This document shows, piece after piece, positions 1 through 64,000 of a DNA stretch of 64,000 nucleotides. The stretch is from Methanomicrobium sp. W14. Its GTDB lineage: Archaea > Halobacteriota > Methanomicrobia > Methanomicrobiales > Methanomicrobiaceae. Position 1 is the first letter of the stretch. Every line of letters begins with the position of its first letter. The notes under the pieces were generated by a model that saw only the letters and a list, made by a program, of their open reading frames with translations, had not been told where the DNA came from and did not search any database. The stretch is from the NCBI RefSeq assembly GCF_017875315.1, contig NZ_JAGGMM010000001.1, forward strand, positions 992,001-1,056,000. The letters run 5' to 3'. A program made the position numbers and the translations under genes.

Positions 1-833
1 CCTCCTACAAGTAGAATATAGTCTTTTAACCCTAACTTCCGAATCAGTCGTTCAAGTGCAACCTTTAATTTTCCGGAACCAACAATCACACACAGGACAT
101 CTTTTCTTTCCTGGACGACCTTCTGAACAGCTTCAACAAGGTATAACTGTCCCTTAACAGGTTCTAAGTTTCCCACAGTAAGAAGAATTTTCTTGTCCTG
201 CGGGAGAACCAGCATATTTCTACATTCTAAAGCATTTCTGGGATAAAATAGATCGCTCCTGAATCCATTTGGTATGACAGTAACCGGTGTTGAAACATCC
301 AGTCTTTTCATGCATTCAAAATTGCTCCGGCTGACGGTAATGACATGATCAGCTGTATTGAGCACATACTCAATCTTCTCCCGCCACTCATCATCTTTAA
401 AAGGCAGGGAGTAAATATCATAGCCATGAGCAGTAACTACGAAAGGAACATTATACTCTTCCTTAAGGCGTGCACCAACGTATCCAGCTGACCAAGTAAA
501 ATGGGAATGAATTAAATTAAATCTAGTCCCAGACTTCTGTATCTTATTTTTGACTTGACAATAGTGCTTCTCACCCAATTTTTTGTAACCCTGATCTGTA
601 GGTAAATAAGGTATAGAAGTGGTATATACATTCACATTATTCAGTCTTTGAGAGTTGTCTATCTTAATTGAAGAAGAAAAATGATTAAGTTTCGGAATTG
701 AGAAATATCTGCTGATCTCAGCAAAAAAATTTAATCTTACGAAGATCTCTACTGATGAAAAATGTGGTCCAATTACTTCTACAGAGTCTTTCTGAAAACT
801 ATTATAGGAATGGCAGATCACAGCAAGATTCAT
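1..833 (-). CDS. Glycosyltransferase, GT4-like, GT-B fold (3' end cut by window edge)
   Basis: The frame opens with ATG at 833 and runs without a stop to the window edge, giving 277 complete codons. The protein has an HSHFTW segment near residues 109-114 and TAHGYDIY near 134-141, followed by VIPNGF (186-191) and VGNLEPVKG (about 220-228), the start of the C-terminal nucleotide-sugar domain. This order is typical of GT-B retaining transferases of family GT4 that add sugars to lipid-linked glycans. The conserved C-terminal E-x7-E region would lie outside the window. It is the last visible gene of the minus-strand glycan operon, 133 bases after the PHP gene. Donor and acceptor sugars cannot be read from the sequence. 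Confidence 0.85.
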   Translation of the reverse strand, partial: MNLAVICHSYNSFQKDSVEVIGPHFSSVEIFVRLNFFAEISRYFSIPKLNHFSSSIKIDNSQRLNNVNVYTTSIPYLPTDQGYKKLGEKHYCQVKNKIQKSGTRFNLIHSHFTWSAGYVGARLKEEYNVPFVVTAHGYDIYSLPFKDDEWREKIEYVLNTADHVITVSRSNFECMKRLDVSTPVTVIPNGFRSDLFYPRNALECRNMLVLPQDKKILLTVGNLEPVKGQLYLVEAVQKVVQERKDVLCVIVGSGKLKVALERLIRKLGLKDYILLVG

Positions 834-966
834 TGATCTTATCTCCTTTGAGGAAATATTTGATATTTATTAATAGTTCCTGTTCCCAATTCCAGAAGAT
901 AGAATTTCATCTTCAAACAGATTAATTCACTAGAGAGATAAATTATGGAAGAAGATTGAACTTTCA

Positions 967-1578
967 TCATCTCAACTCCTCAACAGAGTGACAATCACTT
1001 CCCCTAACAAGATTCATTCTGCAACTTTTCGCTAAATTGATCCATTCACTTGGAGGAACGTTATGCTTTCTATTTATTTCAATCAAAACCTCATTTTCGT
1101 CAAGCCAATTAAATATCTGAGACAACTTCCCTTTAGTTATGTTCAATATGTTTTTTTTAAGAAACATGCTAGGATGTGCCCAAGCATTGACATAGGGATT
1201 TTTTATTACAGTATAAAGAGCATCAAGGTACTTATCTATATCATTTGGGAAAGAATGAAAAGCAAATATTGGGTAATCAACTTGTTCTAGAATATCATAA
1301 CCCACGTCCAGAGAACAATCAGGAAGAACCTTCGTCTCACATCCAGAAAGAACAATTAAATTATAATGTTCTCGTGCACTGTCTATATCTTCCAGGTAGG
1401 AATTAAAGTCATAGCTTAAGTCTTTTCTAACGTGCTCGGTAAAAGCAACCAAAGGTATGCCTAGTTCTACTGCTTTTTTACAATATTCGTCTATTGAATT
1501 CTTACCATCGGTATAACTCGTGTGGATATGCCATTCCCCAGACATAAGATATTGTGAATATTTCTTCCATATTTTCAT
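967..1578 (-). CDS. PHP-domain phosphoesterase (first of two)
   Basis: This 203-residue protein is a single PHP domain: WHIHTSYTDG (residues 16-25) carries the first metal-binding His-x-His, FTEH follows near residue 48, AHPSMF and GSDCH supply later ligands. PHP proteins are metal-dependent phosphoesterases, for example histidinol phosphatase and polymerase exonuclease domains. Its ATG overlaps the stop of the ATP-grasp gene in an ATGA, so the two are probably translationally coupled. Together with 8146-8778 it makes two PHP genes in one operon, each next to an ATP-grasp gene. The substrate is unknown; a phosphorylated sugar or ligase by-product is inferred from context only. Confidence 0.8.
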   Translation of the reverse strand: MKIWKKYSQYLMSGEWHIHTSYTDGKNSIDEYCKKAVELGIPLVAFTEHVRKDLSYDFNSYLEDIDSAREHYNLIVLSGCETKVLPDCSLDVGYDILEQVDYPIFAFHSFPNDIDKYLDALYTVIKNPYVNAWAHPSMFLKKNILNITKGKLSQIFNWLDENEVLIEINRKHNVPPSEWINLAKSCRMNLVRGSDCHSVEELR

Positions 1579-2630
1579 AGAAACCCCACATTACTTTCGT
1601 TATGAACTCCTATGCCTCCCCAATAACGGAAGATTTTTGTTCCCCAATTAACTCGAAAATCGGGGATCTCTTCATTCAAAGCGCGTTTAACAGCAGCATA
1701 AATAAGATTAGCTCCTGCAAAAGTTGAAAGTACCATTGTGCCCTGAACCCTTGGATTCGATTCTAACAATTTTGGATTGCCGTGATTATCCATTTTGAAC
1801 TGGAAACCAAATACATAATCAAGTCCGGTGGCTTCGCTGAGTTTTTGCGTATTTGCAATGATATTTTCATGGTATTCAACTGTTCCATGAAATGTTATAC
1901 CTGAACGGATAGCATCCCGTTTCCTTGGAACGATTGTATATTTCCGGGCCTTTAAAACGTCAACGCTATATTCAACGCCAGGCAAGTACTCCATTACCAG
2001 CAATGGAAAAAATTCAGATCCTAATATTTCATGAAGCTGATCCATTTTTACAAACAAAGATGTTGGTTTCTCTGAATAGAACATCTTTTTAAGATCAAGT
2101 GATTCGTTGATGATACGTACTCCTCTCATGCCATTGGATAGTGGAGGTTTGACAACAATTGGTATCTCAGGCCAACCTAGATCATATGCAGAGTTGACCA
2201 AAGAATCAAAATTATTTACAAGAGTATATTTTGCTGTTGGTACATCAATATGTTCAGCTAATTTCATCAATTTGAATTTATCGTTAGCGATAGAAATTGC
2301 ACTGGCATCGGAAACAGCAATGGATGTTCCAAGACTAGAGAATAATGATCTTTTCTCAGCTAAAACAGATAATTCAGCGGTATTTTGAGGCAATAAAACA
2401 TCTACACATTCCTGCTCACAGATTGAGAGCAATTGATCAAGATAACCCTTCTCAGAGGGTCTTGAGATGCAATAAAATTTATCACAAATATATTTTCCGA
2501 TTACCTCCTGTTTAATATCAGTTCCAATTGTTCTTATAGTTCGATTGTCAAAATTTTGACTCAGAGAATAGAGAGTTCCCTTTATGCCTGGTGATCCCGC
2601 ACCGGTAACAAGAACAGTTAAAGAATCCAT
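1575..2630 (-). CDS. ATP-grasp ligase, carbamoyl-phosphate-synthase-like
   Basis: This 351-residue protein begins with a Rossmann-like pre-ATP-grasp segment (VLVTGAGSPGIKG) and continues with an ATP-grasp core: VVKPPLSNGMRGVRI near residues 160-174, VMEYLPGVEYSVDV near 212-225 and ESNPRVQGT near 295-303, the last carrying the metal-binding Glu and Asn. Such enzymes join a carboxylate to an amine or another nucleophile through an acyl phosphate. It overlaps the PIG-L gene upstream by 13 bases and the PHP gene downstream by 4. In this operon it may attach an amino acid or other acyl group to a deacetylated amino sugar; that is inference. Confidence 0.78.
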   Translation of the reverse strand: MDSLTVLVTGAGSPGIKGTLYSLSQNFDNRTIRTIGTDIKQEVIGKYICDKFYCISRPSEKGYLDQLLSICEQECVDVLLPQNTAELSVLAEKRSLFSSLGTSIAVSDASAISIANDKFKLMKLAEHIDVPTAKYTLVNNFDSLVNSAYDLGWPEIPIVVKPPLSNGMRGVRIINESLDLKKMFYSEKPTSLFVKMDQLHEILGSEFFPLLVMEYLPGVEYSVDVLKARKYTIVPRKRDAIRSGITFHGTVEYHENIIANTQKLSEATGLDYVFGFQFKMDNHGNPKLLESNPRVQGTMVLSTFAGANLIYAAVKRALNEEIPDFRVNWGTKIFRYWGGIGVHNESNVGFL

Positions 2631-3247
2631 CTTACAACCTCAAAAGCCTCGGCATATTCTGAATTACACTGGACTCCTCGTGTCCGTGCTAAACCATAAA
2701 TAAATTCCTCTGAAAAATAGGATTTTTCTTTGATAAACTGTGATTTATAATTTTTTAGGATCTGATACTTTTTTTCGATTTGATTTTTATTTAATTTACT
2801 AAAGCATTGTGTGTTAAACATGACATGATTCCAAGGTAATTCATAACAGATAATGCTTGAAGAGGTCTTAAATGCCCGAATCATTTCGTGCGCAACAACT
2901 TGATGATCTTGGTGAAGATCATTGAGAGATGGACCAATAACAATATCAGGATTGTATTGATTCCTTGTTTGAACTAAATCTTCCAAAATATCCTGGCGAT
3001 ACTGATTGAGGTGCCGAACTTTAAAATCAAATATTTTGCAATTGTCTTTTTTAAGAGAGAGGTCTCTGGTTACACTGAGATATTCTGTTTTCAGTGTATC
3101 CTTTGGAAATCCTTTGGGTAAAGAATCTTCAGCAGTTGAGAATACAATCCAAAATATCTTATTACCCTTTTCAATGAGTTTTATAATTGTCCCTCCGCAT
3201 CCCAGTTCTGCATCATCTGTATGAGGAGACAAGATTAAAATTTTCAT
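2618..3247 (-). CDS. PIG-L family (LmbE-like) N-acetylglucosaminyl deacetylase
   Basis: The 209-residue protein starts with KILILSPHTDDAELGCGG, the PIG-L metal site PHxDDAE at residues 8-14, and has a second His cluster in DLHQDH near residue 108. These are the zinc ligands and catalytic Asp of the family that removes acetyl from GlcNAc-containing conjugates such as GlcNAc-phosphatidylinositol, mycothiol and bacillithiol precursors. Length is normal for the family. It overlaps DUF354 upstream by 4 bases and an ATP-grasp gene downstream by 13, so deacetylation followed by acylation of the freed amine is a reasonable reading of the order. Confidence 0.85.
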   Translation of the reverse strand: MKILILSPHTDDAELGCGGTIIKLIEKGNKIFWIVFSTAEDSLPKGFPKDTLKTEYLSVTRDLSLKKDNCKIFDFKVRHLNQYRQDILEDLVQTRNQYNPDIVIGPSLNDLHQDHQVVAHEMIRAFKTSSSIICYELPWNHVMFNTQCFSKLNKNQIEKKYQILKNYKSQFIKEKSYFSEEFIYGLARTRGVQCNSEYAEAFEVVRWIL

Positions 3248-4329
3248 GTTAATCCTCTATATTGAAACTTATTCTGAAAATCAGGGTTAGTCTTCATTAT
3301 CTGTACACTTCTGGGACAATTCTCGATAAACCAAACCATAAAAGCTGTCACATCTATTTTGTCATTGATTAAGCAACTCCGTTTACACTGTCCCTTACTC
3401 TTTAAATTAAGATCTTGAAGAAGTTTAATTGCTTTTTGAATTGTTTCTTCATCACTCTCCGATGTCCAGAGCAAACCATATTTATTCAAGTCATAAAAAA
3501 TACCACAATATTTTGCTGTAGTAGAAATATGAATGGCATGTGTACCCAATGTTGCAGCCTCCGTTGCTGTCGTCCCCCCCTCTCCAACATACAATGTCGC
3601 ATAATACAGCAGATCATGCAATTTCTCTGGTGAGACTTGGATCTGGTACTTCATCAACTCCTCAGGCAGAGTCCCTTCCGATGTGATCAGCACACGACCA
3701 TAATTTTTCAGTTCCTTCACAAGTCCAACCTTATCACGGATGCCATGCTGCCCAACATCGTGGCTCGCCTGCCAAGAGACAAAGCGGACGATGATAAAAA
3801 GATCATCCTCGGTGAGACCGAGCTCGGTGAGAACTACAGGTTTTGGGGTGAAGTAATTAGGGTGGAGGTAGGCGAGCTCTGTATAACCATTATAATAAAT
3901 CTGTTTTCCACCGAAATCTTTTCCAAAGCTGGTAGGAGTAAGTATGACATCTGTAAATGGAACATATAACCTGTGTTCCCACTTAGCATGCTCGGTATCA
4001 TCAAGAGCAATGGATGGCACACCAAGAATTTTTGATACATGAGCTGCGCGTATGGACCCGAATCCTATAAATAAATTCGGTTTAAATCTCTTTACTGCCC
4101 TATACATCCTTAAGTCAAGGATAGGGATAGATAATAATTTTTTAGAGAGTGAGGATCCATAACTTCCTAAAGAGATATAGTCAATGCCGAATATATTCAG
4201 CAACTGATATGAAATTTCCTTTTCACTTGCCGTTACAAGGATATCATGCCCTCTTTTTTCCATCTCCCAGATAAAATTCTTGAAGTAATGGACATGAGCC
4301 GGGTGATTAATATCAACAACTATTCTCAT
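3244..4329 (-). CDS. DUF354 family protein, GT-B-like
   Basis: The 361-residue protein opens with MRIVVDINHPAHVHYFKN, the hallmark of DUF354, and has GEGGTTATEAATLGT near residues 252-266, which resembles the UDP-sugar binding region of MurG and UDP-GlcNAc 2-epimerase. DUF354 proteins are found in archaeal and bacterial polysaccharide loci and are thought to be glycosyltransferase-like, without an assigned reaction that I know of. It overlaps the HisF-like gene upstream by 4 bases (ATGA). Its place between sugar amidation and PIG-L deacetylase suggests that it transfers or epimerises a modified amino sugar. Confidence 0.75.
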   Translation of the reverse strand: MRIVVDINHPAHVHYFKNFIWEMEKRGHDILVTASEKEISYQLLNIFGIDYISLGSYGSSLSKKLLSIPILDLRMYRAVKRFKPNLFIGFGSIRAAHVSKILGVPSIALDDTEHAKWEHRLYVPFTDVILTPTSFGKDFGGKQIYYNGYTELAYLHPNYFTPKPVVLTELGLTEDDLFIIVRFVSWQASHDVGQHGIRDKVGLVKELKNYGRVLITSEGTLPEELMKYQIQVSPEKLHDLLYYATLYVGEGGTTATEAATLGTHAIHISTTAKYCGIFYDLNKYGLLWTSESDEETIQKAIKLLQDLNLKSKGQCKRSCLINDKIDVTAFMVWFIENCPRSVQIMKTNPDFQNKFQYRGLT

Positions 4330-5126
4330 AACATCTCCTCCGGAGAAAAGAGATCTTCTAATTCTTTCTTTGTGGGGTAACTGATAAGAACAGCCCTTTT
4401 TCTTCCATGAAATACAAAGAGGCTCCCGGCAGCAAGAGCTGAGGCGTGCCCCTCATAATAGGCCTGCCTGAAATCACTGATCTTTCCTGCTCCCCCGCAT
4501 GCGATAACCGGTATGTTTACAGCATCGGAAACCTGTCGGATTAGTTCAATATCATATCCGGTCATTGTCCCATCAAGATCAATGGAATTAATCATGATCT
4601 CTCCGGCACCCTGTGACTCCATCTCCTTGGCATGTGTTACTGGATCAAGTCCTGCCGGAGTTTCTCCGTCATTTATTATTACTTCATACTGGCCACTAGA
4701 TCTTTTTTTTGCATCTATCGAGACGATGATGCTCTGACTGCCAAAGATTTCGCTTGCTTCTCTGATTAAACCAGGATTGTTAAAAGCTTCTGTGTTAATA
4801 ATAACCTTTTCAACTCCCGATTTAAACAGCATCTCAATTTCATGAACACTTGTAATTCCTCCTCCATAGGAAAGAGGCATCAGGCATTCTCTTGAGATCT
4901 TGGATGTTAAATCAAAAGGTAGCTCATGTTTCTTTATTCTTTTAAAAAGGCCTTCTCTTCTTGAAGCAACAATATTCAGAAATATTAATTCATCTGCTTT
5001 TTTGTCATTATATATATGGACTGCGTTGATGGGATCTCCTATATACTTTGGATCCCTGAACTGAACAGTTTTAACGAGACCTTTGTCTTTTAAAAGGAGT
5101 GCCGGGATAATTCTTGGCCGAAACAT
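4326..5126 (-). CDS. HisF-like cyclase-fold subunit of sugar amidation (WbuZ type)
   Basis: The 266-residue beta/alpha barrel reads RIIPALLLKDKGLVKT at its start where histidine-pathway HisF has a CLDVKDGRVVKG-type sequence. It keeps Asp14, IVSIDAK (Asp near 138) and the phosphate-binding glycines (SYGGG, IACGGAG). This variant is the WbuZ type seen in O-antigen loci, where a HisF-like and a HisH-like protein pass ammonia to an ExsB-like amidotransferase. The HisH-like gene lies 4 bases upstream and the amidotransferase before it. The context and the altered N-terminal motif argue against a role in histidine synthesis. The gene overlaps DUF354 by 4 bases. Confidence 0.85.
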   Translation of the reverse strand: MFRPRIIPALLLKDKGLVKTVQFRDPKYIGDPINAVHIYNDKKADELIFLNIVASRREGLFKRIKKHELPFDLTSKISRECLMPLSYGGGITSVHEIEMLFKSGVEKVIINTEAFNNPGLIREASEIFGSQSIIVSIDAKKRSSGQYEVIINDGETPAGLDPVTHAKEMESQGAGEIMINSIDLDGTMTGYDIELIRQVSDAVNIPVIACGGAGKISDFRQAYYEGHASALAAGSLFVFHGRKRAVLISYPTKKELEDLFSPEEML

Positions 5127-5130
5127 AAGT

Positions 5131-5748
5131 CTAGATCTCCATAAAATTTTTTAATATTCTCAAACCCGAGTCATGACTTCTCTCGGGGTGCGGCTGGAAA
5201 CCGTAGATATTATCCTTTCGAATTACTGAAATGAATTTACCCCCATAATCGGTCGTCGCAAGAATATTTTCATTTTTTATTCCTGAAACATGATATGAGT
5301 GAACAAAATAAAACACTGAACTATCATCAATACCACGAAGAATAGGAGATGGATTACAAATTCTCAAATTGTTCCAGCCCATATGAGGGATCTTATAATG
5401 TGGGTAATCATCTTTATTGATTTGAAATTTAATCGTTTTCCCGTCGAACCACTTTAAACCTTCAGCATTGCCCTCTTCGCTATATGATGTAAATAGCTGC
5501 ATCCCAAGACAGATTCCCAATATCGGAACCTTTTCATCCAAAACCAGTTCATTTAATTTTTCTACAAACCCTAAATTATCGAGATTTTTAATTCCCTGGG
5601 CAAAAGAACCTATTCCAGGCAATATGATTTTACTTGGATCATTTATCCCTTCAGGATCATTTACTATTTTAAATTCAATATTTAGCCTGTCGAATGCGTT
5701 GATTATACTGCCCAAATTACCCATTCCATAGTCAATAATTACATTCAA
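5131..5748 (-). CDS. HisH-like glutaminase subunit of sugar amidation (WbuY type)
   Basis: This 205-residue class I glutamine amidotransferase carries the full catalytic triad: Cys80 in GICLGMQLF, His187 and Glu189 in FQPHPER. The oxyanion strand is PGIGSF near residues 44-49. It would release ammonia from glutamine and channel it through the HisF-like barrel encoded next. The trio amidotransferase, HisH, HisF is the arrangement that converts an N-acetyl sugar to an acetamidino form in bacterial surface glycans. Here it is embedded in an archaeal glycan operon. Symbol left blank because HisH would imply the wrong pathway. Confidence 0.87.
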   Translation of the reverse strand: MNVIIDYGMGNLGSIINAFDRLNIEFKIVNDPEGINDPSKIILPGIGSFAQGIKNLDNLGFVEKLNELVLDEKVPILGICLGMQLFTSYSEEGNAEGLKWFDGKTIKFQINKDDYPHYKIPHMGWNNLRICNPSPILRGIDDSSVFYFVHSYHVSGIKNENILATTDYGGKFISVIRKDNIYGFQPHPERSHDSGLRILKNFMEI

Positions 5749-5766
5749 ATTAAAATCATCCTCTTC

Positions 5767-6912
5767 TCATATGTCTCCAAGGTATTTCTCATAGAATACC
5801 GGAGGTAAGATGTGTGCTTTACATGCAATACGAATAGGTGCCTTAAACAGCCTAATAATGGGATAATAACTTTTATAATCAAAAAATGATTTGTTCTCAC
5901 TTACCATTATTTTATTAAATTCTTTCTCTGTGAAACCAAGTTTACTAATAGTATACTTAATAATCTCTGGATCATAAGGATAAGGCATTTCAAGTTTCTT
6001 TAACGCTTCATTCCTTTCCAACTGATTTGTTCGTATCAATGCCGAATACTCAGATCTTCTCTTGTCAATATTAAATTTAACTGGTAAGTAATACGATTGA
6101 AAAAATACCGTGTATAAAGACTCGTGATGATGACCACCATAATATCTCCAATTAAGTTCTTTTTTAAGAATCTCATCAACTTCATCGTGATTATATTCAA
6201 TATAATCCGGAAAATCCACACTTTTTATTCTTCTGAAAAGAGTATTCACTATTAATTCAGACATGCTCATTATAGGAAAACTGGAAATTTTTTCCTGCCC
6301 AAATCTTTTATGAATATCTCTCACATATCTTCCGTCAAGATATGTCCAGTACAATGGAGCAATACCCTCAGTTTTAAAAGAATGACCTGTTAAAATATAT
6401 TTTACCTTGTTATCTGCTGCAACTTTATATAATATTGAAGTAATTACGTAATCAGTTGGGACTTCTGCATCAGATACTGATGCCTTTAAAAAAGATTTCT
6501 GTAGATCTTTGAATTCTTCCCAATCTGCAACATGAGTATATAGATCAACATTAAGTTTTTCTGTAGCATTTTTTATATTGCTTACAGCAATATCTGAGTT
6601 CCAGCCATTATCAAAATGGACTGCAAGGGGTCTAAGTCCCATCTTTACAGCCATATATAAAGTGTAAGTGCTATCTCTTCCACCACTTATCCCAACTATA
6701 CAATCATACTCTTTTTCTGATCCAGATTGTTTAATTCTCTCAATTAATTGATGAAATTGTTTTTCACCCTCCTCTCCCAATGGATGAATCTCTTCAAGCC
6801 TGTTATGGATTTTACAAAAATGGCATACTCCGTTTTCATCAAATCTAATATCCGGTACTGTAGTATCCATTACGCACTTGCTACAAACCTGATAACTTCT
6901 AAGATTTTTCAT
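5767..6912 (-). CDS. N-acetyl sugar amidotransferase (WbuX/PseA-like, PP-loop ATPase)
   Basis: The 381-residue protein has two Cys pairs in its first 35 residues (C10, C13, C30, C33), likely a zinc or iron-sulfur site, followed by the PP-loop SGGRDST at 76-82 that binds ATP pyrophosphate. This matches the N-acetyl sugar amidotransferase family that adenylates an acetamido carbonyl and replaces its oxygen with ammonia. The ammonia would come from the HisH/HisF-like pair encoded immediately downstream. The length fits the family. The expected product is an acetamidino sugar on an exported glycan; which sugar is not visible. Confidence 0.87.
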   Translation of the reverse strand: MKNLRSYQVCSKCVMDTTVPDIRFDENGVCHFCKIHNRLEEIHPLGEEGEKQFHQLIERIKQSGSEKEYDCIVGISGGRDSTYTLYMAVKMGLRPLAVHFDNGWNSDIAVSNIKNATEKLNVDLYTHVADWEEFKDLQKSFLKASVSDAEVPTDYVITSILYKVAADNKVKYILTGHSFKTEGIAPLYWTYLDGRYVRDIHKRFGQEKISSFPIMSMSELIVNTLFRRIKSVDFPDYIEYNHDEVDEILKKELNWRYYGGHHHESLYTVFFQSYYLPVKFNIDKRRSEYSALIRTNQLERNEALKKLEMPYPYDPEIIKYTISKLGFTEKEFNKIMVSENKSFFDYKSYYPIIRLFKAPIRIACKAHILPPVFYEKYLGDI

Positions 6913-6940
6913 ATTTCACCAAAACTTTATCAATTCCATT

Positions 6941-8146
6941 TTACTGAACTTCCCCGCTGATATTTCGCCTTCCTGATACAACATCCAGAAACTGTTTAAT
7001 CAACCCCCTTAATGCTCCAATTGTTGGCAAAGGATCTTTCATAGAAATAATATCATAATATGTCCCTCGAAAAGTGAAAAATTCCTTAAGGACTTTAAAT
7101 TTAGATTTGTTTCTGGAAATTGCCGAAAGAAACCAAAGAAGATCTCCCGGAATCAACCAGCGACATTTAATGCCTTCTGGGTAATTGACGATCGAATTAT
7201 CATTTCCATTAATCAGTAAATCATATAGCAGATATGGAAAATCAATGCCAGATGCTATTGAAAGGGGTAAAGATCCCCAAAATCTTCCGTTTACTTCTAT
7301 TAATTTAGGTATATTGTCTCTTTCGTCAAGTTTGAACTCAACCATACCTACTCCATGCCATTTTAAACTACTCATCAATCTTAAACCCAGATTTACCATA
7401 TCGCAATTATAAAAGCTTTCTCTGAAAGTACTTGCACCCCCGGATATTGGATATTCTCTAAGCCTCTTATGCATGAAAAATGCCTTTGTTTCTCCGTTTT
7501 TCATTAAAATTTCAACACCATACCCACCACCGGGGATATATTCCTGAATCAATGGCATTTTCCCACTTTTATCAAGGATTTCTGTAGTTATAGAAAAAAG
7601 TTGATCTTTATCATAAACATAATTTTTATCAGTAACTTTTAGCATTACAGGCTTCTCATCTTTCCAGATAGTTTTATATCGCGATTTTACAACAACCGGA
7701 TATTCTATTTGATCTGATATCTGCTCTAATTCCCTAATTGTTTCAATAAAATACGTTTTAGGGGTTGGAATACCAATTTCATTTGCTAATTTTATTGTTT
7801 TAGATTTATCATGAGTCATAAGCATTTGTGGATAATCCGGAAAAACAACCTTTGTATAATGATCCAATCTTTCTTTATTATAAGAAATAGGAATTGTTGA
7901 AACCTCCCTTGAAGAATATAATGCATCATATTTTTCTGCTTTTAAAATCTTTTCAAGAGAATCAATAAACCTCTTGCAGTCCTTCTGCGGATCTGGATAA
8001 ATAAAGGACTTTTTACAATATTTTGATAATGCAGTCGTTGAAAAACGATAGGACTCTCCACAATGAACTTCAATACCTCTTTTTCCAAGAGATCTGGCAA
8101 TTGCCAGGCTGGTTCTTTCTGCTCCGTCTGCTATGAATACTCGCAT
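6941..8146 (-). CDS. ATP-grasp ligase (second of two)
   Basis: The 401-residue protein has an N-terminal nucleotide-fold segment (MRVFIADGAERTSLAIARSLG) and an ATP-grasp core with YPVVVKSRYKT near residue 153, IQEYIPGGGYGVEI near 200 and KLIEVNGRFWGSL near 262, the last holding the Mg-binding Glu and Asn. It resembles the carboxylate-amine ligases often found in archaeal and bacterial polysaccharide loci. Its start codon shares its last base with the stop of the PHP gene upstream (8146), so the pair PHP then ATP-grasp mirrors ATP-grasp then PHP at 967-2630. The substrate is unknown. Confidence 0.78.
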   Translation of the reverse strand: MRVFIADGAERTSLAIARSLGKRGIEVHCGESYRFSTTALSKYCKKSFIYPDPQKDCKRFIDSLEKILKAEKYDALYSSREVSTIPISYNKERLDHYTKVVFPDYPQMLMTHDKSKTIKLANEIGIPTPKTYFIETIRELEQISDQIEYPVVVKSRYKTIWKDEKPVMLKVTDKNYVYDKDQLFSITTEILDKSGKMPLIQEYIPGGGYGVEILMKNGETKAFFMHKRLREYPISGGASTFRESFYNCDMVNLGLRLMSSLKWHGVGMVEFKLDERDNIPKLIEVNGRFWGSLPLSIASGIDFPYLLYDLLINGNDNSIVNYPEGIKCRWLIPGDLLWFLSAISRNKSKFKVLKEFFTFRGTYYDIISMKDPLPTIGALRGLIKQFLDVVSGRRNISGEVQ

Positions 8147-8778
8147 TATCTCACCAATTTTTTCAATCTCCCTATTGCAAAACTATAACAATGGGAGAGA
8201 TAATAAGATGAACAATTTCCCGTGCAAAACCGTGGACTTTTTAATAAAATATTCCTCAAATCATCTAAATTATTCGAATAACCTTCAAATTTTGTGAAAG
8301 ATCTGCCTATTTCACAAAAGGTATGAGCATCACTTCCGCTGATCTCTCTTTTTGAATATGATTCACACAATTTGGATGCCAAATCGTTTTCACTTCTTGT
8401 TGAACGTGAATTTAATACTTCAACCAGATCCACATGTTCGATCAATTCCTCAGGATCGCAATTTCTTCTAAAAGGATGAGGCAATACTATAATCCCTCCC
8501 TGATCCCTTATATCATCTATTACATCCATAAATGACCGGGAATAGATTTCATCCGATAAAAATAATCCAATAATATCTCCCTTATTTGTTTTAACTTCCA
8601 TTCCTGGAATTACACTAATACCAAATTTTTTTTCAATATGATCATAAGCTTTCATAGTATCATGATCAGTAATGGAAATGACATCCAGTCCCTTTTTTGT
8701 TGCCTTCTTTATTATTTGCGATGGATTTGAGAGAGAATCATAAGAATATTTGGAATGAATATGAAGATCCATTATCAT
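8146..8778 (-). CDS. PHP-domain phosphoesterase (second of two)
   Basis: A 210-residue single-domain PHP protein: DLHIHSKYSYDS (residues 4-15) gives the first His pair, SITDHDT near residue 37 the second, IPGMEV the metal-bridging Glu, LPHPFRR and GSDAH the remaining ligands. All metal ligands that I can place are present, so an active phosphoesterase is expected. It overlaps the polysaccharide deacetylase upstream by 4 bases and abuts the ATP-grasp gene. Sequence similarity to the other PHP protein of the operon is limited to the motifs, so the two are old paralogues or separate acquisitions. Confidence 0.82.
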   Translation of the reverse strand: MIMDLHIHSKYSYDSLSNPSQIIKKATKKGLDVISITDHDTMKAYDHIEKKFGISVIPGMEVKTNKGDIIGLFLSDEIYSRSFMDVIDDIRDQGGIIVLPHPFRRNCDPEELIEHVDLVEVLNSRSTRSENDLASKLCESYSKREISGSDAHTFCEIGRSFTKFEGYSNNLDDLRNILLKSPRFCTGNCSSYYLSHCYSFAIGRLKKLVR

Positions 8779-9713
8779 ATCATAATCCCCATCAAGTCTC
8801 TTAAATTACAAAAATTAACACCTGATTTGTTAAATGCATCAATCAATGAAACAATTCGCTTTTCTACAACATCCCCCTTTATCATCCAGTAAAAAGGTCT
8901 CCCTTTACCTATCTTCGGAAAAGATTTGTTGGAGATATCAATCGGATGAAAATACATAACCGCTGGTCCTTCTTTCATACTCTGAATAAGTCCCTTCTTC
9001 AACAATCCTGATGGAAGAAACCTTAACATGGGTCCCCCCGATACAGGTATCCTGAATCCAAAGGTATTAAGATAAGCCCACGGAACTTCAATAATATCTC
9101 TTTTTTTGTTGCCGGGCACCAGTCCTCCTTCAATCGGAAAATAAGGAATGGTTCCAACTCCGTCTAAATCAGAATCAGATTTATTATAAAAAGAGTTCAC
9201 GCAGATAGACGAATCATACCTGAACCCGATCTTTTCCAAAGAATCAAGCATCCATCCTGCGATTAATACATTGGGGGCACGATAACCAATGACCTTCTGC
9301 CCCGATGCATTTTCCAGTAATTTTTTTGCCTCTTTCGTTCTTTTTTCGAATTCTTCTGTAGTAAACAATGGTTTTTTTGTCTTAGGATCAATTTTACAGG
9401 CGTGTTCAAGGCCGTGGCATGCAATTTCATGTCCGTTTTCAGATATTTTTTCCACAAGTCCGGGATAATGATTGACAACGTCAGCAACAACGAAAAATGT
9501 AGCCTGAATATTCCGTTTTCCAAGGAATTTTAGAACACGAAGAGTCGGTTCGGTTAAATAATCATATTCACCAAGCCATTCCCTGAAAAATTCATCCGTG
9601 TCCTTATATACAGAAAATGGAGAACCACAAACCGAAGGTATATGATACCAGTCTTCAATATCAACAGTAACAAACAACCGGTTTTTATTACTGAAATTTT
9701 CAGTACCACCCAT
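8775..9713 (-). CDS. NodB-type polysaccharide deacetylase (XrtA-associated, DUF3473-like)
   Basis: The protein begins FVTVDIEDWYHIP, where the Asp of the NodB motif lies, and has ATFFVVADVV and HEIACHGLEHA with the two zinc His residues; GYRAPNV and the C-terminal YFHPID complete the site. It would remove acetyl groups from an amino-sugar polymer or its lipid-linked precursor. The frame is open to 9752, but the ATG at 9713 is preceded by a strong ribosome binding site (GGAGAGGGG, a few bases upstream) and avoids a long unneeded extension, so I place the start there (312 residues). It overlaps the GT2 gene by 14 bases. Confidence 0.85.
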   Translation of the reverse strand: MGGTENFSNKNRLFVTVDIEDWYHIPSVCGSPFSVYKDTDEFFREWLGEYDYLTEPTLRVLKFLGKRNIQATFFVVADVVNHYPGLVEKISENGHEIACHGLEHACKIDPKTKKPLFTTEEFEKRTKEAKKLLENASGQKVIGYRAPNVLIAGWMLDSLEKIGFRYDSSICVNSFYNKSDSDLDGVGTIPYFPIEGGLVPGNKKRDIIEVPWAYLNTFGFRIPVSGGPMLRFLPSGLLKKGLIQSMKEGPAVMYFHPIDISNKSFPKIGKGRPFYWMIKGDVVEKRIVSLIDAFNKSGVNFCNLRDLMGIMI

Positions 9714-10674
9714 TTGTACCCCTCTCCTGCTCCATGTCAAAGAGCATCGCAAACAAAAGAAACATTGTTCCCATCATAAAGACCAAAAGGGACAAAATAC
9801 CGTGGACAAACAAAGTGTCGATTCTCCACGCAAATTTCTCCCAGAGAGCGAAAAGTCCCGAAAAAAAACCTATGACTGCCAGAACAGCCCCGAACACATA
9901 GAAGAAGACAAGAGGATGAAACCCGAAAACGATGTACTTCATCTTCAGGCGCCAGAGGAAGTCTTTTAGAAGCAGTCGTGAGACTTTGCAGATATATGTG
10001 CTGTACCTGATGCCCGACTTTTCCTTTCCGTACTTAGCCGGGTGAGGAATATTTTTTACCCTGAACCCGTAGACGTTCAGCCTTACAAGGATATCATTGC
10101 AGTAGCCGTATCTCGGGTATACCGAATCAAGGCTTATTCTCTCAAGGGCACGGCGGCTTATCGCCGTGTACCCGTTCTGCGGGTCCACCATCTGCCAGTA
10201 GCCGGATGCAATCTTCGTGAGCATTGTCAGGACGGAATTTCCGAAAAACCTCCATTTGCTCATGCCATGCCTGAAATCAGGCGACATCAGCCTGTTGCCC
10301 ATGGTATAATCGCATTTCCCGTCAACGACCGGGTCAAGAAGATGCGGCAGAAACTCAGGGTCCATCTGGTTGTCTCCTGCCATAACCGCTGCAATGTCAA
10401 TACCGTCTTCAAGAACTTTTTTGTACCCGGAGACAATAGATGCGCCTACACCGCCATTTTTTTCATGATGAACTGGAAGAACCCTGGAATCTTTGTCTGC
10501 GAATTTATCAATAATATTCCCTGTTCTGTCAGGAGAACAATCATCAACTGCATATATTTTGTCAACAAAATCAGGAACGGAGGAGAGAGTATCACCAATT
10601 AAAAGCTCTTCCTTATAAGCCGGAACGACAACAGCTATGCTGAAATCTCTGTAAATACAACTACCCCCCGTCAA
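9700..10674 (-). CDS. Family 2 glycosyltransferase, dolichyl-phosphate sugar synthase-like
   Basis: The 324-residue protein has a GT2 domain with VVVPAYKEE near residue 15, AVDDCSPDRTG near 41 and VMAGDNQMDPE near 93 (the metal-binding DxD region is AGDNQMD here). Two hydrophobic segments follow after residue 240, as in membrane-bound polyprenyl-phosphate glycosyltransferases. It likely charges a lipid carrier. It is the first gene of the minus-strand glycan operon. The start is uncertain: TTG at 10674 has no clear ribosome binding site, and the G-rich run lies just inside the frame. Base composition is visibly more GC-rich than in the genes downstream. Confidence 0.82.
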   Translation of the reverse strand: MTGGSCIYRDFSIAVVVPAYKEELLIGDTLSSVPDFVDKIYAVDDCSPDRTGNIIDKFADKDSRVLPVHHEKNGGVGASIVSGYKKVLEDGIDIAAVMAGDNQMDPEFLPHLLDPVVDGKCDYTMGNRLMSPDFRHGMSKWRFFGNSVLTMLTKIASGYWQMVDPQNGYTAISRRALERISLDSVYPRYGYCNDILVRLNVYGFRVKNIPHPAKYGKEKSGIRYSTYICKVSRLLLKDFLWRLKMKYIVFGFHPLVFFYVFGAVLAVIGFFSGLFALWEKFAWRIDTLFVHGILSLLVFMMGTMFLLFAMLFDMEQERGTNGWY

Positions 10675-10782
10675 TTATTTCAAAAAAGAACATTGTTCCC
10701 AACATTCTTCTGAGATTCTGCAAAATTTAGTATGCAGTTATTTTCATAGGAATTGCATATCAAATTTAATATACTTTTTGAT

Positions 10783-11040
10783 CTAACTATCACAATTTGC
10801 TGTCCCAAAATCATTTGACACCGGCATCATATGCGGGGAGAGCTTCATTAAGCGGCCGGGAACAGATCTCTTCCAGTTAACATCTTTGACAACCCCACCG
10901 CCGCCGACCACTTCGCCGGCCGTCGGACCGGCCCCGCCCTCGGGGCCTCTTATTGCGATAAAACGCCCGGTGGGGAGGTTATCTTGTCTCCTGAACGAAA
11001 AAATTTTGAGCTGTGTACGTTGACGGGTGGATGCGGGAAT
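10783..11040 (-). pseudogene. Possible gene remnant: 85-codon open frame without a start
   Basis: On the minus strand one frame stays open for 85 codons between TAA at 11041-11043 and TAG at 10783-10785, across AT-rich as well as GC-rich sequence. No ATG occurs until near its end. Part of it reads PTGRFIAIRGPEGG and GPTAGEVVGGGG, with mostly G or C in third codon positions, unlike neighbouring genes. It could be the tail of a decayed, foreign gene at the edge of the glycan operon. The same stretch can also fold as RNA, so the coding reading is a low-confidence alternative. Confidence 0.25.
10893..10975. ncRNA. GC-rich, multi-stem structured element (candidate RNA)
   Basis: Within an AT-rich gap this 83-base stretch closes with a perfect 8-bp inverted repeat, CCCCACCG (10893-10900) with CGGTGGGG (10968-10975). 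Inside lie a 5-bp stem CCGAC/GTCGG (10904-10908 with 10922-10926) and a perfect 7-bp hairpin GGCCCCG-CCCT-CGGGGCC (10930-10947). An outer stem enclosing two hairpins is what a small structured RNA would show. It does not match tRNA, RNase P RNA or SRP RNA that I know. The transcribed strand is not determined. A coding-remnant explanation competes with it. Confidence 0.35.
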
Positions 11041-11249
11041 TTAATATTTGTAAAACGAATCGGGGATACTACAATCTGACTTTCACAATTGCATTATCCG
11101 GACTCTCCTGAATTTCTACACAGATGTCTTTCCGGGAACAATACGCTTCATGTTCTGCAAATATTGACATCCTAAGAATTCAAAGAAAATGAACGGGTCA
11201 AAACATATTTCAACAACAAAGTCTGGAATTCCAAAAAAAGTATTGAAAA

Positions 11250-12173
11250 TTAAAGACTCCTGAAATATTCAAAAGTCTCGGCCAGTCCTTCATTTAAGCT
11301 GTACTCCGGCTTCCACCCGCAGGCGCCTGAAAACTTTGAGATGTCAGCACAGGAATGCCTGACGTCGCCTGCACGCGGCGGCTCAAACTCAGGGATTATA
11401 GCTTTTCCTGATATTTCACCAAGGACATCCAAAAGCTGCAGTAAAGAAGTCTTTTTACCTGACGCAACGTTGAACACTCCTTTGACATCCGACTGCATCG
11501 CCTTCAGGTTTGCCGAAACAACGTCTTTTACAAATATAAAGTCTCTTGTCTGCTCACCGTCACCGAAGACCGTAGGTCTTTTCCCTGATATAACCGAACT
11601 AATGAATGCCGGAATCGCAGCGGCGTAGGATGAGCCCGGAAGCTGCCTGGGACCGAAGACGTTGAAGTACCTCAGAGCCACAAAATCAAGCGAATAGAGG
11701 TCTGAAAAAACAGTCCCGTAATACTCTCCCGAAAGTTTCTGGACAGAATAAGGCGACAAAGGTTCGGCCGGCATCTCCTCTGTTTTCGGCAGAGAAGGGT
11801 TGTTCCCGTATACCGCGGCAGAAGATGCCATAACAACCTTTTTCACGCCGTTTTCGATGGCTGCATTTAAAACGTTAACCGTACCTGTGAGATTCGCTTC
11901 ATGCGTTTTTTCAGGATTTTTTACAGAAAAAGGAACCGATGCTATCGCAGCCTCGTGAAAAATTCCGTCAACGCCCCTGCATGCATCAAAGAGTGCTTTT
12001 TTATCTGTAACACTTGCGTTTACAACCCTTATCTTATCCCTGCACCCGGAAAGATTTCTCATATCCCCGGATGAAAAATCGTCAAGAACAGTTACATCAT
12101 TTCCTTTTAAAACAAGTGAATCAACGATATGTGAGCCTATAAAACCGGCCCCCCCGGTTACAAGATAATGCAT
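11250..12173 (-). CDS. NAD-dependent sugar-nucleotide epimerase/dehydratase (GalE-like extended SDR)
   Basis: The 307-residue protein starts with LVTGGAGFIGSHI, the Rossmann GxxGxxG site, and has the catalytic YxxxK in SPYSVQKLSGEYY near residue 141. ALRYFNVFGPRQ and GDGEQTRDFIFVKDV are typical of UDP-glucose/UDP-GlcNAc 4-epimerases and related NDP-sugar enzymes. It would supply a sugar nucleotide for surface glycans. It is transcribed in the same direction as the glycan operon but separated from it by 575 bases, and its base composition matches the chromosome core rather than the AT-rich operon. The exact sugar cannot be told from sequence. Confidence 0.85.
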   Translation of the reverse strand: MHYLVTGGAGFIGSHIVDSLVLKGNDVTVLDDFSSGDMRNLSGCRDKIRVVNASVTDKKALFDACRGVDGIFHEAAIASVPFSVKNPEKTHEANLTGTVNVLNAAIENGVKKVVMASSAAVYGNNPSLPKTEEMPAEPLSPYSVQKLSGEYYGTVFSDLYSLDFVALRYFNVFGPRQLPGSSYAAAIPAFISSVISGKRPTVFGDGEQTRDFIFVKDVVSANLKAMQSDVKGVFNVASGKKTSLLQLLDVLGEISGKAIIPEFEPPRAGDVRHSCADISKFSGACGWKPEYSLNEGLAETFEYFRSL

Positions 12174-12255
12174 TTACAATAAATTATCTTCGGGATGTAA
12201 TTATTATATCCCATAAAAAACCTCCAGGCTCCATAGTTTTTTCAAAAAAATTCTT

Positions 12256-12741
12256 TCAGATAAGATCTTTTTTTGACAGGTAATATACGACCAGCCCGAA
12301 AAACACCAGTATCCCGCAAAATATTTCTTCAGGAGTTGTAAGCTCTTTTAGAAGCATCTGCAGAAAATAGTCTGACGGACTGCGGCTGTATGAATACGGA
12401 CCCAGAAGAGGCCAGAACCAGTTTACTGGTGATTTCCACATGCTGTCCTCAAGCTGGTGAACCAGAACTCCTATGGACAGAGATAAAACAAGAGGATTTT
12501 TAAGCCTGATTAAAACTATTACCCCGAGAACCATAAATATCAGCATTAACCAGAAACCGTGAAAAAATATCCGCCCTGATCCGATTGTCTCACCAAGAAT
12601 TATATACCCGAGAGGTTTGTCAACAAGGTCCGGAAGAACACTTCCGACAGCTGCAAAAACAATTACCCGTTTATCCCGGAATAAGTAATAAAGGAGCATT
12701 CCTGCAAATAGTCCGGACAGAAGATGACAGAAAAAAAGCAT
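12256..12741 (-). CDS. Membrane protein, metal-dependent-hydrolase-like (DUF457/YdjM type)
   Basis: This 161-residue protein has about four hydrophobic segments and the short polar motifs CHLLSG near the start, VLPDLVDKPLG near residues 40-50, FFHGFWLM near 60 and VHQLEDSMW near 100. Polar His and Asp residues between membrane spans are typical of small membrane proteins annotated as metal-dependent hydrolases. The assignment is tentative. It follows the secreted protein gene by three bases and probably shares its transcript. Confidence 0.55.
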   Translation of the reverse strand: MLFFCHLLSGLFAGMLLYYLFRDKRVIVFAAVGSVLPDLVDKPLGYIILGETIGSGRIFFHGFWLMLIFMVLGVIVLIRLKNPLVLSLSIGVLVHQLEDSMWKSPVNWFWPLLGPYSYSRSPSDYFLQMLLKELTTPEEIFCGILVFFGLVVYYLSKKDLI

Positions 12742-12744
12742 GGA

Positions 12745-13263
12745 TTAGTGGCTTACCGAAGGGACAAAACCCCCAGTATAAGGTTTTTCATACGTCACGG
12801 AGTAACCGTCAGGAAAACTCAAAACCGTTTTTTCAGGTACAACCAAGTCTGAGTCCGGAGAAAATGGTTTTAATACCGGATATTTGTCAAGGATTTCATC
12901 TATTTTCCCGCTGAGTTTGTCATAGGAAATTTCAGGCGTTTTATACGTGTAAGTCCCGTTATCTGAAAAAACATAAGCAAACGACAAAACGGTTATCGAC
13001 GTCTCCGTGTCGGTCAGCGAATTTACGGAAATCTCACAGCAGGTCTCATCTTCTATTGCGTTTTTAAGAAGGTTATCTTTGTCGGGAATAAGATTGAAAG
13101 TTATATATTCTGCGAAATTAAGGCTGTAAGTCCCGGTTATATCCGCACTTCCGTCGCTGTTGACGTTTATTGTCACATCTTCTGTAGTATACGCCAAAGC
13201 AGGGCAGACAAAAAAAAGCAAAAACAACATTGCCGCCGTAAAGATTTTAGTATGCTCCCCCAT
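12745..13263 (-). CDS. Secreted protein of unknown function
   Basis: I do not recognise this 172-residue protein. It starts with a clear signal peptide (positively charged n-region, hydrophobic AAMLFLLFFVCPALA, cleavage expected near residue 24). The mature part begins with a beta-rich VTINVNSDGSADITGTYSL segment, which resembles the start of some archaeal envelope domains with repeating Asn-Asp-Gly turns. It ends without a membrane anchor. It is divergent from the MoxR operon across about 140 bases and is followed directly by the membrane protein gene, so both may act at the cell envelope. Confidence 0.6.
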   Translation of the reverse strand: MGEHTKIFTAAMLFLLFFVCPALAYTTEDVTINVNSDGSADITGTYSLNFAEYITFNLIPDKDNLLKNAIEDETCCEISVNSLTDTETSITVLSFAYVFSDNGTYTYKTPEISYDKLSGKIDEILDKYPVLKPFSPDSDLVVPEKTVLSFPDGYSVTYEKPYTGGFVPSVSH

Positions 13264-13402
13264 TGAAACTCACCTGAAAAACTATTATGTCCTCATATCT
13301 ATATCAATTGTTATGACAGGCAGGACTGTATAATAATTTTTACATTTTTCTGAAAAATATAACCAAACTTAATTTAGATTGACTGAAAAATAACTTAATC
13401 AG

Positions 13403-13672
13403 TTGATGGGAACGGGGAAGAAAAACATCATCGTGATATCACTGGCGATATGGATTTTAATCCTTCTTACATTCATGATTTTGTCGTCCGTGATAAACCT
13501 TGAAGTAGCATTTGTGCTCTGGCTGATTGGACTTCTGGTAATACTTGAGCTTTCGGACTCGGTATACCTGGAGCACGGGTATATAAAAAATCTTAAAATT
13601 ATCACGTTTTTGGGTGTAATAATATTTTTTGTAATTGTGGTCCTTAAAGTAATGGAGATTGTAGCGAAATGA
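13403..13672 (+). CDS. Small membrane protein, first gene of the MoxR operon
   Basis: An 89-residue protein with three predicted membrane spans (about residues 9-28, 32-50 and 62-85) and no recognised domain. The start is TTG at 13403 or the adjoining ATG at 13406; the ATG is more likely, and no strong ribosome binding site is visible. Its stop overlaps the ATG of the next gene (ATGA), tying it to the operon. Small membrane proteins of this kind often lead MoxR/DUF58 clusters, but I cannot assign a role. Confidence 0.65.
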   Translation: MMGTGKKNIIVISLAIWILILLTFMILSSVINLEVAFVLWLIGLLVILELSDSVYLEHGYIKNLKIITFLGVIIFFVIVVLKVMEIVAK

Positions 13673-14940
13673 AAAAAAAGCTTGCAGTCACGGTTTTTAT
13701 TTTGCTGGCAGCACTTTTCATCCTTCTTTTTTCAGGCTATATCTCAAATACAGAACTTTTTACACCAAAAAATATCCCCGGAACAGACGACAGTCTGAAT
13801 CCCGATGCACTAAAACAGATATCCCAGGAAGAATCCGGTGAAACTCTTGGTATGATGCAGAATTTCATAGACCTTTCCGGAAACCTTATCCTTAATATAA
13901 GATACGAAAGGCTTGAAGATGCATATGATGACATAGAAGATTACAAAGACAGCCTCTCAAAATACGACAATATCCTGATAAACCTTGATATGACCCGGTC
14001 AGAAATAGAGAGTTTCAGGAAAAACAACACAGAACAGCTCCAGTACCTCGAAGAGCTTGCAGACCAGGTAAAAGATCTCGGGGAATTAGAGAAACTCCAG
14101 GTACAGTACCGCGACTCAGACGACCCCGACAAATATTATTCCGTCACCTACGATATCAACTATCTCCTGGAAGAGATGAAGAAAACAAAATCAGATCTTA
14201 CCGAAAATACAGAAGAAACAATCAGGTCTGCGAAAAAATACGAACTTCAGACTGAAGACCTGGAAAAAGCCAAGGAAGATATAAAATTTATCGGAAGAGA
14301 ACCTGACGAAAATATAACCCCCACAAAAACTCCGGCTGAAACACTCACACCTACACAGAAACCTACCGGACAAACCACGCAAATATCAACAGAAACACCG
14401 ACGCCAACAGAAAATATCAATATTCCGGCTACCGGAAAAGAACCTCTAGACCAGGAAAATGATTTAAATACACCGGTATTCCTGCTATTAAGCCTCATAC
14501 TTGTAGTCCTTATAATAATCACTCAGTTTACGCGTCATAAAAAAAGAGCAGGAGCAGTTAAAGTAAAAAAAACAAAACAGCAGGTTTACCTTCCGGATAA
14601 GGCAGAAATAAAAGAAAGTCCCAGGAAAAGCGTCACTGAACAAATTCTAAAAGAATATTCCGTTCTTCTTTCGGAAGGGTCCGAATCCGAAGCCTTAAGA
14701 CTGCTTGCAAAAAACCTCTTTTTTGCGGTATCTGAAAAAGAAAAGGTTACATACAAGACATCGGATACAAACAACGAATTTCTCTTCAGGCTTTCAAAAG
14801 AAGCAGAAAACAATATATCTCCTTTCGTCTGCCTTTATGAAAAAATTGTATACTCAGGCATTTCCTCCGAATCCGGCAAAACAGAATTAAAAAAGATGTT
14901 TGAAGACCTGTTTCATGAATACGGGGGTAGAAAACGATGA
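13669..14940 (+). CDS. Membrane protein with coiled coil, Thr/Pro linker and DUF4129-like C-terminal tail
   Basis: The 423-residue protein has an N-terminal membrane segment (residues 5-25), a long charged region with coiled-coil character (about 60-210), a Thr/Pro-rich linker (about 220-260) and a second membrane span (TPVFLLLSLILVVLIIITQF, about 268-288). The last 110 residues resemble the cytoplasmic tail of DUF4129 proteins (EALRLLAKNLFFAVSEKEKV, then ELKKMFEDLFHEYG). So the coiled coil would sit outside and the tail inside. DUF4129 proteins accompany MoxR and DUF58; the tail may contact the ATPase. Assignment of the tail is inference. Confidence 0.65.
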   Translation: MKKKLAVTVFILLAALFILLFSGYISNTELFTPKNIPGTDDSLNPDALKQISQEESGETLGMMQNFIDLSGNLILNIRYERLEDAYDDIEDYKDSLSKYDNILINLDMTRSEIESFRKNNTEQLQYLEELADQVKDLGELEKLQVQYRDSDDPDKYYSVTYDINYLLEEMKKTKSDLTENTEETIRSAKKYELQTEDLEKAKEDIKFIGREPDENITPTKTPAETLTPTQKPTGQTTQISTETPTPTENINIPATGKEPLDQENDLNTPVFLLLSLILVVLIIITQFTRHKKRAGAVKVKKTKQQVYLPDKAEIKESPRKSVTEQILKEYSVLLSEGSESEALRLLAKNLFFAVSEKEKVTYKTSDTNNEFLFRLSKEAENNISPFVCLYEKIVYSGISSESGKTELKKMFEDLFHEYGGRKR

Positions 14941-15806
14941 AAAAATTTATTTACGTTCTTATTTTTCTTCTTATAATCTCAGCCTTTGCCCTTGACATTC
15001 ATTTTTCGTCCTCATACGAGGAGTACAGCATGTATAACTCAAACTGGAACGGGACTTCATTTTTCATAGACGACGCCGTGTCAGACAAAGCGGTCCTGGT
15101 TGAAGACTACAGTGTACTCAAAACAGCAGAAAATTCGACTCTTCTTATAATCGAGCCTGATGGCGATTTTTCGCCTGATGAATTAAGAATCTTAAGGGAC
15201 TACAAAAACAGAGACAACACGGTTTTTATTTCGGATGAAAACGGACTTTCAAAAGACCTGCTTAAAGTTCTCGGAACAAACATCTCAGTTGAAAACGTCA
15301 ATTTATCAAGCATCGACATGGAATACGACAACCCGGAATTCGTCATATCATACCCTGTCAAAAACGTCCAGGAAAACAACCTTACAGAAGGCATAGAAAG
15401 CATTGCACTTAACAGGCCGGCGGTTGCAGGGGGAGGAGAAAGCATTATTACGACATCCATTTTAAGCTGGGTTGACGAAAACGGAAACGAAAGGGCTGAT
15501 TCTAATGAAATCCTCGGAAAACAGGCGGTCCTTGTAAAATACGGCAACGTATACCTTCTTTCCGACTCAGGTATATTTCAGAACGCACTTTACAAAGATG
15601 AAAATTTAAAAGACAACAGAAAATTTTTGTCAAACATGCTCACGGGCACCGTTTATATAGAAAGCCGCCATTCAAAAACAGCATCTGAAACCGGATTCTT
15701 AAAGTATATCAACATCATCCACAAAAATGAGACAGTAAAAGCTTTAGCAATAATTATCATAATACTGTCATTATTATTTATATACGGGGGCAGACATGAC
15801 AAATAA
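14937..15806 (+). CDS. DUF4350-like membrane-anchored protein
   Basis: The 289-residue protein has an N-terminal membrane segment (about residues 5-20), an extracytoplasmic domain and a C-terminal span (AIIIIILSLLFIYGG). The domain reads like DUF4350: a strand TLLIIEPDGDFSPDELRILRDY, then VFISDENGLSKDLLKVLG, a fold related to the glutamine-amidotransferase-like sensors found next to MoxR. It overlaps the previous gene by four bases (ATGA) and the MoxR gene by 11. It probably forms part of a MoxR-controlled membrane complex. No catalytic residues stand out. Confidence 0.65.
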   Translation: MKKFIYVLIFLLIISAFALDIHFSSSYEEYSMYNSNWNGTSFFIDDAVSDKAVLVEDYSVLKTAENSTLLIIEPDGDFSPDELRILRDYKNRDNTVFISDENGLSKDLLKVLGTNISVENVNLSSIDMEYDNPEFVISYPVKNVQENNLTEGIESIALNRPAVAGGGESIITTSILSWVDENGNERADSNEILGKQAVLVKYGNVYLLSDSGIFQNALYKDENLKDNRKFLSNMLTGTVYIESRHSKTASETGFLKYINIIHKNETVKALAIIIIILSLLFIYGGRHDK

Positions 15807-16770
15807 CAAACCCGACAATGACGTCAGGCTGATTTCAGAGACATACAATTCACTAAAAGCAATATGCTCAGAATTTATAGTAGGAAACGAACGGCTGATA
15901 GAATCCGTATTTACAGGCCTTTTAAGCGGGGGACACGTTTTAATCGAAGGTTACCCCGGGACTGCAAAGACTTCGGTCATCAAAATAATTGCACGACTTT
16001 TGGGATGTGAAACAAAAAGGATACAGTGCACGGTCGACATGCAGCCGTCTGATATCCTTGGCGTCAGAATATGGAACTCTGAGAACAAGACCTTTGAACT
16101 CAGAGAAGGGCCGATTTTTACAAACATCCTTCTTATCGATGAAATAAACCGCCTGCCCCCTCGAAGCCAGAGTGCATTCATAGAGGCCATGAGCGAGAAG
16201 CAGGCGACTCTTGACGGTATTACAATACCTCTTAAAACTCCTTTTTTTGCTATAGCAACCCAGAACCCTATAGAACACGAGGGTGTATTTCCGCTTATAG
16301 AAGCGCAGAAGGACAGGTTCATGCTCCGCGTGCGTCCAGATTATCTGACAGGCGAAGATGAGCTTGAGATAATAAAAAGAGAAAATAAAGGGATTCTTGA
16401 CATCAACAGGTTTCTTACGAGAATACAGCCCATACTGACACCCGAAGGTGTTGAAGAGTTGCAGGAAATCGTGAAAACTGTAAAAGTCTCAGACCCTGTG
16501 TTAAACTACATAAAAGACATAGTAATCGCGTCAAGAGAGCATTCTGACATAAAAGTCGGCATAAGCTCGAGAGGGAGCATAGCCCTGTTGAGGGGTGCGA
16601 AATCGTATGCAGCAATTAAAGGAAGAGATTATGTTATACCTGACGACGTTAAATACATCTCGAAAACCGTGGTCCCACACAGGCTTCTTCTGACATATGA
16701 AGCTGAAATAAGCGGTCTTTCTCCTGAAACGGTTCTCAGGCAGATCTTTGAAACAATAGAGGTTCCATAG
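15796..16770 (+). CDS. MoxR-family AAA+ ATPase
   Basis: A 324-residue AAA+ protein of normal MoxR length. Walker A is GYPGTAKTS (residues 52-60), Walker B LLIDEINR (about 112-119), sensor 1 ATQNP (154-158), and the helical MoxR insert QSAFIEAMSEKQ lies between. MoxR ATPases act as chaperones that mature metalloenzyme or surface complexes, usually with a von Willebrand or DUF58 partner. Here the DUF58 gene follows after five bases. The operon also codes for membrane partners on both sides, so the client is likely at the membrane. Confidence 0.93.
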   Translation: MTNNKPDNDVRLISETYNSLKAICSEFIVGNERLIESVFTGLLSGGHVLIEGYPGTAKTSVIKIIARLLGCETKRIQCTVDMQPSDILGVRIWNSENKTFELREGPIFTNILLIDEINRLPPRSQSAFIEAMSEKQATLDGITIPLKTPFFAIATQNPIEHEGVFPLIEAQKDRFMLRVRPDYLTGEDELEIIKRENKGILDINRFLTRIQPILTPEGVEELQEIVKTVKVSDPVLNYIKDIVIASREHSDIKVGISSRGSIALLRGAKSYAAIKGRDYVIPDDVKYISKTVVPHRLLLTYEAEISGLSPETVLRQIFETIEVP

Positions 16771-16775
16771 CAGAA

Positions 16776-18035
16776 ATGAAGAAAAAAAGAGATTTTCTGG
16801 TAACAGTTTCTGTTGTTTTTCTGGCGGCAGGGTACCTGCTAAGGGACAAAAAAATAATATTTGCAGGACTTTCAATATCGGCAATACTCTTTTTTGACCT
16901 CTTTATGCTGGACAATAAACTTTTCAAAATAAAATCAACACTTTTTTTCTCAAGGGGGACCCATAAAAAAATCATCACAGGGGGAAAACCATCAAAAGTA
17001 AAAGCAGAATGCAGAATAAATCTGCCCGACTATACCGCAGTCGAGATGGAGGACCTCATCCCTGACGGAGCCTTTGTTACAGAAGGTACAAATAGAAGCG
17101 GACTAATAAAAAAAAGCGGCAGTTTCCTTCTTAATTATGAAATTATCTGCCAGTCCCACGGCATAAACAGGTTCAAAGGGATTGTTATTACGGCATTCGA
17201 CACTTGTTTTGAAAGAAAATTAAAGGTTAATGAAAGTTTTCCTGAAAAAAGCGAAATAAAGGTCTTCCCTAAGCCTTCGTTTGTCTCGGAAAGCTCATAC
17301 CTGTATTCTGGAAAAAACACAGAAAAACCCGGGATAATCATGGGTGACGACATAAAATGGCTACGTGAATACTCTTTCGATGATGATCTCAGAAATATCG
17401 ACTGGAAAGCATCTGCAAAGCATGAAAAGCTGTACGTAAGGGACCGTACATCAATCAAAAAAGATGTTCAGGTAATCTTTATTGACCTTCCTGATAAGGA
17501 CAACAATGATTCGGACAGGTACGCAGAACTTTTAAGATCGGCTTTATCGTCTCTTCTTGTAAGCATGGACAAATCTATGGGAATACGCATAATTGAAATT
17601 TCAGGGGCAAACGTAAAAAAAGTCCGCAGGTCAAAAAATATTCAGCCTGAGCTTTTTGACCTGTTAAACGAGATTAAATCCGCACCAAGGGAAAAATACC
17701 TGTACAACTATTATCCTGGGAAATATGAAAGAAAAACAGATGAAGATTCGCCTTTTTTCGATTCGGTCAAAACAGGGATGAATGGTTTTTATGATGCAAA
17801 GACATTCCACATCTTTGAAAAGCAGGTTCATAACATTCTGATGAAAGAAAATGCCGGAAAAGATATATTCGTAATTGCTGTCCCGAAAGGTGATCTAAGC
17901 CACCTTAAACTTATATGCGGCATTGCAAGGTTTGGCGGACTGCGGTCATTCTGCTATCTTCCCAATAACGAAACGGCTACAGACATGCTTGCAGGTCTGA
18001 ACCTGTGCGGCTTTAACGAGGTGAAAGTAATATGA
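16776..18035 (+). CDS. DUF58 protein, MoxR partner
   Basis: The 419-residue protein begins with two hydrophobic segments and a beta-rich domain, then carries the DUF58 signature REYSFDDDLRNIDWKASAK (residues 197-215). After it comes VQVIFIDLPDKDNNDSDRYAELL, the place where a von Willebrand-type fold starts; the metal-site DxSxS of active vWA domains is changed to DLPDKDN, so metal binding is uncertain. DUF58 proteins pair with MoxR in bacteria and archaea. The gene follows MoxR by five bases and overlaps the next by four. Confidence 0.88.
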   Translation: MKKKRDFLVTVSVVFLAAGYLLRDKKIIFAGLSISAILFFDLFMLDNKLFKIKSTLFFSRGTHKKIITGGKPSKVKAECRINLPDYTAVEMEDLIPDGAFVTEGTNRSGLIKKSGSFLLNYEIICQSHGINRFKGIVITAFDTCFERKLKVNESFPEKSEIKVFPKPSFVSESSYLYSGKNTEKPGIIMGDDIKWLREYSFDDDLRNIDWKASAKHEKLYVRDRTSIKKDVQVIFIDLPDKDNNDSDRYAELLRSALSSLLVSMDKSMGIRIIEISGANVKKVRRSKNIQPELFDLLNEIKSAPREKYLYNYYPGKYERKTDEDSPFFDSVKTGMNGFYDAKTFHIFEKQVHNILMKENAGKDIFVIAVPKGDLSHLKLICGIARFGGLRSFCYLPNNETATDMLAGLNLCGFNEVKVI

Positions 18036-18478
18036 ATGAAAAAAATATGCAGGTCACTGCAATTGCCGCAATAGCTGCAACTGCTCTTGTGGATATAATC
18101 CTGTCAGGCTACAAAATTGCACCAGCTCTTTCACTTGCTGTTTTTATTGCAGGAACAGTCATGTACTTCAGAACAGAGCCACTTTCGGTTGTAATATTCG
18201 GGGAGATTGTAGTTATTACATCTTTTTCTTTTTATTTCATGCTAATAACGCAGTTTATCATTGGAATCTATTTTTTCTTTGTTTACGTATCAAAAGAAAG
18301 GCGTCAGCTCCTGGTTCTCTGCATATCCTTTCTGTTCATTGAATACTTCTTTGCCTGTGAAGCTTTCAGGATTAATACGGCAGAATACCTCTTCTTGGCA
18401 TTTTTTGCAATCGCTATAGGCTACATAACCGTTCAGATTCACAGAAGAAAAATAGCCAAAAATGCAGGAGACTTATAA
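18032..18478 (+). CDS. Integral membrane protein of the MoxR operon
   Basis: I do not recognise this 148-residue protein. It is almost wholly hydrophobic with about five or six membrane segments and short polar loops, and ends in a charged tail (HRRKIAKNAGDL). Its start overlaps the DUF58 stop by four bases, and its own stop shares a base with the next ATG (TAATG), so it is firmly in the operon. Confidence 0.6.
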   Translation: MNEKNMQVTAIAAIAATALVDIILSGYKIAPALSLAVFIAGTVMYFRTEPLSVVIFGEIVVITSFSFYFMLITQFIIGIYFFFVYVSKERRQLLVLCISFLFIEYFFACEAFRINTAEYLFLAFFAIAIGYITVQIHRRKIAKNAGDL

Positions 18479-19404
18479 TGAGGATATTTCAGCGGTTATT
18501 GCCTGGTAAAAAGGACCTGAGAAAAAAAGAGCGAAAAAACTCAAAAACTCTTGCTTTTAAAAGAAGTCCGAATTTCTACGGGGAATTCAATACATTTCCG
18601 GCAGTTTCGGTGATTCTTATAGGATTGTCAGTAATCCTTCTTGCAACGGCACTTCTGACGAACGAAAACGACTTCACAACGGCAGTTCTTGTCGTAGTAG
18701 CACTGGCAAATTTCCTGACCGCTTTAATCATTTCCGCATTTACCGAGACAAAAGGTATAAACCCTCTTTTTTCCTCCATGCTTTATCCCCCGCTTATAAT
18801 CAGCAGAGCAAAATTCTTCTCAGAACTAAACGTCTTCGGCGATGCCTGCTTTATACCAAAAGAAGTAGCAGGCTCTGATGATACTATACAGTTCAATCCC
18901 ACAGGTGAATACAAGGGATTTGACTACAAAAAAGAGATGTTTTCAACAGACACTAAAAAAACCGCCGGAATTTTCACAACCCCTTCATCAGAATCCCTGA
19001 TGCTTTGCCTGAAAAATGACTACAGCCTTTCGCTGCTGCATTACGAGGAGGAAACTTCAGACCTGACGGAAGAGTTAAAGGAAATAACAAAGGAAATATT
19101 CTGTGAATCCTTCCCGTTATGCGAAGACGTAACACTAACTCAAAACGGTGACGAGATGATATTCAGTCTTAAGGCATTTGCACTTACTGACGGGTGCAGA
19201 ATAGTAAGGGACGAGTCTCCGAAATGCTGCACTGCATCTCCGTGCCCCATCTGCAGTCTTATTGCAGCAGCTACAGCAGAGTACTCAGGAAAAATTGTGT
19301 CTGTGTCGGCTGTCAGACCGGATTTTAAAAAGGGTGATTTGACGGTTATTCTAAAGGTTCTCTCACATCAACCCACAGGTGAAGGTCACGGTAGCTTGAA
19401 TTAA
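18478..19404 (+). CDS. MoxR-operon protein with two membrane spans and a C-terminal Cys cluster
   Basis: The 308-residue protein has a basic N-terminus, two membrane spans near residues 40-90, and a soluble C-terminal part. Near residue 250 it has four Cys residues spaced CC-x4-C-x2-C (residues 250, 251, 256, 259), followed by LIAAATAEYSGKIVSVSAVRPDF. The pattern recalls metal-binding V4R-like domains but I cannot confirm it. It is the last gene of the operon. Its 3' end overlaps the oppositely oriented DUF1616 gene by 59 bases, so both C-termini are coded by the same DNA. Confidence 0.6.
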   Translation: MRIFQRLLPGKKDLRKKERKNSKTLAFKRSPNFYGEFNTFPAVSVILIGLSVILLATALLTNENDFTTAVLVVVALANFLTALIISAFTETKGINPLFSSMLYPPLIISRAKFFSELNVFGDACFIPKEVAGSDDTIQFNPTGEYKGFDYKKEMFSTDTKKTAGIFTTPSSESLMLCLKNDYSLSLLHYEEETSDLTEELKEITKEIFCESFPLCEDVTLTQNGDEMIFSLKAFALTDGCRIVRDESPKCCTASPCPICSLIAAATAEYSGKIVSVSAVRPDFKKGDLTVILKVLSHQPTGEGHGSLN

Positions 19405-20332
19405 TCCTTTCAAATCCTGTTAGATTCTCGTCAGGGTAATCGTCTTTAAAAAGCAAAAACTCAAGTTTATTGTAATCTACTGACGGGATTTCAAACTGAT
19501 AATTATATTCTGCTGTTTCATTGTCAGGGACATTCACACGGGTCCTGTTCAAAACCTGCCATTTAACAATGGAAGAAGTGTTTGTCGTTTCATCAAAGTT
19601 TTGTGATACCGCATATGTTTCCACAAAATAGCTTACATTTCTGTATTCGTGGTTTCCGATTCCTATAATCAGTTCCCGGGGTTCTGTCGCGGCAAATTTT
19701 GTTGGGTAATCAGCCGCCTTTCCACCCTCGCCCAGGATATAAAACTCGGTGAACTTCTCACCTTCCTTTGGGACTGCAATCACAAACACCGTCGTTGCAA
19801 TCGCGGCGATTATGGATATAACAAGAACTACAGAGATTATTTTGTCGGTTTTTGACTGATCTTTTGGAAACAGTTCTTCTCCTGCTTCCGCTGCCATCTC
19901 TTTTACCGGGACCCTGTACCTTTCTTCACCGGGGACCTGATAACGCCTGAACTGGGCAATAAAAAGCATAGCCACAGTGAAAACTGATAAAGACACGACA
20001 ATCGGGTCAAGGCGTATTCCCCACGGAGTATAGTTAAGCCCGAGACCTATCAGAGGAACTACAGCTATCGAAAGGCCGAAGGAAAGAGCTGCCCTTTCTA
20101 TGCCGTCAATATCCTTATTCGAAGGAAAAAGGGCTGCAATAAGTGAATACCCGGGAATAAAAAGTACAACAGGAAGAGCAAAGACAATACGAAGAAAAGT
20201 CTCGTTCAGATATGGTATATATATAAAGACCACTGCCAGTACAAGCCATAAAAATACAGCCAGGAGATCCAAAAACAAATTTTCCGGTGAAAAAGCATCC
20301 AGTATATTATCGTAAATATCGTCTTCAGACAC
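19346..20332 (-). CDS. DUF1616 membrane protein
   Basis: The 328-residue protein has five membrane segments in its first 190 residues, with VVLFIPGYSLIAALFP near residue 55 and ERAALSFGLSIAVVPLIGL near 80, both hallmarks of DUF1616. After the last span comes an extracytoplasmic beta domain (EFYILGEGGKAADYP, then ELIIGIGNHEYRNVSYFVE), also seen in archaeal members. DUF1616 proteins occur near surface glycan and S-layer genes. The gene is convergent with the MoxR operon and overlaps its last gene by 59 bases. Confidence 0.85.
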   Translation of the reverse strand: MSEDDIYDNILDAFSPENLFLDLLAVFLWLVLAVVFIYIPYLNETFLRIVFALPVVLFIPGYSLIAALFPSNKDIDGIERAALSFGLSIAVVPLIGLGLNYTPWGIRLDPIVVSLSVFTVAMLFIAQFRRYQVPGEERYRVPVKEMAAEAGEELFPKDQSKTDKIISVVLVISIIAAIATTVFVIAVPKEGEKFTEFYILGEGGKAADYPTKFAATEPRELIIGIGNHEYRNVSYFVETYAVSQNFDETTNTSSIVKWQVLNRTRVNVPDNETAEYNYQFEIPSVDYNKLEFLLFKDDYPDENLTGFERINSSYRDLHLWVDVREPLE

Positions 20333-20351
20333 GGAAAAATCCTCAAAAATA

Positions 20352-21578
20352 TTATTGTTGTTTTTTGTGCTTTACATTTACCCAGACATAGGCCAAAACC
20401 GCTGCAACCACTACCACTACAAGAAGATATACCAGCGGGGACATACCTTCTTCTGAACTCTGCTCTGAACCTGACTGCGTGGATGATACAGTTTCACCCG
20501 ATTCTATAAGGGCAAAAGTCCCTTCGTCCGAAACAGAAGCAACGATATACCCGTCCCGGGCAGAGGAGGAGAGTTTAACCCATTCGCCGTCTTTATACAT
20601 CCCTACAAACAGACTGTCAGAATTTTCTGAAGAAACTGAATCGGGTATCCGGAAGTAAATATTTCCTTTTATTTCACTTCCGTCCGAGATAAGTGCATAG
20701 ATTTTTCCAAGAATATTCCACCCTGGCGGAACCGTATCAGCAGAGTCATACATAATTACGGCTCCTGGTGCTCCGTTTCCGGCATAATACAATTCTTTGT
20801 CAGATGAGGCTACAGTATCTGCTGTTTCAGCGATACCTGATGCCGATATCGTCCCTGCCGGACTGTATGTCTCTTCAGGTGAACTGGTCTCTGTTGACTC
20901 TGCAAATAACCCTCCTGCTCCAAAAACTCCGCCTCCGGAAGCACCACCCGAAGGAGAAGTAGTTTCAGTTGGCGTTGAAGTGACAAGACCGCCTCCTACA
21001 ACGATTTTGGAATTGGTTACGGTTTCCCCTGCGACCCTGCAGATAACAGTGATTATTGCATGCTCAATTCCACTTATTTTAAAAGAGATTTCCCCGGAAT
21101 CAGGGCCGGACTTGGTTCCGATAAAACTCAGGTCAGTGTTTACGATATCATCCCCCCCGGATGTACCTTCAACCCACATATTGTCATATGTACCTGCACT
21201 TACGTCCTGGCTTTCCGAGATACTGCACTTGTTTTCAGAATCACCGTACTTGGTAACAGTTTTAATTGTCCCTGAAGAGTCTTCATAATTCAGGGAAAGC
21301 ATCACCGAATTATCCGCCGTTGCGCTTACTGTCCCTGAAGAAAGAGAAAAAGGAATGACAAACGTATTGATATTCATCGTATAGCCACTATCAGGGGTTA
21401 CGTCAAGTTTTCCTCTTATAAGAAGAGAAAAAGAAGATCCGTCCGGAATATCAGAATAATCAACAGTTAATGTATCACCAGAGTCTAAGGATGTAGGATA
21501 AACATTTATACTTGCAGCTGTACCGGCACCTGTGAACATAACGGCAAATATAAAGAAAATAAGGATTTTTCTGAGCAT
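20352..21578 (-). CDS. Secreted, membrane-anchored Ser/Thr-rich surface protein
   Basis: The 408-residue protein has a signal peptide (residues 1-22, ending TGAGTAA), a beta-rich domain to about residue 200, a Ser/Thr/Gly/Pro-rich linker (about 205-265), a second domain around PPGWNILGKIYALI to EGTFALIESGE, and a C-terminal span (PLVYLLVVVVVAAVLAYVW) with a basic tail. The second domain recalls the domain preceding archaeal surface anchors, where a PGW motif and a final FAL strand recur. The ATG at 21578 lies about 27 bases from the shared TATA-like box, which fits a leaderless transcript. Confidence 0.7.
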   Translation of the reverse strand: MLRKILIFFIFAVMFTGAGTAASINVYPTSLDSGDTLTVDYSDIPDGSSFSLLIRGKLDVTPDSGYTMNINTFVIPFSLSSGTVSATADNSVMLSLNYEDSSGTIKTVTKYGDSENKCSISESQDVSAGTYDNMWVEGTSGGDDIVNTDLSFIGTKSGPDSGEISFKISGIEHAIITVICRVAGETVTNSKIVVGGGLVTSTPTETTSPSGGASGGGVFGAGGLFAESTETSSPEETYSPAGTISASGIAETADTVASSDKELYYAGNGAPGAVIMYDSADTVPPGWNILGKIYALISDGSEIKGNIYFRIPDSVSSENSDSLFVGMYKDGEWVKLSSSARDGYIVASVSDEGTFALIESGETVSSTQSGSEQSSEEGMSPLVYLLVVVVVAAVLAYVWVNVKHKKQQ

Positions 21579-21599
21579 AATTATAATACAATTACCAAA

Positions 21600-21610
21600 T
21601 TATTTATATC
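21600..21610. promoter_or_regulatory. TATA-like box shared by two divergent surface genes
   Basis: TATTTATATC read forward and GATATAAATA read backward are the same bases. The centre is about 27 bases from the ATG of the minus-strand gene (21578) and about 23 bases from the ATG of the plus-strand gene (21628). Archaeal TATA boxes lie about 26 bases from the transcript start, so one box could serve both, though only one at a time. Confidence 0.45.
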
Positions 21611-21627
21611 TTCATACAAATAGTAAT

Positions 21628-23328
21628 ATGCAATATTGCCGGGGGGAAAAGAGTATATCTGATGCAATAAACTGCAGCCATATTTTAAAATTTCTTATAG
21701 CATTAGTGATGTTTTCTCTTCTGGTAGCCGGTTCATCCGCCGCAGATTATTTTATTACAGCAGACCTTGGTTCTGTTTATACCTACCAGGGGACAAATGT
21801 CAGGTACATAAAAGCAGTTGATGTCAGCGACACTTCGATATCAGAAATGAAGATGGTAGCCCCTGCTTACGGGAACTCGGAATACCCCCAATACCTAAAA
21901 ACAATAGGTTCCCCTGAAATAGAGAGTGTAGAAAGAATTTTTTCATCAACAAGCGGAACGGTAAAGGGAGTCACAGTCACTATATCAAAGGCTGATTCAA
22001 CAGTAAATTACAACAGTCCTTTATATGATTACATATACACAGATCTCCCATACCTTCCTCATATATATTCGGAGATTCCGGGTGAAAACGGAGTATTAAT
22101 GCTCGTCAGGGCCAATGAATCGGCTAAAAAAGAGGATATAACAAGCAAAAGCGATCTTATCCTGCTCCAGGAGGCAGCCTTTCTATACGTCGCAGAATAC
22201 CCCAACAGGAGTATTCTGTATAAAGTAGTATCGCCTCTTTCGGCAGAAGGGACTACATACGAAGGAAGTGTAACACCATATTACAATAAAAGCAATTTTG
22301 GGGACACAATCACCCATTCCGGAAACCCTGTGAGCTTAAATGGTTATACTTCATTTGGTGCGGGTTTCCCGTCCGGTACCCAGAGAGAAGGCCACTACAG
22401 TGCAGTTGCAATGTCCTATGATAACATTGATACATTTTCTATATACGGGTACCTTGCACCGATTCTACTTGACGGAGACAGGACAATCACATGGAACGGC
22501 GCCCCGGTTCCTTCAGAATATACAAAAGGAACAGGAGACGTGGCGCTTTCTCTAAGTGGTACATCCGGTATCAGTGACATTGCATATTTACTGATTAAGT
22601 CCGACGAATCATACGATGTAAAAGTAAATGTCAACACGACCGCTCTTGCGGACAAAGTCAACAGCGAATGGAGTTCTTTTGCCTCAACGGTCCCCGTAAT
22701 CTCAAGCGTAATGGAGAACATCATACTTAACGGAGTCGGTTCTGGAGCTGACGACCCATATACTTACGCTGTCAAAACAAGCGGCTCCTCTTCATATCCG
22801 TCAGAAGCATCTTCATGGTCTAAAATAGCAATAACACCAGGTTACGGGATATCAGGGTATGCAAAGTCATCATCCGTCACAGTATCAGGCGCGGATTTAA
22901 GCACTCTTACACCCGGATCATATTACGTCTATCTCTTTGCTGTAAATTCCGGTATGACAACAAAGGCATTTGACAGGCAGACCATCACTATTGCCGCACC
23001 AGCACCGACACCAACGCCCACCGGCGGAGGGGGAGGCGGCGGTGGCGGCGGAGGAGGTGGCGGATACGCCGGCCCGGTCGTCGCCGGAGAAGAAGCAAAC
23101 GTGACCTCCACTGAAACCACAACCCCGACAGAGGAAACAATAGCTACAACACAGCCGACTCCAACCCCTACGGAAAACATTACCCCGACAGAAGTCACGC
23201 TGTACGAAGAAAGCGGAATCCCAATATGGGCCTGGGCTGTAATATTAATTGCAATTATTGGACTAATCGGTGGAGCCTGGTATTACTACACCAGAATAAA
23301 TGAACCCGACAAAAAAGAGGAAGAATAA
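21628..23328 (+). CDS. Secreted, membrane-anchored surface protein with polyglycine linker
   Basis: I do not recognise a named family. From ATG at 21628 the protein has 566 residues: a late signal segment (FLIALVMFSLLVAGSSAA), a beta-rich ectodomain, a run of 14 glycines (23025-23065), a Thr/Pro-rich stalk and a C-terminal span (WAWAVILIAIIGLIGGAWYYY) with an acidic and basic tail. The frame is open back to 21532, but that would overlap the divergent gene and add a non-signal extension, so I prefer 21628. The start remains uncertain because the expected transcript start is close to or just after it. Confidence 0.65.
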   Translation: MQYCRGEKSISDAINCSHILKFLIALVMFSLLVAGSSAADYFITADLGSVYTYQGTNVRYIKAVDVSDTSISEMKMVAPAYGNSEYPQYLKTIGSPEIESVERIFSSTSGTVKGVTVTISKADSTVNYNSPLYDYIYTDLPYLPHIYSEIPGENGVLMLVRANESAKKEDITSKSDLILLQEAAFLYVAEYPNRSILYKVVSPLSAEGTTYEGSVTPYYNKSNFGDTITHSGNPVSLNGYTSFGAGFPSGTQREGHYSAVAMSYDNIDTFSIYGYLAPILLDGDRTITWNGAPVPSEYTKGTGDVALSLSGTSGISDIAYLLIKSDESYDVKVNVNTTALADKVNSEWSSFASTVPVISSVMENIILNGVGSGADDPYTYAVKTSGSSSYPSEASSWSKIAITPGYGISGYAKSSSVTVSGADLSTLTPGSYYVYLFAVNSGMTTKAFDRQTITIAAPAPTPTPTGGGGGGGGGGGGGGYAGPVVAGEEANVTSTETTTPTEETIATTQPTPTPTENITPTEVTLYEESGIPIWAWAVILIAIIGLIGGAWYYYTRINEPDKKEEE

Positions 23329-23685
23329 AAATTTTACTTAATCTATTTTTATCAGGCATTTTTATACTGCAAAGAAAGTAAACTCCTGAACCAGATCTTT
23401 ATTGATAACATAGAGTCCCGAACCGGACATCTGAATATCCCTGAAATATTTTATTAATGACCTGTTTAAAATAAATAGGTTATATCTAAAATTAAATTTA
23501 ATATGTATATTATGTCTCAAAACTAACCTTCATACAAGAAACATGGGAAAATTACAATTTCAGACAAAATTACATTCCCAGCCAATAACCCCAAACATAA
23601 TGGCGTGAAAATAAAATTACAATAATAAAATAGCACATCACATATGAACAAACTTTCCTTTTAATTCTTCAAAAGAGGGCATCTC
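23329..23685 (+). promoter_or_regulatory. Upstream region of the pilus ATPase with three AT-rich direct repeats
   Basis: This 357-base gap is AT-rich. It has TATA-like sequence near 23478-23490 and three copies of AAAATTACA(A)T at 23548-23558, 23566-23575 and 23613-23623, all on the plus strand. They may be regulator sites, but in such AT-rich DNA they could be chance. A ribosome binding site AGAGG lies just before the ATG at 23686. Confidence 0.35.
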
Positions 23686-25443
23686 ATGAAAATTGAACGA
23701 CTACAGCTTTCCAAAAACAGAAAAGAAAACGTGACAAAAACTGTTGGTTCTGACAACAATCCCGATAGTCCGGATTGCAGTATCAAAAATGAAAAAAATC
23801 CTTTCAGAATTAAGTCAGGAAAAAAAACATTAAATATTTCAGAACTGACGTCAAAATTTGGATTTAACCTGAAAATTAAAAAAGACAAATCCAGAGAATG
23901 TTCAGGTCTAAAAGACGACTCCGGTAAAAAAAGAATAAATCCCGACGATGAAATCAATGAGATTTTTCAAAATTATTCAGATTTTGAATGTCCTCTTCCC
24001 GAATTGTCCGGTGATGAAATCGACTGGGTTGTCGAAAGGTACTGGCTGAAACCGCCTTATTCATATGTAAAAATTTTCAGGAACTGGGAATTCGACTTAA
24101 CCTATTCAATCGTAGAACCGAAAATAACAAAAAAAGAGCTTGTAATTCTCGAAGAAACATACGAGCACCTAAGATCAGTTCTCGTTTATGATTCACCCAG
24201 GCCGAAAGGAGATTTGAAACTTGATCCAATGTTTTTGAAACAGGTCATAAAATCGTTTGATCCCTCAATTACCTGCGAAAGAACTGATATACTAATATAT
24301 TACCTGCAGAGAAATTTTACCGGTTACGGCAAACTTGACCCAATGATGAGTGACGAGAACATCGAGGACATAACATGCAACGGCGCCGGCATACCTTTGT
24401 ACATATACCACAGAAAATACTGCAACCTCAGAACAAACCTTGTTTTCGACAATATCGAACTTAACAAATATGTCCTAAAACTGGCACAAAAAGCGGATAA
24501 ACAGCTTTCACTGACCACCCCGATTATCGACGCCGCTCTTCCGACAGGAGCCAGGGCACAGATCACTTACAGCGACATAGTATCGTCTAAAGGGAGCTCT
24601 TTTACAATCCGAAAATTCAAGACAGACCCTATGACCCCGGTTGATCTAATCTCAACCAAAACGTACAATGCGGAACTTATGGCATTCATCTGGCTTGCCG
24701 TTGAAAACAACAAGAGCATAATTATCGTAGGGGGAACGGCGTCAGGTAAAACGTCAACAATGAACGCCGCATCCTTTTTTATACCCACAACAGCAAAGAT
24801 TGTATCAATTGAGGATACAAGGGAGATTCAGCTACCGCACGACAACTGGCTTGCCATGAGAACGAGAGAGACAGGGATAACCTCCACAAAATCCGATGTT
24901 GACATGTTTACTCTTCTAAAAGCAGCTTTAAGGCAGCGCCCGGAATATATCATCGTAGGGGAAGTAAGAGGTGCCGAGGCGCAGACGCTTTTTCAGGCAA
25001 TGAATACCGGACATACCACTTATTCAACCATTCATGCAGGTGGAGTGAGTGAGGCAATCAACAGGCTTACGCACGAGCCGATAAACGTCCCGAGGGTTAT
25101 GTTCGGTGCACTTGACCTTATGGTAATTCAGGGTCTCCAGTTTGATGAAGGGCGCGGATTCAGGCGCTGCCTCTCAATAAACGAAATGGTTGTAAATGAA
25201 GGGGACATCAGCTGGAATGAAATTTACAGATGGGATCACATAAATGACGAATTTATCAAAAATACAAGAGAATCAAAAGTTTTAGGTGATATTGCATATA
25301 CTCACGGGTGGAATGATGACGCCCTTGAATACAATCTCCAGATTAGAAAAAATATGCTTGAAAGACTCGCTGACAAAAAAATTAACGACAGTATGCAGAT
25401 AAGCCACTTTATCAACGAGGTCAGAAAAACCTGCCGCAAATAA
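23686..25443 (+). CDS. Type II/IV secretion ATPase (GspE/TadA-like), pilus assembly motor
   Basis: The 585-residue protein has a variable N-terminal region, then the secretion ATPase core: Walker A GGTASGKTS (349-357), Asp box EDTREIQ (376-382), Walker B IVGEVRGAE (about 423-431) and His box TGHTTYSTIHAG (441-452). It drives pilin insertion or extraction at the inner face of the membrane with a TadC/ArlJ-like platform; the only such platform in the window is at 35122, ten kilobases away. A clear ribosome binding site (AGAGG) precedes the ATG. It is followed by an eight-T run that could end transcription. Confidence 0.95.
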   Translation: MKIERLQLSKNRKENVTKTVGSDNNPDSPDCSIKNEKNPFRIKSGKKTLNISELTSKFGFNLKIKKDKSRECSGLKDDSGKKRINPDDEINEIFQNYSDFECPLPELSGDEIDWVVERYWLKPPYSYVKIFRNWEFDLTYSIVEPKITKKELVILEETYEHLRSVLVYDSPRPKGDLKLDPMFLKQVIKSFDPSITCERTDILIYYLQRNFTGYGKLDPMMSDENIEDITCNGAGIPLYIYHRKYCNLRTNLVFDNIELNKYVLKLAQKADKQLSLTTPIIDAALPTGARAQITYSDIVSSKGSSFTIRKFKTDPMTPVDLISTKTYNAELMAFIWLAVENNKSIIIVGGTASGKTSTMNAASFFIPTTAKIVSIEDTREIQLPHDNWLAMRTRETGITSTKSDVDMFTLLKAALRQRPEYIIVGEVRGAEAQTLFQAMNTGHTTYSTIHAGGVSEAINRLTHEPINVPRVMFGALDLMVIQGLQFDEGRGFRRCLSINEMVVNEGDISWNEIYRWDHINDEFIKNTRESKVLGDIAYTHGWNDDALEYNLQIRKNMLERLADKKINDSMQISHFINEVRKTCRK

Positions 25444-25504
25444 AATCATGAATTAGATATTTCCAAGCATTCAGGTCAATGGAATAAAACATAAAACAGG
25501 AATC

Positions 25505-25512
25505 TTTTTTTT
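25505..25512 (+). terminator. Oligo-T terminator after the pilus ATPase
   Basis: A run of eight T on the plus strand, 62 bases after the stop of the ATPase gene. Archaeal RNA polymerase stops at such T-runs. The convergent regulator gene ends at 25527, so the run also lies between two converging transcripts. Confidence 0.5.
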
Positions 25513-25526
25513 AATAATTACAATTA

Positions 25527-26075
25527 TCAGCCTGGATTCTGGCAGGCCAGTGTACTGATGACTCCATAGCTTCCGTCATAAAGGACGACGGGATATGTCC
25601 ATATTATATATGTAGCCCCTTCTGCCTCCACTTCATCAAATTCTGTTTTTTTTCCCATTTTTCCATTAAGTGCAAGAAGATAATCGGGCATTTCTGAAAT
25701 TTTTTGAAGTACATCAATTCCTGATTCAGTCATTTTTTTACCAATAAGAATATTTTCCGGTGAGGAAAACAACTGAAAGAAATTTTCATTGACATCCCGG
25801 ATTACCCCCTCACTGGAGATTAAAACATAAGCAAGAGGCATTCTTTCGAGCCATACTTTGTTTATGGGAATGCGGTTTGACAGATTGTACACCTGTGCAG
25901 GTCCAACTACATGCATTTCGACCTGACCTAACGTACAAAGGATAGTAAGGTATTTTCCAACAGTGTTTCTGCTTATACCTGTTTTACGCACGATATCAGC
26001 GATTGTAAGACCATACCTGCTGCTCTGGAGCACACTCATTAAATACGCCGTGATTTCTTCATGAGTTTTCTTCAT
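25527..26075 (-). CDS. Transcription regulator with winged helix and PAS domain
   Basis: The 182-residue protein starts with a winged helix: YGLTIADIVRKTGISRNTVGKYLTIL (about residues 22-47) holds the recognition helix, and QVEMHVVGPAQVYNLS looks like the wing. From about residue 80 to the end there is a PAS domain (AYVLISSEGVIRDVNENFFQLF, then SPENILIGKKM) that could sense a small ligand or redox state. It sits between the pilus ATPase and the pilin cluster, so control of the pilus genes is the natural guess. No autoregulation can be proved, but TTAAC-G-GTTAA lies in its upstream region. Confidence 0.8.
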   Translation of the reverse strand: MKKTHEEITAYLMSVLQSSRYGLTIADIVRKTGISRNTVGKYLTILCTLGQVEMHVVGPAQVYNLSNRIPINKVWLERMPLAYVLISSEGVIRDVNENFFQLFSSPENILIGKKMTESGIDVLQKISEMPDYLLALNGKMGKKTEFDEVEAEGATYIIWTYPVVLYDGSYGVISTLACQNPG

Positions 26076-26554
26076 AATCCTAAGATCCTTCCTTTAAACG
26101 TAATGATTGCTTTTTCCGGAAATCCCCCCCGTATGCATTTCAAAGGTACTTTCTCAATAAATGTCAGTTGTTGGTATATACAATATAAGTTGATGTAACT
26201 TAATATAATTTTCACATTTAACATAATATTTAACGGTTAACTAAAAAATCAAACAATAATAATTTACCCAAAAAAAGACATACAAAAAGAATTTTTCAGG
26301 TCTACTCCCCGTCAGAAAAACCGGATTATTTCTTTCAAAGCCTATACAACAGATAAAAAAGCAGGACAAATAAGATTTTGTTTAAAGAGAATAGAAAAGA
26401 CATTTAATAGGGAGAGTTATTACCTCAGTATCATAGAATAATTTGGTCATATCTTTTTTATTACTACAATTTATATCATGCCTTTTCCGATTACACATAA
26501 TTAAAAAAAGATGACATATTTTGATTGTACAAAAAATATAGATTTAAGAAAAAA
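26076..26554. other. AT-rich intergenic region between regulator and pilin cluster
   Basis: These 479 bases lie upstream of the regulator and downstream of the last pilin, both on the minus strand. I see two small inverted repeats, AAGTT-GATGT-AACTT near 26190 and TTAAC-G-GTTAA (26230-26240), either of which could be an operator for the regulator. The part 26250-26530 shows no gene. The end holds T-runs on the minus strand that probably stop pilin transcription. Confidence 0.45.
26531..26554 (-). terminator. Double oligo-T terminator after the pilin cluster
   Basis: On the minus strand two runs of six T (complement of 26549-26554 and 26531-26536) directly follow the stop of the last pilin gene. 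This is the usual form of an archaeal terminator. Confidence 0.5.
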
Positions 26555-27280
26555 TCAGAGTATATCCGATGCCTTCATGTAACCGTCCCAGAAAACCGTT
26601 CCGTCTTCGCTTGAAAGAATGCCGTGCCCGTCACCGTTCACACTGACTGCCCCGCTCTGAAATGCCGTGCTTGCCCCCGATCCATCGCTTCTGTGCACTC
26701 CAAACCCAAGTTTCGCCGGAGCTGTCGCACTTTGCGGACTCAGATATTCAATAAACAATATAAACCGGTCTCCTGTACTAAGGATTGTTTCTTCCGGGCA
26801 CATGCCTTCCCCTGTCGGGTCAAGATTTTTGAATTTCATCATGCGGCACGTATAAAATTCTGTAGGGTCATATGCAAGCATACCTGTACCGGGATTGTTA
26901 AAGTAGAATCTGTTTCCCCCGCTTGCCCCGTCTCCTCCATTATAATACTTGCCCCATAAAGCGTCATTATAGGTCATGAATGCCTCTCCTCCGCCACCGA
27001 AACCAGTTCCTGATATGTAGAACTTCATCTTTTCAAGATCAAGTGAACCACCGGTGACTTCAAATATCAGTCCCACGAAACCGTTGTCAAGCTTTTTATC
27101 GTCTCCCCCGGGATTAATTCCGATGTATTTAACTGTTGCAGGCATTGATGAAGTAGTGTCTCCCATCATCCCCGTTCCAAAAGCCGAAACGACCGCTGCA
27201 AGGATTATTGTTACAACAAGCATAAGCATAACACCGACAACAGGCGAAACCGCCCCTTCTCTTTCATGAATATCTACCAT
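26555..27280 (-). CDS. Archaeal type IV pilin, type B (B3)
   Basis: The 241-residue protein has the short basic/acidic leader and the motif A-VSPVVGVMLMLVVTI, with class III signal cleavage expected after Ala10, followed by the hydrophobic helix that packs pilus cores. The ectodomain matches the B type of the cluster by the strand GLIFEVTGGSLDLEKMKF and the later GDRFILFIEY. It lacks the final YxIxD-S-SG strand seen in other B members and instead ends GTVFWDGYMKASDIL, so its C-terminus has diverged. It overlaps the A-type pilin before it by seven bases and is the last gene of the run. Confidence 0.88.
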   Translation of the reverse strand: MVDIHEREGAVSPVVGVMLMLVVTIILAAVVSAFGTGMMGDTTSSMPATVKYIGINPGGDDKKLDNGFVGLIFEVTGGSLDLEKMKFYISGTGFGGGGEAFMTYNDALWGKYYNGGDGASGGNRFYFNNPGTGMLAYDPTEFYTCRMMKFKNLDPTGEGMCPEETILSTGDRFILFIEYLSPQSATAPAKLGFGVHRSDGSGASTAFQSGAVSVNGDGHGILSSEDGTVFWDGYMKASDIL

Positions 27281-27993
27281 ATTACATTCACATCCTGGTC
27301 AAAGATTGCAGTGTTGCTTGGCTTGTGGACAACGGTGATGTGGACAACTGACCCTTCTCCAAACCCATATTTACTGTCACCCGTGTCAAATCCGAGGAAC
27401 TTATCAGGGTCTGCGAAAAAATAAACGCAGTTGGTCTCAAAGTTGCAGGTCCCGAAGTACTCGGTATTTTGAAAACCGCTCGTTGCCGGGTACAATGCCC
27501 CGGAATAACCGTTTGTCTGCGGAGTAAACGGATAGCCGTCTACAGTATCATCTATATCCACTGAAGGATCAGAGGTTGTCGTCCCCTCCTCAAAAGGAGA
27601 GATAGAACCGTCCAGAATATGCTTAATTACCCTCCCGCCGTCATCAAGTTTGACCCCGCGGGAACTCTCGGGAACAGTATATGACGTTATAATCTGGAGG
27701 TCTTTAGTAGGAACGTTCTTTCCTGCAAGGACACGCAGTTCAACTGGGTAACCATCAGATTTGGAAACATCACCTGCTTTTATCGTAAACTCATATGATA
27801 CTGAAGGAGACTGTTCCGAAGTCGAAACTATGCCTGAAGAAAAAGCGCTTACTACAGCTGCAACGATTATAGTCACAACAAGCATAAGCATAACGCCTAC
27901 AACTGGTGAGACTGCCTCATTATCCTCGCGAAACAAACAGCTTTTTTTTATCCGGATTTTTGTTTTTCCTTTCACATTTAACGCCCCCTTCAC
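27274..27993 (-). CDS. Archaeal type IV pilin, type A (A3)
   Basis: A 239-residue pilin with a longer, strongly basic leader; cleavage is expected after Ala27 in EAVSPVVGVMLMLVVTI. The ectodomain is closest to the first pilin of the run (30051-30716): both have DLxIIxSxTxP, then GxVxKHxxDGxxxP, then YPxTPQT, and both end with an IHxPSxxxIxDxDVxxxW type strand (VVHKPSNTAIFDQDVNVIW here). It overlaps the B-type pilin upstream by four bases and the next B-type by seven. Confidence 0.9.
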   Translation of the reverse strand: MKGALNVKGKTKIRIKKSCLFREDNEAVSPVVGVMLMLVVTIIVAAVVSAFSSGIVSTSEQSPSVSYEFTIKAGDVSKSDGYPVELRVLAGKNVPTKDLQIITSYTVPESSRGVKLDDGGRVIKHILDGSISPFEEGTTTSDPSVDIDDTVDGYPFTPQTNGYSGALYPATSGFQNTEYFGTCNFETNCVYFFADPDKFLGFDTGDSKYGFGEGSVVHITVVHKPSNTAIFDQDVNVIW

Positions 27994-28649
27994 TGGAGAG
28001 TTATCGTTCCGGACTGGATCTGCTTGTTGCTTATAGCGTCATATATAACATATTCAAGAGGTACATTCACCTGTGCTTTGAACGTGCCTGATGACCCCTC
28101 AGGAGTCCAGGTCAGAAATCTTCCCTTTTTTATTGAGTCATCCGTTGCAAGAGTACTGTCATAGCTGTCGTCTGCAACGAGCATGAAAGTGTCACCTACG
28201 GCAATAATATCAGACATCCCGGGTGAAATCGCAAAATAAGTGGAATTACCCTTTTTGTTTTCATAGATTTCCAGTTTGTTTCCCTCTTCGACAGCCGCGG
28301 AAGAACTGTCCAATAAAGTATCAGAAGTAAATTTCATCGAACTGTCGCCTGTACTGAGTTCAATCATTAAATTGTCAAGCGACAATGGTTCACCGCCGCT
28401 AAGACGGAATGTAAGACAGTTGTTTTTATGAGGATTGTCCGAGACATTATTTGTTTTATCGTCATCGTTTATCTGTACGTCATACCCTGCAACAAGCTGT
28501 GACTGCGGTGCGGTTTTTTCAGGACCGACAAGTGTTCCTGAAAGTGACGAGACTACTGCAGCAATGATAATTGTTACAACAAGCATAAGCATAACGCCGA
28601 CAACTGGTGAAACTGCAACTTCTTTATTCTTCAATAATTTAATACTCAT
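27990..28649 (-). CDS. Archaeal type IV pilin, type B (B2)
   Basis: This 219-residue pilin has a short leader with cleavage expected after Ala12 in VAVSPVVGVMLMLVVTI. The ectodomain shows the B pattern: LTFRLSGGEPLSLDNLMIEL, GDTFMLVADD and the closing strand EYVIYDAISNKQIQSGTITL. The start overlaps the A-type stop upstream by four bases (ATGA), which suggests translational coupling inside an A-B pair. Confidence 0.9.
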   Translation of the reverse strand: MSIKLLKNKEVAVSPVVGVMLMLVVTIIIAAVVSSLSGTLVGPEKTAPQSQLVAGYDVQINDDDKTNNVSDNPHKNNCLTFRLSGGEPLSLDNLMIELSTGDSSMKFTSDTLLDSSSAAVEEGNKLEIYENKKGNSTYFAISPGMSDIIAVGDTFMLVADDSYDSTLATDDSIKKGRFLTWTPEGSSGTFKAQVNVPLEYVIYDAISNKQIQSGTITLQ

Positions 28650-29317
28650 TCTACCGTCACCGTCCCTTTGTATATGCTCTTCTGGCTTGGATTATGAATT
28701 ACCTCAACTTCCACTGAAGAACCCCTTCCAAAGCCATAACCCGAATACGTAGAACTGTTTATTTCAGATGTTGTGGTAATACCAAAAACTGCAACTGCCG
28801 TTCCAAAATCGTCACCTGTACTTATCACATCCCCGGGACCGAACGTGTATTCGCCAAAATTCGTTCCGGGATCCCCGGGTTTTCCTATAGCCAGGTTGTT
28901 AAGGAACGGTATCTTTACGTCCTGGTCACTGTAGCTTAATTTAGCTGCACTTATAGCCGAAGTGACTGAAGATATTGAACCTCCAAGCATCTGCTTTCCT
29001 TTATCGCATGTGGACGGAGACGTGTAATATGTCAGAATCTGCATATCACTTGACGGAATACTGTCTCCCCCGAGATGTTTTATCAGCATGACATACTGGT
29101 CATCACCATCACCGCCGTTTGAGATGATGCTTACATCAAGCGAGGCACTCGGAACAGCTGTAGCTGAACCCGCTGCACCTCCGGCGAATACAGCAACAAA
29201 AGAAGCAATAATTATCGTAACTACGAGCATAAGCATCACCCCGATTACAGGTGACACTCCAAAATCATCTTTTAAAATATTTTTTCCAATTTTGCTTTTA
29301 ATGAATTTTAATTTCAT
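28646..29317 (-). CDS. Archaeal type IV pilin, type A (A2)
   Basis: The 223-residue pilin has a basic leader ending DDFG, with cleavage expected after Gly20 before VSPVIGVMLMLVVTI. The ectodomain begins PSASLDVSI, has LGGDSIPSSDMQILTYYTSP and ends SSVEVEVIHNPSQKSIYKGTVTV, the A-type closing strand. It lacks the TPQT region found in A1 and A3. It overlaps the B1 gene upstream and the B2 gene downstream by four bases each. Confidence 0.9.
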   Translation of the reverse strand: MKLKFIKSKIGKNILKDDFGVSPVIGVMLMLVVTIIIASFVAVFAGGAAGSATAVPSASLDVSIISNGGDGDDQYVMLIKHLGGDSIPSSDMQILTYYTSPSTCDKGKQMLGGSISSVTSAISAAKLSYSDQDVKIPFLNNLAIGKPGDPGTNFGEYTFGPGDVISTGDDFGTAVAVFGITTTSEINSSTYSGYGFGRGSSVEVEVIHNPSQKSIYKGTVTVE

Positions 29318-30057
29318 ATTATTTCTCCCACAAGACTCCCTGTTGAAATAACGGAACCTGAATCTTCATCCACTATCGAATACGTGGTCTTCGGACCTAC
29401 CTCAAACCACCCCCCTGAATACGGATTAGCTGCATTGCCGCGTTCGGCAACATAATAGACCTTTCCGAATTTTTTTCCTTCCCCGGTTGAGTACTTGTCT
29501 GCAAGGACAATGAACTTCTCACCGGGCTCAATCAGAAGATTTGCTGAAGACTTGACAACAGAAGTGTTATCCTGTATGGCACCGACTCCCCCGGAACGTG
29601 CTGGAAGTTTTGCAAACCTGTAATCCTTATAGAAACTCAAATATTCTGGACTCAGAACTGCAGTTGTCGAGGTCGCACCGTCATTTATGATTGTTTCCGA
29701 CGGAAAGTCCCTGTATGAGACCACCGCCTCGTGTCCCCGGGTTGTCGCGATGACTTTTCCGTCTGTATCCGTAACATTGGAAAGTCCCGACTCCTTAAGA
29801 TTCAGGGTTATCTCATCAAGTCTTATATCGTCTCCGCCAAGATTTTCAAAAACCAGTCCTATTTTTCCTGTATTACCGGGATCTACTGTCATCAGACCCG
29901 CATATCCTATCTGGACCGCAGGAGCGGATTTCGTGCCTGAAATCATATTCATTCCGAAACCCGAGACCACAGCCGCTATAATAATCGTCACGACGAGCAT
30001 CAGCATGACTCCGACAACAGGAGAGACCGCAGTTTCGTCTTTGCCCGAAGTTACCAC
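29314..30057 (-). CDS. Archaeal type IV pilin, type B (B1)
   Basis: The 247-residue pilin has a short leader with cleavage expected after Ala10 in TAVSPVVGVMLMLVVTI. Its ectodomain defines the B type: GKIGLVFENLGGDDIRLDE, GEKFIVLADKY and the closing TYSIVDEDSGSVISTG. It is most like the partial pilin at the right edge of the window, which has GLKFENTGGDTFSLND and YQVIDKDSGRVISSG at the same places. It overlaps the A1 stop by seven bases. Confidence 0.9.
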   Translation of the reverse strand: MVTSGKDETAVSPVVGVMLMLVVTIIIAAVVSGFGMNMISGTKSAPAVQIGYAGLMTVDPGNTGKIGLVFENLGGDDIRLDEITLNLKESGLSNVTDTDGKVIATTRGHEAVVSYRDFPSETIINDGATSTTAVLSPEYLSFYKDYRFAKLPARSGGVGAIQDNTSVVKSSANLLIEPGEKFIVLADKYSTGEGKKFGKVYYVAERGNAANPYSGGWFEVGPKTTYSIVDEDSGSVISTGSLVGEII

Positions 30058-30716
30058 GCTATCACCACATCTTTATCATAAATCGTTTCCCCGCTCGGGA
30101 TATGAATAATCGTTACATGGGCATTTTCATTTCCTGCAAGTCCGTATTCTGAAATGTAATTATTTCCGTCTGTAGGAAAACCAAGGAAATAGGACCTGTC
30201 AAACTGAACACTGCTCCCCGGGCTAAGAACCGCCGTTCCAAAAGTCCTGTCAGCCGTTCTTGTGCTGACAATGTCATCATTGTTTGTCGTCTGCGGTGTC
30301 CACGGGTAATCGGGGACTATTGCTGTATCAGTCACCAGATCGTTTGCCTCAACAGGGTCAAGAGTGCCGTCAATCGTATGTTTAACAACCTTTCCTGCAT
30401 TAGAAACGCTGGTTTTCATGACTGCATCAGGACATGTAAATGAGCTGATAATCCTGAGGTCTTTTGTGTTAAGACTGTCTCCTCCAAGATTTTCAATCAC
30501 AACATATTTTGATGCCCCCGAGGAACCTGCCGAAACCGAAACGTCAAGTGACACCGAAGGGGCAGCCTGGGAAGTACTGACAATCCCACCTGCAAAACCA
30601 CTTACAACTGCAGCAATGATAATTGTTACAACCAGCATCAGCATGACTCCGACAACAGGAGAGACCGCATCTTCATCGCATGCAGAAAAATACGCCTTTC
30701 TGTTTCTTTTTTTCAT
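30051..30716 (-). CDS. Archaeal type IV pilin, type A (A1), first gene of the pilin run
   Basis: The 221-residue pilin has a basic leader with cleavage expected after Ala17 in DAVSPVVGVMLMLVVTI. The ectodomain begins PSVSLDVSV, has LGGDSLNTKDLRIISSFTCP and ends AHVTIIHIPSGETIYDKDV, the A pattern. A GGTGGAG ribosome binding site precedes the start. As first gene of six overlapping pilins, it should mark the 5' end of the transcript, whose promoter lies in the 380-base gap to the right. Confidence 0.9.
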   Translation of the reverse strand: MKKRNRKAYFSACDEDAVSPVVGVMLMLVVTIIIAAVVSGFAGGIVSTSQAAPSVSLDVSVSAGSSGASKYVVIENLGGDSLNTKDLRIISSFTCPDAVMKTSVSNAGKVVKHTIDGTLDPVEANDLVTDTAIVPDYPWTPQTTNNDDIVSTRTADRTFGTAVLSPGSSVQFDRSYFLGFPTDGNNYISEYGLAGNENAHVTIIHIPSGETIYDKDVVIAW

Positions 30717-30780
30717 AAACTCTTACTCCACCCACATAACTCAGATTAAATCGATCTAAACCAAAAAAATGGGATAAATC

Positions 30781-30803
30781 AATATTTGTAATACTCAAAT
30801 ATT
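30781..30803. repeat. Perfect 8-bp inverted repeat, 7-base spacer
   Basis: AATATTTG and CAAATATT frame TAATACT, 65 bases upstream of the first pilin start. The size and symmetry fit a dimeric operator; AT-richness lowers its weight. Confidence 0.45.
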
Positions 30804-30868
30804 AATCCGTCGCAAATCGAACATATTAAAGGTTATTTTAAAAAATATGCATTTTATATTGTTAGATT

Positions 30869-30887
30869 AGATCTGATCATCAGATCT
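30869..30887. repeat. Perfect 8-bp inverted repeat, 3-base spacer
   Basis: AGATCTGA and TCAGATCT around TCA form a near-continuous 19-base palindrome in the middle of the divergent region. It overlaps by one base the hairpin that follows. Confidence 0.5.
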
Positions 30888-31012
30888 GCAAAGGAGAAAT
30901 GCCCGGTATCTTTGCATTACAAAATAAGCCATTATAACGGTTTTTTATAGTATTGGGGCACATTTTGTACAGTTTTGGGAGATGATGAGCATAGTCAGTC
31001 TTTACCCACGGC

Positions 31013-31048
31013 ATAACAAATAAAAATTTAGTATAACAAATAAATTTA
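31013..31048 (+). repeat. Two tandem imperfect direct repeats
   Basis: ATAACAAATAAAAATTTA (31013-31030) and ATAACAAATAAATTTA (31033-31048) recur with a 20-base period, 50 bases ahead of the surface operon. They could be binding sites on one face of the helix, or a duplicated AT-rich promoter part. Confidence 0.4.
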
Positions 31049-31097
31049 CTGAAAATCTGTCACAAAAAACCATAATACAGGACATCTGAGAAAAAAC

Positions 31098-33629
31098 ATG
31101 TGCACACGGAAATTTTTAGGCATCTTTTTGGTAATCTTCCTGATATGCCTGATTGACATAAATACAGCATCCGCACGGTATGCAACACTCTCAGGAGAGA
31201 ACGCAGGAATCAACTCAGGAGATGTCATTTTCATCGGGGAAAGAAATCTTGATTTTTCCAGATTTGCCAACTCTTCGGGAGTTCTGCCTGCCAGACTTGT
31301 CCATACCGACGGGACAAGGTACGGGATAATAACTATTTCAGATGGTACAGGCTCCCTTACAGGAAACGACATTACAGCAGGAATGTACTACCCGTATTAC
31401 CCCGACGGGACATCAGGCACTTCATACTGCATTGTAAGGGAATTAACTCTTGGGGAAATCGGGATATACACGTATAATACTGACATAAAACCCTCAAATC
31501 TTCCTCAACAGCCTTCAGCCCTGGCAAAAACCACTGATATTGCATTTATCACACCGGATGTAAACATTGACGGTGCAAACCTGACAGGAAACTGGTACAA
31601 ATATTCCCTTTCCAGGGGGACACTCACTACGTCCACAATTACGAATATTCACCAGAATTCCGTTGGACTTGATACACTTACTATTGATCCGAGAGACAAA
31701 CCTGACGAAACTCTCTCTGATGCACCGGTCTTCAGGCTGATAGATCAGACTATAGTATCGTCACAAACCGGTAATGTTTCATTAACAGCAGTATTTTCTA
31801 CAAATAATCTGAACGGACTTGAAAAATCCGTATCCTATCCGTTTACAGCCTCTTTGTTCTCACCCGCACTATCTGCCGAAACAGAGGTTGTACAGAACAC
31901 CTATTTCGATTTGACTGTTACAGGAGTCCCTTACACCAGATATAATATTTCAATATCAGGCAGTTCATCCGGTTCTGATGCCCCGCAATTTGAAAGCGGA
32001 GACTGGGAAGAGATGATATCTTACCAGGAGATATCCACTCATACAGAATGGACAGGTACAAAAACTTTTCAGATATATGTCCCGGAATCAGCCCCTACTA
32101 ACACATACGAAATAGAGATGACAGACGCTGACGGCAACTCTGCAGAACTGTCATTTACGGTGTCATCAGGTGCGATGAGCTTATACTTTAATGAGCCGTC
32201 TGATGAGATAAAGTCCGGCTTATATTCGGTAGGAGACTCAATCTCTCTTGAAGGTTATATCACAGGAGCAACAAAACCTGAAGACGTATACCTGTTTATT
32301 ACCGGCCCGAACCTGCCTGCAAACGGGGCGAAACTTGATGCTTTGGGAAAAGAAGTCTCAGACGGAGAAGAAGATTCATTCACAGTGACCAGATATAGTG
32401 TAGTTCTGGGAAAATGGTCCTATGAATGGAACACCACTGACTTTGAGTCAGGAACATACACGATTTATGCAAACTTAAAGCCTTACGGGTACACCTCAAG
32501 CAGTTACCCGGGTGGCCCCGGTACAGATATAAACGGAAACACCCCGCCTTCACATGACTACCCTTTAAGCGAACCGAGTCTTAACATAAAATTTGATGAT
32601 AAAAACAACGGTTATTTTGCACAGGGCGATATACTCTACGGGTGGTGGCTTTCCAGGGGAAGCGCTTCTGAACTTCGCTGGTATATTTTTGGTAATAATT
32701 TCAGGTATGCTGACAACAAATCCGGCATGTCTGCAGGAATCACTTCATCCGGTTCGGCATACGATAGCGATGAGAAAGTTCCATGGAATGAATACGGGTT
32801 TACCTACAACCGTAACTTCACGTACAACCTGTATCCGGGAGTTTATTATTTTGTCTGCCAGCATCCGGGCCCAAACAAGATATTCGAGGTAAATGCAAAC
32901 AAGTACAGCGCAGTCCCCGCAGTTATTAATGCGACCTTTGGAAGTTCTGTGAATTTAAATTCAATGTCAGGAACAGAAGCCGCAAATGCACTGATAAAAC
33001 TGCTGGACAACCCTTATACTGATGACATATATGTTAAGACCAAATTTGTCATAGAAGAACCGTGGATAAGAATAGACGATCCGGGAGAAATTTCTGTAGG
33101 CAACTCTCTTACAGTTTCCGGAATCACAAATCTGGCACCTTCAGGCACAACACCGGACAAAACAAAAACACAGGACACTCTTTACCTTAATATAAACCGG
33201 CTTGACATGGATGTAGGGTCGGACTCAGTAACTGCAATGAAAATACCAGTAGACGAAACGACTCCTTTGTCATCACCAAAAGGCTATAAAAGCTTTAAAT
33301 ATGACCCGATTGACACATCATCGTGGTACCCGGGGACATACCAGATAACAATAACCTGCAAAGACGCATCTGTAAAAAAAAGTTATACCTTCGAACTCCT
33401 GGGCCAAAAAACATCGTCAGATTCAGAATATTTATCTTCAGATACAGAATCATCTCTTCAGGAATCCAAACCACACACTGCATCAAAAACTCCGGCAACC
33501 GTCCAATTGCAGGAAACTGCTTCTGTCACGGTTAAGTCAACACAGAAGTCCGGAACGGATTTGAATATAATTTCTCTTTTAGCTGTTTTATGCTCATATG
33601 TAGCATTTGCATATAGCAGGAGAGAATAG
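31098..33629 (+). CDS. Large surface protein with DUF3821-like N-terminus
   Basis: The 843-residue protein has a signal peptide (FLGIFLVIFLICLIDINTASA, cleavage near residue 26) followed by NAGINSGDVIFIGERNLDF, the start expected for DUF3821, a domain of surface proteins in Methanomicrobiales. Several beta-sandwich-like repeats follow, for example STHTEWTGTKTFQIYVPESAP and the WSYEWNTTDFESGTYTIYA and DTSSWYPGTYQITI pair. A Ser/Thr-rich stalk near 770-815 and a short C-terminal hydrophobic segment (IISLLAVLCSYVAFAY) end the chain. It leads the pilus operon, so it may be an S-layer-like or pilus-associated surface protein. Confidence 0.8.
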   Translation: MCTRKFLGIFLVIFLICLIDINTASARYATLSGENAGINSGDVIFIGERNLDFSRFANSSGVLPARLVHTDGTRYGIITISDGTGSLTGNDITAGMYYPYYPDGTSGTSYCIVRELTLGEIGIYTYNTDIKPSNLPQQPSALAKTTDIAFITPDVNIDGANLTGNWYKYSLSRGTLTTSTITNIHQNSVGLDTLTIDPRDKPDETLSDAPVFRLIDQTIVSSQTGNVSLTAVFSTNNLNGLEKSVSYPFTASLFSPALSAETEVVQNTYFDLTVTGVPYTRYNISISGSSSGSDAPQFESGDWEEMISYQEISTHTEWTGTKTFQIYVPESAPTNTYEIEMTDADGNSAELSFTVSSGAMSLYFNEPSDEIKSGLYSVGDSISLEGYITGATKPEDVYLFITGPNLPANGAKLDALGKEVSDGEEDSFTVTRYSVVLGKWSYEWNTTDFESGTYTIYANLKPYGYTSSSYPGGPGTDINGNTPPSHDYPLSEPSLNIKFDDKNNGYFAQGDILYGWWLSRGSASELRWYIFGNNFRYADNKSGMSAGITSSGSAYDSDEKVPWNEYGFTYNRNFTYNLYPGVYYFVCQHPGPNKIFEVNANKYSAVPAVINATFGSSVNLNSMSGTEAANALIKLLDNPYTDDIYVKTKFVIEEPWIRIDDPGEISVGNSLTVSGITNLAPSGTTPDKTKTQDTLYLNINRLDMDVGSDSVTAMKIPVDETTPLSSPKGYKSFKYDPIDTSSWYPGTYQITITCKDASVKKSYTFELLGQKTSSDSEYLSSDTESSLQESKPHTASKTPATVQLQETASVTVKSTQKSGTDLNIISLLAVLCSYVAFAYSRRE

Positions 33630-33632
33630 ACC

Positions 33633-35051
33633 ATGGCATTTGAAATTGATCAAAAACTTTTCAAATGGATTATTGCCGCCATAATACTCATGTGCCTTGT
33701 AAGCGCCGCAGGCATTCTTTATAAAGCAACAGATGGTTTCTCTTTCCTCGGTTTCGGGCACTCAGAAGATGAATATTCACAAAATCTCACCAGCTATTCA
33801 TGGTCAGACAATGAAGATAACTCAAAACCATGGGGATACAAAAAGTTCAACTGGACATATAATAACGAAAATGTCTCTATCGGGGTAAATATTCCAAAAA
33901 AACTCTATACAGAATACGAATACGGGATCAGAGGCACGGAATACCCGGTAAATATTACAGACTACATTACAGCTTCAGAGGAGATATTGCCAGAAATCAA
34001 AGAAGAAATCTCTGACATAATCAAAAGCAAAGGTTACAGCAACGAAAAAGATACAACAGGCCTGATTTTATCGTTTGTAAGCTCAATTCCATATGAAACC
34101 GATTCTGAATCAGGCCACAGTTCTGATTACCCAAGAACGCCTGCAGTTATACTCGCCGATTATACAGGCGACTCAGGTGATCATTCGATTCTCGCCGCAG
34201 CTATCTTACGTGAATTCGGGTATGGAGTGTCACTCATATATTTCCCGTCAGAATCATTTGACGAACAGACGGTAATACCTGAAGCAGTTGCTTTAGGTCT
34301 CATATCAAAGGATGACAGCAATAATCCGGTTTATCCTGTTTCAGACAAAAGCAACAACGAAACAAGAGAAGTCATTCCGGTATGGACTGTCAACGTATCA
34401 GAGAAAGGTTTTCCTCTCCCGGCATATTACGCGATTTCTCCTGAAGTTTTCCCTGACGATTCACTGTGGGACGGCTCTGAGTACCACCCGTCAGCTGAAT
34501 TGATGGTGGATTTCACAAATGACCTTAAAATACACTATGAGACCATCAGCCCAGATTCTTTGGGAAGAAACTCCTTTACAAGCCAAAACTGGCAACAGGA
34601 GACTTTGGATTATTATGAAAACACATGGTATCCTTCGGGAATAACATGGTCTATGAATGACAAATGGCGTCTTTACGACAAGTTTCTGGGCATAAATGAG
34701 AATCCCGGTGTACTTTATACCCCCTGGGGATTTGCCGAGGCAAACACCACGAATCCATGGAGGATTACTTTTAAGATAAACGGTATGGATGAATTAAAGT
34801 CCGACAAGAAGATGACACCGTACAGTGACGTAAGTTTTGCTCTTTATGAAGTCAATTCAACAACAGGCGACATTTCTCTGTTCAGGCAGTTCGGCTGGGA
34901 GAACCACTACGGAGCAGACCTGAATAAAGTTGAAGGACCTTTTTCACCTGGCAATTACATACTGGGGATATTTGTAAGAAACGCTGCCCCTGAAGTTTCG
35001 GTAGAGTACAGCGGAAAAGAAACATCAACTAATTACCAGGGCCCGATATGA
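33633..35051 (+). CDS. Membrane-anchored transglutaminase-like protein, catalytic Cys apparently replaced by Ser
   Basis: The 472-residue protein has one N-terminal membrane span (residues 11-30) and an extracytoplasmic region. Residues 160-196 read like the core of archaeal transglutaminase-like proteins (PAVILADYTGDSGDHSILAA, then ILREFGYGVSLIYFP). In active members the motif is GDCxDxS, with the nucleophilic Cys; here Ser171 stands at that place. The fold is inferred from this segment only. A catalytically silent or altered enzyme is possible. It follows the DUF3821 gene by three bases and overlaps the next small ORF, so it belongs to the pilus operon. Confidence 0.6.
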   Translation: MAFEIDQKLFKWIIAAIILMCLVSAAGILYKATDGFSFLGFGHSEDEYSQNLTSYSWSDNEDNSKPWGYKKFNWTYNNENVSIGVNIPKKLYTEYEYGIRGTEYPVNITDYITASEEILPEIKEEISDIIKSKGYSNEKDTTGLILSFVSSIPYETDSESGHSSDYPRTPAVILADYTGDSGDHSILAAAILREFGYGVSLIYFPSESFDEQTVIPEAVALGLISKDDSNNPVYPVSDKSNNETREVIPVWTVNVSEKGFPLPAYYAISPEVFPDDSLWDGSEYHPSAELMVDFTNDLKIHYETISPDSLGRNSFTSQNWQQETLDYYENTWYPSGITWSMNDKWRLYDKFLGINENPGVLYTPWGFAEANTTNPWRITFKINGMDELKSDKKMTPYSDVSFALYEVNSTTGDISLFRQFGWENHYGADLNKVEGPFSPGNYILGIFVRNAAPEVSVEYSGKETSTNYQGPI

Positions 35052-35125
35052 CAGGGAGAGAGCAGAAATACCGGGACTTATTTCCCAAATTCAGGATTAT
35101 AGGGCAAATTTTTGGTTATAAGTGA
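35048..35125 (+). CDS. Possible 25-residue microprotein linking two pilus genes
   Basis: An ORF of 25 codons starts with an ATG that overlaps the preceding stop (ATGA at 35048-35051) and ends with TGA at 35123-35125, which overlaps a GTG start of the next gene (GTGA). Residues are MTGREQKYRDLFPKFRIIGQ and then IFGYK, basic with an amphipathic look. It fills the 70-base space exactly, so it could be a translational bridge, a real small protein, or a shifted N-terminus of the TadC-like protein. Nothing in the sequence proves translation. Confidence 0.4.
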   Translation: MTGREQKYRDLFPKFRIIGQIFGYK

Positions 35126-36936
35126 TAGAAATGGCAGATTCTGAGGGCTTCATTGATTCTATTCTCAACAACAGGCAGCTGTCACTGTATCTTAAGTCTG
35201 CACATATAAAAACACAGGTAAATCAGTACATGATGGCAGCCGTTCTTCTTAGCGTTCTGCCATTTTTTGCTGCAATGATGACAGGCGTAATTCTTTACAC
35301 ATTTGATGTAAACCCCGGACTGCTGCCACCTGTTCCTGACCCTCTGGTTATAGCAGGCGGCGGAGTGGTCATATCTGCACTGATTTTTCTTGGTTTTTAT
35401 TATTATCCACAACTTGAGGCTTCTGGACGGAAAAACAGTATTGACATGGATTTAGCGTATGCAGTCACATATATGCAGGCTCTTTCATCAACATTACCGC
35501 TTTACGATATTTTCAGAAGCGTTTATGAAGCTGACGACCTTTATGGTGAAGTTTCAAAGGAATGCGGGATTATTGTCCGCAATGTTGAAGTTTTCGGGGA
35601 GGACCTTTTGAGCGCTATGGAGTACGTAATTTCAGTAACGCCGTCAGAAAGGTTTAAAGAGCTTATAAACGATCTTATGCTTGTCTACCGTTCAGGCGGC
35701 AATCTCAAAAATTTCTTTAATGCAAAATCCGAATCCTACCGTGAAATCGCAAAACAGGAACTTGAAGCTCTGCTTCAGTTTCTTGAAATGATTGCTGAAA
35801 TTTACGTCACCGCTTTTGTTGCAGGTCCCATTGCAATTATTATAATGCTTGTTGCACAGAACCTCTCGGGCCAGAACCAGCTCAACGGAATAATGCCCCT
35901 TTTGTATTTTGGTCTGCCTTTAGGTGCAATTGCCTTAATTTTTGTACTTTATGTTCTTCTGCCCCCTGACAACCTTGACATCTCCAGAAAGGAAATAAAA
36001 GACATAGAGTTCGGTCAGGACCTTCTTGAGCCTGACGATAAGACCGAACTTGATAAAAAATTTCTTAAAGACTTCAACAACCGCAAACAGGTTTTAAAAC
36101 TTCTTGATATAATCAGACATCCGGTTAAATTTTACATCTCTGACTACAATATCGGCATAACTCTTGGATGTATTGCCGCGGTTCTGGTATTTTTTGCCTA
36201 TTATACAGGATACATAGCCCTGATAATCCCGCAGTATACAACAGAGACTTTTATATGCCTGATGATAATTGCAGGAATTTTCCCCGTGATGCTTGCCTAT
36301 GAAATACGCAGCAAATACGTAAAAAATGTTGAAAGACAGCTTCCAGAGTTTTTGCGTGAGATCTCAGACATGCGTGACATTGGCATGACACTTCAGAGTG
36401 CAATAAAAATGATTTCGGCAAGTAAAGCCGGAGTTTTATCCTCGGAGATAAGAATAGTCTCAGACGAACTCAGTTATGGCTCTTCTCTTTCCGGCGCACT
36501 CGTAAGAATGGAAGAGCGTATAGGACTTGTCTCCGTAAAAAGAGCAATATCTCTCCTTGTTAAAGCAAGCGAAGTGACAGATGCCATAAGAGAGATTCTT
36601 GCTATCGCAATCTCCGATCTTGAACATTATCTGAGAATGAAATCAAAAAGGTTCAATGTCTCATTTGTCTATCTTGCCGTAATTTACCTGTCTTTTGGTA
36701 TATACCTGTATTCCGCATACCAGATGAATGTCGCTTTTATATCCAGTTTTTCCGATTTTAACCTTAACCTGGATATCAGTTCAAGCAAGGCCGGCATGTT
36801 TCACATAGGAATTATTCTTGGGTTCTTTTCCGGAATTATGGCAGGGCAGCTTTCATCAAACAGCATATATGCAGGACTGAAACATTCGGCTCTACTTCTG
36901 ACTGCAACAATCATTACTTTCGTATATCTTATTTGA
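35122..36936 (+). CDS. TadC/ArlJ-like (GspF) pilus platform protein
   Basis: The 604-residue membrane protein has two T2SSF-type halves. The first contains AYAVTYMQALSSTLPLYDIFR near residue 110 and the second EFLREISDMRDIGMTLQSAI near 410, each followed by an internal helical bundle and paired membrane spans; about eight to nine spans in all. It is the inner-membrane platform on which the secretion ATPase acts. The matching ATPase is likely the one at 23686. The start is GTG at 35122 or ATG at 35131; AGTGAT four bases before the ATG looks like a binding site and favours 35131. Confidence 0.92.
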   Translation: MIEMADSEGFIDSILNNRQLSLYLKSAHIKTQVNQYMMAAVLLSVLPFFAAMMTGVILYTFDVNPGLLPPVPDPLVIAGGGVVISALIFLGFYYYPQLEASGRKNSIDMDLAYAVTYMQALSSTLPLYDIFRSVYEADDLYGEVSKECGIIVRNVEVFGEDLLSAMEYVISVTPSERFKELINDLMLVYRSGGNLKNFFNAKSESYREIAKQELEALLQFLEMIAEIYVTAFVAGPIAIIIMLVAQNLSGQNQLNGIMPLLYFGLPLGAIALIFVLYVLLPPDNLDISRKEIKDIEFGQDLLEPDDKTELDKKFLKDFNNRKQVLKLLDIIRHPVKFYISDYNIGITLGCIAAVLVFFAYYTGYIALIIPQYTTETFICLMIIAGIFPVMLAYEIRSKYVKNVERQLPEFLREISDMRDIGMTLQSAIKMISASKAGVLSSEIRIVSDELSYGSSLSGALVRMEERIGLVSVKRAISLLVKASEVTDAIREILAIAISDLEHYLRMKSKRFNVSFVYLAVIYLSFGIYLYSAYQMNVAFISSFSDFNLNLDISSSKAGMFHIGIILGFFSGIMAGQLSSNSIYAGLKHSALLLTATIITFVYLI

Positions 36937-36945
36937 GGGTGTATT

Positions 36946-37446
36946 ATGACAGCAGACGCATCACTGAAAGAAAAACAGTTTATAAGCACTAATAAAAAAA
37001 CAGAGGAAGGTGTAACCTCTGTTGTCGGCGAAATGCTTCTTTTAGTGCTTGTTGTAATTTTAGTGTCCATTATGGCAGCATCAGTCTTCAATTTACTCCC
37101 GGGAGAGCGTGAAAAAGTCATCGACGTCACAATGGACGTCAATGATAAAGTCATATATTTCTGGCACCACGGAGGGGACTGGACGGATAAAAGAGACCTG
37201 AGCATTTACATGATGAAATCAGACGGAAGCGGGACAACAGCGTCAATATCAGCCACCGATAAGAGACTTACCATATATGCTTACAATTCGTCTTCCGGCG
37301 ATTATACCGTTTCCTCGGATACTTTTGATCTCGGGTGCAGAATCAGTGCTGAAGTTCCATCAGATATTGAATCAGGAAACTATGACATCCGCCTTATAGA
37401 TTCAGAGAAGGTCATCGCTGCATACGATAGGGTGAGGTTAAAATGA
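36946..37446 (+). CDS. Pilin-like protein, divergent
   Basis: The 166-residue protein has a long leader with cleavage expected after Gly22 in EGVTSVVGEMLLLVLVVI, a variant of the pilin motif, and a hydrophobic helix. The ectodomain is short (DKVIYFWHHGGDWTDKRDL, ending YDIRLIDSEKVIAAYDRV) and recalls the B-type closing strand. Glu is at position 5 of the mature helix (VTSVVGE is at 23-29), as in many type IV pilins where it registers the subunit. A GAGGGTG site precedes the ATG. It overlaps the next gene by four bases. Confidence 0.82.
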   Translation: MTADASLKEKQFISTNKKTEEGVTSVVGEMLLLVLVVILVSIMAASVFNLLPGEREKVIDVTMDVNDKVIYFWHHGGDWTDKRDLSIYMMKSDGSGTTASISATDKRLTIYAYNSSSGDYTVSSDTFDLGCRISAEVPSDIESGNYDIRLIDSEKVIAAYDRVRLK

Positions 37447-38246
37447 GAACTGAGACAGAAGAGGCGGTTTCCACCGTTGTTGCTATAATGCTTATACTGG
37501 CAATTTTTGCCACCTGCATGGCAGTCTACACCTCAACATATGTACCCGGTCTAAAACAGCAGTCCGAAATACTGCATAACAAAGACGTTAAATATTCATT
37601 TTTAAGATTTTCGTCCGACGTCGATAACATATACAGTCTTGGCAGGGTGTCTCAGTTCAGTGAACCTCTGGTCCTTGGAGGTGGGAGCATTCTTCTTAGT
37701 GCATCCGAATCAGGAGGCAGAATTGACATGAAAAACACGAAAATAGGAGAGTTATCCATATATGAAGATAACACAGAGGTCAGAAAAATACCTATAGAAA
37801 CCGTTAGCGTAATTTATACTCCTTATTTCTCGTCATGGGAGCTTCAGGGATACCGCTATGAAAACGGTACAGTATGGATTACAAAGGATGGAATCGATAA
37901 AAAAGCCCCGGCCTCAGTGAGCCTGAATTCGGTCAGTGACGGAAAGGATAATGAAAAGAATAACATTTTGAATTACCTGTCAGGTATGGCCGAAAGCTAT
38001 ACTTCATGCAATGAAACGAAAAACATCAGGGTCATATCAATGAAACCTGGAGAACCTGACTATATCAGCGGTTCCGGCTCTGTCGCTTTAAATCTTAACT
38101 GCCAAAATAGCAGTATTTCTCATGTTTTTTCAAAAAACGGCAGAATCGTATTAAGCAGTGAAGACGGATATGAAAAAACAATCTCTGCATCTGCAGGAGA
38201 CACTCTGACAATCGACATTCTTGAAACAGGAGTGAGCGTCAAATGA
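37443..38246 (+). CDS. Pilin-like protein, larger ectodomain
   Basis: The 267-residue protein has a very short leader (cleavage expected after Ala8) before VSTVVAIMLILAIFATCMAV, a recognisable pilin helix. Its ectodomain is bigger and beta-rich (FSSDVDNIYSLGRVSQFSEP to TIDILETGVSVK) and does not fit types A or B. It may be a tip or minor pilin. Overlaps of four bases on both sides (ATGA) place it within the operon. Confidence 0.8.
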   Translation: MRTETEEAVSTVVAIMLILAIFATCMAVYTSTYVPGLKQQSEILHNKDVKYSFLRFSSDVDNIYSLGRVSQFSEPLVLGGGSILLSASESGGRIDMKNTKIGELSIYEDNTEVRKIPIETVSVIYTPYFSSWELQGYRYENGTVWITKDGIDKKAPASVSLNSVSDGKDNEKNNILNYLSGMAESYTSCNETKNIRVISMKPGEPDYISGSGSVALNLNCQNSSISHVFSKNGRIVLSSEDGYEKTISASAGDTLTIDILETGVSVK

Positions 38247-38725
38247 AATATATGAACACAAATTACACGGCAGTGTCATCAGTGGTCAGCGTAATGGTGA
38301 TGCTCTCCATATTACTGGTAATCTCTGCTGTTCTGGCAGCATATGCAGGAGGAATTATAAATATCCCTAAAAATGCTCCTTCAGCGGATATTTCAGTATA
38401 TACAACCGGCTGCGGTCAAAACTTTTCCATAGTTTTTGAGCACAGAACCGGAGATGCACTAAAGACAGAAAACCTACAGGTAGTTACATTTGTAGACGGC
38501 AACCAGGGAATCTTTCTGCTCTCAAATATTCAGTCTGAAAAATTTATTGCAGGAAGAAAAATCTTAACTGAAAATCTTACAAGTACTGCCGGACTTCTGG
38601 GCTTAAAAACTGAAGAACTGGATGGTTACCTGAAAAACCGTACGTCTCTTGAAATAGCAGTCTATGATCTGCCTTCAGGAACCCGTCTGTATAAATCAGA
38701 GGTAATCATGGAGGACAGAGCGTGA
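38243..38725 (+). CDS. Pilin-like protein, type A (A4)
   Basis: The 160-residue protein has a short leader with cleavage after Ala10 and the helix VSSVVSVMVMLSILLVIS. The ectodomain follows the A pattern in shortened form: APSADISV, GDALKTENLQVVTFVDG and SLEIAVYDLPSGTRLYKSEV. It is followed by a B-type gene with a four-base overlap (GTGA), so it repeats the A-B pairing seen in the minus-strand run. Confidence 0.83.
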   Translation: MKYMNTNYTAVSSVVSVMVMLSILLVISAVLAAYAGGIINIPKNAPSADISVYTTGCGQNFSIVFEHRTGDALKTENLQVVTFVDGNQGIFLLSNIQSEKFIAGRKILTENLTSTAGLLGLKTEELDGYLKNRTSLEIAVYDLPSGTRLYKSEVIMEDRA

Positions 38726-39201
38726 AACACAACAGCTCAGCTGTTTCCGAAGTAGTCGGAGTACTTCTGATGCTTACAGTAACTCTGTTAATAACAGGAC
38801 TGGTCGTAGTTGCCGTAAACGGACTGAACAAGAACATGGACAAACCGGTTACAGCATCAGTTACCGCGTCGGAAATCTCAGAAGACGCTAACAATAAATA
38901 TATTATATTTGACAATACGCTGGGAGATTCCTTCACTTTGGACAGAATTATGATAAGTCTCGGCATTTATGAAAGACCTGCCGACAATATAATAATTTAC
39001 GGATCGGATACAAAAAGGTTGAAAAGCTATTCCGGTGACGGTATTGTCGCCTTAGGAGGCCGTTTCAGACTGTTATCTGACTATGAAGACAGACTGGGAT
39101 GGGATTCATTTGAAATATCTTCAGGCGAACACCTGGATTATGCATTATATGATCGCAGGGCAAATGCATTGATTTCTAAAGGATCAATTGTTATACCCTG
39201 A
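38722..39201 (+). CDS. Pilin-like protein, type B (B4)
   Basis: The 159-residue protein starts with GTG overlapping the A4 stop; cleavage is expected after Ala7 before VSEVVGVLLMLTVTLLITG. The ectodomain has the B features: KYIIFDNTLGDSFTLDRIMI, GGRFRLLSDYE and the closing YALYDRRANALISKGSIVI. It ends the plus-strand operon and meets cmk tail to tail across 79 bases. Confidence 0.83.
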   Translation: MKHNSSAVSEVVGVLLMLTVTLLITGLVVVAVNGLNKNMDKPVTASVTASEISEDANNKYIIFDNTLGDSFTLDRIMISLGIYERPADNIIIYGSDTKRLKSYSGDGIVALGGRFRLLSDYEDRLGWDSFEISSGEHLDYALYDRRANALISKGSIVIP

Positions 39202-39280
39202 TTCTTTGCAGATGTAGTGAGAATAAAAATAATAAAACTAAAAAAAGTATTTTCACCAGAATTTCCAGAAAAATATTAAG

Positions 39281-39808
39281 TCAGACCTTCAGATTTTCAA
39301 CTGCCGAGTCAACAACCCTTGCAAGCTCTTCCTTACCCCATTTTTCAGAGCTTATGACAAGGTCATAGACCGACAGATCGCAGATATCAATATTGTAATA
39401 TTTTTTGTATCTTTCGGATTCAGACTTTTCACGGACGAAAGTTTCACTTTTTGCAGATTCAAAGCTTACCCCTTCCCTTTCTGCAATTCTTTCTGCACGG
39501 CAGTCAGGGGATGCGGCAATCCAGACTCTTAAATCGGCGTTACCGACCATACGACCGGCAAGTCTGCCCTCTATTATAATATTCTCCTTAGATTCGCCGA
39601 TTTCCTTCTGTTTTTCGTCTATAAGCCTGTCAACATCAGGATTTTGTTCGCACAGTTCACCAAACTCAATAAGACTCACTCCTTTTTCTCTTGCAAGGCT
39701 GCGAAAAACTTCTCCTGCAGAAATAAGCTCAAAAGAATATTTGGACGAGAGATATTTCGCAAGGGACGTCGTACCGCTTCCTGGCGGACCGCTTATGGTT
39801 ATCTTCAA
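39281..39808 (-). CDS. cmk: Cytidylate kinase, archaeal type
   Basis: The 175-residue kinase has the P-loop SGPPGSGTTS (residues 5-14), AGEVFR near 31 and the LID-side IIIEGRLAGRMV near 75. It phosphorylates CMP and dCMP in the cytosol. Archaeal cmk typically lies near secY, adkA and DUF106, as here. The gene begins three bases before the stop of DUF106 (39811). In many Euryarchaeota rpl34e, rpl14e and truB follow; here it is the last of the cluster. Confidence 0.9.
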   Translation of the reverse strand: MKITISGPPGSGTTSLAKYLSSKYSFELISAGEVFRSLAREKGVSLIEFGELCEQNPDVDRLIDEKQKEIGESKENIIIEGRLAGRMVGNADLRVWIAASPDCRAERIAEREGVSFESAKSETFVREKSESERYKKYYNIDICDLSVYDLVISSEKWGKEELARVVDSAVENLKV

Positions 39809-39810
39809 AA

Positions 39811-40428
39811 TTAGAGGCCCCCTATATCAAGGGTTTTTCTTATAACCTGCGACAAAGTCAGCGAACAGAGCATATACCATACAATCCATGCAGGCATGAA
39901 TATAAATGTAGGATCAGTAAGATTCAGCTCTCCCATAAACGGAAAAACAATTGTGCCCATAGAAGGAGCCATCTGTAAAAGCCACAGGAATATCGGAATT
40001 GTAATAATCATAATCCAGCCGAGCGGTTTGAACTGCTCCTGCGACATTGCAAGCTGCTCCTGCATCATTTTATCACGTTTTTCGTTAAGCTTACGCATTT
40101 TCTTTTCGTCACCGGAAAGCTGCGCCTCTCGAAATTCCTTCTGAAAGTCACGCATCTTTTTCTGAACCCTCTGCATCTTCTCGTAGTCAATTGTATATTT
40201 CTGGAGAAGTGAAGAATAACATCCCGTAATCGCCGCAAGGACAAGAATCATTACCGGCCAGCCGACACCAAGAATCTCGTGCAGAGGGTTTAGCAAAAGG
40301 CCTGCAATGTCCGCAATAGCGTTTCGAAGAAAAGGAACGCTGTATACAACCATTACAAGAACCATTATTATAAGGAATGTAAACATCCCTCCGCTGCTAC
40401 CCGCCGGCTTTGTTTTTGTCGCTGCCAT
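39811..40428 (-). CDS. DUF106 membrane insertase-like protein (EMC3/TMCO1 family)
   Basis: The 205-residue protein has membrane spans at about residues 13-30, 55-75 and 145-165 plus a hydrophobic end, with a highly charged coiled coil (EKMQRVQKKMRDFQKEFR) between the second and third. This is the Oxa1/EMC3-superfamily layout of archaeal DUF106, thought to help insert membrane proteins. Its place next to secY fits. It follows adkA by 10 bases. Confidence 0.88.
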   Translation of the reverse strand: MAATKTKPAGSSGGMFTFLIIMVLVMVVYSVPFLRNAIADIAGLLLNPLHEILGVGWPVMILVLAAITGCYSSLLQKYTIDYEKMQRVQKKMRDFQKEFREAQLSGDEKKMRKLNEKRDKMMQEQLAMSQEQFKPLGWIMIITIPIFLWLLQMAPSMGTIVFPFMGELNLTDPTFIFMPAWIVWYMLCSLTLSQVIRKTLDIGGL

Positions 40429-40438
40429 AAGACTTATC

Positions 40439-41014
40439 TCACCTCAGGAGTTCAACCATCTCAGAAACAGCGTTTTCAAGCAGGAAATCAAGATTTTTAA
40501 TTATCTTTACAGTACACCCTGTAAACATGGAATAAGAAGCCGCCATATAGCGATTGTACCTCTGGTGGTCTTTTATTGCCGCATAACCTTCCATGTCCCT
40601 TGAACGTGTCGTATCTGAAAGACGGCGTTTAAGAATCTGATCCTCATCCGTTTCAACAAGAACAATAACGTCAGGCTTTAACTCCTGAAGCACCCATGAA
40701 GGAAGTCCGGGAAGATAACCTCCCGGAGTGCTCACAGTGCAGTGCGTGTCAATAATTATATTTTCCTGAATCTTTGCAATTACCTGTGCTGCTGTTTTTT
40801 GCAGTGACTTTTGTACTTCCTGATCAAGTTTTCGCATTTCATCGCGATCATTTACTATACTCTGGTCGCATGCAACTTCAAACATGCAGGTTCCGAAATT
40901 GATGGAGGTATATGAAATACCCTCAGCCTTTAAAGCTTCCATCGAGGCATCAATAACAGTTGTTTTTCCGACTCCCGGTACCCCCGTTATTACTACCTTT
41001 TTCCCAATAGACAT
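40439..41014 (-). CDS. adkA: Adenylate kinase, archaeal type
   Basis: From the ATG at 41014 the protein has 191 residues and starts MSIGKKVVITGVPGVGKTTV, the P-loop of archaeal adenylate kinase. An AGGAGTGA site lies seven bases upstream and the start keeps the gene clear of secY, so a longer frame reaching 41107 is rejected. It interconverts AMP, ADP and ATP. RSRDMEGY near residue 145 and the LID region fit the trimeric archaeal form. Confidence 0.93.
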   Translation of the reverse strand: MSIGKKVVITGVPGVGKTTVIDASMEALKAEGISYTSINFGTCMFEVACDQSIVNDRDEMRKLDQEVQKSLQKTAAQVIAKIQENIIIDTHCTVSTPGGYLPGLPSWVLQELKPDVIVLVETDEDQILKRRLSDTTRSRDMEGYAAIKDHQRYNRYMAASYSMFTGCTVKIIKNLDFLLENAVSEMVELLR

Positions 41015-41021
41015 ATTAAAT

Positions 41022-42455
41022 TCACTCCTTTCCGAAGAAACTACGCATAAACGGATACATCTCCATAATCTGTTCACTCGCAATTTCTTCATACAGGCGG
41101 TATACAATACTCACTGTAAGCAGAAGTCCTGTACCACTAACAGAACCTACAACACCAAGATAGTTTGCAATGACACTTAACAGACCTACAGCGATACCGC
41201 CAATAACAGTAACACGCGGGATATAACGATCAAGGTACCTTACGAGAACCTGCTCATTCCTTCGATACCCAGGGATGTGCATCCCGCTCATCTGAATCTG
41301 CTTTGCCACGTGGGAAGAATCAAGACCGGCCGTTTTGACCCAGAATAATGCAAAGATTGCACCTCCAACTATCATTACAAAGAAATCAATACCCATTCTC
41401 GTAATGACTTCCCATATGGGGTGACCGAGATCAGTCAGCCACCACATCCAGTCACTTGGACTGTTTATAGGCGCCGTCACATACATTATGCCGTTTGTCG
41501 GATTCTGACCGTCAAACTTACCGAGAATAGTTATTCCCAGATTGCTCAAAAACAGACCGAACATCTGCCAGTTTGCCTGAAGAACACGTACAAGGATCAT
41601 CGGAAGGACACTGGCATATATGAGCTTTACAGGGAACCTGCCCCTTGCACCACGCACTGCTGCATGAGCAAGCGGTATTTCAATCCTGGTAGATTCGGCA
41701 TATACCACAAGACCGAATATAATCAGCGTTGTTATAAGAGCCAGAATATCAAGCCCGTAATACTCAATTATATTGGCTCCATCTCCGATTATAGCAAAAA
41801 GCCTTGGGATTAAACCTACAGGATATCGGTCCTTGACAGCTGCCCAGTTAAAAAATCCGTTTATAAGACCCTGGGATACACCTGCTACGATGAAAAGACC
41901 GACACCTGAGCCAATACCCCATTTTGTTACGACCTCATCCATCAGAAATATCAGGACGCCTCCGATACAGAGCTGAAGGAATATCAGAAACGACACTGTT
42001 GCCATACTTCCGCCAAAGAACTGCAAAGCTATCGCAGAGTCAGGCTTAAGGAAACCTCCTATAACGTTAGGTGCAGCCTCAACCACGATCATTACAAAGA
42101 TCATGAGCTTCTGCAGACCCATGTACATAACCTGACCGCGTGCACTGGAGGTGTCTATTCCCAAAAGGTCGGCACCATTTAAGAGCTGGAGAACAATAGA
42201 CGCTGTGACAATCGGCCCGATACCAAGATGCACTATAGATCCGCTTATTCCAGCAAGCAGGGCACGATACATCCCGAGCCAGTCCAGGGATTCTGAGCTA
42301 AGCCCGAATATCTGAACATTAGTCAGCAAAAAATACAATATCAGAACAGCTACTGTCCACATCATCTTATTCTTGAAATGGACATGCCCTTCAGGGCTTC
42401 TGACAGACGGCATTGCTGCCAGCAGCGGTTCCATTCGATCCAGCATTGCTCCCAT
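41022..42455 (-). CDS. secY: Preprotein translocase subunit SecY
   Basis: The 477-residue protein has about ten membrane spans, the plug region near residues 50-75 (SLDWLGMYRALLAGISGSIV) and the cytosolic loop ESTRIEIPLAHAAVRGARGR near 258, which contacts the ribosome. It is the core of the archaeal Sec channel with SecE and Sec-beta. It follows rpl15 by 22 bases, as in the spc cluster of most archaea. Confidence 0.97.
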   Translation of the reverse strand: MGAMLDRMEPLLAAMPSVRSPEGHVHFKNKMMWTVAVLILYFLLTNVQIFGLSSESLDWLGMYRALLAGISGSIVHLGIGPIVTASIVLQLLNGADLLGIDTSSARGQVMYMGLQKLMIFVMIVVEAAPNVIGGFLKPDSAIALQFFGGSMATVSFLIFLQLCIGGVLIFLMDEVVTKWGIGSGVGLFIVAGVSQGLINGFFNWAAVKDRYPVGLIPRLFAIIGDGANIIEYYGLDILALITTLIIFGLVVYAESTRIEIPLAHAAVRGARGRFPVKLIYASVLPMILVRVLQANWQMFGLFLSNLGITILGKFDGQNPTNGIMYVTAPINSPSDWMWWLTDLGHPIWEVITRMGIDFFVMIVGGAIFALFWVKTAGLDSSHVAKQIQMSGMHIPGYRRNEQVLVRYLDRYIPRVTVIGGIAVGLLSVIANYLGVVGSVSGTGLLLTVSIVYRLYEEIASEQIMEMYPFMRSFFGKE

Positions 42456-42477
42456 ATATGGTTCACCAAAAAATGAT

Positions 42478-42903
42478 TCAGGCGGTCAGTGCCTGACCGC
42501 CCATCTCTTCTATTTTTGCTTTTGCAGTTTCGGAAAACGCTTCGGCAGTGATATTTATCTTATGATTTACTTTTCCGCCGCCAAGTATTTTATTAATTCC
42601 GATCTGCTCTGCATTCACTACAAAGACATCGTTGTCCAATGTTGCACAGCCATCTGCCACAAGCTTTTCAAGGATCTGATCCAGAGAGCCTATGTCAATC
42701 GCCTTGCATTTGATTCCGTTCTGGTTTACAAAACCGTGTTTTCCGTTGTGCACCTCGCCCAGGAGGAGGAAATGTGAGAACCTGTGATCTCTGTGACCTG
42801 CTCTCCCTATTCCTCCACGGTTTCCTGCTCCACGGCGGTTTTTATGTGTACCCCCGCCGCATGTGCGTGAACCACGGTATTTTGATCTTTTATTTACCGG
42901 CAT
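42478..42903 (-). CDS. rpl15: Ribosomal protein uL15
   Basis: The 141-residue protein starts with the basic, glycine-rich KRSKYRGSRTCGGGTHKNRRGAG region that threads into 23S rRNA, and ends with the globular part NDVFVVNAEQIGINKILGGG. Length matches archaeal uL15. It lies eight bases after rpl30. Confidence 0.96.
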   Translation of the reverse strand: MPVNKRSKYRGSRTCGGGTHKNRRGAGNRGGIGRAGHRDHRFSHFLLLGEVHNGKHGFVNQNGIKCKAIDIGSLDQILEKLVADGCATLDNDVFVVNAEQIGINKILGGGKVNHKINITAEAFSETAKAKIEEMGGQALTA

Positions 42904-42910
42904 CCCTTTT

Positions 42911-43372
42911 TCACCTCATCCTGTAGAGAAGACTGTTTATCTCGCTGCCATAGTTTCCAAGGGCCCCTCCCTGCTGGTAGGTGCGCTTGATGGACTTGTA
43001 ACCCTTTCTCGGCGGGTGAAGACGAAGGACCGGCTTTAGTCCGGGGATATCCGTAATTTCAGCCTCACCGGAACAGATTGCCTTTGCAAAAGCTTCAATG
43101 TCAGAATACTGTGAGTTTTCCTTGATGTATTCGTCAGTAAGCTTTTCATTTGCAGTAAGGCGGCCGCGTGTCTTAAGGACGGTTGCAAGTATTTCAGAGT
43201 CGGCTTCCCCGTATGCAACGTAGTCCTTCACCTTTCTTATCATACCCATATAAGCCGGGGTATCAGGGATAAGGACACAGTGGTTGATGTGGTGAAGACG
43301 CAGCATCTTGAGAGTATCCTTTATCTCTCTGCTGGTGTTTACAACGCCACGCACCTGAACCACGAAGTACAT
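42911..43372 (-). CDS. rpl30: Ribosomal protein uL30
   Basis: The 153-residue protein has VVQVRGVVNTSREIKDTLKML and HHINHCVLI at its N-terminus, the archaeal/eukaryotic long form of uL30 (bacterial L30 is about 60 residues). Its start shares one base with the stop of rps5. Confidence 0.96.
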   Translation of the reverse strand: MYFVVQVRGVVNTSREIKDTLKMLRLHHINHCVLIPDTPAYMGMIRKVKDYVAYGEADSEILATVLKTRGRLTANEKLTDEYIKENSQYSDIEAFAKAICSGEAEITDIPGLKPVLRLHPPRKGYKSIKRTYQQGGALGNYGSEINSLLYRMR

Positions 43373-43989
43373 TATCTGCGACCTCCTTTCCGGATAAGAT
43401 TTGCCTGCAGAAGTGCATTATAGGTTGCCATTGCATAGTTGATTGTGGTCCGGGTCTGTCCACTCGAGGCTGTCCAGACATCGCGGACGCCTGCAAGTTC
43501 AAGGACCTTTTTACCGATATCACCAGTGACAAGACCAATGCCCTGGGGAGCAGGCATAAGCGTTACTTTAACACTTCCTGCCTTTCCTTCAACACGCATT
43601 GGAATAGAGTGATCCTGTCCGCATGCACATTCCCAGCTGCCGCATCCTCTCTGAATTTTTATGATATTGAGTTTGGCGTTGCCAATAGCCTTTTTGATGG
43701 CGTTTCCGACCTGGGCGTCCTTTCCCTGTCCAAACCCGATATATCCGTTGCGGTTTCCCACAACGACAGCACAGCGGAACTTTACACGCCTTCCGCTGTC
43801 AGTCATCCTCTGAACCATATTGATATCCAAAACCTCATCCTCAAGATCAGGAATGAAGTAATCTACAATCTGTGGTTCCTTTATAGGCCTGCCGCTTTCC
43901 AGGACGTCATCAATACTTTTGATCTCACCCGCGGCAACCTGTTTTCCAAGACCGGTGAGAGGAATCCATTCTTCCTGTTCAAAGGCCAT
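43372..43989 (-). CDS. rps5: Ribosomal protein uS5
   Basis: The 205-residue protein contains the double-stranded RNA-binding part [20 protein letters not shown] and the C-terminal domain [20 protein letters not shown]. It shapes the mRNA entry and accuracy region of the small subunit. It shares a base with the rpl18 stop. Confidence 0.97.
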
Positions 43990-44516
43990 TATTTCAGCTC
44001 CTTCATTATTGCATCTTCAACAGCTTCGACATTTTCAACAAGGCTGCCTGCTTTTTCAGGTGCGTATTCTGCAATTGTCACTCCCTTTACCCTGTCGTCA
44101 CCAGGAAGTTTCTCCTCGCCGTGGGGTACGTTGAACCCTGCTGCGACAGCTCCTTTCAGTGCAGCAAATACCTTTGCCCCGCTTTTTGCACGGTGAAGTC
44201 CGATATCAAGGATTGCCTCCTCGTAACCTGCATTAAAGGCTTTCACTGCAAAGAGCATCCCTGTAAGGTAGGCTGCGGGTGTATTTCCCGTTGAACCTGT
44301 GTAGCCGTATTTTTCAAGTTCGCTGGAATAAGCGGCTACAAGTGTCCTGTCACCTTCAAGGCCTGCTTCAACAAGCTGACAGATGATATGCTTGTTTGTC
44401 TTTCTGACAACCATTCTGTGCTTTTCTGATACTATTAGCTTTAAGCGCTTGTAGTAGTCTGTTTTGCCTTCCCGGCGCCTGCGGAAATGGACTAAATACC
44501 TTGGCCCTGTCGCCAT
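43989..44516 (-). CDS. rpl18: Ribosomal protein uL18
   Basis: The 175-residue protein begins [21 protein letters not shown], the archaeal uL18 start that binds 5S rRNA, and has [16 protein letters not shown]. Adjacent starts and stops touch on both sides. Confidence 0.97.
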
Positions 44517-44968
44517 TATTCCATCCTCCCTGTAATCTGTTCAAGCTGCGCCTTCATGTGGGCGACACTTCTGAACTGACCGCCGGCTGCTTTTCTGTAC
44601 ATTATTCTGTAGACATGTGAGTCTATTGTGCCGTCTTCGCGAAGGACTTTCAACTCTCTTCTGATTGCACGAATCTTTCTTATCCATGCATCTTTTGACG
44701 GATTACGGGCACCTGCGGCTCCTTTTCTGCGTCCCGGACCTTTGCAGTGTCCGTATGAGCGCTTTGCCATAAGCTTGCGTGCCCTTCCGCGGCTGTTTCC
44801 CTTCGCAGGCTTTGCTACAATAACGCCCTCTTTTACGAGACCCCTTACATCTTCGCGGGATATTGCATTCGAGATGTCATCTTCACGCCCGGAGTCCATT
44901 TTTACACGATGGATCCCGCATTTGAGAACCGAGGAGGCCATACGCTTCTGGTTTTTGAGATCACTCAT
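44516..44968 (-). CDS. rpl19e: Ribosomal protein eL19
   Basis: The 150-residue protein begins LKNQKRMASSVLKCGIHRVK and has GRRKGAAGARNPSKDAWIRKIR, the arginine-rich long helix of eL19. The family is absent from bacteria. It overlaps the stop of rpl32e by eight bases. Confidence 0.97.
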   Translation of the reverse strand: MSDLKNQKRMASSVLKCGIHRVKMDSGREDDISNAISREDVRGLVKEGVIVAKPAKGNSRGRARKLMAKRSYGHCKGPGRRKGAAGARNPSKDAWIRKIRAIRRELKVLREDGTIDSHVYRIMYRKAAGGQFRSVAHMKAQLEQITGRME

Positions 44969-45404
44969 CGTCTGCCACCTCTTCTTCCTTCTCTGTCTCT
45001 TCAGCTTCTGCTTCTTTTACAGGCTTTTGGGTGTCCTTCCTGTTCAGAATTTTAACATTTATCTCATCAGCTTTTTCCTGTATTGCAGCACGCTTCCTGC
45101 CACCTACAGTTGACGAGATCCTGATTGCCTGAACTTCTGTATTAAGGCCTTCAAGGTCTGTGACATTGAATACAATTACTTCTTCAAACCCTGACGGGTG
45201 CATGCCGCGTACTGCCTTAGGACTTCCAAAGCCGGGACGGGGATGACTCCCTTTTGCACGATACTGCTTTCTCTGTTTGCTTTGCAGACCACGGGGCCTT
45301 CTCCAGGTGTCCTCAAGTCTCTTCTTTCTGGAAAGCCCCTGGCGCTTGAAAGTCCCGCGCTGTGCATTTCTTGCTCTTATTAATCTTGTCTTGTCGTCAG
45401 CCAT
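44961..45404 (-). CDS. rpl32e: Ribosomal protein eL32
   Basis: From ATG at 45404 the protein has 147 residues. FKRQGLSRKKRLEDTWRRPR and GSHPRPGFGSPKAVRGMHP are typical of eL32; the C-terminus is acidic. A GTG three codons earlier is open, but GGCGTGAT sits five bases before the chosen ATG, which also avoids overlap with rpl6. Confidence 0.96.
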   Translation of the reverse strand: MADDKTRLIRARNAQRGTFKRQGLSRKKRLEDTWRRPRGLQSKQRKQYRAKGSHPRPGFGSPKAVRGMHPSGFEEVIVFNVTDLEGLNTEVQAIRISSTVGGRKRAAIQEKADEINVKILNRKDTQKPVKEAEAEETEKEEEVADDE

Positions 45405-45409
45405 CGGAA

Positions 45410-45934
45410 TCACGCCTTCTTCACAATATAGATGCCGTCCTGAAAGACACGTGAATCACGGCCACGGACCTTTGTTGCTTTTTCGATTCTTCCGGATGCC
45501 ATTCCAACAAGCTCTTTGTCAATTCCTGTAAGGACAACTTCGTCGTTTGCGACCTTCATTTTGACACCTTCAGGGATTGCCGCATAGCGGGACTGCTTTT
45601 CTCCAAGAAAATTTGCTATTTCAAGTGCTTCCTTAGTTGCCTTAAGCTGAATCGGAAAGTGGCTGTATACTACCTTCATGGTATACACGTATTCTTCAAT
45701 AACCCCGTGGAACATGTTGTCTGCATGAGAAGCATAAGTCCCCAGCATTGCAACAACTTTCTTCCTTGTGGACTCGGTTTCGGCAATGAATGCTCCGTCT
45801 TCTATCTTTATAGAGACTCCAGGGTAGTGCATCCTTCTCTCGATTTTGCCTTTTGGTCCGGATACATGAAGTGTATCTCCGGTGATTTCTGCTGAAACAT
45901 CTTTTGGGATTTTTATTTTTCTCTGTGTGATCAT
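45410..45934 (-). CDS. rpl6: Ribosomal protein uL6
   Basis: The 174-residue protein has two similar domains, with IEEYVYTMKVVYSHFPIQLK and a C-terminal GRDSRVFQDGIYIVKK. It lies near the factor-binding site of the large subunit. It starts 16 bases after the rps8 stop. Confidence 0.97.
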   Translation of the reverse strand: MITQRKIKIPKDVSAEITGDTLHVSGPKGKIERRMHYPGVSIKIEDGAFIAETESTRKKVVAMLGTYASHADNMFHGVIEEYVYTMKVVYSHFPIQLKATKEALEIANFLGEKQSRYAAIPEGVKMKVANDEVVLTGIDKELVGMASGRIEKATKVRGRDSRVFQDGIYIVKKA

Positions 45935-45949
45935 AATCTTTCAGCCACC

Positions 45950-46342
45950 TTAGTATACATATCCCAGAAGTTCTCCACCAACACCAAGACGGCGTGCATC
46001 CTCGTGGGATATAACGCCCTTTGAAGTGCTTATGAGAAGTGTTCCAAAATTCTTCGCCGGGAGATACTGGTTTTCCCACTTTTCCAGTTCACTTGCCTTG
46101 ACAGCAAAACGGGGCGTAATGACTCCGCATTTGTTTATACCCCCGTTGAGAAATACCCTGAACTGGTTTCCTCTGCCGTCTTCAACAAGCTCAAATCCGC
46201 TTATATAACCTTCTTCCTTCATTATGCCGAGCATTGCTCCAAGAAGTGTGCCTGCAGGTTCGACGATGCACTCTGTCTTACCCACATCAGAAGCGTTTTT
46301 AATTGCGCTCATTGCATCAGCAATTGTATTAAGCCTTGCCAT
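45950..46342 (-). CDS. rps8: Ribosomal protein uS8
   Basis: From ATG at 46342 the protein has 130 residues and starts [20 protein letters not shown], as in other archaea; two further codons upstream are open but not needed. [19 protein letters not shown] holds the rRNA-binding region. GGAGTGAT upstream supports the start. Confidence 0.96.
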
Positions 46343-46359
46343 TTTCAAATCACTCCTGA

Positions 46360-46536
46360 TTAATTCATCTTCTTAAAGCCGATTTTTGCGGCATATTCAC
46401 GGAAGCACTGGCGACACAGCATTATATTGTACCTGCGTACAAGACCCTGCTTTCTGCCGCACATCTGACACTCATTTGCACCACGACCAAATTTCTTTGT
46501 GGGTGCCTCCTCGTTTTTCGATTTATTCTGCGCCAT
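46360..46536 (-). CDS. rps14: Ribosomal protein uS14 (zinc form)
   Basis: From ATG at 46536 this 58-residue protein has four zinc ligands, CQMC and CRQC. A GGAGGT site seven bases upstream decides the start; a longer frame back to 46665 would run through rpl5 and is rejected. The gene lies one base after rpl5. Confidence 0.96.
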
Positions 46537-46537
46537 T

Positions 46538-47044
46538 TTACTGTACCTCCACGCCAAATTCATCCTGCATGAATCTGACTGCTTCTTCGCGTGACACCCT
46601 CTGCTTTTCAGGAAGCTTCTTTGTCTGGATGCTCCTTCTTGCAATGCGAATGCCTTTCTTTTCAATGACTACGTTGACATCCATACCATAGATACCAATC
46701 ATAGGATCGTAGCTCTGTCCCGGAAAATCAGTGTGCTCTTCAATTCCAAAAGCAACATTTCCGGATTTGTCAAACTGGTGCTCAAAGAGCTTTTTTTCGT
46801 TTATCTCAAGAGCACTTGAGACAAAGTCGTCAGCTGCCTTTCCTCTCAGCGACACTTTACAGCCTATAGGCTGGCCTTTCCTGATACCAAAAGCAGGCTG
46901 GGTTCTTTTTGCAATAGTCCTCACAGGCTTCTGGCCTGATATCTCTTTAAGGATATTCTCTGCCTTGACAAGTTTTTCACCGGCCTCTCCGACACCCATG
47001 TGAATTACAACCTTGTCAACATGGACTTTCTGCATTGAGCTCAC
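46538..47044 (-). CDS. rpl5: Ribosomal protein uL5
   Basis: The 168-residue protein has [21 protein letters not shown] and [20 protein letters not shown], typical of archaeal uL5, which binds 5S rRNA and contacts the P-site tRNA. Four-base overlap with rps4e. Confidence 0.97.
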
Positions 47045-47769
47045 TCTTCAATCCCCCATGTGCTGACTGCCGGCTCGGATGCTCCGACCATAAAGATGTA
47101 ATCTTCAATTGTATCAAATTCCTCGCCGCTTTTCAGATCTTTTAAATAGACCCTGTTTGCAATGCTTCCCGGAATTGTGTCAATCCTTGAGATTTTTCCG
47201 ATCTTACCGGAGTGACTGCCGCCTATTATCATCGCACAGTTGCCTTCAGAGTAGCTGAAATGATCGACGACCTTCATGCGGTCGTCACCGGTTATAGTAA
47301 GAACAACCGAGTCTTTAGGCTTGTAGTCCTGGGTGTCAACTACAATATTTGCACCGTATCTCAGGTTAAGCTGGATTGTTCCGCCCTTCACAATAGTCTT
47401 GTCTGAAATCTTGCACAGGCGCGTGGAAGCGTCTTCTGCAGAGATTGGAACCGAGACATAGTCTCCCTTTTTGTTGCGGAGAATCCTGTAATACTTCTCT
47501 GTCTTAGGTATTGCAACAATGTCAAACACACCGATTCCAAGTTTCGGGTCAGTGCATACGACACCGTTTACAAGAACAGACCTGTCTTTCAGGATCTTTT
47601 TAGCCTCTTTCATGTTAAGGGCAAGACCCATGTGATCTCTCAGCCACACTGCCATAGGCATTGCTTTCTTGTTGTGGGGGCCCGGAGATGTTTTTGCAAC
47701 AAACTTGTTTATTTTTTTGGCAACACGCCACCCTGACGGCGAGTTAAGTCTTTTCATATGATTTGACAT
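47041..47769 (-). CDS. rps4e: Ribosomal protein eS4
   Basis: The 242-residue protein starts MKRLNSPSGWRVAKKINKFV after three residues, has an S4-like RNA-binding segment (AKKILKDRSVLVNGVVCTDP) and a KOW-like part (CAMIIGGSHSGKIGKISRI). The family is absent from bacteria. It shares a base with rpl24. Confidence 0.97.
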   Translation of the reverse strand: MSNHMKRLNSPSGWRVAKKINKFVAKTSPGPHNKKAMPMAVWLRDHMGLALNMKEAKKILKDRSVLVNGVVCTDPKLGIGVFDIVAIPKTEKYYRILRNKKGDYVSVPISAEDASTRLCKISDKTIVKGGTIQLNLRYGANIVVDTQDYKPKDSVVLTITGDDRMKVVDHFSYSEGNCAMIIGGSHSGKIGKISRIDTIPGSIANRVYLKDLKSGEEFDTIEDYIFMVGASEPAVSTWGIEE

Positions 47770-48134
47770 TACTTTCTACCCTCCAGTCTCTCCTCACGGA
47801 CCTTGTCCTCAAGCTTAAGTTTCACAATCTGGACCGAAGATGCGCATACAGGTCTTGGAACCTCAGTTCCGTCAACTTTCGTTACAGAAACTCCATGGAC
47901 AAGTACTGTTCCCTTCTCGGTATTCACTCCGTCTACGACACCCTCATCGCCCCTGTTGTCTCCGCGGAGAACCTTTACTGTATCTCCCTCAACAACACGG
48001 AACGAACGCCTGTTGTATTTTTCACGGAGCTCCTTTGAAAGGGATGCATCAAGAAACTTGCCGCGTGCATGAAGCGGTGCTGTATAACGGGCTTTGCGCT
48101 GCTTCCTGGGCTGGCTGCTTGCGATTCTTACCAT
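47769..48134 (-). CDS. rpl24: Ribosomal protein uL24
   Basis: The 121-residue protein has the KOW motif GDTVKVLRGDNRGDEGVVDG and an archaeal N-terminal extension (SSQPRKQRKARYTAPLHARG). It is an early assembly protein that binds 23S rRNA. Confidence 0.97.
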   Translation of the reverse strand: MVRIASSQPRKQRKARYTAPLHARGKFLDASLSKELREKYNRRSFRVVEGDTVKVLRGDNRGDEGVVDGVNTEKGTVLVHGVSVTKVDGTEVPRPVCASSVQIVKLKLEDKVREERLEGRK

Positions 48135-48146
48135 TACAACTTCACC

Positions 48147-48545
48147 TCACACAATTATTGTCGCCATCGATCCAATCTTTGGAAAACGCTCGGCAACCTC
48201 ACGGGCGACAGGTCCCTTTATCTCGGTTCCCTTGGGCTCCCCCTTTTCATTTGTAATAACCATTGCATTGTCTTCAAATGAAAGACGAAGGCCGTTTACC
48301 CTTCTTATCTCTTTTCTCTGCCTGATTACGACCGCTTTTTCAAGCTTTCTCCGCATCTCCGGAGTACCCTTCTTGACACTTACTGTTGCCATGTCGCCAA
48401 GACCAAGTTTTGGCTGACGCCTGCGGACACCATGATACCTGTCAACTGACACTACCTGCACCTGGCGTGCACCGGTGTTGTCTGCACATGTAAGCCTTGT
48501 TCCTGTTGCAAGCGCCCTCGGAATTTGGGACTGAATCGCTTTCAT
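48147..48545 (-). CDS. rpl14: Ribosomal protein uL14
   Basis: The 132-residue protein has [20 protein letters not shown] and the basic loop [20 protein letters not shown], matching archaeal uL14 at the subunit interface. Its start overlaps rps17 by four bases (ATGA). Confidence 0.97.
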
Positions 48546-48868
48546 TCTCCGGACACCTCAATTACAACAAATGTCTTTGTCTTGGATATCGGCCTGCACT
48601 CTGCTATTTTCACGGTGTCGCCGACTTTTGCACCAAGGCACGGAGGGTTGTGTGCGTGAAGCTTTGACGAACGCTTTTCGTAACGCTTGTATTTCTTCAC
48701 GTAGTGCAGGTAATCTCTTGATACCACAACAGACCCCTGCATATGGTCACTCACGACTTTACCGGTAATCACCTGGCCGCGTACCGGCAAAGTGCCGTGA
48801 AATGGACAGTTTACGTCATTGCATTCCTTTTCCGGTGCTTTGACGTTTAACCCTATATTTCTAGCCAT
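48542..48868 (-). CDS. rps17: Ribosomal protein uS17
   Basis: The 108-residue protein has the OB-fold strand [20 protein letters not shown] and ends [20 protein letters not shown]. Archaeal length. It starts two bases after the rnp1 stop. Confidence 0.97.
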
Positions 48869-48870
48869 AT

Positions 48871-49152
48871 TTACCTCAGATTTTTGATTCGCATGCTGAT
48901 TCTTTTTTCAGGCTGCATAATCAACACTGATCCATCAACCCTTACCTGGGTCTCATCTGGAAGCTCAATGTCAAATACTGCGCCTTTTTTCTGCACTTTT
49001 TTAAGGCCTCTTTCGGAACGTATCACCAGCATGTTTTTTGTCTCATCAACGACTGTTCCGCTGATGCCTGCCTGAAAAGGGTTGGTCGAGGAGAAGACCT
49101 CTGCCTTTAACCCGATAAGCTCATGCCTTAATACATTCCGTGGAGTTATCAA
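48871..49152 (-). CDS. rnp1: RNase P protein component 1 (Rpp29/Pop4)
   Basis: The 93-residue Sm-like protein begins [20 protein letters not shown] and has [20 protein letters not shown], typical of archaeal Rpp29. It helps the RNase P RNA cleave pre-tRNA 5' leaders. Finding it between rpl29 and rps17 is the usual archaeal arrangement. It overlaps rpl29 by four bases. Confidence 0.94.
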
Positions 49153-49355
49153 GCCTTATTTCTCCGCTTGTTCTGCTCGGTTTTAATGCGTGCAATAGTG
49201 CGCTTTATTTCATGGACACGTCCGGGATTTTCCGGGGCACCACCTGCACTTACTTTACCCAGGTCCTGAACAAGCTCAAGCTCAAGCTTGTCAAGCTGCT
49301 CGGATATTTCCACATCACTGAACTGGGAGATTTCGGATGCACGTAATATCGCCAT
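49149..49355 (-). CDS. rpl29: Ribosomal protein uL29
   Basis: From ATG at 49355 the protein has 68 residues, starting MAILRASEISQFSDVEIS; it is two helices with the family motif GRVHEIKRTIARIKT near the end. AGGAGG nine bases upstream supports this start over a frame open to 49382. Confidence 0.95.
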   Translation of the reverse strand: MAILRASEISQFSDVEISEQLDKLELELVQDLGKVSAGGAPENPGRVHEIKRTIARIKTEQNKRRNKA

Positions 49356-49356
49356 T

Positions 49357-50088
49357 TCAGAAATCCTCCTGATCAGGTACATCTTCTGCTGCTTCCATTT
49401 CGGCGTCGATTTCCTGTCCGATAACGTCCTCGTCCGGGACTTCTTCGACAGTCTCTTTTAATGACACTTCTTCGGGGTCGAACTCCTTTACTTCAGGTTC
49501 AATTACTTCGAAGTGATCGGGAAGCTTTGCTCCTGGCGGAACTATCTTGACCTGGCAGCCTATTGTACCAAGCTTTTTTATTGCAATCGCATAGCCATGC
49601 TCAACAATAGTCTCACTGGGCTCACCCGAGTGCTTTATATAGCCTTGAGTAAACTTCTGGACACGTGAACGTGCTCCCGTAAGTTTACCGGATAGAATTA
49701 CCTCGCATCCAAGGCCGCCCGACTCCATTACACGGCGGAGAATGCTTGTTCCGGCCTTTCTGAAGTACCAGCCGCGTTCAAGAGAATTCGCAAGGCGTTC
49801 TGCCATAATCTGTGCGTTAAAAGACGGATTGTCCACCTGCTGAACTTCAATCTGCGGTGATTCTATGCCGTAGTCGTTCTGAAGAGTCGATGTAATCTCA
49901 CGTACTACTTTTCCGCCCTTTCCGATGACTATCCCCGGTTTTTCAGCAAATATCGTTATCTGCGTCCCGAGTGGAGTGCGAATAATATCCATTCCGCCGT
50001 ATCCGGCCCTTTTGAGTTCTTTTGAGAAGAACTGCTCCACGCGTGCGCTGCGGATGCCGTCCTCGACAAATCTTCTCTCTACTGCCAT
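49357..50088 (-). CDS. rps3: Ribosomal protein uS3
   Basis: The 243-residue protein has the KH domain (IFAEKPGIVIGKGGKVVREI) and the C-terminal S3 domain (SGKLTGARSRVQKFTQGYIK). The last 40 residues are an acidic tail (EVPDEDVIGQEIDAEMEAAE), longer than in bacteria. It starts one base after rpl22. Confidence 0.97.
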   Translation of the reverse strand: MAVERRFVEDGIRSARVEQFFSKELKRAGYGGMDIIRTPLGTQITIFAEKPGIVIGKGGKVVREITSTLQNDYGIESPQIEVQQVDNPSFNAQIMAERLANSLERGWYFRKAGTSILRRVMESGGLGCEVILSGKLTGARSRVQKFTQGYIKHSGEPSETIVEHGYAIAIKKLGTIGCQVKIVPPGAKLPDHFEVIEPEVKEFDPEEVSLKETVEEVPDEDVIGQEIDAEMEAAEDVPDQEDF

Positions 50089-50550
50089 TTACTCCACCTC
50101 TTTAACTATAATTTCAACATTCACAGATTCAGCGAATTTTGGTGTCGCCCTTCCCATTGCACGAGGGAAAACACCGCGTGTTCTTCTGCCCCTGTTTGCC
50201 GAAACCGAGAGTATCTCAAGTTTTTCGGTGTCAAGTCCGATGTACTCGGCATTTTTTTCAACGGATTTTAAAAGTCTGATAAATTCCGCCGATGCCTTTA
50301 CAGGGTATCTTCCTGCATCCCACTTGTCAAGTCCGCGCTTGTGCGCTACATCCATATTGAATGTCTTGAAAGGAATTGCTTTTTTAACTGCAACAACATC
50401 CTCAAGATAGGCAATTGCCTTCTTTGTATTCTTGCCGCGTATGAACTTTGCAATCTCAATTGAGTGCTTAGGTGAGCATGGAAGTTCGTTTGCTTTTGCA
50501 CGGGCGAATTTGTCCCCGTCCATCTTAAGTGAATAGTTTGTCCTTGCCAT
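50089..50550 (-). CDS. rpl22: Ribosomal protein uL22
   Basis: From ATG at 50550 the protein has 153 residues: KAIAYLEDVVAVKKAIPFK and the loop NRGRRTRGVFPRAMGRATPK that lines the exit tunnel. AGTGAT four bases upstream supports this start over GTG at 50559. Confidence 0.96.
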   Translation of the reverse strand: MARTNYSLKMDGDKFARAKANELPCSPKHSIEIAKFIRGKNTKKAIAYLEDVVAVKKAIPFKTFNMDVAHKRGLDKWDAGRYPVKASAEFIRLLKSVEKNAEYIGLDTEKLEILSVSANRGRRTRGVFPRAMGRATPKFAESVNVEIIVKEVE

Positions 50551-50555
50551 ATCAA

Positions 50556-50969
50556 TCACTTCAGCGGAACGAATTTACTTGACCTTGTTGCACCAATACC
50601 TGCACTTCCGTGTGTGACACGCTTTCTTGTCAGTGCAAACTCACCGAGGTACATAAATACCGCTTCAGGCTGTATTTCGACCTTCACAAAGTCCTTTCCG
50701 TTGTGTATCTCAACGCTTTTTCCAACCATTTCAGGCAGTATCACCATATCACGCTGGTGTGTCCTGATACGTTCGCTGCCATTTCGGAACTCAGCCAGAA
50801 GCTTCTCGTGTCCTTCAGAGAGACCGCGGTTGAATTTGCGGCGAGCTCTGGACGGCATAATTGGGAGAAGTTCACTCAGGCTCATCTGCTGAAGTTCCTC
50901 AATCTTGTAGCCGTGATAGGTGAACTCTTCTTTTCGCCTCGGCAACCTTTTCTGCTGTTTTTTTGCCAT
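50556..50969 (-). CDS. rps19: Ribosomal protein uS19
   Basis: The 137-residue protein has the archaeal N-terminal extension and the core [20 protein letters not shown] and [20 protein letters not shown]. It sits in the head of the small subunit. Confidence 0.97.
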
Positions 50970-50985
50970 AATCTGCTACACTCCG

Positions 50986-51699
50986 TTATTTCCTTCCGGT
51001 CTGCCTTGCAGCAATCGATCCTACCTTTCTGCCCGGTGATGTACCGCGGGATACTGTCTTTGGACGTCCGCAGTGCTGGTGTCCACCGCCACCGAACGGG
51101 TGGTCGATAACGTTCATGCATACTCCTTTCACACGAGGCCACTTCGTAGCCTGCGTCTTCATCTTGTGGTATTTCTTACCGGCCTTTACAAACGGTTTTT
51201 CGCTTCTTCCGCCGCCTGCGACAATGCCTACAGTTGCACGGCAGTCCCCGTTGAACCACTTGTGCTTTCCGCTCGGCATCTTAAGACCTACACGGCCATC
51301 GTCAGACTTGCCTATAATCTGGGATAAAACCCCTGATGCACGGATGAATTTTCCGCCGTCGTTAGGTCTTGCCTCGACATTGCAGACATATGCACCGACA
51401 GGGATGTCTGCCATCCTGAGAGTGTTGCCGTTTTTAACCTCTGCTTCAGGACCCCATGCAACCTTTTCACCGACTCCCATGCCCTCTGTTATAAGCATGT
51501 AGATTTTCTTTCCGGAATCAAGCTCAACTTTTGCGATAGGTGCGTGCCTTGCAGGGTCATGCTCTATGTCAATAATGACACCGTGAATAGTCTCGGCTAC
51601 ATGTCCGGGATGTTTGAGCGAAGCCTTGTAAAGGTGCGAAGGTGCACGGTATGTAGGTCCTCCGCGTCCGCGGTTTTGTGATATAATACGTTTTCCCAT
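50986..51699 (-). CDS. rpl2: Ribosomal protein uL2
   Basis: The 237-residue protein has GKRIISQNRGRGGPTYRAPS at its N-terminus and VIDHPFGGGGHQHCGRPKTV with the conserved His needed near the peptidyl transferase centre. It starts 10 bases after rpl23. Confidence 0.98.
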   Translation of the reverse strand: MGKRIISQNRGRGGPTYRAPSHLYKASLKHPGHVAETIHGVIIDIEHDPARHAPIAKVELDSGKKIYMLITEGMGVGEKVAWGPEAEVKNGNTLRMADIPVGAYVCNVEARPNDGGKFIRASGVLSQIIGKSDDGRVGLKMPSGKHKWFNGDCRATVGIVAGGGRSEKPFVKAGKKYHKMKTQATKWPRVKGVCMNVIDHPFGGGGHQHCGRPKTVSRGTSPGRKVGSIAARQTGRK

Positions 51700-51709
51700 C
51701 TACACCACC

Positions 51710-51958
51710 TTATAATACTCCAAGTCTGCTGAGAATTTCTTCTCCGTCCTTTTCGTCTGCAAAAGAAACTATTGCCTTCTTGTGCCCTTTCATCGTCATA
51801 AGGGTCTTTACAGAGACTACCTTTTTGTCAAACATCCTTTCTATTTCTTTTGCGACAAGTTCCTTTGAGGACTTGCGGTCGACGATAAACTGGAGTTTTC
51901 CGTCAAATTCAAGATCCCTTGAAGCTTTTTCAGAGACATAAGGGTATTTTATAATCAT
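51710..51958 (-). CDS. rpl23: Ribosomal protein uL23
   Basis: The 82-residue protein begins [20 protein letters not shown] and has [19 protein letters not shown], the archaeal short form at the exit of the tunnel where SRP docks. Four-base overlap with rpl4. Confidence 0.97.
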
Positions 51959-52704
51959 TTCAGCTCCTCCAGCTTCTTTACTGCAGAAACGGTCCAGACA
52001 GTAAGACGTCCTGCATGCGTTCCGGGTGCAAGGTGCTCAGTGTTAAGCTCTTCAACTGATACTGCATCAACGCCTGCAAGGTTTCTGGCTGCGCGAAGTG
52101 GTGCATCACCGGTAACAATTAACAGGCTCTTGCTCTGTTTGTAGCGGCGTCCGCGAAGCTTTCCGCGTCCTGCACGGATATTCCTTGAGTTCCTTGAGCG
52201 GATTACGTCTGCGTAAAGTCCGTTTTGCTCCAGGGCTTTTACAATGTCCTTTGTCTGCTCAAGCGATTCAAAAGAGTCATCAAATACAAAAGGTACTTTG
52301 CCTTCAAATTTGTGTCCGCGTGCAATAACAAGCTCTTCCTTTGTGGTTGCAGCTATTGCCGACCTGATTGCCTTCTTCTTTTCCTGCTTGTTCATCTTGC
52401 GGACAAGATTCTTTTCAGTCTTTGGCGGATGTGCCGCACGACCTCCCACGGCCTGTGGGATACGGGCTACACGTGAGCCGTTGTTTATTCTTGGCACCTG
52501 AGCAACGCCACGACCGCTACCCCAGGATTCTGCAGATGTCTTTATACCTGCATAAGGGTTCACACCGTGAGGCTGGTAGCGTGTGCTCTGAATCGCCAGT
52601 ACTGCATTTTTGATAAGGTCAGGGCGGTATGGTTCATCAAATACAGCCGGAAGTTCTATTTCTCCTGCAACCCCGCCGTCAACCGATTTAATATCTGTCT
52701 TCAT
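51955..52704 (-). CDS. rpl4: Ribosomal protein uL4
   Basis: The 249-residue protein has the long loop [20 protein letters not shown] and the C-terminal region [20 protein letters not shown], typical of archaeal uL4. It starts eight bases after the rpl3 stop. Confidence 0.97.
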
Positions 52705-52712
52705 CTTTCAGA

Positions 52713-53726
52713 TCATCCCTGCTTACTCATTGTGCTGACATAACTGACTGACGGTACGCGATCAACATGATCTCTGTTGCGGATTGCAGGTCTCAGCCTA
52801 ATTAAACGCTTTACAGGGCCGGGGACAGACCCCTTGATTGCTATATATTTGCCCCTTACAAGGCCGTATTTTACAAATCCGCCTTCTGGATTGACCTCAT
52901 CAGGAGAATCGCCTACTTTGAGAACACGCTTGTTGAACTCGGTTCTCTGCTGGTATCCCATCTGACCCATCTGGGGAACCTGCCACCTGACATGGTGAGG
53001 TGTCCACGGACCGAGGTTACCTATATGGCGTTTCTTTCCCTGACGTGAGTGTTTGCTCTTTTTTACCTGAATTCCCCAGCGCCTGACAGGGCCCTCTGTT
53101 CCCTTTCCGGTTGTGACGGCTGTCACATCGAGGTATTTTCCTACGTCAGACACGGCATCGAATTCAACTTCCTTTCCCAGAAGACCTGCTGCAAAGTCAA
53201 GGCGTGCCATAACGTCTCCTCCTGCAACACGGACCTCCATCATGTCCGGGACTTTCTTGGGGACACCTGAAAGCATTGAGGGCTGGGTGTACATAAGAGC
53301 AAATATATCCGAAACTATGCCTTTTTCTATGGCTTCACGGATTTTTCCCGTATTTTCCTCTGCATTGCTCTTCTTTGGAACGTTGACGCGCTTATCAAGC
53401 GTCTCGTCGACATCTTCTGCCCACACTTCCGAGAATGCATGCCTTCCATATGTATCCGCACTGTATGCACGCACGGCAACTACTTTCATGGGAGGTATTT
53501 CGACAATTGTTACAGGCACTGAGATCTCTCTGCCCTCGCTTGGGCTGTTCTTATGATCGTCAACCATAACAATATGTGTCATACCCGCTTTGTATCCGGC
53601 AAAGCCCTGCAGTTTCGGCTCCCCTTCATACTCAGGCCAGGAGTTGTATTTTGGCACCTGGCTTTTCGCACGCTTGCGGGGGCTGTATGCAAGTGATCCT
53701 CTGCGTGGTCTGGATATTTGGGCCAT
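52713..53726 (-). CDS. rpl3: Ribosomal protein uL3, first gene of the S10-type cluster
   Basis: The 337-residue protein has [20 protein letters not shown] and [20 protein letters not shown], the latter near the peptidyl transferase centre. It is the first of the minus-strand cluster running to cmk. A GGATTGAT site precedes the ATG. The promoter must lie in the 857-base gap to the right. Confidence 0.97.
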
Positions 53727-53892
53727 CTTTTAATCAATCCTAAATCTTGCTTTTATTATGCATCGATTCTGACTTTTCCGAGATTCCGAAAAAAACACAC
53801 AAATTTTACGTCCTAATGCTCACAAAAACTTCTTCCTGAATTTTGCAGGCATTATTGTATTTTTACGTTTTTTCCGGACATTTTGGGTTAAA

Positions 53893-53908
53893 CAGACGAT
53901 CTCGTCTG
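53893..53908. repeat. Perfect 7-bp inverted repeat upstream of the ribosomal cluster
   Basis: CAGACGA and TCGTCTG around TC form a 16-base operator-like palindrome about 170 bases ahead of rpl3. It could be a regulator site; no known archaeal ribosomal regulator can be named from it. Confidence 0.4.
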
Positions 53909-54017
53909 GTCTAAATGAACCTTTGATATCCGTGACTGTCAGGCATATTGGCATGTTTTTTTAAATGCCGGTTACCATAAACATCTTTTTTTAGGAAAAA
54001 CCACAAATGACCTTTTC

Positions 54018-54221
54018 CTAAAACCACCCTTTCAAAGGGCAGTTCATTCCACGTCTCTCAAACAGATTCTGACCTTTCACTGCGCTCTTCCGTAAGTCTA
54101 TTTTTTCAGGAATATATCTCCTGAACAAATAACCGGAAAAAGGGCCGAAAAACTCATTTTCGTCCACCCTGCATTCGGCGCATATATCAGATCCTACGTC
54201 TTCAGCCCGTCGCACGGACAT
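54018..54221 (-). CDS. Possible small protein of unknown function
   Basis: A 67-codon frame (MSVRRAEDVGSDICAECRVD at its start) lies in the gap between tfx and rpl3. It has a CxxC-type pair and a basic C-terminus, and no clear ribosome binding site. I do not recognise it. It may be real because the gap is otherwise unexplained, but a chance frame is at least as likely. Confidence 0.22.
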   Translation of the reverse strand: MSVRRAEDVGSDICAECRVDENEFFGPFSGYLFRRYIPEKIDLRKSAVKGQNLFERRGMNCPLKGWF

Positions 54222-54583
54222 TTCACGGAGAAAAACCCGGGCGACCTACTATCTCGGCAATCACCAGGACACTGGCGAAAAATTACATTTCACAACTGTC
54301 CCGGGCAACCTCATTACAAGAATTATCAACCCGTAAAGCCCTGCGTTCTGCTTTCAGAAGGCAGATTGCATGACCGCTGGATATCTGCTTCTTATAACGG
54401 TTTCCTAAATGTTTTCCTTATTCTGATATAAATGTAATGATAAATTCTAAAAACAGGAAAGATTTCATGACAAAAATTTCTCATTCAAATCCGGAAATTG
54501 AAATGAACAGGATAACAAGTGAAATACTCACAGAATGACATATAAATAGTATTTATGGTATTTTCAAAAACCGCAGGTATTGA

Positions 54584-54988
54584 TTAATTGAAGTATATAT
54601 CCCCGTCTTTGTTTATGTAGACATCAATATCTTCCCTGATGTATCTTGCGCGAAACCTTTCCGGATTTGAATCGCGCATACGGTTGATAAGTGATATGGT
54701 GTCATACCTTACCTTAATGCCCAGACCTTCAGCCTCGTTGAATATTTCCTTTGCGGCATCAAGAAAATCCGACCCTGCTTTTATGGTGCAGAGATGCGTG
54801 GCATCCAGAGTATACAAAAATTCCAGGGTTTCCTTCGCTTTCTTGATATTCTCCGTCGCTGCCTTTTCGATCGTACAGACGTTGGCTTTTGAAGTTTCTA
54901 TTATATCAGCTATCTGCTGTTGTGTGTATCCCTGCTTTCTGTATCGAAGGACTTCTTTCTGACGTTCAGTGAGGAGACTCTCTTTCAT
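54584..54988 (-). CDS. tfx: Tfx family transcription regulator
   Basis: The 134-residue protein starts with LTERQKEVLRYRKQGYTQQQ and QIADIIETSKANVCTIEKAA, a helix-turn-helix (about residues 8-45) of the Tfx family, and has the acidic family-specific C-terminal domain (DATHLCTIKAGSDFLDAAKE). Tfx was described as a DNA-binding protein for the molybdenum formylmethanofuran dehydrogenase operon. Here the gene is divergent from mtd across 141 bases. A 16-bp palindrome in that space is a likely operator, for itself or for mtd. Confidence 0.88.
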   Translation of the reverse strand: MKESLLTERQKEVLRYRKQGYTQQQIADIIETSKANVCTIEKAATENIKKAKETLEFLYTLDATHLCTIKAGSDFLDAAKEIFNEAEGLGIKVRYDTISLINRMRDSNPERFRARYIREDIDVYINKDGDIYFN

Positions 54989-55026
54989 TAATATGGTTAT
55001 ATGTTTTCATAAACTTAAACACTTCT

Positions 55027-55042
55027 ACTTAACATGTTAAGT
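55027..55042. promoter_or_regulatory. 16-bp perfect palindrome between tfx and mtd
   Basis: ACTTAACATGTTAAGT is its own reverse complement. It lies about 40 bases from the tfx start, just upstream of TATA-like sequence (TTTAAGTT near 55007-55014, minus strand), and about 88 bases from mtd. A dimeric HTH protein such as Tfx could bind here. Confidence 0.55.
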
Positions 55043-55129
55043 TAACCAAATCAAAACAGATTATTTTCAAAATCTTTATTAGCAGATCCGATAAATTTAA
55101 AGTGTTCTCATAAATGAGAGGTATAGAAT

Positions 55130-55972
55130 ATGGTAGTTAAAGTAGGTATTGCAAAACTCGGCAACATCGCAAGTGGTGTAATGGCAGAACTGCTCCTTGA
55201 TGAGCGTGCAGACCGTGAAGATATGCAGTCATTCATGGCGACAAGCGGAACAAAGCTCCAGCCTGAGGACATTGAACGCGTTGTCTCCAACATGAAAGCA
55301 TGGAAGCCCGATTTCTGCATCGTAGTTTCTCCAAACGGCGTTCTTCCCGGACCAAAAGGTGCCCGTGAGGATCTTGCTGCCGCAGGAATCCCGTGTGTCG
55401 TAATAACAGACGACATAACAACAAAGAAGGATGACTTTGCAGCACTCAAGGAGTCATCATTCGGATACATCATCATGAAGGCAGACTCCATGATAGGTGC
55501 ACGCCGTGAATTCCTCGACCCGATTGAAATGGCCGACTACAACGGAAACCTCGTGAAAGTCCTTTCATTAACAGGCGCATTCCGCAAACTCCAGCTCGCA
55601 CTGGACAAAGTCATTGACCAGGTAAAGGCAGGAAAGAAGGGTGCAGAACTTGAGCTCCCAAAGATTGTCATGACATCAGACAAGGCTGTTGCAGGAGAGT
55701 TTACGAACCCATACGCACTTGCAAAGGCACGTGCAGCATATGAGATTGCACAGGCAGTCGCAGGTGTAAACGTCAAGGGCTGCTTCATGACAAAAGGGCA
55801 TGAGAACTACACACCGATTGTCGCATCCGCACACGAAATGATGCGTTCAGCTACACTTCTTTGCGATGAGGCACGTGAGATAGAAAAGGGCTGCAACGGC
55901 GTAATCCGTATGCCACACAAGGCAGACGGTGAGATAGTCAAGAAAGTAGAGCTTATCTCAAAGCCCTGGTAA
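55130..55972 (+). CDS. mtd: F420-dependent methylene-tetrahydromethanopterin dehydrogenase
   Basis: The 280-residue protein begins [20 protein letters not shown] and has [19 protein letters not shown] and [20 protein letters not shown], matching Mtd of methanogens in sequence and length. It reduces methenyl-H4MPT to methylene-H4MPT with F420H2 in the cytosol, a step of CO2 reduction to methane. GAGAGGT lies seven bases before the ATG. Tfx is encoded divergently upstream; a T-run ends the gene. Confidence 0.98.
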
Positions 55973-55989
55973 ATCAAACTAATAATATC

Positions 55990-55997
55990 TTTTTTTT
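55990..55997 (+). terminator. Oligo-T terminator after mtd
   Basis: A run of eight T begins 18 bases after the mtd stop, the usual archaeal terminator form. Confidence 0.55.
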
Positions 55998-56082
55998 AAT
56001 AGATTTTTGCATTAAATCCTTTAAACAGGCTGAAAATAAAAAAGCAGGAAAGAAAGGGAAAAAATTTCAGGAGGCCTTTTTT

Positions 56083-57525
56083 TCAAGGTTCATCAATTAC
56101 TTCCCTGTCCCTGATTAGAAGTGAAATTATCATAGCCCCCACGGCAAGCAAAAACGAAAACAGATATATCTGGTGCATTGCGGAAGTCAGGATTCCTGGC
56201 GGTATCAGGCCTGCCGAAATACTATTCACATCGGTTATTCCCGGCATTTCCGACGCAAGGCTTTCCTGCACAATAAGCGTATAGACGGCTGTCCCCATGC
56301 TCATGCCGACGTAAAACACAAGATTGCTGACCGCAGAGCCTGTCACCCTGTGATCTTCAGGGCACTGCTCAATAATTCTGTTCGCACCCGAACTTGCAAC
56401 TGTCCCGATTGATATTCCGAAAACTATGAGGCCTATCACAAGGTAAATCTGATTTGCACTGATATTACCAAGAGACAGGAAAAGTATTACAAATGAAACT
56501 GCCGCAAGAAAACCGGCAGTCGAGCAGACTAACCTGTTCCCCTCGTAGTCTGAAATTGAACCTCCGGCAGGACCTGCAATAATCATTATCAGTGGCGGAA
56601 TAAGAAGATAAAGACCGGAAATATCAGGAGTCATACCAAGAACACTTTCAAGATAGAACGGGAGGATGAATTCGACACCACCGAGAAGTATCTCAAAAAT
56701 TACGAGAAATACGACTGAGCCGGAAAAACCAGGGTTTTTGAAGATGTCTATATCTATTATGGGATCACTGTGCCTCTTTTCGCAGTATGCAAAAAGTACT
56801 GCAAAAACGACGAAAAGGAAGAACAGTACTGCCGTTGCAGGAGAGCTCCACCCTAATGAGCTGCCCTGGGACAGTATCACCAGAAAAGACGTCATTGCAG
56901 CGCACAACGTGACAACTCCGGCGTAATCAAAATTTTTGAGAGAAGATTTTATTCTGCTGTCCTCCACTGCATACATGGTAAGCGCCATTCCAAATATTCC
57001 GATAGGGATATTTATGTAAAATATCCAGTGCCAGGACAAAAAATGAGTGATGTAGCCGCCTATGGCAGGCCCTGCCGCAAGAGCGATTCCTCCTGCACCC
57101 ATAATCACTCCGAGCACCTTTCCCCTTACTTCAGACGGAAAGCCTGTTGCAACCTGCGCCGGAACTCCTGCGGCCATCATAGCGCCGCCGGTCGCCTGAA
57201 GACACCGAAACATGATTAGAAGTTTTATGTCCGGCGATACTGCACAAAGATATGAACTTGCAGTAAAAAGGAAAAGTCCTGCACCTATGATGTTTCTTGT
57301 GCCGTATTTTTCAATGATTTTTGCAAACGGCAGAAGAAGGCAGCTTATGACAAGGAAATATACAAGCGGTATCAGTGAGACAGTGCTTATATCAACCGAA
57401 TAATAATCGGCCATCGTCGGAAGCGAAATATTTACAGCTGTCCCGTCCAAAAGCTCAATTGCAGTTGCAATGGACAGAAGCAGAAGTACTGACCATTGTC
57501 CTTTCAGGGTATGCTTATATCTCAT
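56083..57525 (-). CDS. MFS transporter, DHA2 (EmrB/QacA) type
   Basis: The 480-residue protein has about 14 membrane spans, TAVNISLPTMADYYSVDIST after the first span (motif D1 of the DHA2 family) and GAGGIALAAGPAIGGYI in the fifth (antiporter motif C). It would export small molecules by proton antiport. It overlaps the GalT-like gene upstream by four bases, so both share a transcript; what they have in common is unclear. Confidence 0.9.
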   Translation of the reverse strand: MRYKHTLKGQWSVLLLLSIATAIELLDGTAVNISLPTMADYYSVDISTVSLIPLVYFLVISCLLLPFAKIIEKYGTRNIIGAGLFLFTASSYLCAVSPDIKLLIMFRCLQATGGAMMAAGVPAQVATGFPSEVRGKVLGVIMGAGGIALAAGPAIGGYITHFLSWHWIFYINIPIGIFGMALTMYAVEDSRIKSSLKNFDYAGVVTLCAAMTSFLVILSQGSSLGWSSPATAVLFFLFVVFAVLFAYCEKRHSDPIIDIDIFKNPGFSGSVVFLVIFEILLGGVEFILPFYLESVLGMTPDISGLYLLIPPLIMIIAGPAGGSISDYEGNRLVCSTAGFLAAVSFVILFLSLGNISANQIYLVIGLIVFGISIGTVASSGANRIIEQCPEDHRVTGSAVSNLVFYVGMSMGTAVYTLIVQESLASEMPGITDVNSISAGLIPPGILTSAMHQIYLFSFLLAVGAMIISLLIRDREVIDEP

Positions 57526-58475
57526 ACTTTCCCGCTGAATTCATTTCTGTAGTATTCCCCAAGGTCTTCCGGGACAGTCATCACAACAGGCTCAAAATGA
57601 AGCCTCTCCATGAATGCCGAATCTGACGATCCAAAAGAACACGGGTTGATTCTCGCTATGAGAGACACAAAGGCCTGAAATGATCCGTCTGAATTATCTT
57701 TGTCAAATCTTATAGCCATATTGTATGCATAATGCCCGAAGCTTCTGTAAAAATCTGTTATTTTTATTATTCCTGATGCAACCTCATTTATGCATTCAGG
57801 AAACTCCGATATAGAGGATATGTCCATATATCCCCTTACTTCCTTTTCCCCCATAGGGACAGGACTTGCAGACCAGATTATACTATCTCCAAAGAGATAT
57901 CTTTCAGAGTTTTTTTCGCATTCCCGGACTTTATCCCAGTAGTTCCCGTTCGTCTTTTCAATGTATTCAATGCTTTTTTTCAGATATGTTTCAGTAACAT
58001 ATGTAGGGCTGCTGTCTGATATTCCCTGCATATGGGGGTGGACCATACTTGCACCGGAGGAAGTAAGGTTATTCCAGTTTATTGACGGATAACCCTTACA
58101 TTTTGCAAGCGCAAGATACTGGGCCTTTAAAGCGTCACGAACCTGCTTCTCGGTAAATTTTAAAGGAGAATGCTCTCTTGTTATAACAGTAACAACATGC
58201 TTTTCCGCGAAAGGATACAGGTTTGGAAATGTTACACTTTCACCGACAGCAATCCTCATGCCGTCCTCAAATACCGGAGTTTCATTGAATACTCTTTCAG
58301 GACAAAACTGACATGTTTCAAAGGACTTGGCCGGTGCAGGTTCGGAGTCCGTGCACCTGTTCACTCTTGAAGGACTGATTCTTGCTCTGAATCCGGTTAA
58401 AGCCTCATATCTTTGATATACTCTGCGGCCCTGTAATGTAAAAATTTTTTCTGAAAACATATCCGCCCTTCTCAA
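57522..58475 (-). CDS. Galactose-1-phosphate uridylyltransferase-like protein (HIT superfamily)
   Basis: The 317-residue protein has CQFCPERVF near residue 56 (a zinc Cys pair of GalT-like proteins) and the HIT triad region ASMVHPHMQGISD near residue 165. GalT enzymes use a His of HPHPQ to form a uridylyl intermediate; here the motif is HPHMQ. The C-terminal half has a second, weaker domain (FGHYAYNMAIRFDK). It is most likely a nucleotidyltransferase for a sugar phosphate, but the substrate is open. First gene of a two-gene unit with the MFS transporter. Confidence 0.75.
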   Translation of the reverse strand: MRRADMFSEKIFTLQGRRVYQRYEALTGFRARISPSRVNRCTDSEPAPAKSFETCQFCPERVFNETPVFEDGMRIAVGESVTFPNLYPFAEKHVVTVITREHSPLKFTEKQVRDALKAQYLALAKCKGYPSINWNNLTSSGASMVHPHMQGISDSSPTYVTETYLKKSIEYIEKTNGNYWDKVRECEKNSERYLFGDSIIWSASPVPMGEKEVRGYMDISSISEFPECINEVASGIIKITDFYRSFGHYAYNMAIRFDKDNSDGSFQAFVSLIARINPCSFGSSDSAFMERLHFEPVVMTVPEDLGEYYRNEFSGKV

Positions 58476-58626
58476 AGTTAAAAATTATATGAATTTTCTG
58501 GCTTTCAGTTAAACTGTTGAAACACTATTGCTTATATAAATAATGATAAATACCGGCTGCAAAAAGGCATTAATACCGGGAACTGTCCAACAACAGTTAC
58601 CTATTCATTCAGACAAATCAGATTTT

Positions 58627-58640
58627 AAAAAAAGAAAAAA
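58627..58640 (-). terminator. Oligo-T terminator after mer
   Basis: On the minus strand six T, one C and seven T follow mer within 50 bases, complement of A7-G-A6 on the plus strand. Confidence 0.55.
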
Positions 58641-58668
58641 GGTATTTATAAACTCTTTCGTCTCTCTC

Positions 58669-59670
58669 TCAGATAATGTATTTTCCGAGGAGACGGATTG
58701 AGTTGGTCATGTTTGGTCCGAGCGGTGAGCCGAAGATAATCTGTGTGACACCGGATTTCAACAGGTTTTCACATTTATCTTTAACCATTTCAGGTGTTCC
58801 TGCAATTGTGAATGCATCGATTTCACCGTCGCCGACAAGACCTCCGACAGCTCCAAAGTCAAAGCGTGCAAGTGCATCTTTAATCTTTGCCACATTTGAA
58901 GCGTCAAGACCGTGGCGCTCAAGAAGTGCCGGTGGTGAACCTGCCGCTATGAATGCTGCAACAATCTTTGCTGCATTGCGTGCCTTTTTCTCGCTCTGAT
59001 CGATTGACATTGCAGTGTATGCACCGACATCGAACTTCTTAAATTTCTTCTCGTCGATTTTGTCACATGCTGCTTTGATTATCGGGATTGCAACTTCGAA
59101 GTCTTTTGCGTTTGATGCGTTGATAAGTGCTCCTTCTCCAATTTCTCCTGCGAGCTCAAGCATCTTTGGACCCTGTGCACCAATATATACCGGGATCTGC
59201 TTCTTCTTTGGCGGAAGCTGGACACCTGTAAGTTTTGCACCGTCGTAGTCAAAGAACTGCATCTTTCCGGTCTTCTTTATTTCCTCACCTGCACAGAGTG
59301 CCTTTATCTGCTGGACACCCTCTTTTAAGCGTGCAACAGGCTTTTCAGCATGAATTGCAAGCTTTGGAAGTGTTGAAAGGTCTCCCGGGCCGATACCAAG
59401 TGCTGCACGTCCTTCCGATATTTCATTGAGAGTGCACATAAACGATGCAATTGCTGCAGGGGTATCTGTAAATGTATTCATTATACCCGGACCCATCTTG
59501 ATGTTGTCCGTTGCCTGCGCGATTGCTGCAAGTGTCGGGTAGCAGTGACGGTTGTTATAATGGTTTGTAATCCATGCAAAGTCGATATCTTTCTGCTCTG
59601 CAAGTTTACAGTATTTTACTACTTCCTTTACGGAAATATTTCCTGGCACAAATTCTATTCCATAACTCAA
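58669..59670 (-). CDS. mer: F420-dependent methylene-tetrahydromethanopterin reductase
   Basis: The 333-residue protein of the luciferase-like F420 family has YGIEFVPGNISVKEVVKYCK at the start, AWITNHYNNRHCYPTLAAIA, and ALGIGPGDLSTL, typical of Mer. It reduces methylene-H4MPT to methyl-H4MPT with F420H2. The start is TTG at 59670, preceded by GAGGTGA (59678-59684). A TATA-like TATTTAAA at 59709-59716 gives a transcript start near 59688, consistent with a short leader carrying that site. Confidence 0.98.
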   Translation of the reverse strand: MSYGIEFVPGNISVKEVVKYCKLAEQKDIDFAWITNHYNNRHCYPTLAAIAQATDNIKMGPGIMNTFTDTPAAIASFMCTLNEISEGRAALGIGPGDLSTLPKLAIHAEKPVARLKEGVQQIKALCAGEEIKKTGKMQFFDYDGAKLTGVQLPPKKKQIPVYIGAQGPKMLELAGEIGEGALINASNAKDFEVAIPIIKAACDKIDEKKFKKFDVGAYTAMSIDQSEKKARNAAKIVAAFIAAGSPPALLERHGLDASNVAKIKDALARFDFGAVGGLVGDGEIDAFTIAGTPEMVKDKCENLLKSGVTQIIFGSPLGPNMTNSIRLLGKYII

Positions 59671-60053
59671 GGTAAATTCACCTCAAATAAGTAATTATTG
59701 CGGGGAAATTTAAATACATTATCATTTAGTTTTATTTTATATACTAGTAAATTTAAAAAAAACAGTTATTTTTGTTATTTCCAGGAAATAAGCCAGTTTA
59801 TCTTAATTAACCGGGTAAAAAAATATGAGAGAAACAACATCCCGTACATTCGTGCAAAAATATTAACATTAAAAAATGTTTCATATTCCGACCGGATAAA
59901 ACAGTTTTCAAGGAATAATTTTTTTGATTATTCCCGCTTTTGCTGCAAACAACAAAATTAAATTTTACAAAACTTCACTAATATTTAATTAAGGTTTAAT
60001 ATCCCCAAAATATCAAAAATCAAAAACGACAGGAATCCCAAAGAGGTTTAAAT
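59671..60053. other. AT-rich divergent region between mer and cbiZ
   Basis: These 383 bases carry the promoter of mer (listed) and that of cbiZ; TTTAATATC near 59993-60001 is a TATA candidate for cbiZ. The middle part is extremely AT-rich. An 87-codon frame at 59698-59961 lacks a gene-like composition and is not counted. Confidence 0.55.
59709..59716 (-). promoter_or_regulatory. TATA-like box for mer
   Basis: TATTTAAA on the minus strand, centred about 26 bases before a start near 59686-59690, which leaves a leader of about 17 bases containing the GAGGTGA ribosome binding site. Confidence 0.5.
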
Positions 60054-61205
60054 TTGACGGATAATGGAGAACAAAATTGCAATGAAAGATTAAAGCTCAT
60101 TTTTGAGACGAATTCAAAAGAAAAGGTATACCGATGCAGCAACTCGATTGTGGTAAAACTTCCTTCACACAGAAATTCACTGACAATATCCTCACTTAAC
60201 GGTGGATACAGGGAAGATCTCGAGGCTGTCTACAACCACCAGCCAAAACCATGCCAGAACCTTAAGGGCTGCTGTGATCTTGAAGGAAAAAGTCTTCACG
60301 AATATTTGTCCGTTACGGCAGAAAGGCTCGGACTAAATCCAAAAAAAACATCAGGCATGATGACAGCCGCAAATATGAAAAATGCAGCTGTATCAAACAA
60401 AAGTTTCAGGGATATTGACGTGACTGCTGTTGTTACGGCAGGAATCGAGGTAAATGCCACAAGGGCCGGAGACCCTGCATCCTTTTATGAGGAAGACGGT
60501 TTGTTCGAACAGGTCTGCGGGACGATAATTACTATACTTATAATAAATGCAAACCTTTCAGAGAGTACTCTTGCGCAGGCTGTTATGACTGCAACCGAGG
60601 CAAAAACTGTTGCTGTACAGCAGCTGATGGCACCGAGCAGGTATTCGGACGGTATAGCTACAGGTTCGGGGACAGACCAGATATCTGTCATTTCAAACAT
60701 GGAGAGCAGAAGCCGTGTCACAAACGCAGGAAAACACTCCAAATTAGGTGAACTGATTGGAAAATGCGTAATAGAGGCAACAACACAGGCTCTTGAAAAA
60801 CAGACGGGACTGTGCCCGGAATCCCAGCGGGATATGCTTTTAAGGCTTGAAAGATTTAAATTAGATGAAAAGGACTTCTGGAGTACTGCTTCTGCTATGC
60901 CCGGTGAAAACAAAAAGGCGCTTTTTATCAAAAATTTGAGAGAATTTTCAAAAAATCCCGTGATTGTAGCACTTACAGCCTCTATACTTCATATTCTGGA
61001 CGAAATCAACTGGGGACTTATTCCGGAACTTTCAGGGAAATATGCCGCGATATCCGTTATGGAGACATTTCCAAAAATTGCGGCCCTGAAAGACAACAAA
61101 ACTCCGGAAGGCATACTTGACGAAAGATATTCCATAACTGAAAATCTCATGAGAATTACGTCGTGGTGCTTAAAATCAGGACAAAGAACAACGGGTGAAC
61201 AATAA
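60054..61205 (+). CDS. cbiZ: Adenosylcobinamide amidohydrolase
   Basis: The 383-residue protein has SGMMTAANMKNAAVSNKSFR and DVTAVVTAGIEVNATRAGDP near residues 100-140, the CbiZ core, and DGIATGSGTDQISVISNM near 197. CbiZ cleaves the amide of adenosylcobinamide or pseudo-cobalamin to adenosylcobyric acid, so that cobamides can be salvaged and remodelled. Residues after about 240 form an additional helical part. The start is TTG at 60054, with GAGGT eight bases upstream. Its stop overlaps the next ATG by one base (TAATG). Confidence 0.88.
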   Translation: MTDNGEQNCNERLKLIFETNSKEKVYRCSNSIVVKLPSHRNSLTISSLNGGYREDLEAVYNHQPKPCQNLKGCCDLEGKSLHEYLSVTAERLGLNPKKTSGMMTAANMKNAAVSNKSFRDIDVTAVVTAGIEVNATRAGDPASFYEEDGLFEQVCGTIITILIINANLSESTLAQAVMTATEAKTVAVQQLMAPSRYSDGIATGSGTDQISVISNMESRSRVTNAGKHSKLGELIGKCVIEATTQALEKQTGLCPESQRDMLLRLERFKLDEKDFWSTASAMPGENKKALFIKNLREFSKNPVIVALTASILHILDEINWGLIPELSGKYAAISVMETFPKIAALKDNKTPEGILDERYSITENLMRITSWCLKSGQRTTGEQ

Positions 61206-62194
61206 TGAATCCTAAAGAACTGATGAACTTTTCAATATACGATTTTGATCTCGACAAATTCGGCGGCAGTTTTGAAGAAGTAAGAGAACTTATCGGTATT
61301 CTCGGACTTGACGGGATAGAGCTCCTGGTAAATTTCGACGAGGTCCCGCAAAGAGTCCCGAAAGATCTTGTAAAGGCGGTTCACCTTCCGTCCTTTATGG
61401 GCTGGGTGAGAGTCTGGAATGACGAAAACTTCGTTATTCCAAAAGAAATAGGGGAAGAATCGGTCGAATATTTTTACGGCGGCAGAAACAGGGATGAAAT
61501 TGTATCAAATCTGTGCAAATGTCTGTGCAACTCTTCATGCCTCAACCCTGCATACGGCGTTTTTCATGCATCGTTTACCGAGGTGGAGTCTGCTTTTGCA
61601 GAAAAACAGCCGTTTTCAGACAGAGAAGTCCTTTCAGCAACGGCAGAGCTTTTAAACGAGACCGCATCGAATTTTCCTGGCGGAGAGCCTCCTTTTGACA
61701 TTTACATAGAAAACCTGTGGTACCCGGGGCTTACATTTCTTAATTCGGATTTGGCCCTGGAATTCATGGATATGCTTAAGTTCAAAAGGTGGAAGTTTAT
61801 CCTGGACACGGGTCATATGATGAACTCGACAAAAGAGTGCTACAGCGAAAACCAGGCTGTTGAAGTTATATTACGCCGTCTCGAAGAGCTTGACCCGGAA
61901 GTTGTCAAAAGAATCGACGCTATGCACCTTCAGCTTAGTACTTCCGGAAAATTCCAGGAAAGCTTTAGAGGGCCCGACAATTATTCAGAGCTGGATTATG
62001 ACGACAAGTTCGTCCATATTATGAATTACCTTGGAAAAGTAGATGAACACAGGCCTTTCTCAACTGAAGGGTGCAGGAGAATTGCCGAGTTCATATCCCC
62101 GAGCTTTATCACGCATGAACTGCAGGCGAAAACTGCCTTTGATATCAAAAATGCACTGAGCCGGCAGATTTGCGCATTCAGAAGAGATTCCTAG
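61205..62194 (+). CDS. TIM-barrel protein, xylose-isomerase-like, coupled to cbiZ
   Basis: The 329-residue protein looks like an AP-endonuclease-2/xylose-isomerase-like barrel: GLDGIELLVNF, VKAVHLPSFMGWVR, DIYIENLWYP, FILDTGHMMNS and DAMHLQLST give Glu, His and Asp residues in the positions where such barrels bind metal. It shares a base with the cbiZ stop, so a linked role in corrinoid salvage is suggested, for example handling the liberated sugar-phosphate or aminopropanol part. That is inference; no known cobamide enzyme is matched. Confidence 0.7.
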   Translation: MNPKELMNFSIYDFDLDKFGGSFEEVRELIGILGLDGIELLVNFDEVPQRVPKDLVKAVHLPSFMGWVRVWNDENFVIPKEIGEESVEYFYGGRNRDEIVSNLCKCLCNSSCLNPAYGVFHASFTEVESAFAEKQPFSDREVLSATAELLNETASNFPGGEPPFDIYIENLWYPGLTFLNSDLALEFMDMLKFKRWKFILDTGHMMNSTKECYSENQAVEVILRRLEELDPEVVKRIDAMHLQLSTSGKFQESFRGPDNYSELDYDDKFVHIMNYLGKVDEHRPFSTEGCRRIAEFISPSFITHELQAKTAFDIKNALSRQICAFRRDS

Positions 62195-62505
62195 ATATCA
62201 ATATCAATTTTAGTCCCTGAGGAAGAAGGGATTTCTATTTTCACCCGGCTACAGGGAAATTTTCTCAGGGAATATTACCTGCGCAGAGAAAAACAGCAAC
62301 CATTCAAAACATTTATAAGTAAGATTTACATTATTTTATATTCCTGGGATATTCATTAAATGGAAAACTCCCATTTTGACTACTCCAAAGAGAGTTATTT
62401 TAATTTTAAGTATTATATCCGGAATTTTTCAGAATATTATAGTCATAGGAATATTTATATGTGCAATATTCATATTAGATAACATAATATAAATTTAACC
62501 ATACT
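62195..62505. other. AT-rich intergenic region before the CbiK-like gene
   Basis: These 311 bases include a weak hairpin TCCCT/AGGGA just after 62194 that may end the cbiZ transcript, and a TATA-like TATAAAT at 62488-62494. The box is about 25 bases ahead of the ATG at 62515, which fits a leaderless transcript for the next gene. Nothing else is clear. Confidence 0.5.
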
Positions 62506-62514
62506 GTGATTACA

Positions 62515-63363
62515 ATGAAGGGACACGGAAATAAACCGGAAAGCCATGGGGCAGTACTTGTGGTCGCAATGGGGACTACAAGAAGAGATGGAAGACATGT
62601 TGTTGAAAAATGCATGGAACTTGCAAAGAAGGCTTACCCGAAAGCTGAAGTGGATTTTGCTTTCAACTCGGAAACGGTAAGACTTGTCTTGAAAGAAGGC
62701 GGCGAAGATGTACTTAGCCCCCTTGCAGCGATGACAAGGCTTCTCGACAAAGGACATTCACAAATTGTTGTTCTTCCCGTCTACCTGACACCAGGAGCAA
62801 ACTACCATGAGCTTTACAGGATAATCACCTCATTAAACGACCTTGCAGGTGCCCACGGGGCCATAGGATTTGACGGGATACTCGTTGCCAGACCGCTTCT
62901 CATGAAAACCAGGGACTACTTTGAAACTGCGGAAGCAATCAACACGATATACGGGAAATCACTGGCCGGCGACGAGGCGGCAGTACTCGTCGCACCGACA
63001 TCAGAAGGGGGTTCCGACACTGCACTCTGCCAGCTCCAGATGGTTTCAGACGACGTATGCAGGACCGGAAAAATTATAATTGGGGCAGTAGGCGGATATC
63101 CCGGAATAGAAAAGACTGAAAAACGCCTTGAACATATAGGCGCAAAGAAAGTAACCCTCATCCCCCTTTCAATCGTCTCAGGAATTCATGCGAGCATTGA
63201 AATTTCAGGAGATCAGAACCCTGATTCCTGGAAGAAAGCACTTGAGGCAAAAGGCTTCATTGTATCAGCCGACGAAAAATCCCTCGGGGAACATAACGAA
63301 ATAATAAACCTGTTTTCGGAAAGACTACAGGACGCCGCAAAATCACATGGTTTTTTGAAATGA
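62515..63363 (+). CDS. CbiK-like sirohydrochlorin metallochelatase homologue
   Basis: From ATG at 62515 the protein has 282 residues. AVLVVAMGTTRRDGRHVVEK, VLPVYLTPGANYHEL (His98) and SGIHASIEISGDQNPDSWKK (His225) follow the anaerobic cobaltochelatase CbiK. CbiK binds metal through two His residues; the first normally lies in a GHGTxH segment. Here that segment reads APTSEGGSDT and has no His, so metal insertion by the known mechanism is uncertain. A GTG at 62506 is also open, but the ATG fits the TATA spacing. Possible substrates are sirohydrochlorin for cobamide or F430 synthesis. Confidence 0.7.
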   Translation: MKGHGNKPESHGAVLVVAMGTTRRDGRHVVEKCMELAKKAYPKAEVDFAFNSETVRLVLKEGGEDVLSPLAAMTRLLDKGHSQIVVLPVYLTPGANYHELYRIITSLNDLAGAHGAIGFDGILVARPLLMKTRDYFETAEAINTIYGKSLAGDEAAVLVAPTSEGGSDTALCQLQMVSDDVCRTGKIIIGAVGGYPGIEKTEKRLEHIGAKKVTLIPLSIVSGIHASIEISGDQNPDSWKKALEAKGFIVSADEKSLGEHNEIINLFSERLQDAAKSHGFLK

Positions 63364-63572
63364 CCAAAACAACCGGGCGTTAGCCGTAGATCTACAAATT
63401 TCATTAAATATATAATATATACACTTTTCTAAAATCAACGCAAAATATCAGCAAAAGTCAATAATAATACTAAAAGTCTGTTAAAATGAGTATTAAATTA
63501 ATAAATGAGCATCTCCAGTGAGTAAAAAAATCGGAATTACCCAAAATGAGATCTGTTAAAAATAGTTATGTT

Positions 63573-64000
63573 TTATTCAGTAAGATATAACTCACCGCTG
63601 GAAATAACTCTTCCACTGTCTTTATCAATTACCTGATATTCAAGTTTTGAGTTCATATAGGCTCCAAACCCGGCCTTAACGCCAATAGGTCTCCAGGAAA
63701 TTTTAGGCGGGTATATACCATATCCCAAAGATGAATAGTCTTGCGAAACTAAACTACTGTCAGCGTAAAGCATGAATTTGTCGCCGGGAGCAATAGTTAC
63801 GTCTGTTGTTGATGTGTTTCCAATTTTTTGGAAATAACCATCGTTATATGTAATCCCTTCCGGAAGACAAACGGAAGTATCACTCCAGTTAACCTTGTCA
63901 GTGGTGGTCAGAGTGTACTTCGTGTCAGAACTCTGCAACCGAATTTTAATGTCATTCAGTGAAAATGTATCTCCGCCAGTATTTTCAAACTTCAGCCCGT
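63573..64000 (-). CDS. Archaeal type IV pilin, type B (B5), 5' part outside the window
   Basis: The frame is open to the window edge and encodes only the ectodomain of a pilin. It has GLKFENTGGDTFSLNDIKI, GDKFMLYADSS and the closing EYQVIDKDSGRVISSGELYL, all of the B type and closest to B1 (29314-30057). The N-terminal helix and leader must lie beyond 64000. If this pilin follows the pairing of the others, an A-type gene should lie upstream of it. It is about 33 kilobases from the main pilin run. Confidence 0.85.
   Translation of the reverse strand, partial: GLKFENTGGDTFSLNDIKIRLQSSDTKYTLTTTDKVNWSDTSVCLPEGITYNDGYFQKIGNTSTTDVTIAPGDKFMLYADSSLVSQDYSSLGYGIYPPKISWRPIGVKAGFGAYMNSKLEYQVIDKDSGRVISSGELYLTE

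Follow-up and report, generated by a model that had tools for sequence, protein, structure and literature searches.

The analysed window is a 64,000-nucleotide stretch of the Methanomicrobium sp. W14 genome (contig NZ_JAGGMM010000001.1, positions 992,001 to 1,056,000). It contains a full type IV pilus assembly locus, in which genes for an ATPase, an S-layer-like protein, a membrane protein and a platform protein are followed by the pilin genes s, L, A4 and B4, as well as a minus-strand run of six pilin genes. The features of the locus are listed below, with positions counted from the first letter of the window.

23686..25443 (+): type IV pilus assembly ATPase (T2SSE, PF00437)
25527..26075 (-): HTH regulator adjoining the pilin run; weak HTH_11/HTH_IclR matches, under the Pfam cut-offs
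26555..27280 (-): pilin B3, 241 aa
27274..27993 (-): pilin A3, 239 aa; class from clustering and tree
27990..28649 (-): pilin B2, 219 aa
28646..29317 (-): pilin A2, 223 aa; class from clustering and tree
29314..30057 (-): pilin B1, 247 aa; cognate partner of A1
30051..30716 (-): pilin A1, 221 aa; opens the six-pilin run; A clade in trees
31098..33629 (+): S-layer-like surface protein (NCBIfam S_layer_MEMAR, E 4e-56, under that model's cut-off)
33633..35051 (+): pilus-operon protein with a membrane anchor
35122..36936 (+): membrane platform protein, TadC/PilC type, two T2SSF domains (PF00482)
36946..37446 (+): small pilin s, 166 aa (PF07790); first of the s-L pair
37443..38246 (+): large pilin-like protein L, 267 aa; follows s in the s-L pair; candidate minor pilin, in a cluster of its own
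38243..38725 (+): pilin A4, 160 aa; with B4, a pair within the assembly operon
38722..39201 (+): pilin B4, 159 aa

The eight A and B reading frames lie where the preliminary description had placed them, and the overlaps of 4 to 7 bases that it gave between neighbours were recovered at every junction (7 bases for A1/B1 and A3/B3; 4 bases for B1/A2, A2/B2, B2/A3 and A4/B4). All eight proteins match Pilin_N (PF07790) above the curated cut-off. A4 and B4 close a run of four pilins, in the order small - large - A4 - B4 (36946-39201), in which L had no Pfam match. Profile searches likewise yielded no family for the membrane-anchored protein at 33633..35051, which is possibly transglutaminase-like. 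The pilus locus adjoins a conserved minus-strand ribosomal protein / secY cluster (39281-44516 and beyond), and a further A-B pair is located just past the right end of the window, about 26 kb from its arrays (G000 C1:1055579-1056801; L006:7573-8858).

The source genome (2.54 Mb) has 52 Pilin_N matches, found in arrays at about a dozen places, and these include 20 A-B pairs; the pairs are spread over 11 arrays, of which all but one (AABBAB) keep the regular order. The same genome encodes about five platform proteins, three of them of the window type (604-615 aa), and this small number of platforms for about 20 pairs indicates that the pairs share machines.

Two classes of pilin heads

Pilin heads, trimmed to begin at residue 38 of the conserved box, were aligned with one another in every combination and grouped by spectral clustering that was blind to gene position. 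Heads still holding part of the helix were all merged by single-linkage clustering, which trimming to residue 38 resolved. One cluster contained A1-A4, and the other clusters contained B1-B4 and the remaining pilins. The two types proposed from motifs in the preliminary description are thus recovered independently of both motifs and gene position. The motifs themselves occur but are loose, and A4, B3 and B4 deviate from them within the window; in a wider set, the C-terminal pattern [IVL][HY]xPSxxx[IV][YFLV] was present in 74/193 A and 0/185 B heads, and the strict pattern DxxSxx[IV]x[SE]G in 15/185 B and 0/193 A heads.

Phylogenetic trees also separated the types into two clades, as that description had anticipated. 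FastTree analysis of 180 divergent heads placed 70 of 72 A heads in one B-free clade, the two outliers being not real A genes, and in a maximum-likelihood IQ-TREE tree of 37 divergent pairs all 37 A heads were split from all 37 B heads by one change on the tree (support 97). A and B heads show no phmmer-level similarity and are related weakly, at the profile level (hhalign, 96.9%). Their N-terminal helices are about 80% identical.

The AlphaFold models of A1 (pLDDT 80) and B1 (pLDDT 83) each show a single helix at the N-terminus and a complete head rich in beta structure; with their short leader, hydrophobic N-terminal helix and Ig-like beta head, both have the predicted features of archaeal type IV pilins. 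The best PDB match of the A1 model was the Haloferax volcanii pilus 8fj5, followed by FlaF and a Cuniculiplasma filament, and the B1 model gave weak matches that included FlaF, FlaG and 8fj5. Searching the sequences of solved structures with the heads by themselves yielded nothing useful. Neither predicted head resembles half a domain, so that strand swapping would not be needed.

Order and spacing of the paired genes

In Methanomicrobiales, adjacent A/B genes are of different types in 237 of 250 cases, as against a mean of 125 and a maximum of 152 in shuffled orders, which rules out chance as the cause of alternation. Non-duplicate arrays include 69 AB, 16 ABAB and 16 ABABAB, and in arrays with two A/B genes A always precedes B (71/71); these counts cover species with common ancestry and hence are not independent events, although the rule also holds inside the source genome. 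Relatedness alone is rejected as an explanation by the presence of the pattern within one genome, and recent local duplication by the occurrence of the six-gene A-B order in other families. A second set of further loci was scored with A and B profiles built beforehand, and already known proteins were excluded. It contained 22 pure AB-type arrays, all with A first, plus one sLAB and one AABABB array; every A was at least 36 bits nearer the A profile and every B at least 48 bits nearer the B profile. The alternation first noticed in the window is therefore found in most loci of related genomes, with the two types adjacent.

The two kinds of junction differ in spacing. When measured to the nearest start codon, the junction from A to B is a 4-base overlap in 73 of 173 cases and falls within 20 bases in 98%, versus 4 of 63 and 41% where an A follows a B. 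With its tight internal junction, set against the loose one from B to A, the A-to-B pair is the unit. The window is atypical in that its B-to-A junctions also overlap by 4 bases. The tight packing of A and B genes makes coupled translation probable.

Joint duplication of A and B

The preliminary description had proposed that the two-pilin module was duplicated as a unit, and this is borne out within single genomes. In three genomes, the similarity of two A proteins predicts that of their partner B proteins (r 0.81, 0.80 and 0.84; permutation maxima 0.39, 0.48 and 0.51), a correlation that co-duplication of neighbours alone can yield. When genomes are compared with each other, the closest A and the closest B prove to be partners in 282 of 336 cases, against 18 expected. 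Partners also resemble each other slightly more in their helices than do non-partners from the same genome (0.812 vs 0.797; 0/5000 permutations reach 0.812), and the same is true of their codons; this extra likeness within pairs fits local gene conversion or co-packing. Codon adaptation is similar in A, B and machine genes and does not separate the classes. When 215 A-B pairs (effective number 120) were subjected to direct-coupling analysis, the scores between the two proteins were higher than in locally shuffled pairings, with top columns that resembled clade-specific indel positions; the intra-protein couplings contained no strand ladders, and no A-B contact was derived.

Secreted fusions of A and B heads

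In three genomes, we identified a gene for a secreted A-B-A-B head fusion without the pilin helix, which is intact in G308 and G430 (727 and 718 aa) and frameshifted in G229 (612 + 99 aa).

L228:1501-3684 (+): A-B-A-B fusion, intact
L230:1495-3651 (-): A-B-A-B fusion, intact
L229:1504-3342 (-): A-B-A-B fusion, frameshifted

With local profiles, the A parts match A at 1e-46 to 1e-56 and the B parts match B at 3e-21 to 6e-6; the first B part of the G308 and G229 fusions had no match to the A profile. In G308 and G430, the fusion A parts are closest to A2 of the genomes' own ABAB pilin operon (55-61% identity), and B2, the partner of A2, is the nearest match of each of the four B parts. The heads of the fusion thus derive from one cognate pair, and no other finding points as strongly to joint action of the A and B heads. 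Lacking the pilin helix, the fusion shows that the heads belong together and does not imply their alternation in a filament; it may act on the pilus as a soluble cap or regulator. A short helix-like linker precedes each A head of the fusion.

Departures from strict alternation and other pilin genes

Strict alternation is broken by a conserved variant six-gene array, A-A-B-A-B-B (or A-A-B-B-A-B), found at the following loci.

L014:12209-15964 (-): variant array
L023:11005-14800 (-): variant array
L029:10052-13917 (-): variant array
L046:1-3462 (-): variant array
L069 and L170: variant arrays

The variant has an extra A at its start, plus an extra long B-like pilin. Six seemingly single A genes were also checked. 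Two were contig-end or masked artefacts (L128, L110) and two were misassigned other pilins (L018, L116), which leaves only two seemingly real lone A pilins (L040:14151-14936, plus strand; L011:4177-4818, minus strand).

A second conserved pilin pair consists of a small pilin (head about 95-110 aa) directly followed by a large one (head 210-295 aa). These s-L neighbours were seen in 21 cases (window 36946-38246, L013, L034, L040, L042, L045, L050, L083 and others), in several loci beside the platform protein, and are a candidate minor-pilin or initiation pair. A separate 870-aa reading frame with a pilin-type N-terminus (L016:7158-9770, plus strand) is possibly a large adhesin-like pilin.

Taxonomic distribution

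With a profile of the A head, A was found in 43 of 295 genomes of the phylum, namely in many Methanomicrobiales and in two further families. The latter are probably Methanosarcinaceae and Archaeoglobaceae, the assignment of Archaeoglobaceae being supported by the named Archaeoglobi loci L095, L115 and L116. Outside the order, each of the 20 strong A genes examined (17 loci) is directly followed by B. Elsewhere in the phylum most pilins are single, and tandem sets can consist of one type (L149, L162). In a tree that included 36 single pilins, the 27 A heads, drawn from three groups, all fell into one clade (support 82), and B heads were intermixed with the single pilins. Judged from this unrooted tree, B looks like an ordinary pilin and A like a derived partner of single origin.

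Discussion

The usual model of an archaeal type IV pilus is a polymer of a single major pilin. The gene pairs described here suggest, with a probability that we put at roughly two in three, that a single archaeal type IV pilus has A and B as its cognate subunits, both obligate, which most likely form a heteromeric unit. Each A is encoded directly before its own B, and translation of the packed genes is probably coupled. Under this model, the short leaders of both proteins would be cleaved, and A and B would pair by way of their Ig-like heads, either within or at the membrane. The heterodimer would then enter the filament, where the near-identical N-terminal helices would form the core and A and B heads would alternate on the surface. 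The many pairs of one genome (about 20 in the source genome) probably share few assembly machines, each pair giving rise to a chemically different filament.

A more specific version of this model, to which we would give slightly less than an even chance, is that a class of pili in Methanomicrobiales and in some genomes of the two further families is built of strictly alternating A-B heterodimers, with about 20 mutually insulated cognate versions per genome that are served by few machines, and that some lineages additionally secrete a soluble A-B-A-B form. If the gene rule is read in this way, it predicts which genomes build two-subunit pili and which pilins belong together, and makes the heteropolymer question testable by genome reading, complex prediction and re-processing of filament images. 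Arrays once treated as plain tandem duplicates would become about 20 cognate pairs per genome, a natural test set for how mispairing between similar subunits is avoided.

The main competing explanation, which we regard as unlikely although deserving of attention, is that B is the major filament pilin and A is a minor pilin or a co-expressed tip or decorating pilin, so that the pair would be a specificity unit with no 1:1 ratio. Minor pilins commonly adjoin major ones, A almost never occurs without B, and the intermixing of B heads with single, presumably self-sufficient pilins of other archaea, next to a derived A class, is what this explanation would lead one to expect. It would require, however, that every major pilin have a minor pilin of its own, strictly cognate and always encoded upstream, across about 20 pairs per genome, which would be unusual. 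The fusion holds equal numbers of A and B heads, and the tight A-to-B junctions and similar codon adaptation suggest, if weakly, comparable amounts of the two proteins.

It is considerably less probable that A and B are ordinary co-expressed paralogues mixing at random to vary the surface. Random two-pilin heteropolymers do exist: the Streptococcus sanguinis pilus contains two major pilins, PilE1 and PilE2, in comparable amounts and in stochastic arrangement, with no preferential heterodimer (PMC10628169). The roughly 80% identity of A and B helices is in keeping with such mixing. PilE1 and PilE2 are, however, extensively identical and the A and B heads are not, and the fixed gene order, the single clade of each type and the A-B-A-B fusion all speak against random assembly. 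That alternation is a mere footprint of tandem duplication of a two-gene operon, with A and B in separate filaments, seems very improbable: arrays did grow by pair duplication, but this leaves unexplained the asymmetry of the junctions, the fact that A is not found without B in the two families beyond the order, and the fusion of cognate heads.

The proposal that A and B are cognate subunits of one pilus can be compared with several known systems. In the Geobacter split pilin PilA-N/PilA-C, two adjacent genes make one pilus subunit, one providing the helix and the other the head. Unlike these two polypeptides, A and B each have a helix and a complete head. The PilA-type systems of Haloferax volcanii and other euryarchaea resemble A and B in their Pilin_N family, their conserved N-terminal helix and the presence of several pilins per few ATPase/TadC machines, and a machine of this kind lies in the window; the paralogues are treated there as major pilins, any one of which suffices (Makarova et al. 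2016, PMC4858521). This archaeal pilin census takes tandem copies as plain duplications and mentions subfunctionalization, and in the sections considered here it describes no two-class alternating rule (PMC4858521).

The preliminary description knew of no account of such pairing. This is too broad, given the two-pilin pilus of S. sanguinis (PMC10628169) and the archaellum of Methanocaldococcus villosus (PMC8821640), but it stands for the A-B gene rule in archaeal pili, of which we found no description in the open-licence literature; an earlier account elsewhere is possible. In the M. villosus archaellum, regular alternation of ArlB1 and ArlB2 was resolved by cryo-EM, and a preformed heterodimer was proposed as the building block (PMC8821640). 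Its alternation is seen in the filament, whereas that of A and B is predicted from their genes. ArlB1 and ArlB2 are archaellins with 56.5% mutual identity, encoded in one operon, while A and B are pilins related at the profile level, with many pairs per genome. What the two systems share is that genes for two different homologous subunits of an archaeal type IV filament lie side by side in one operon.
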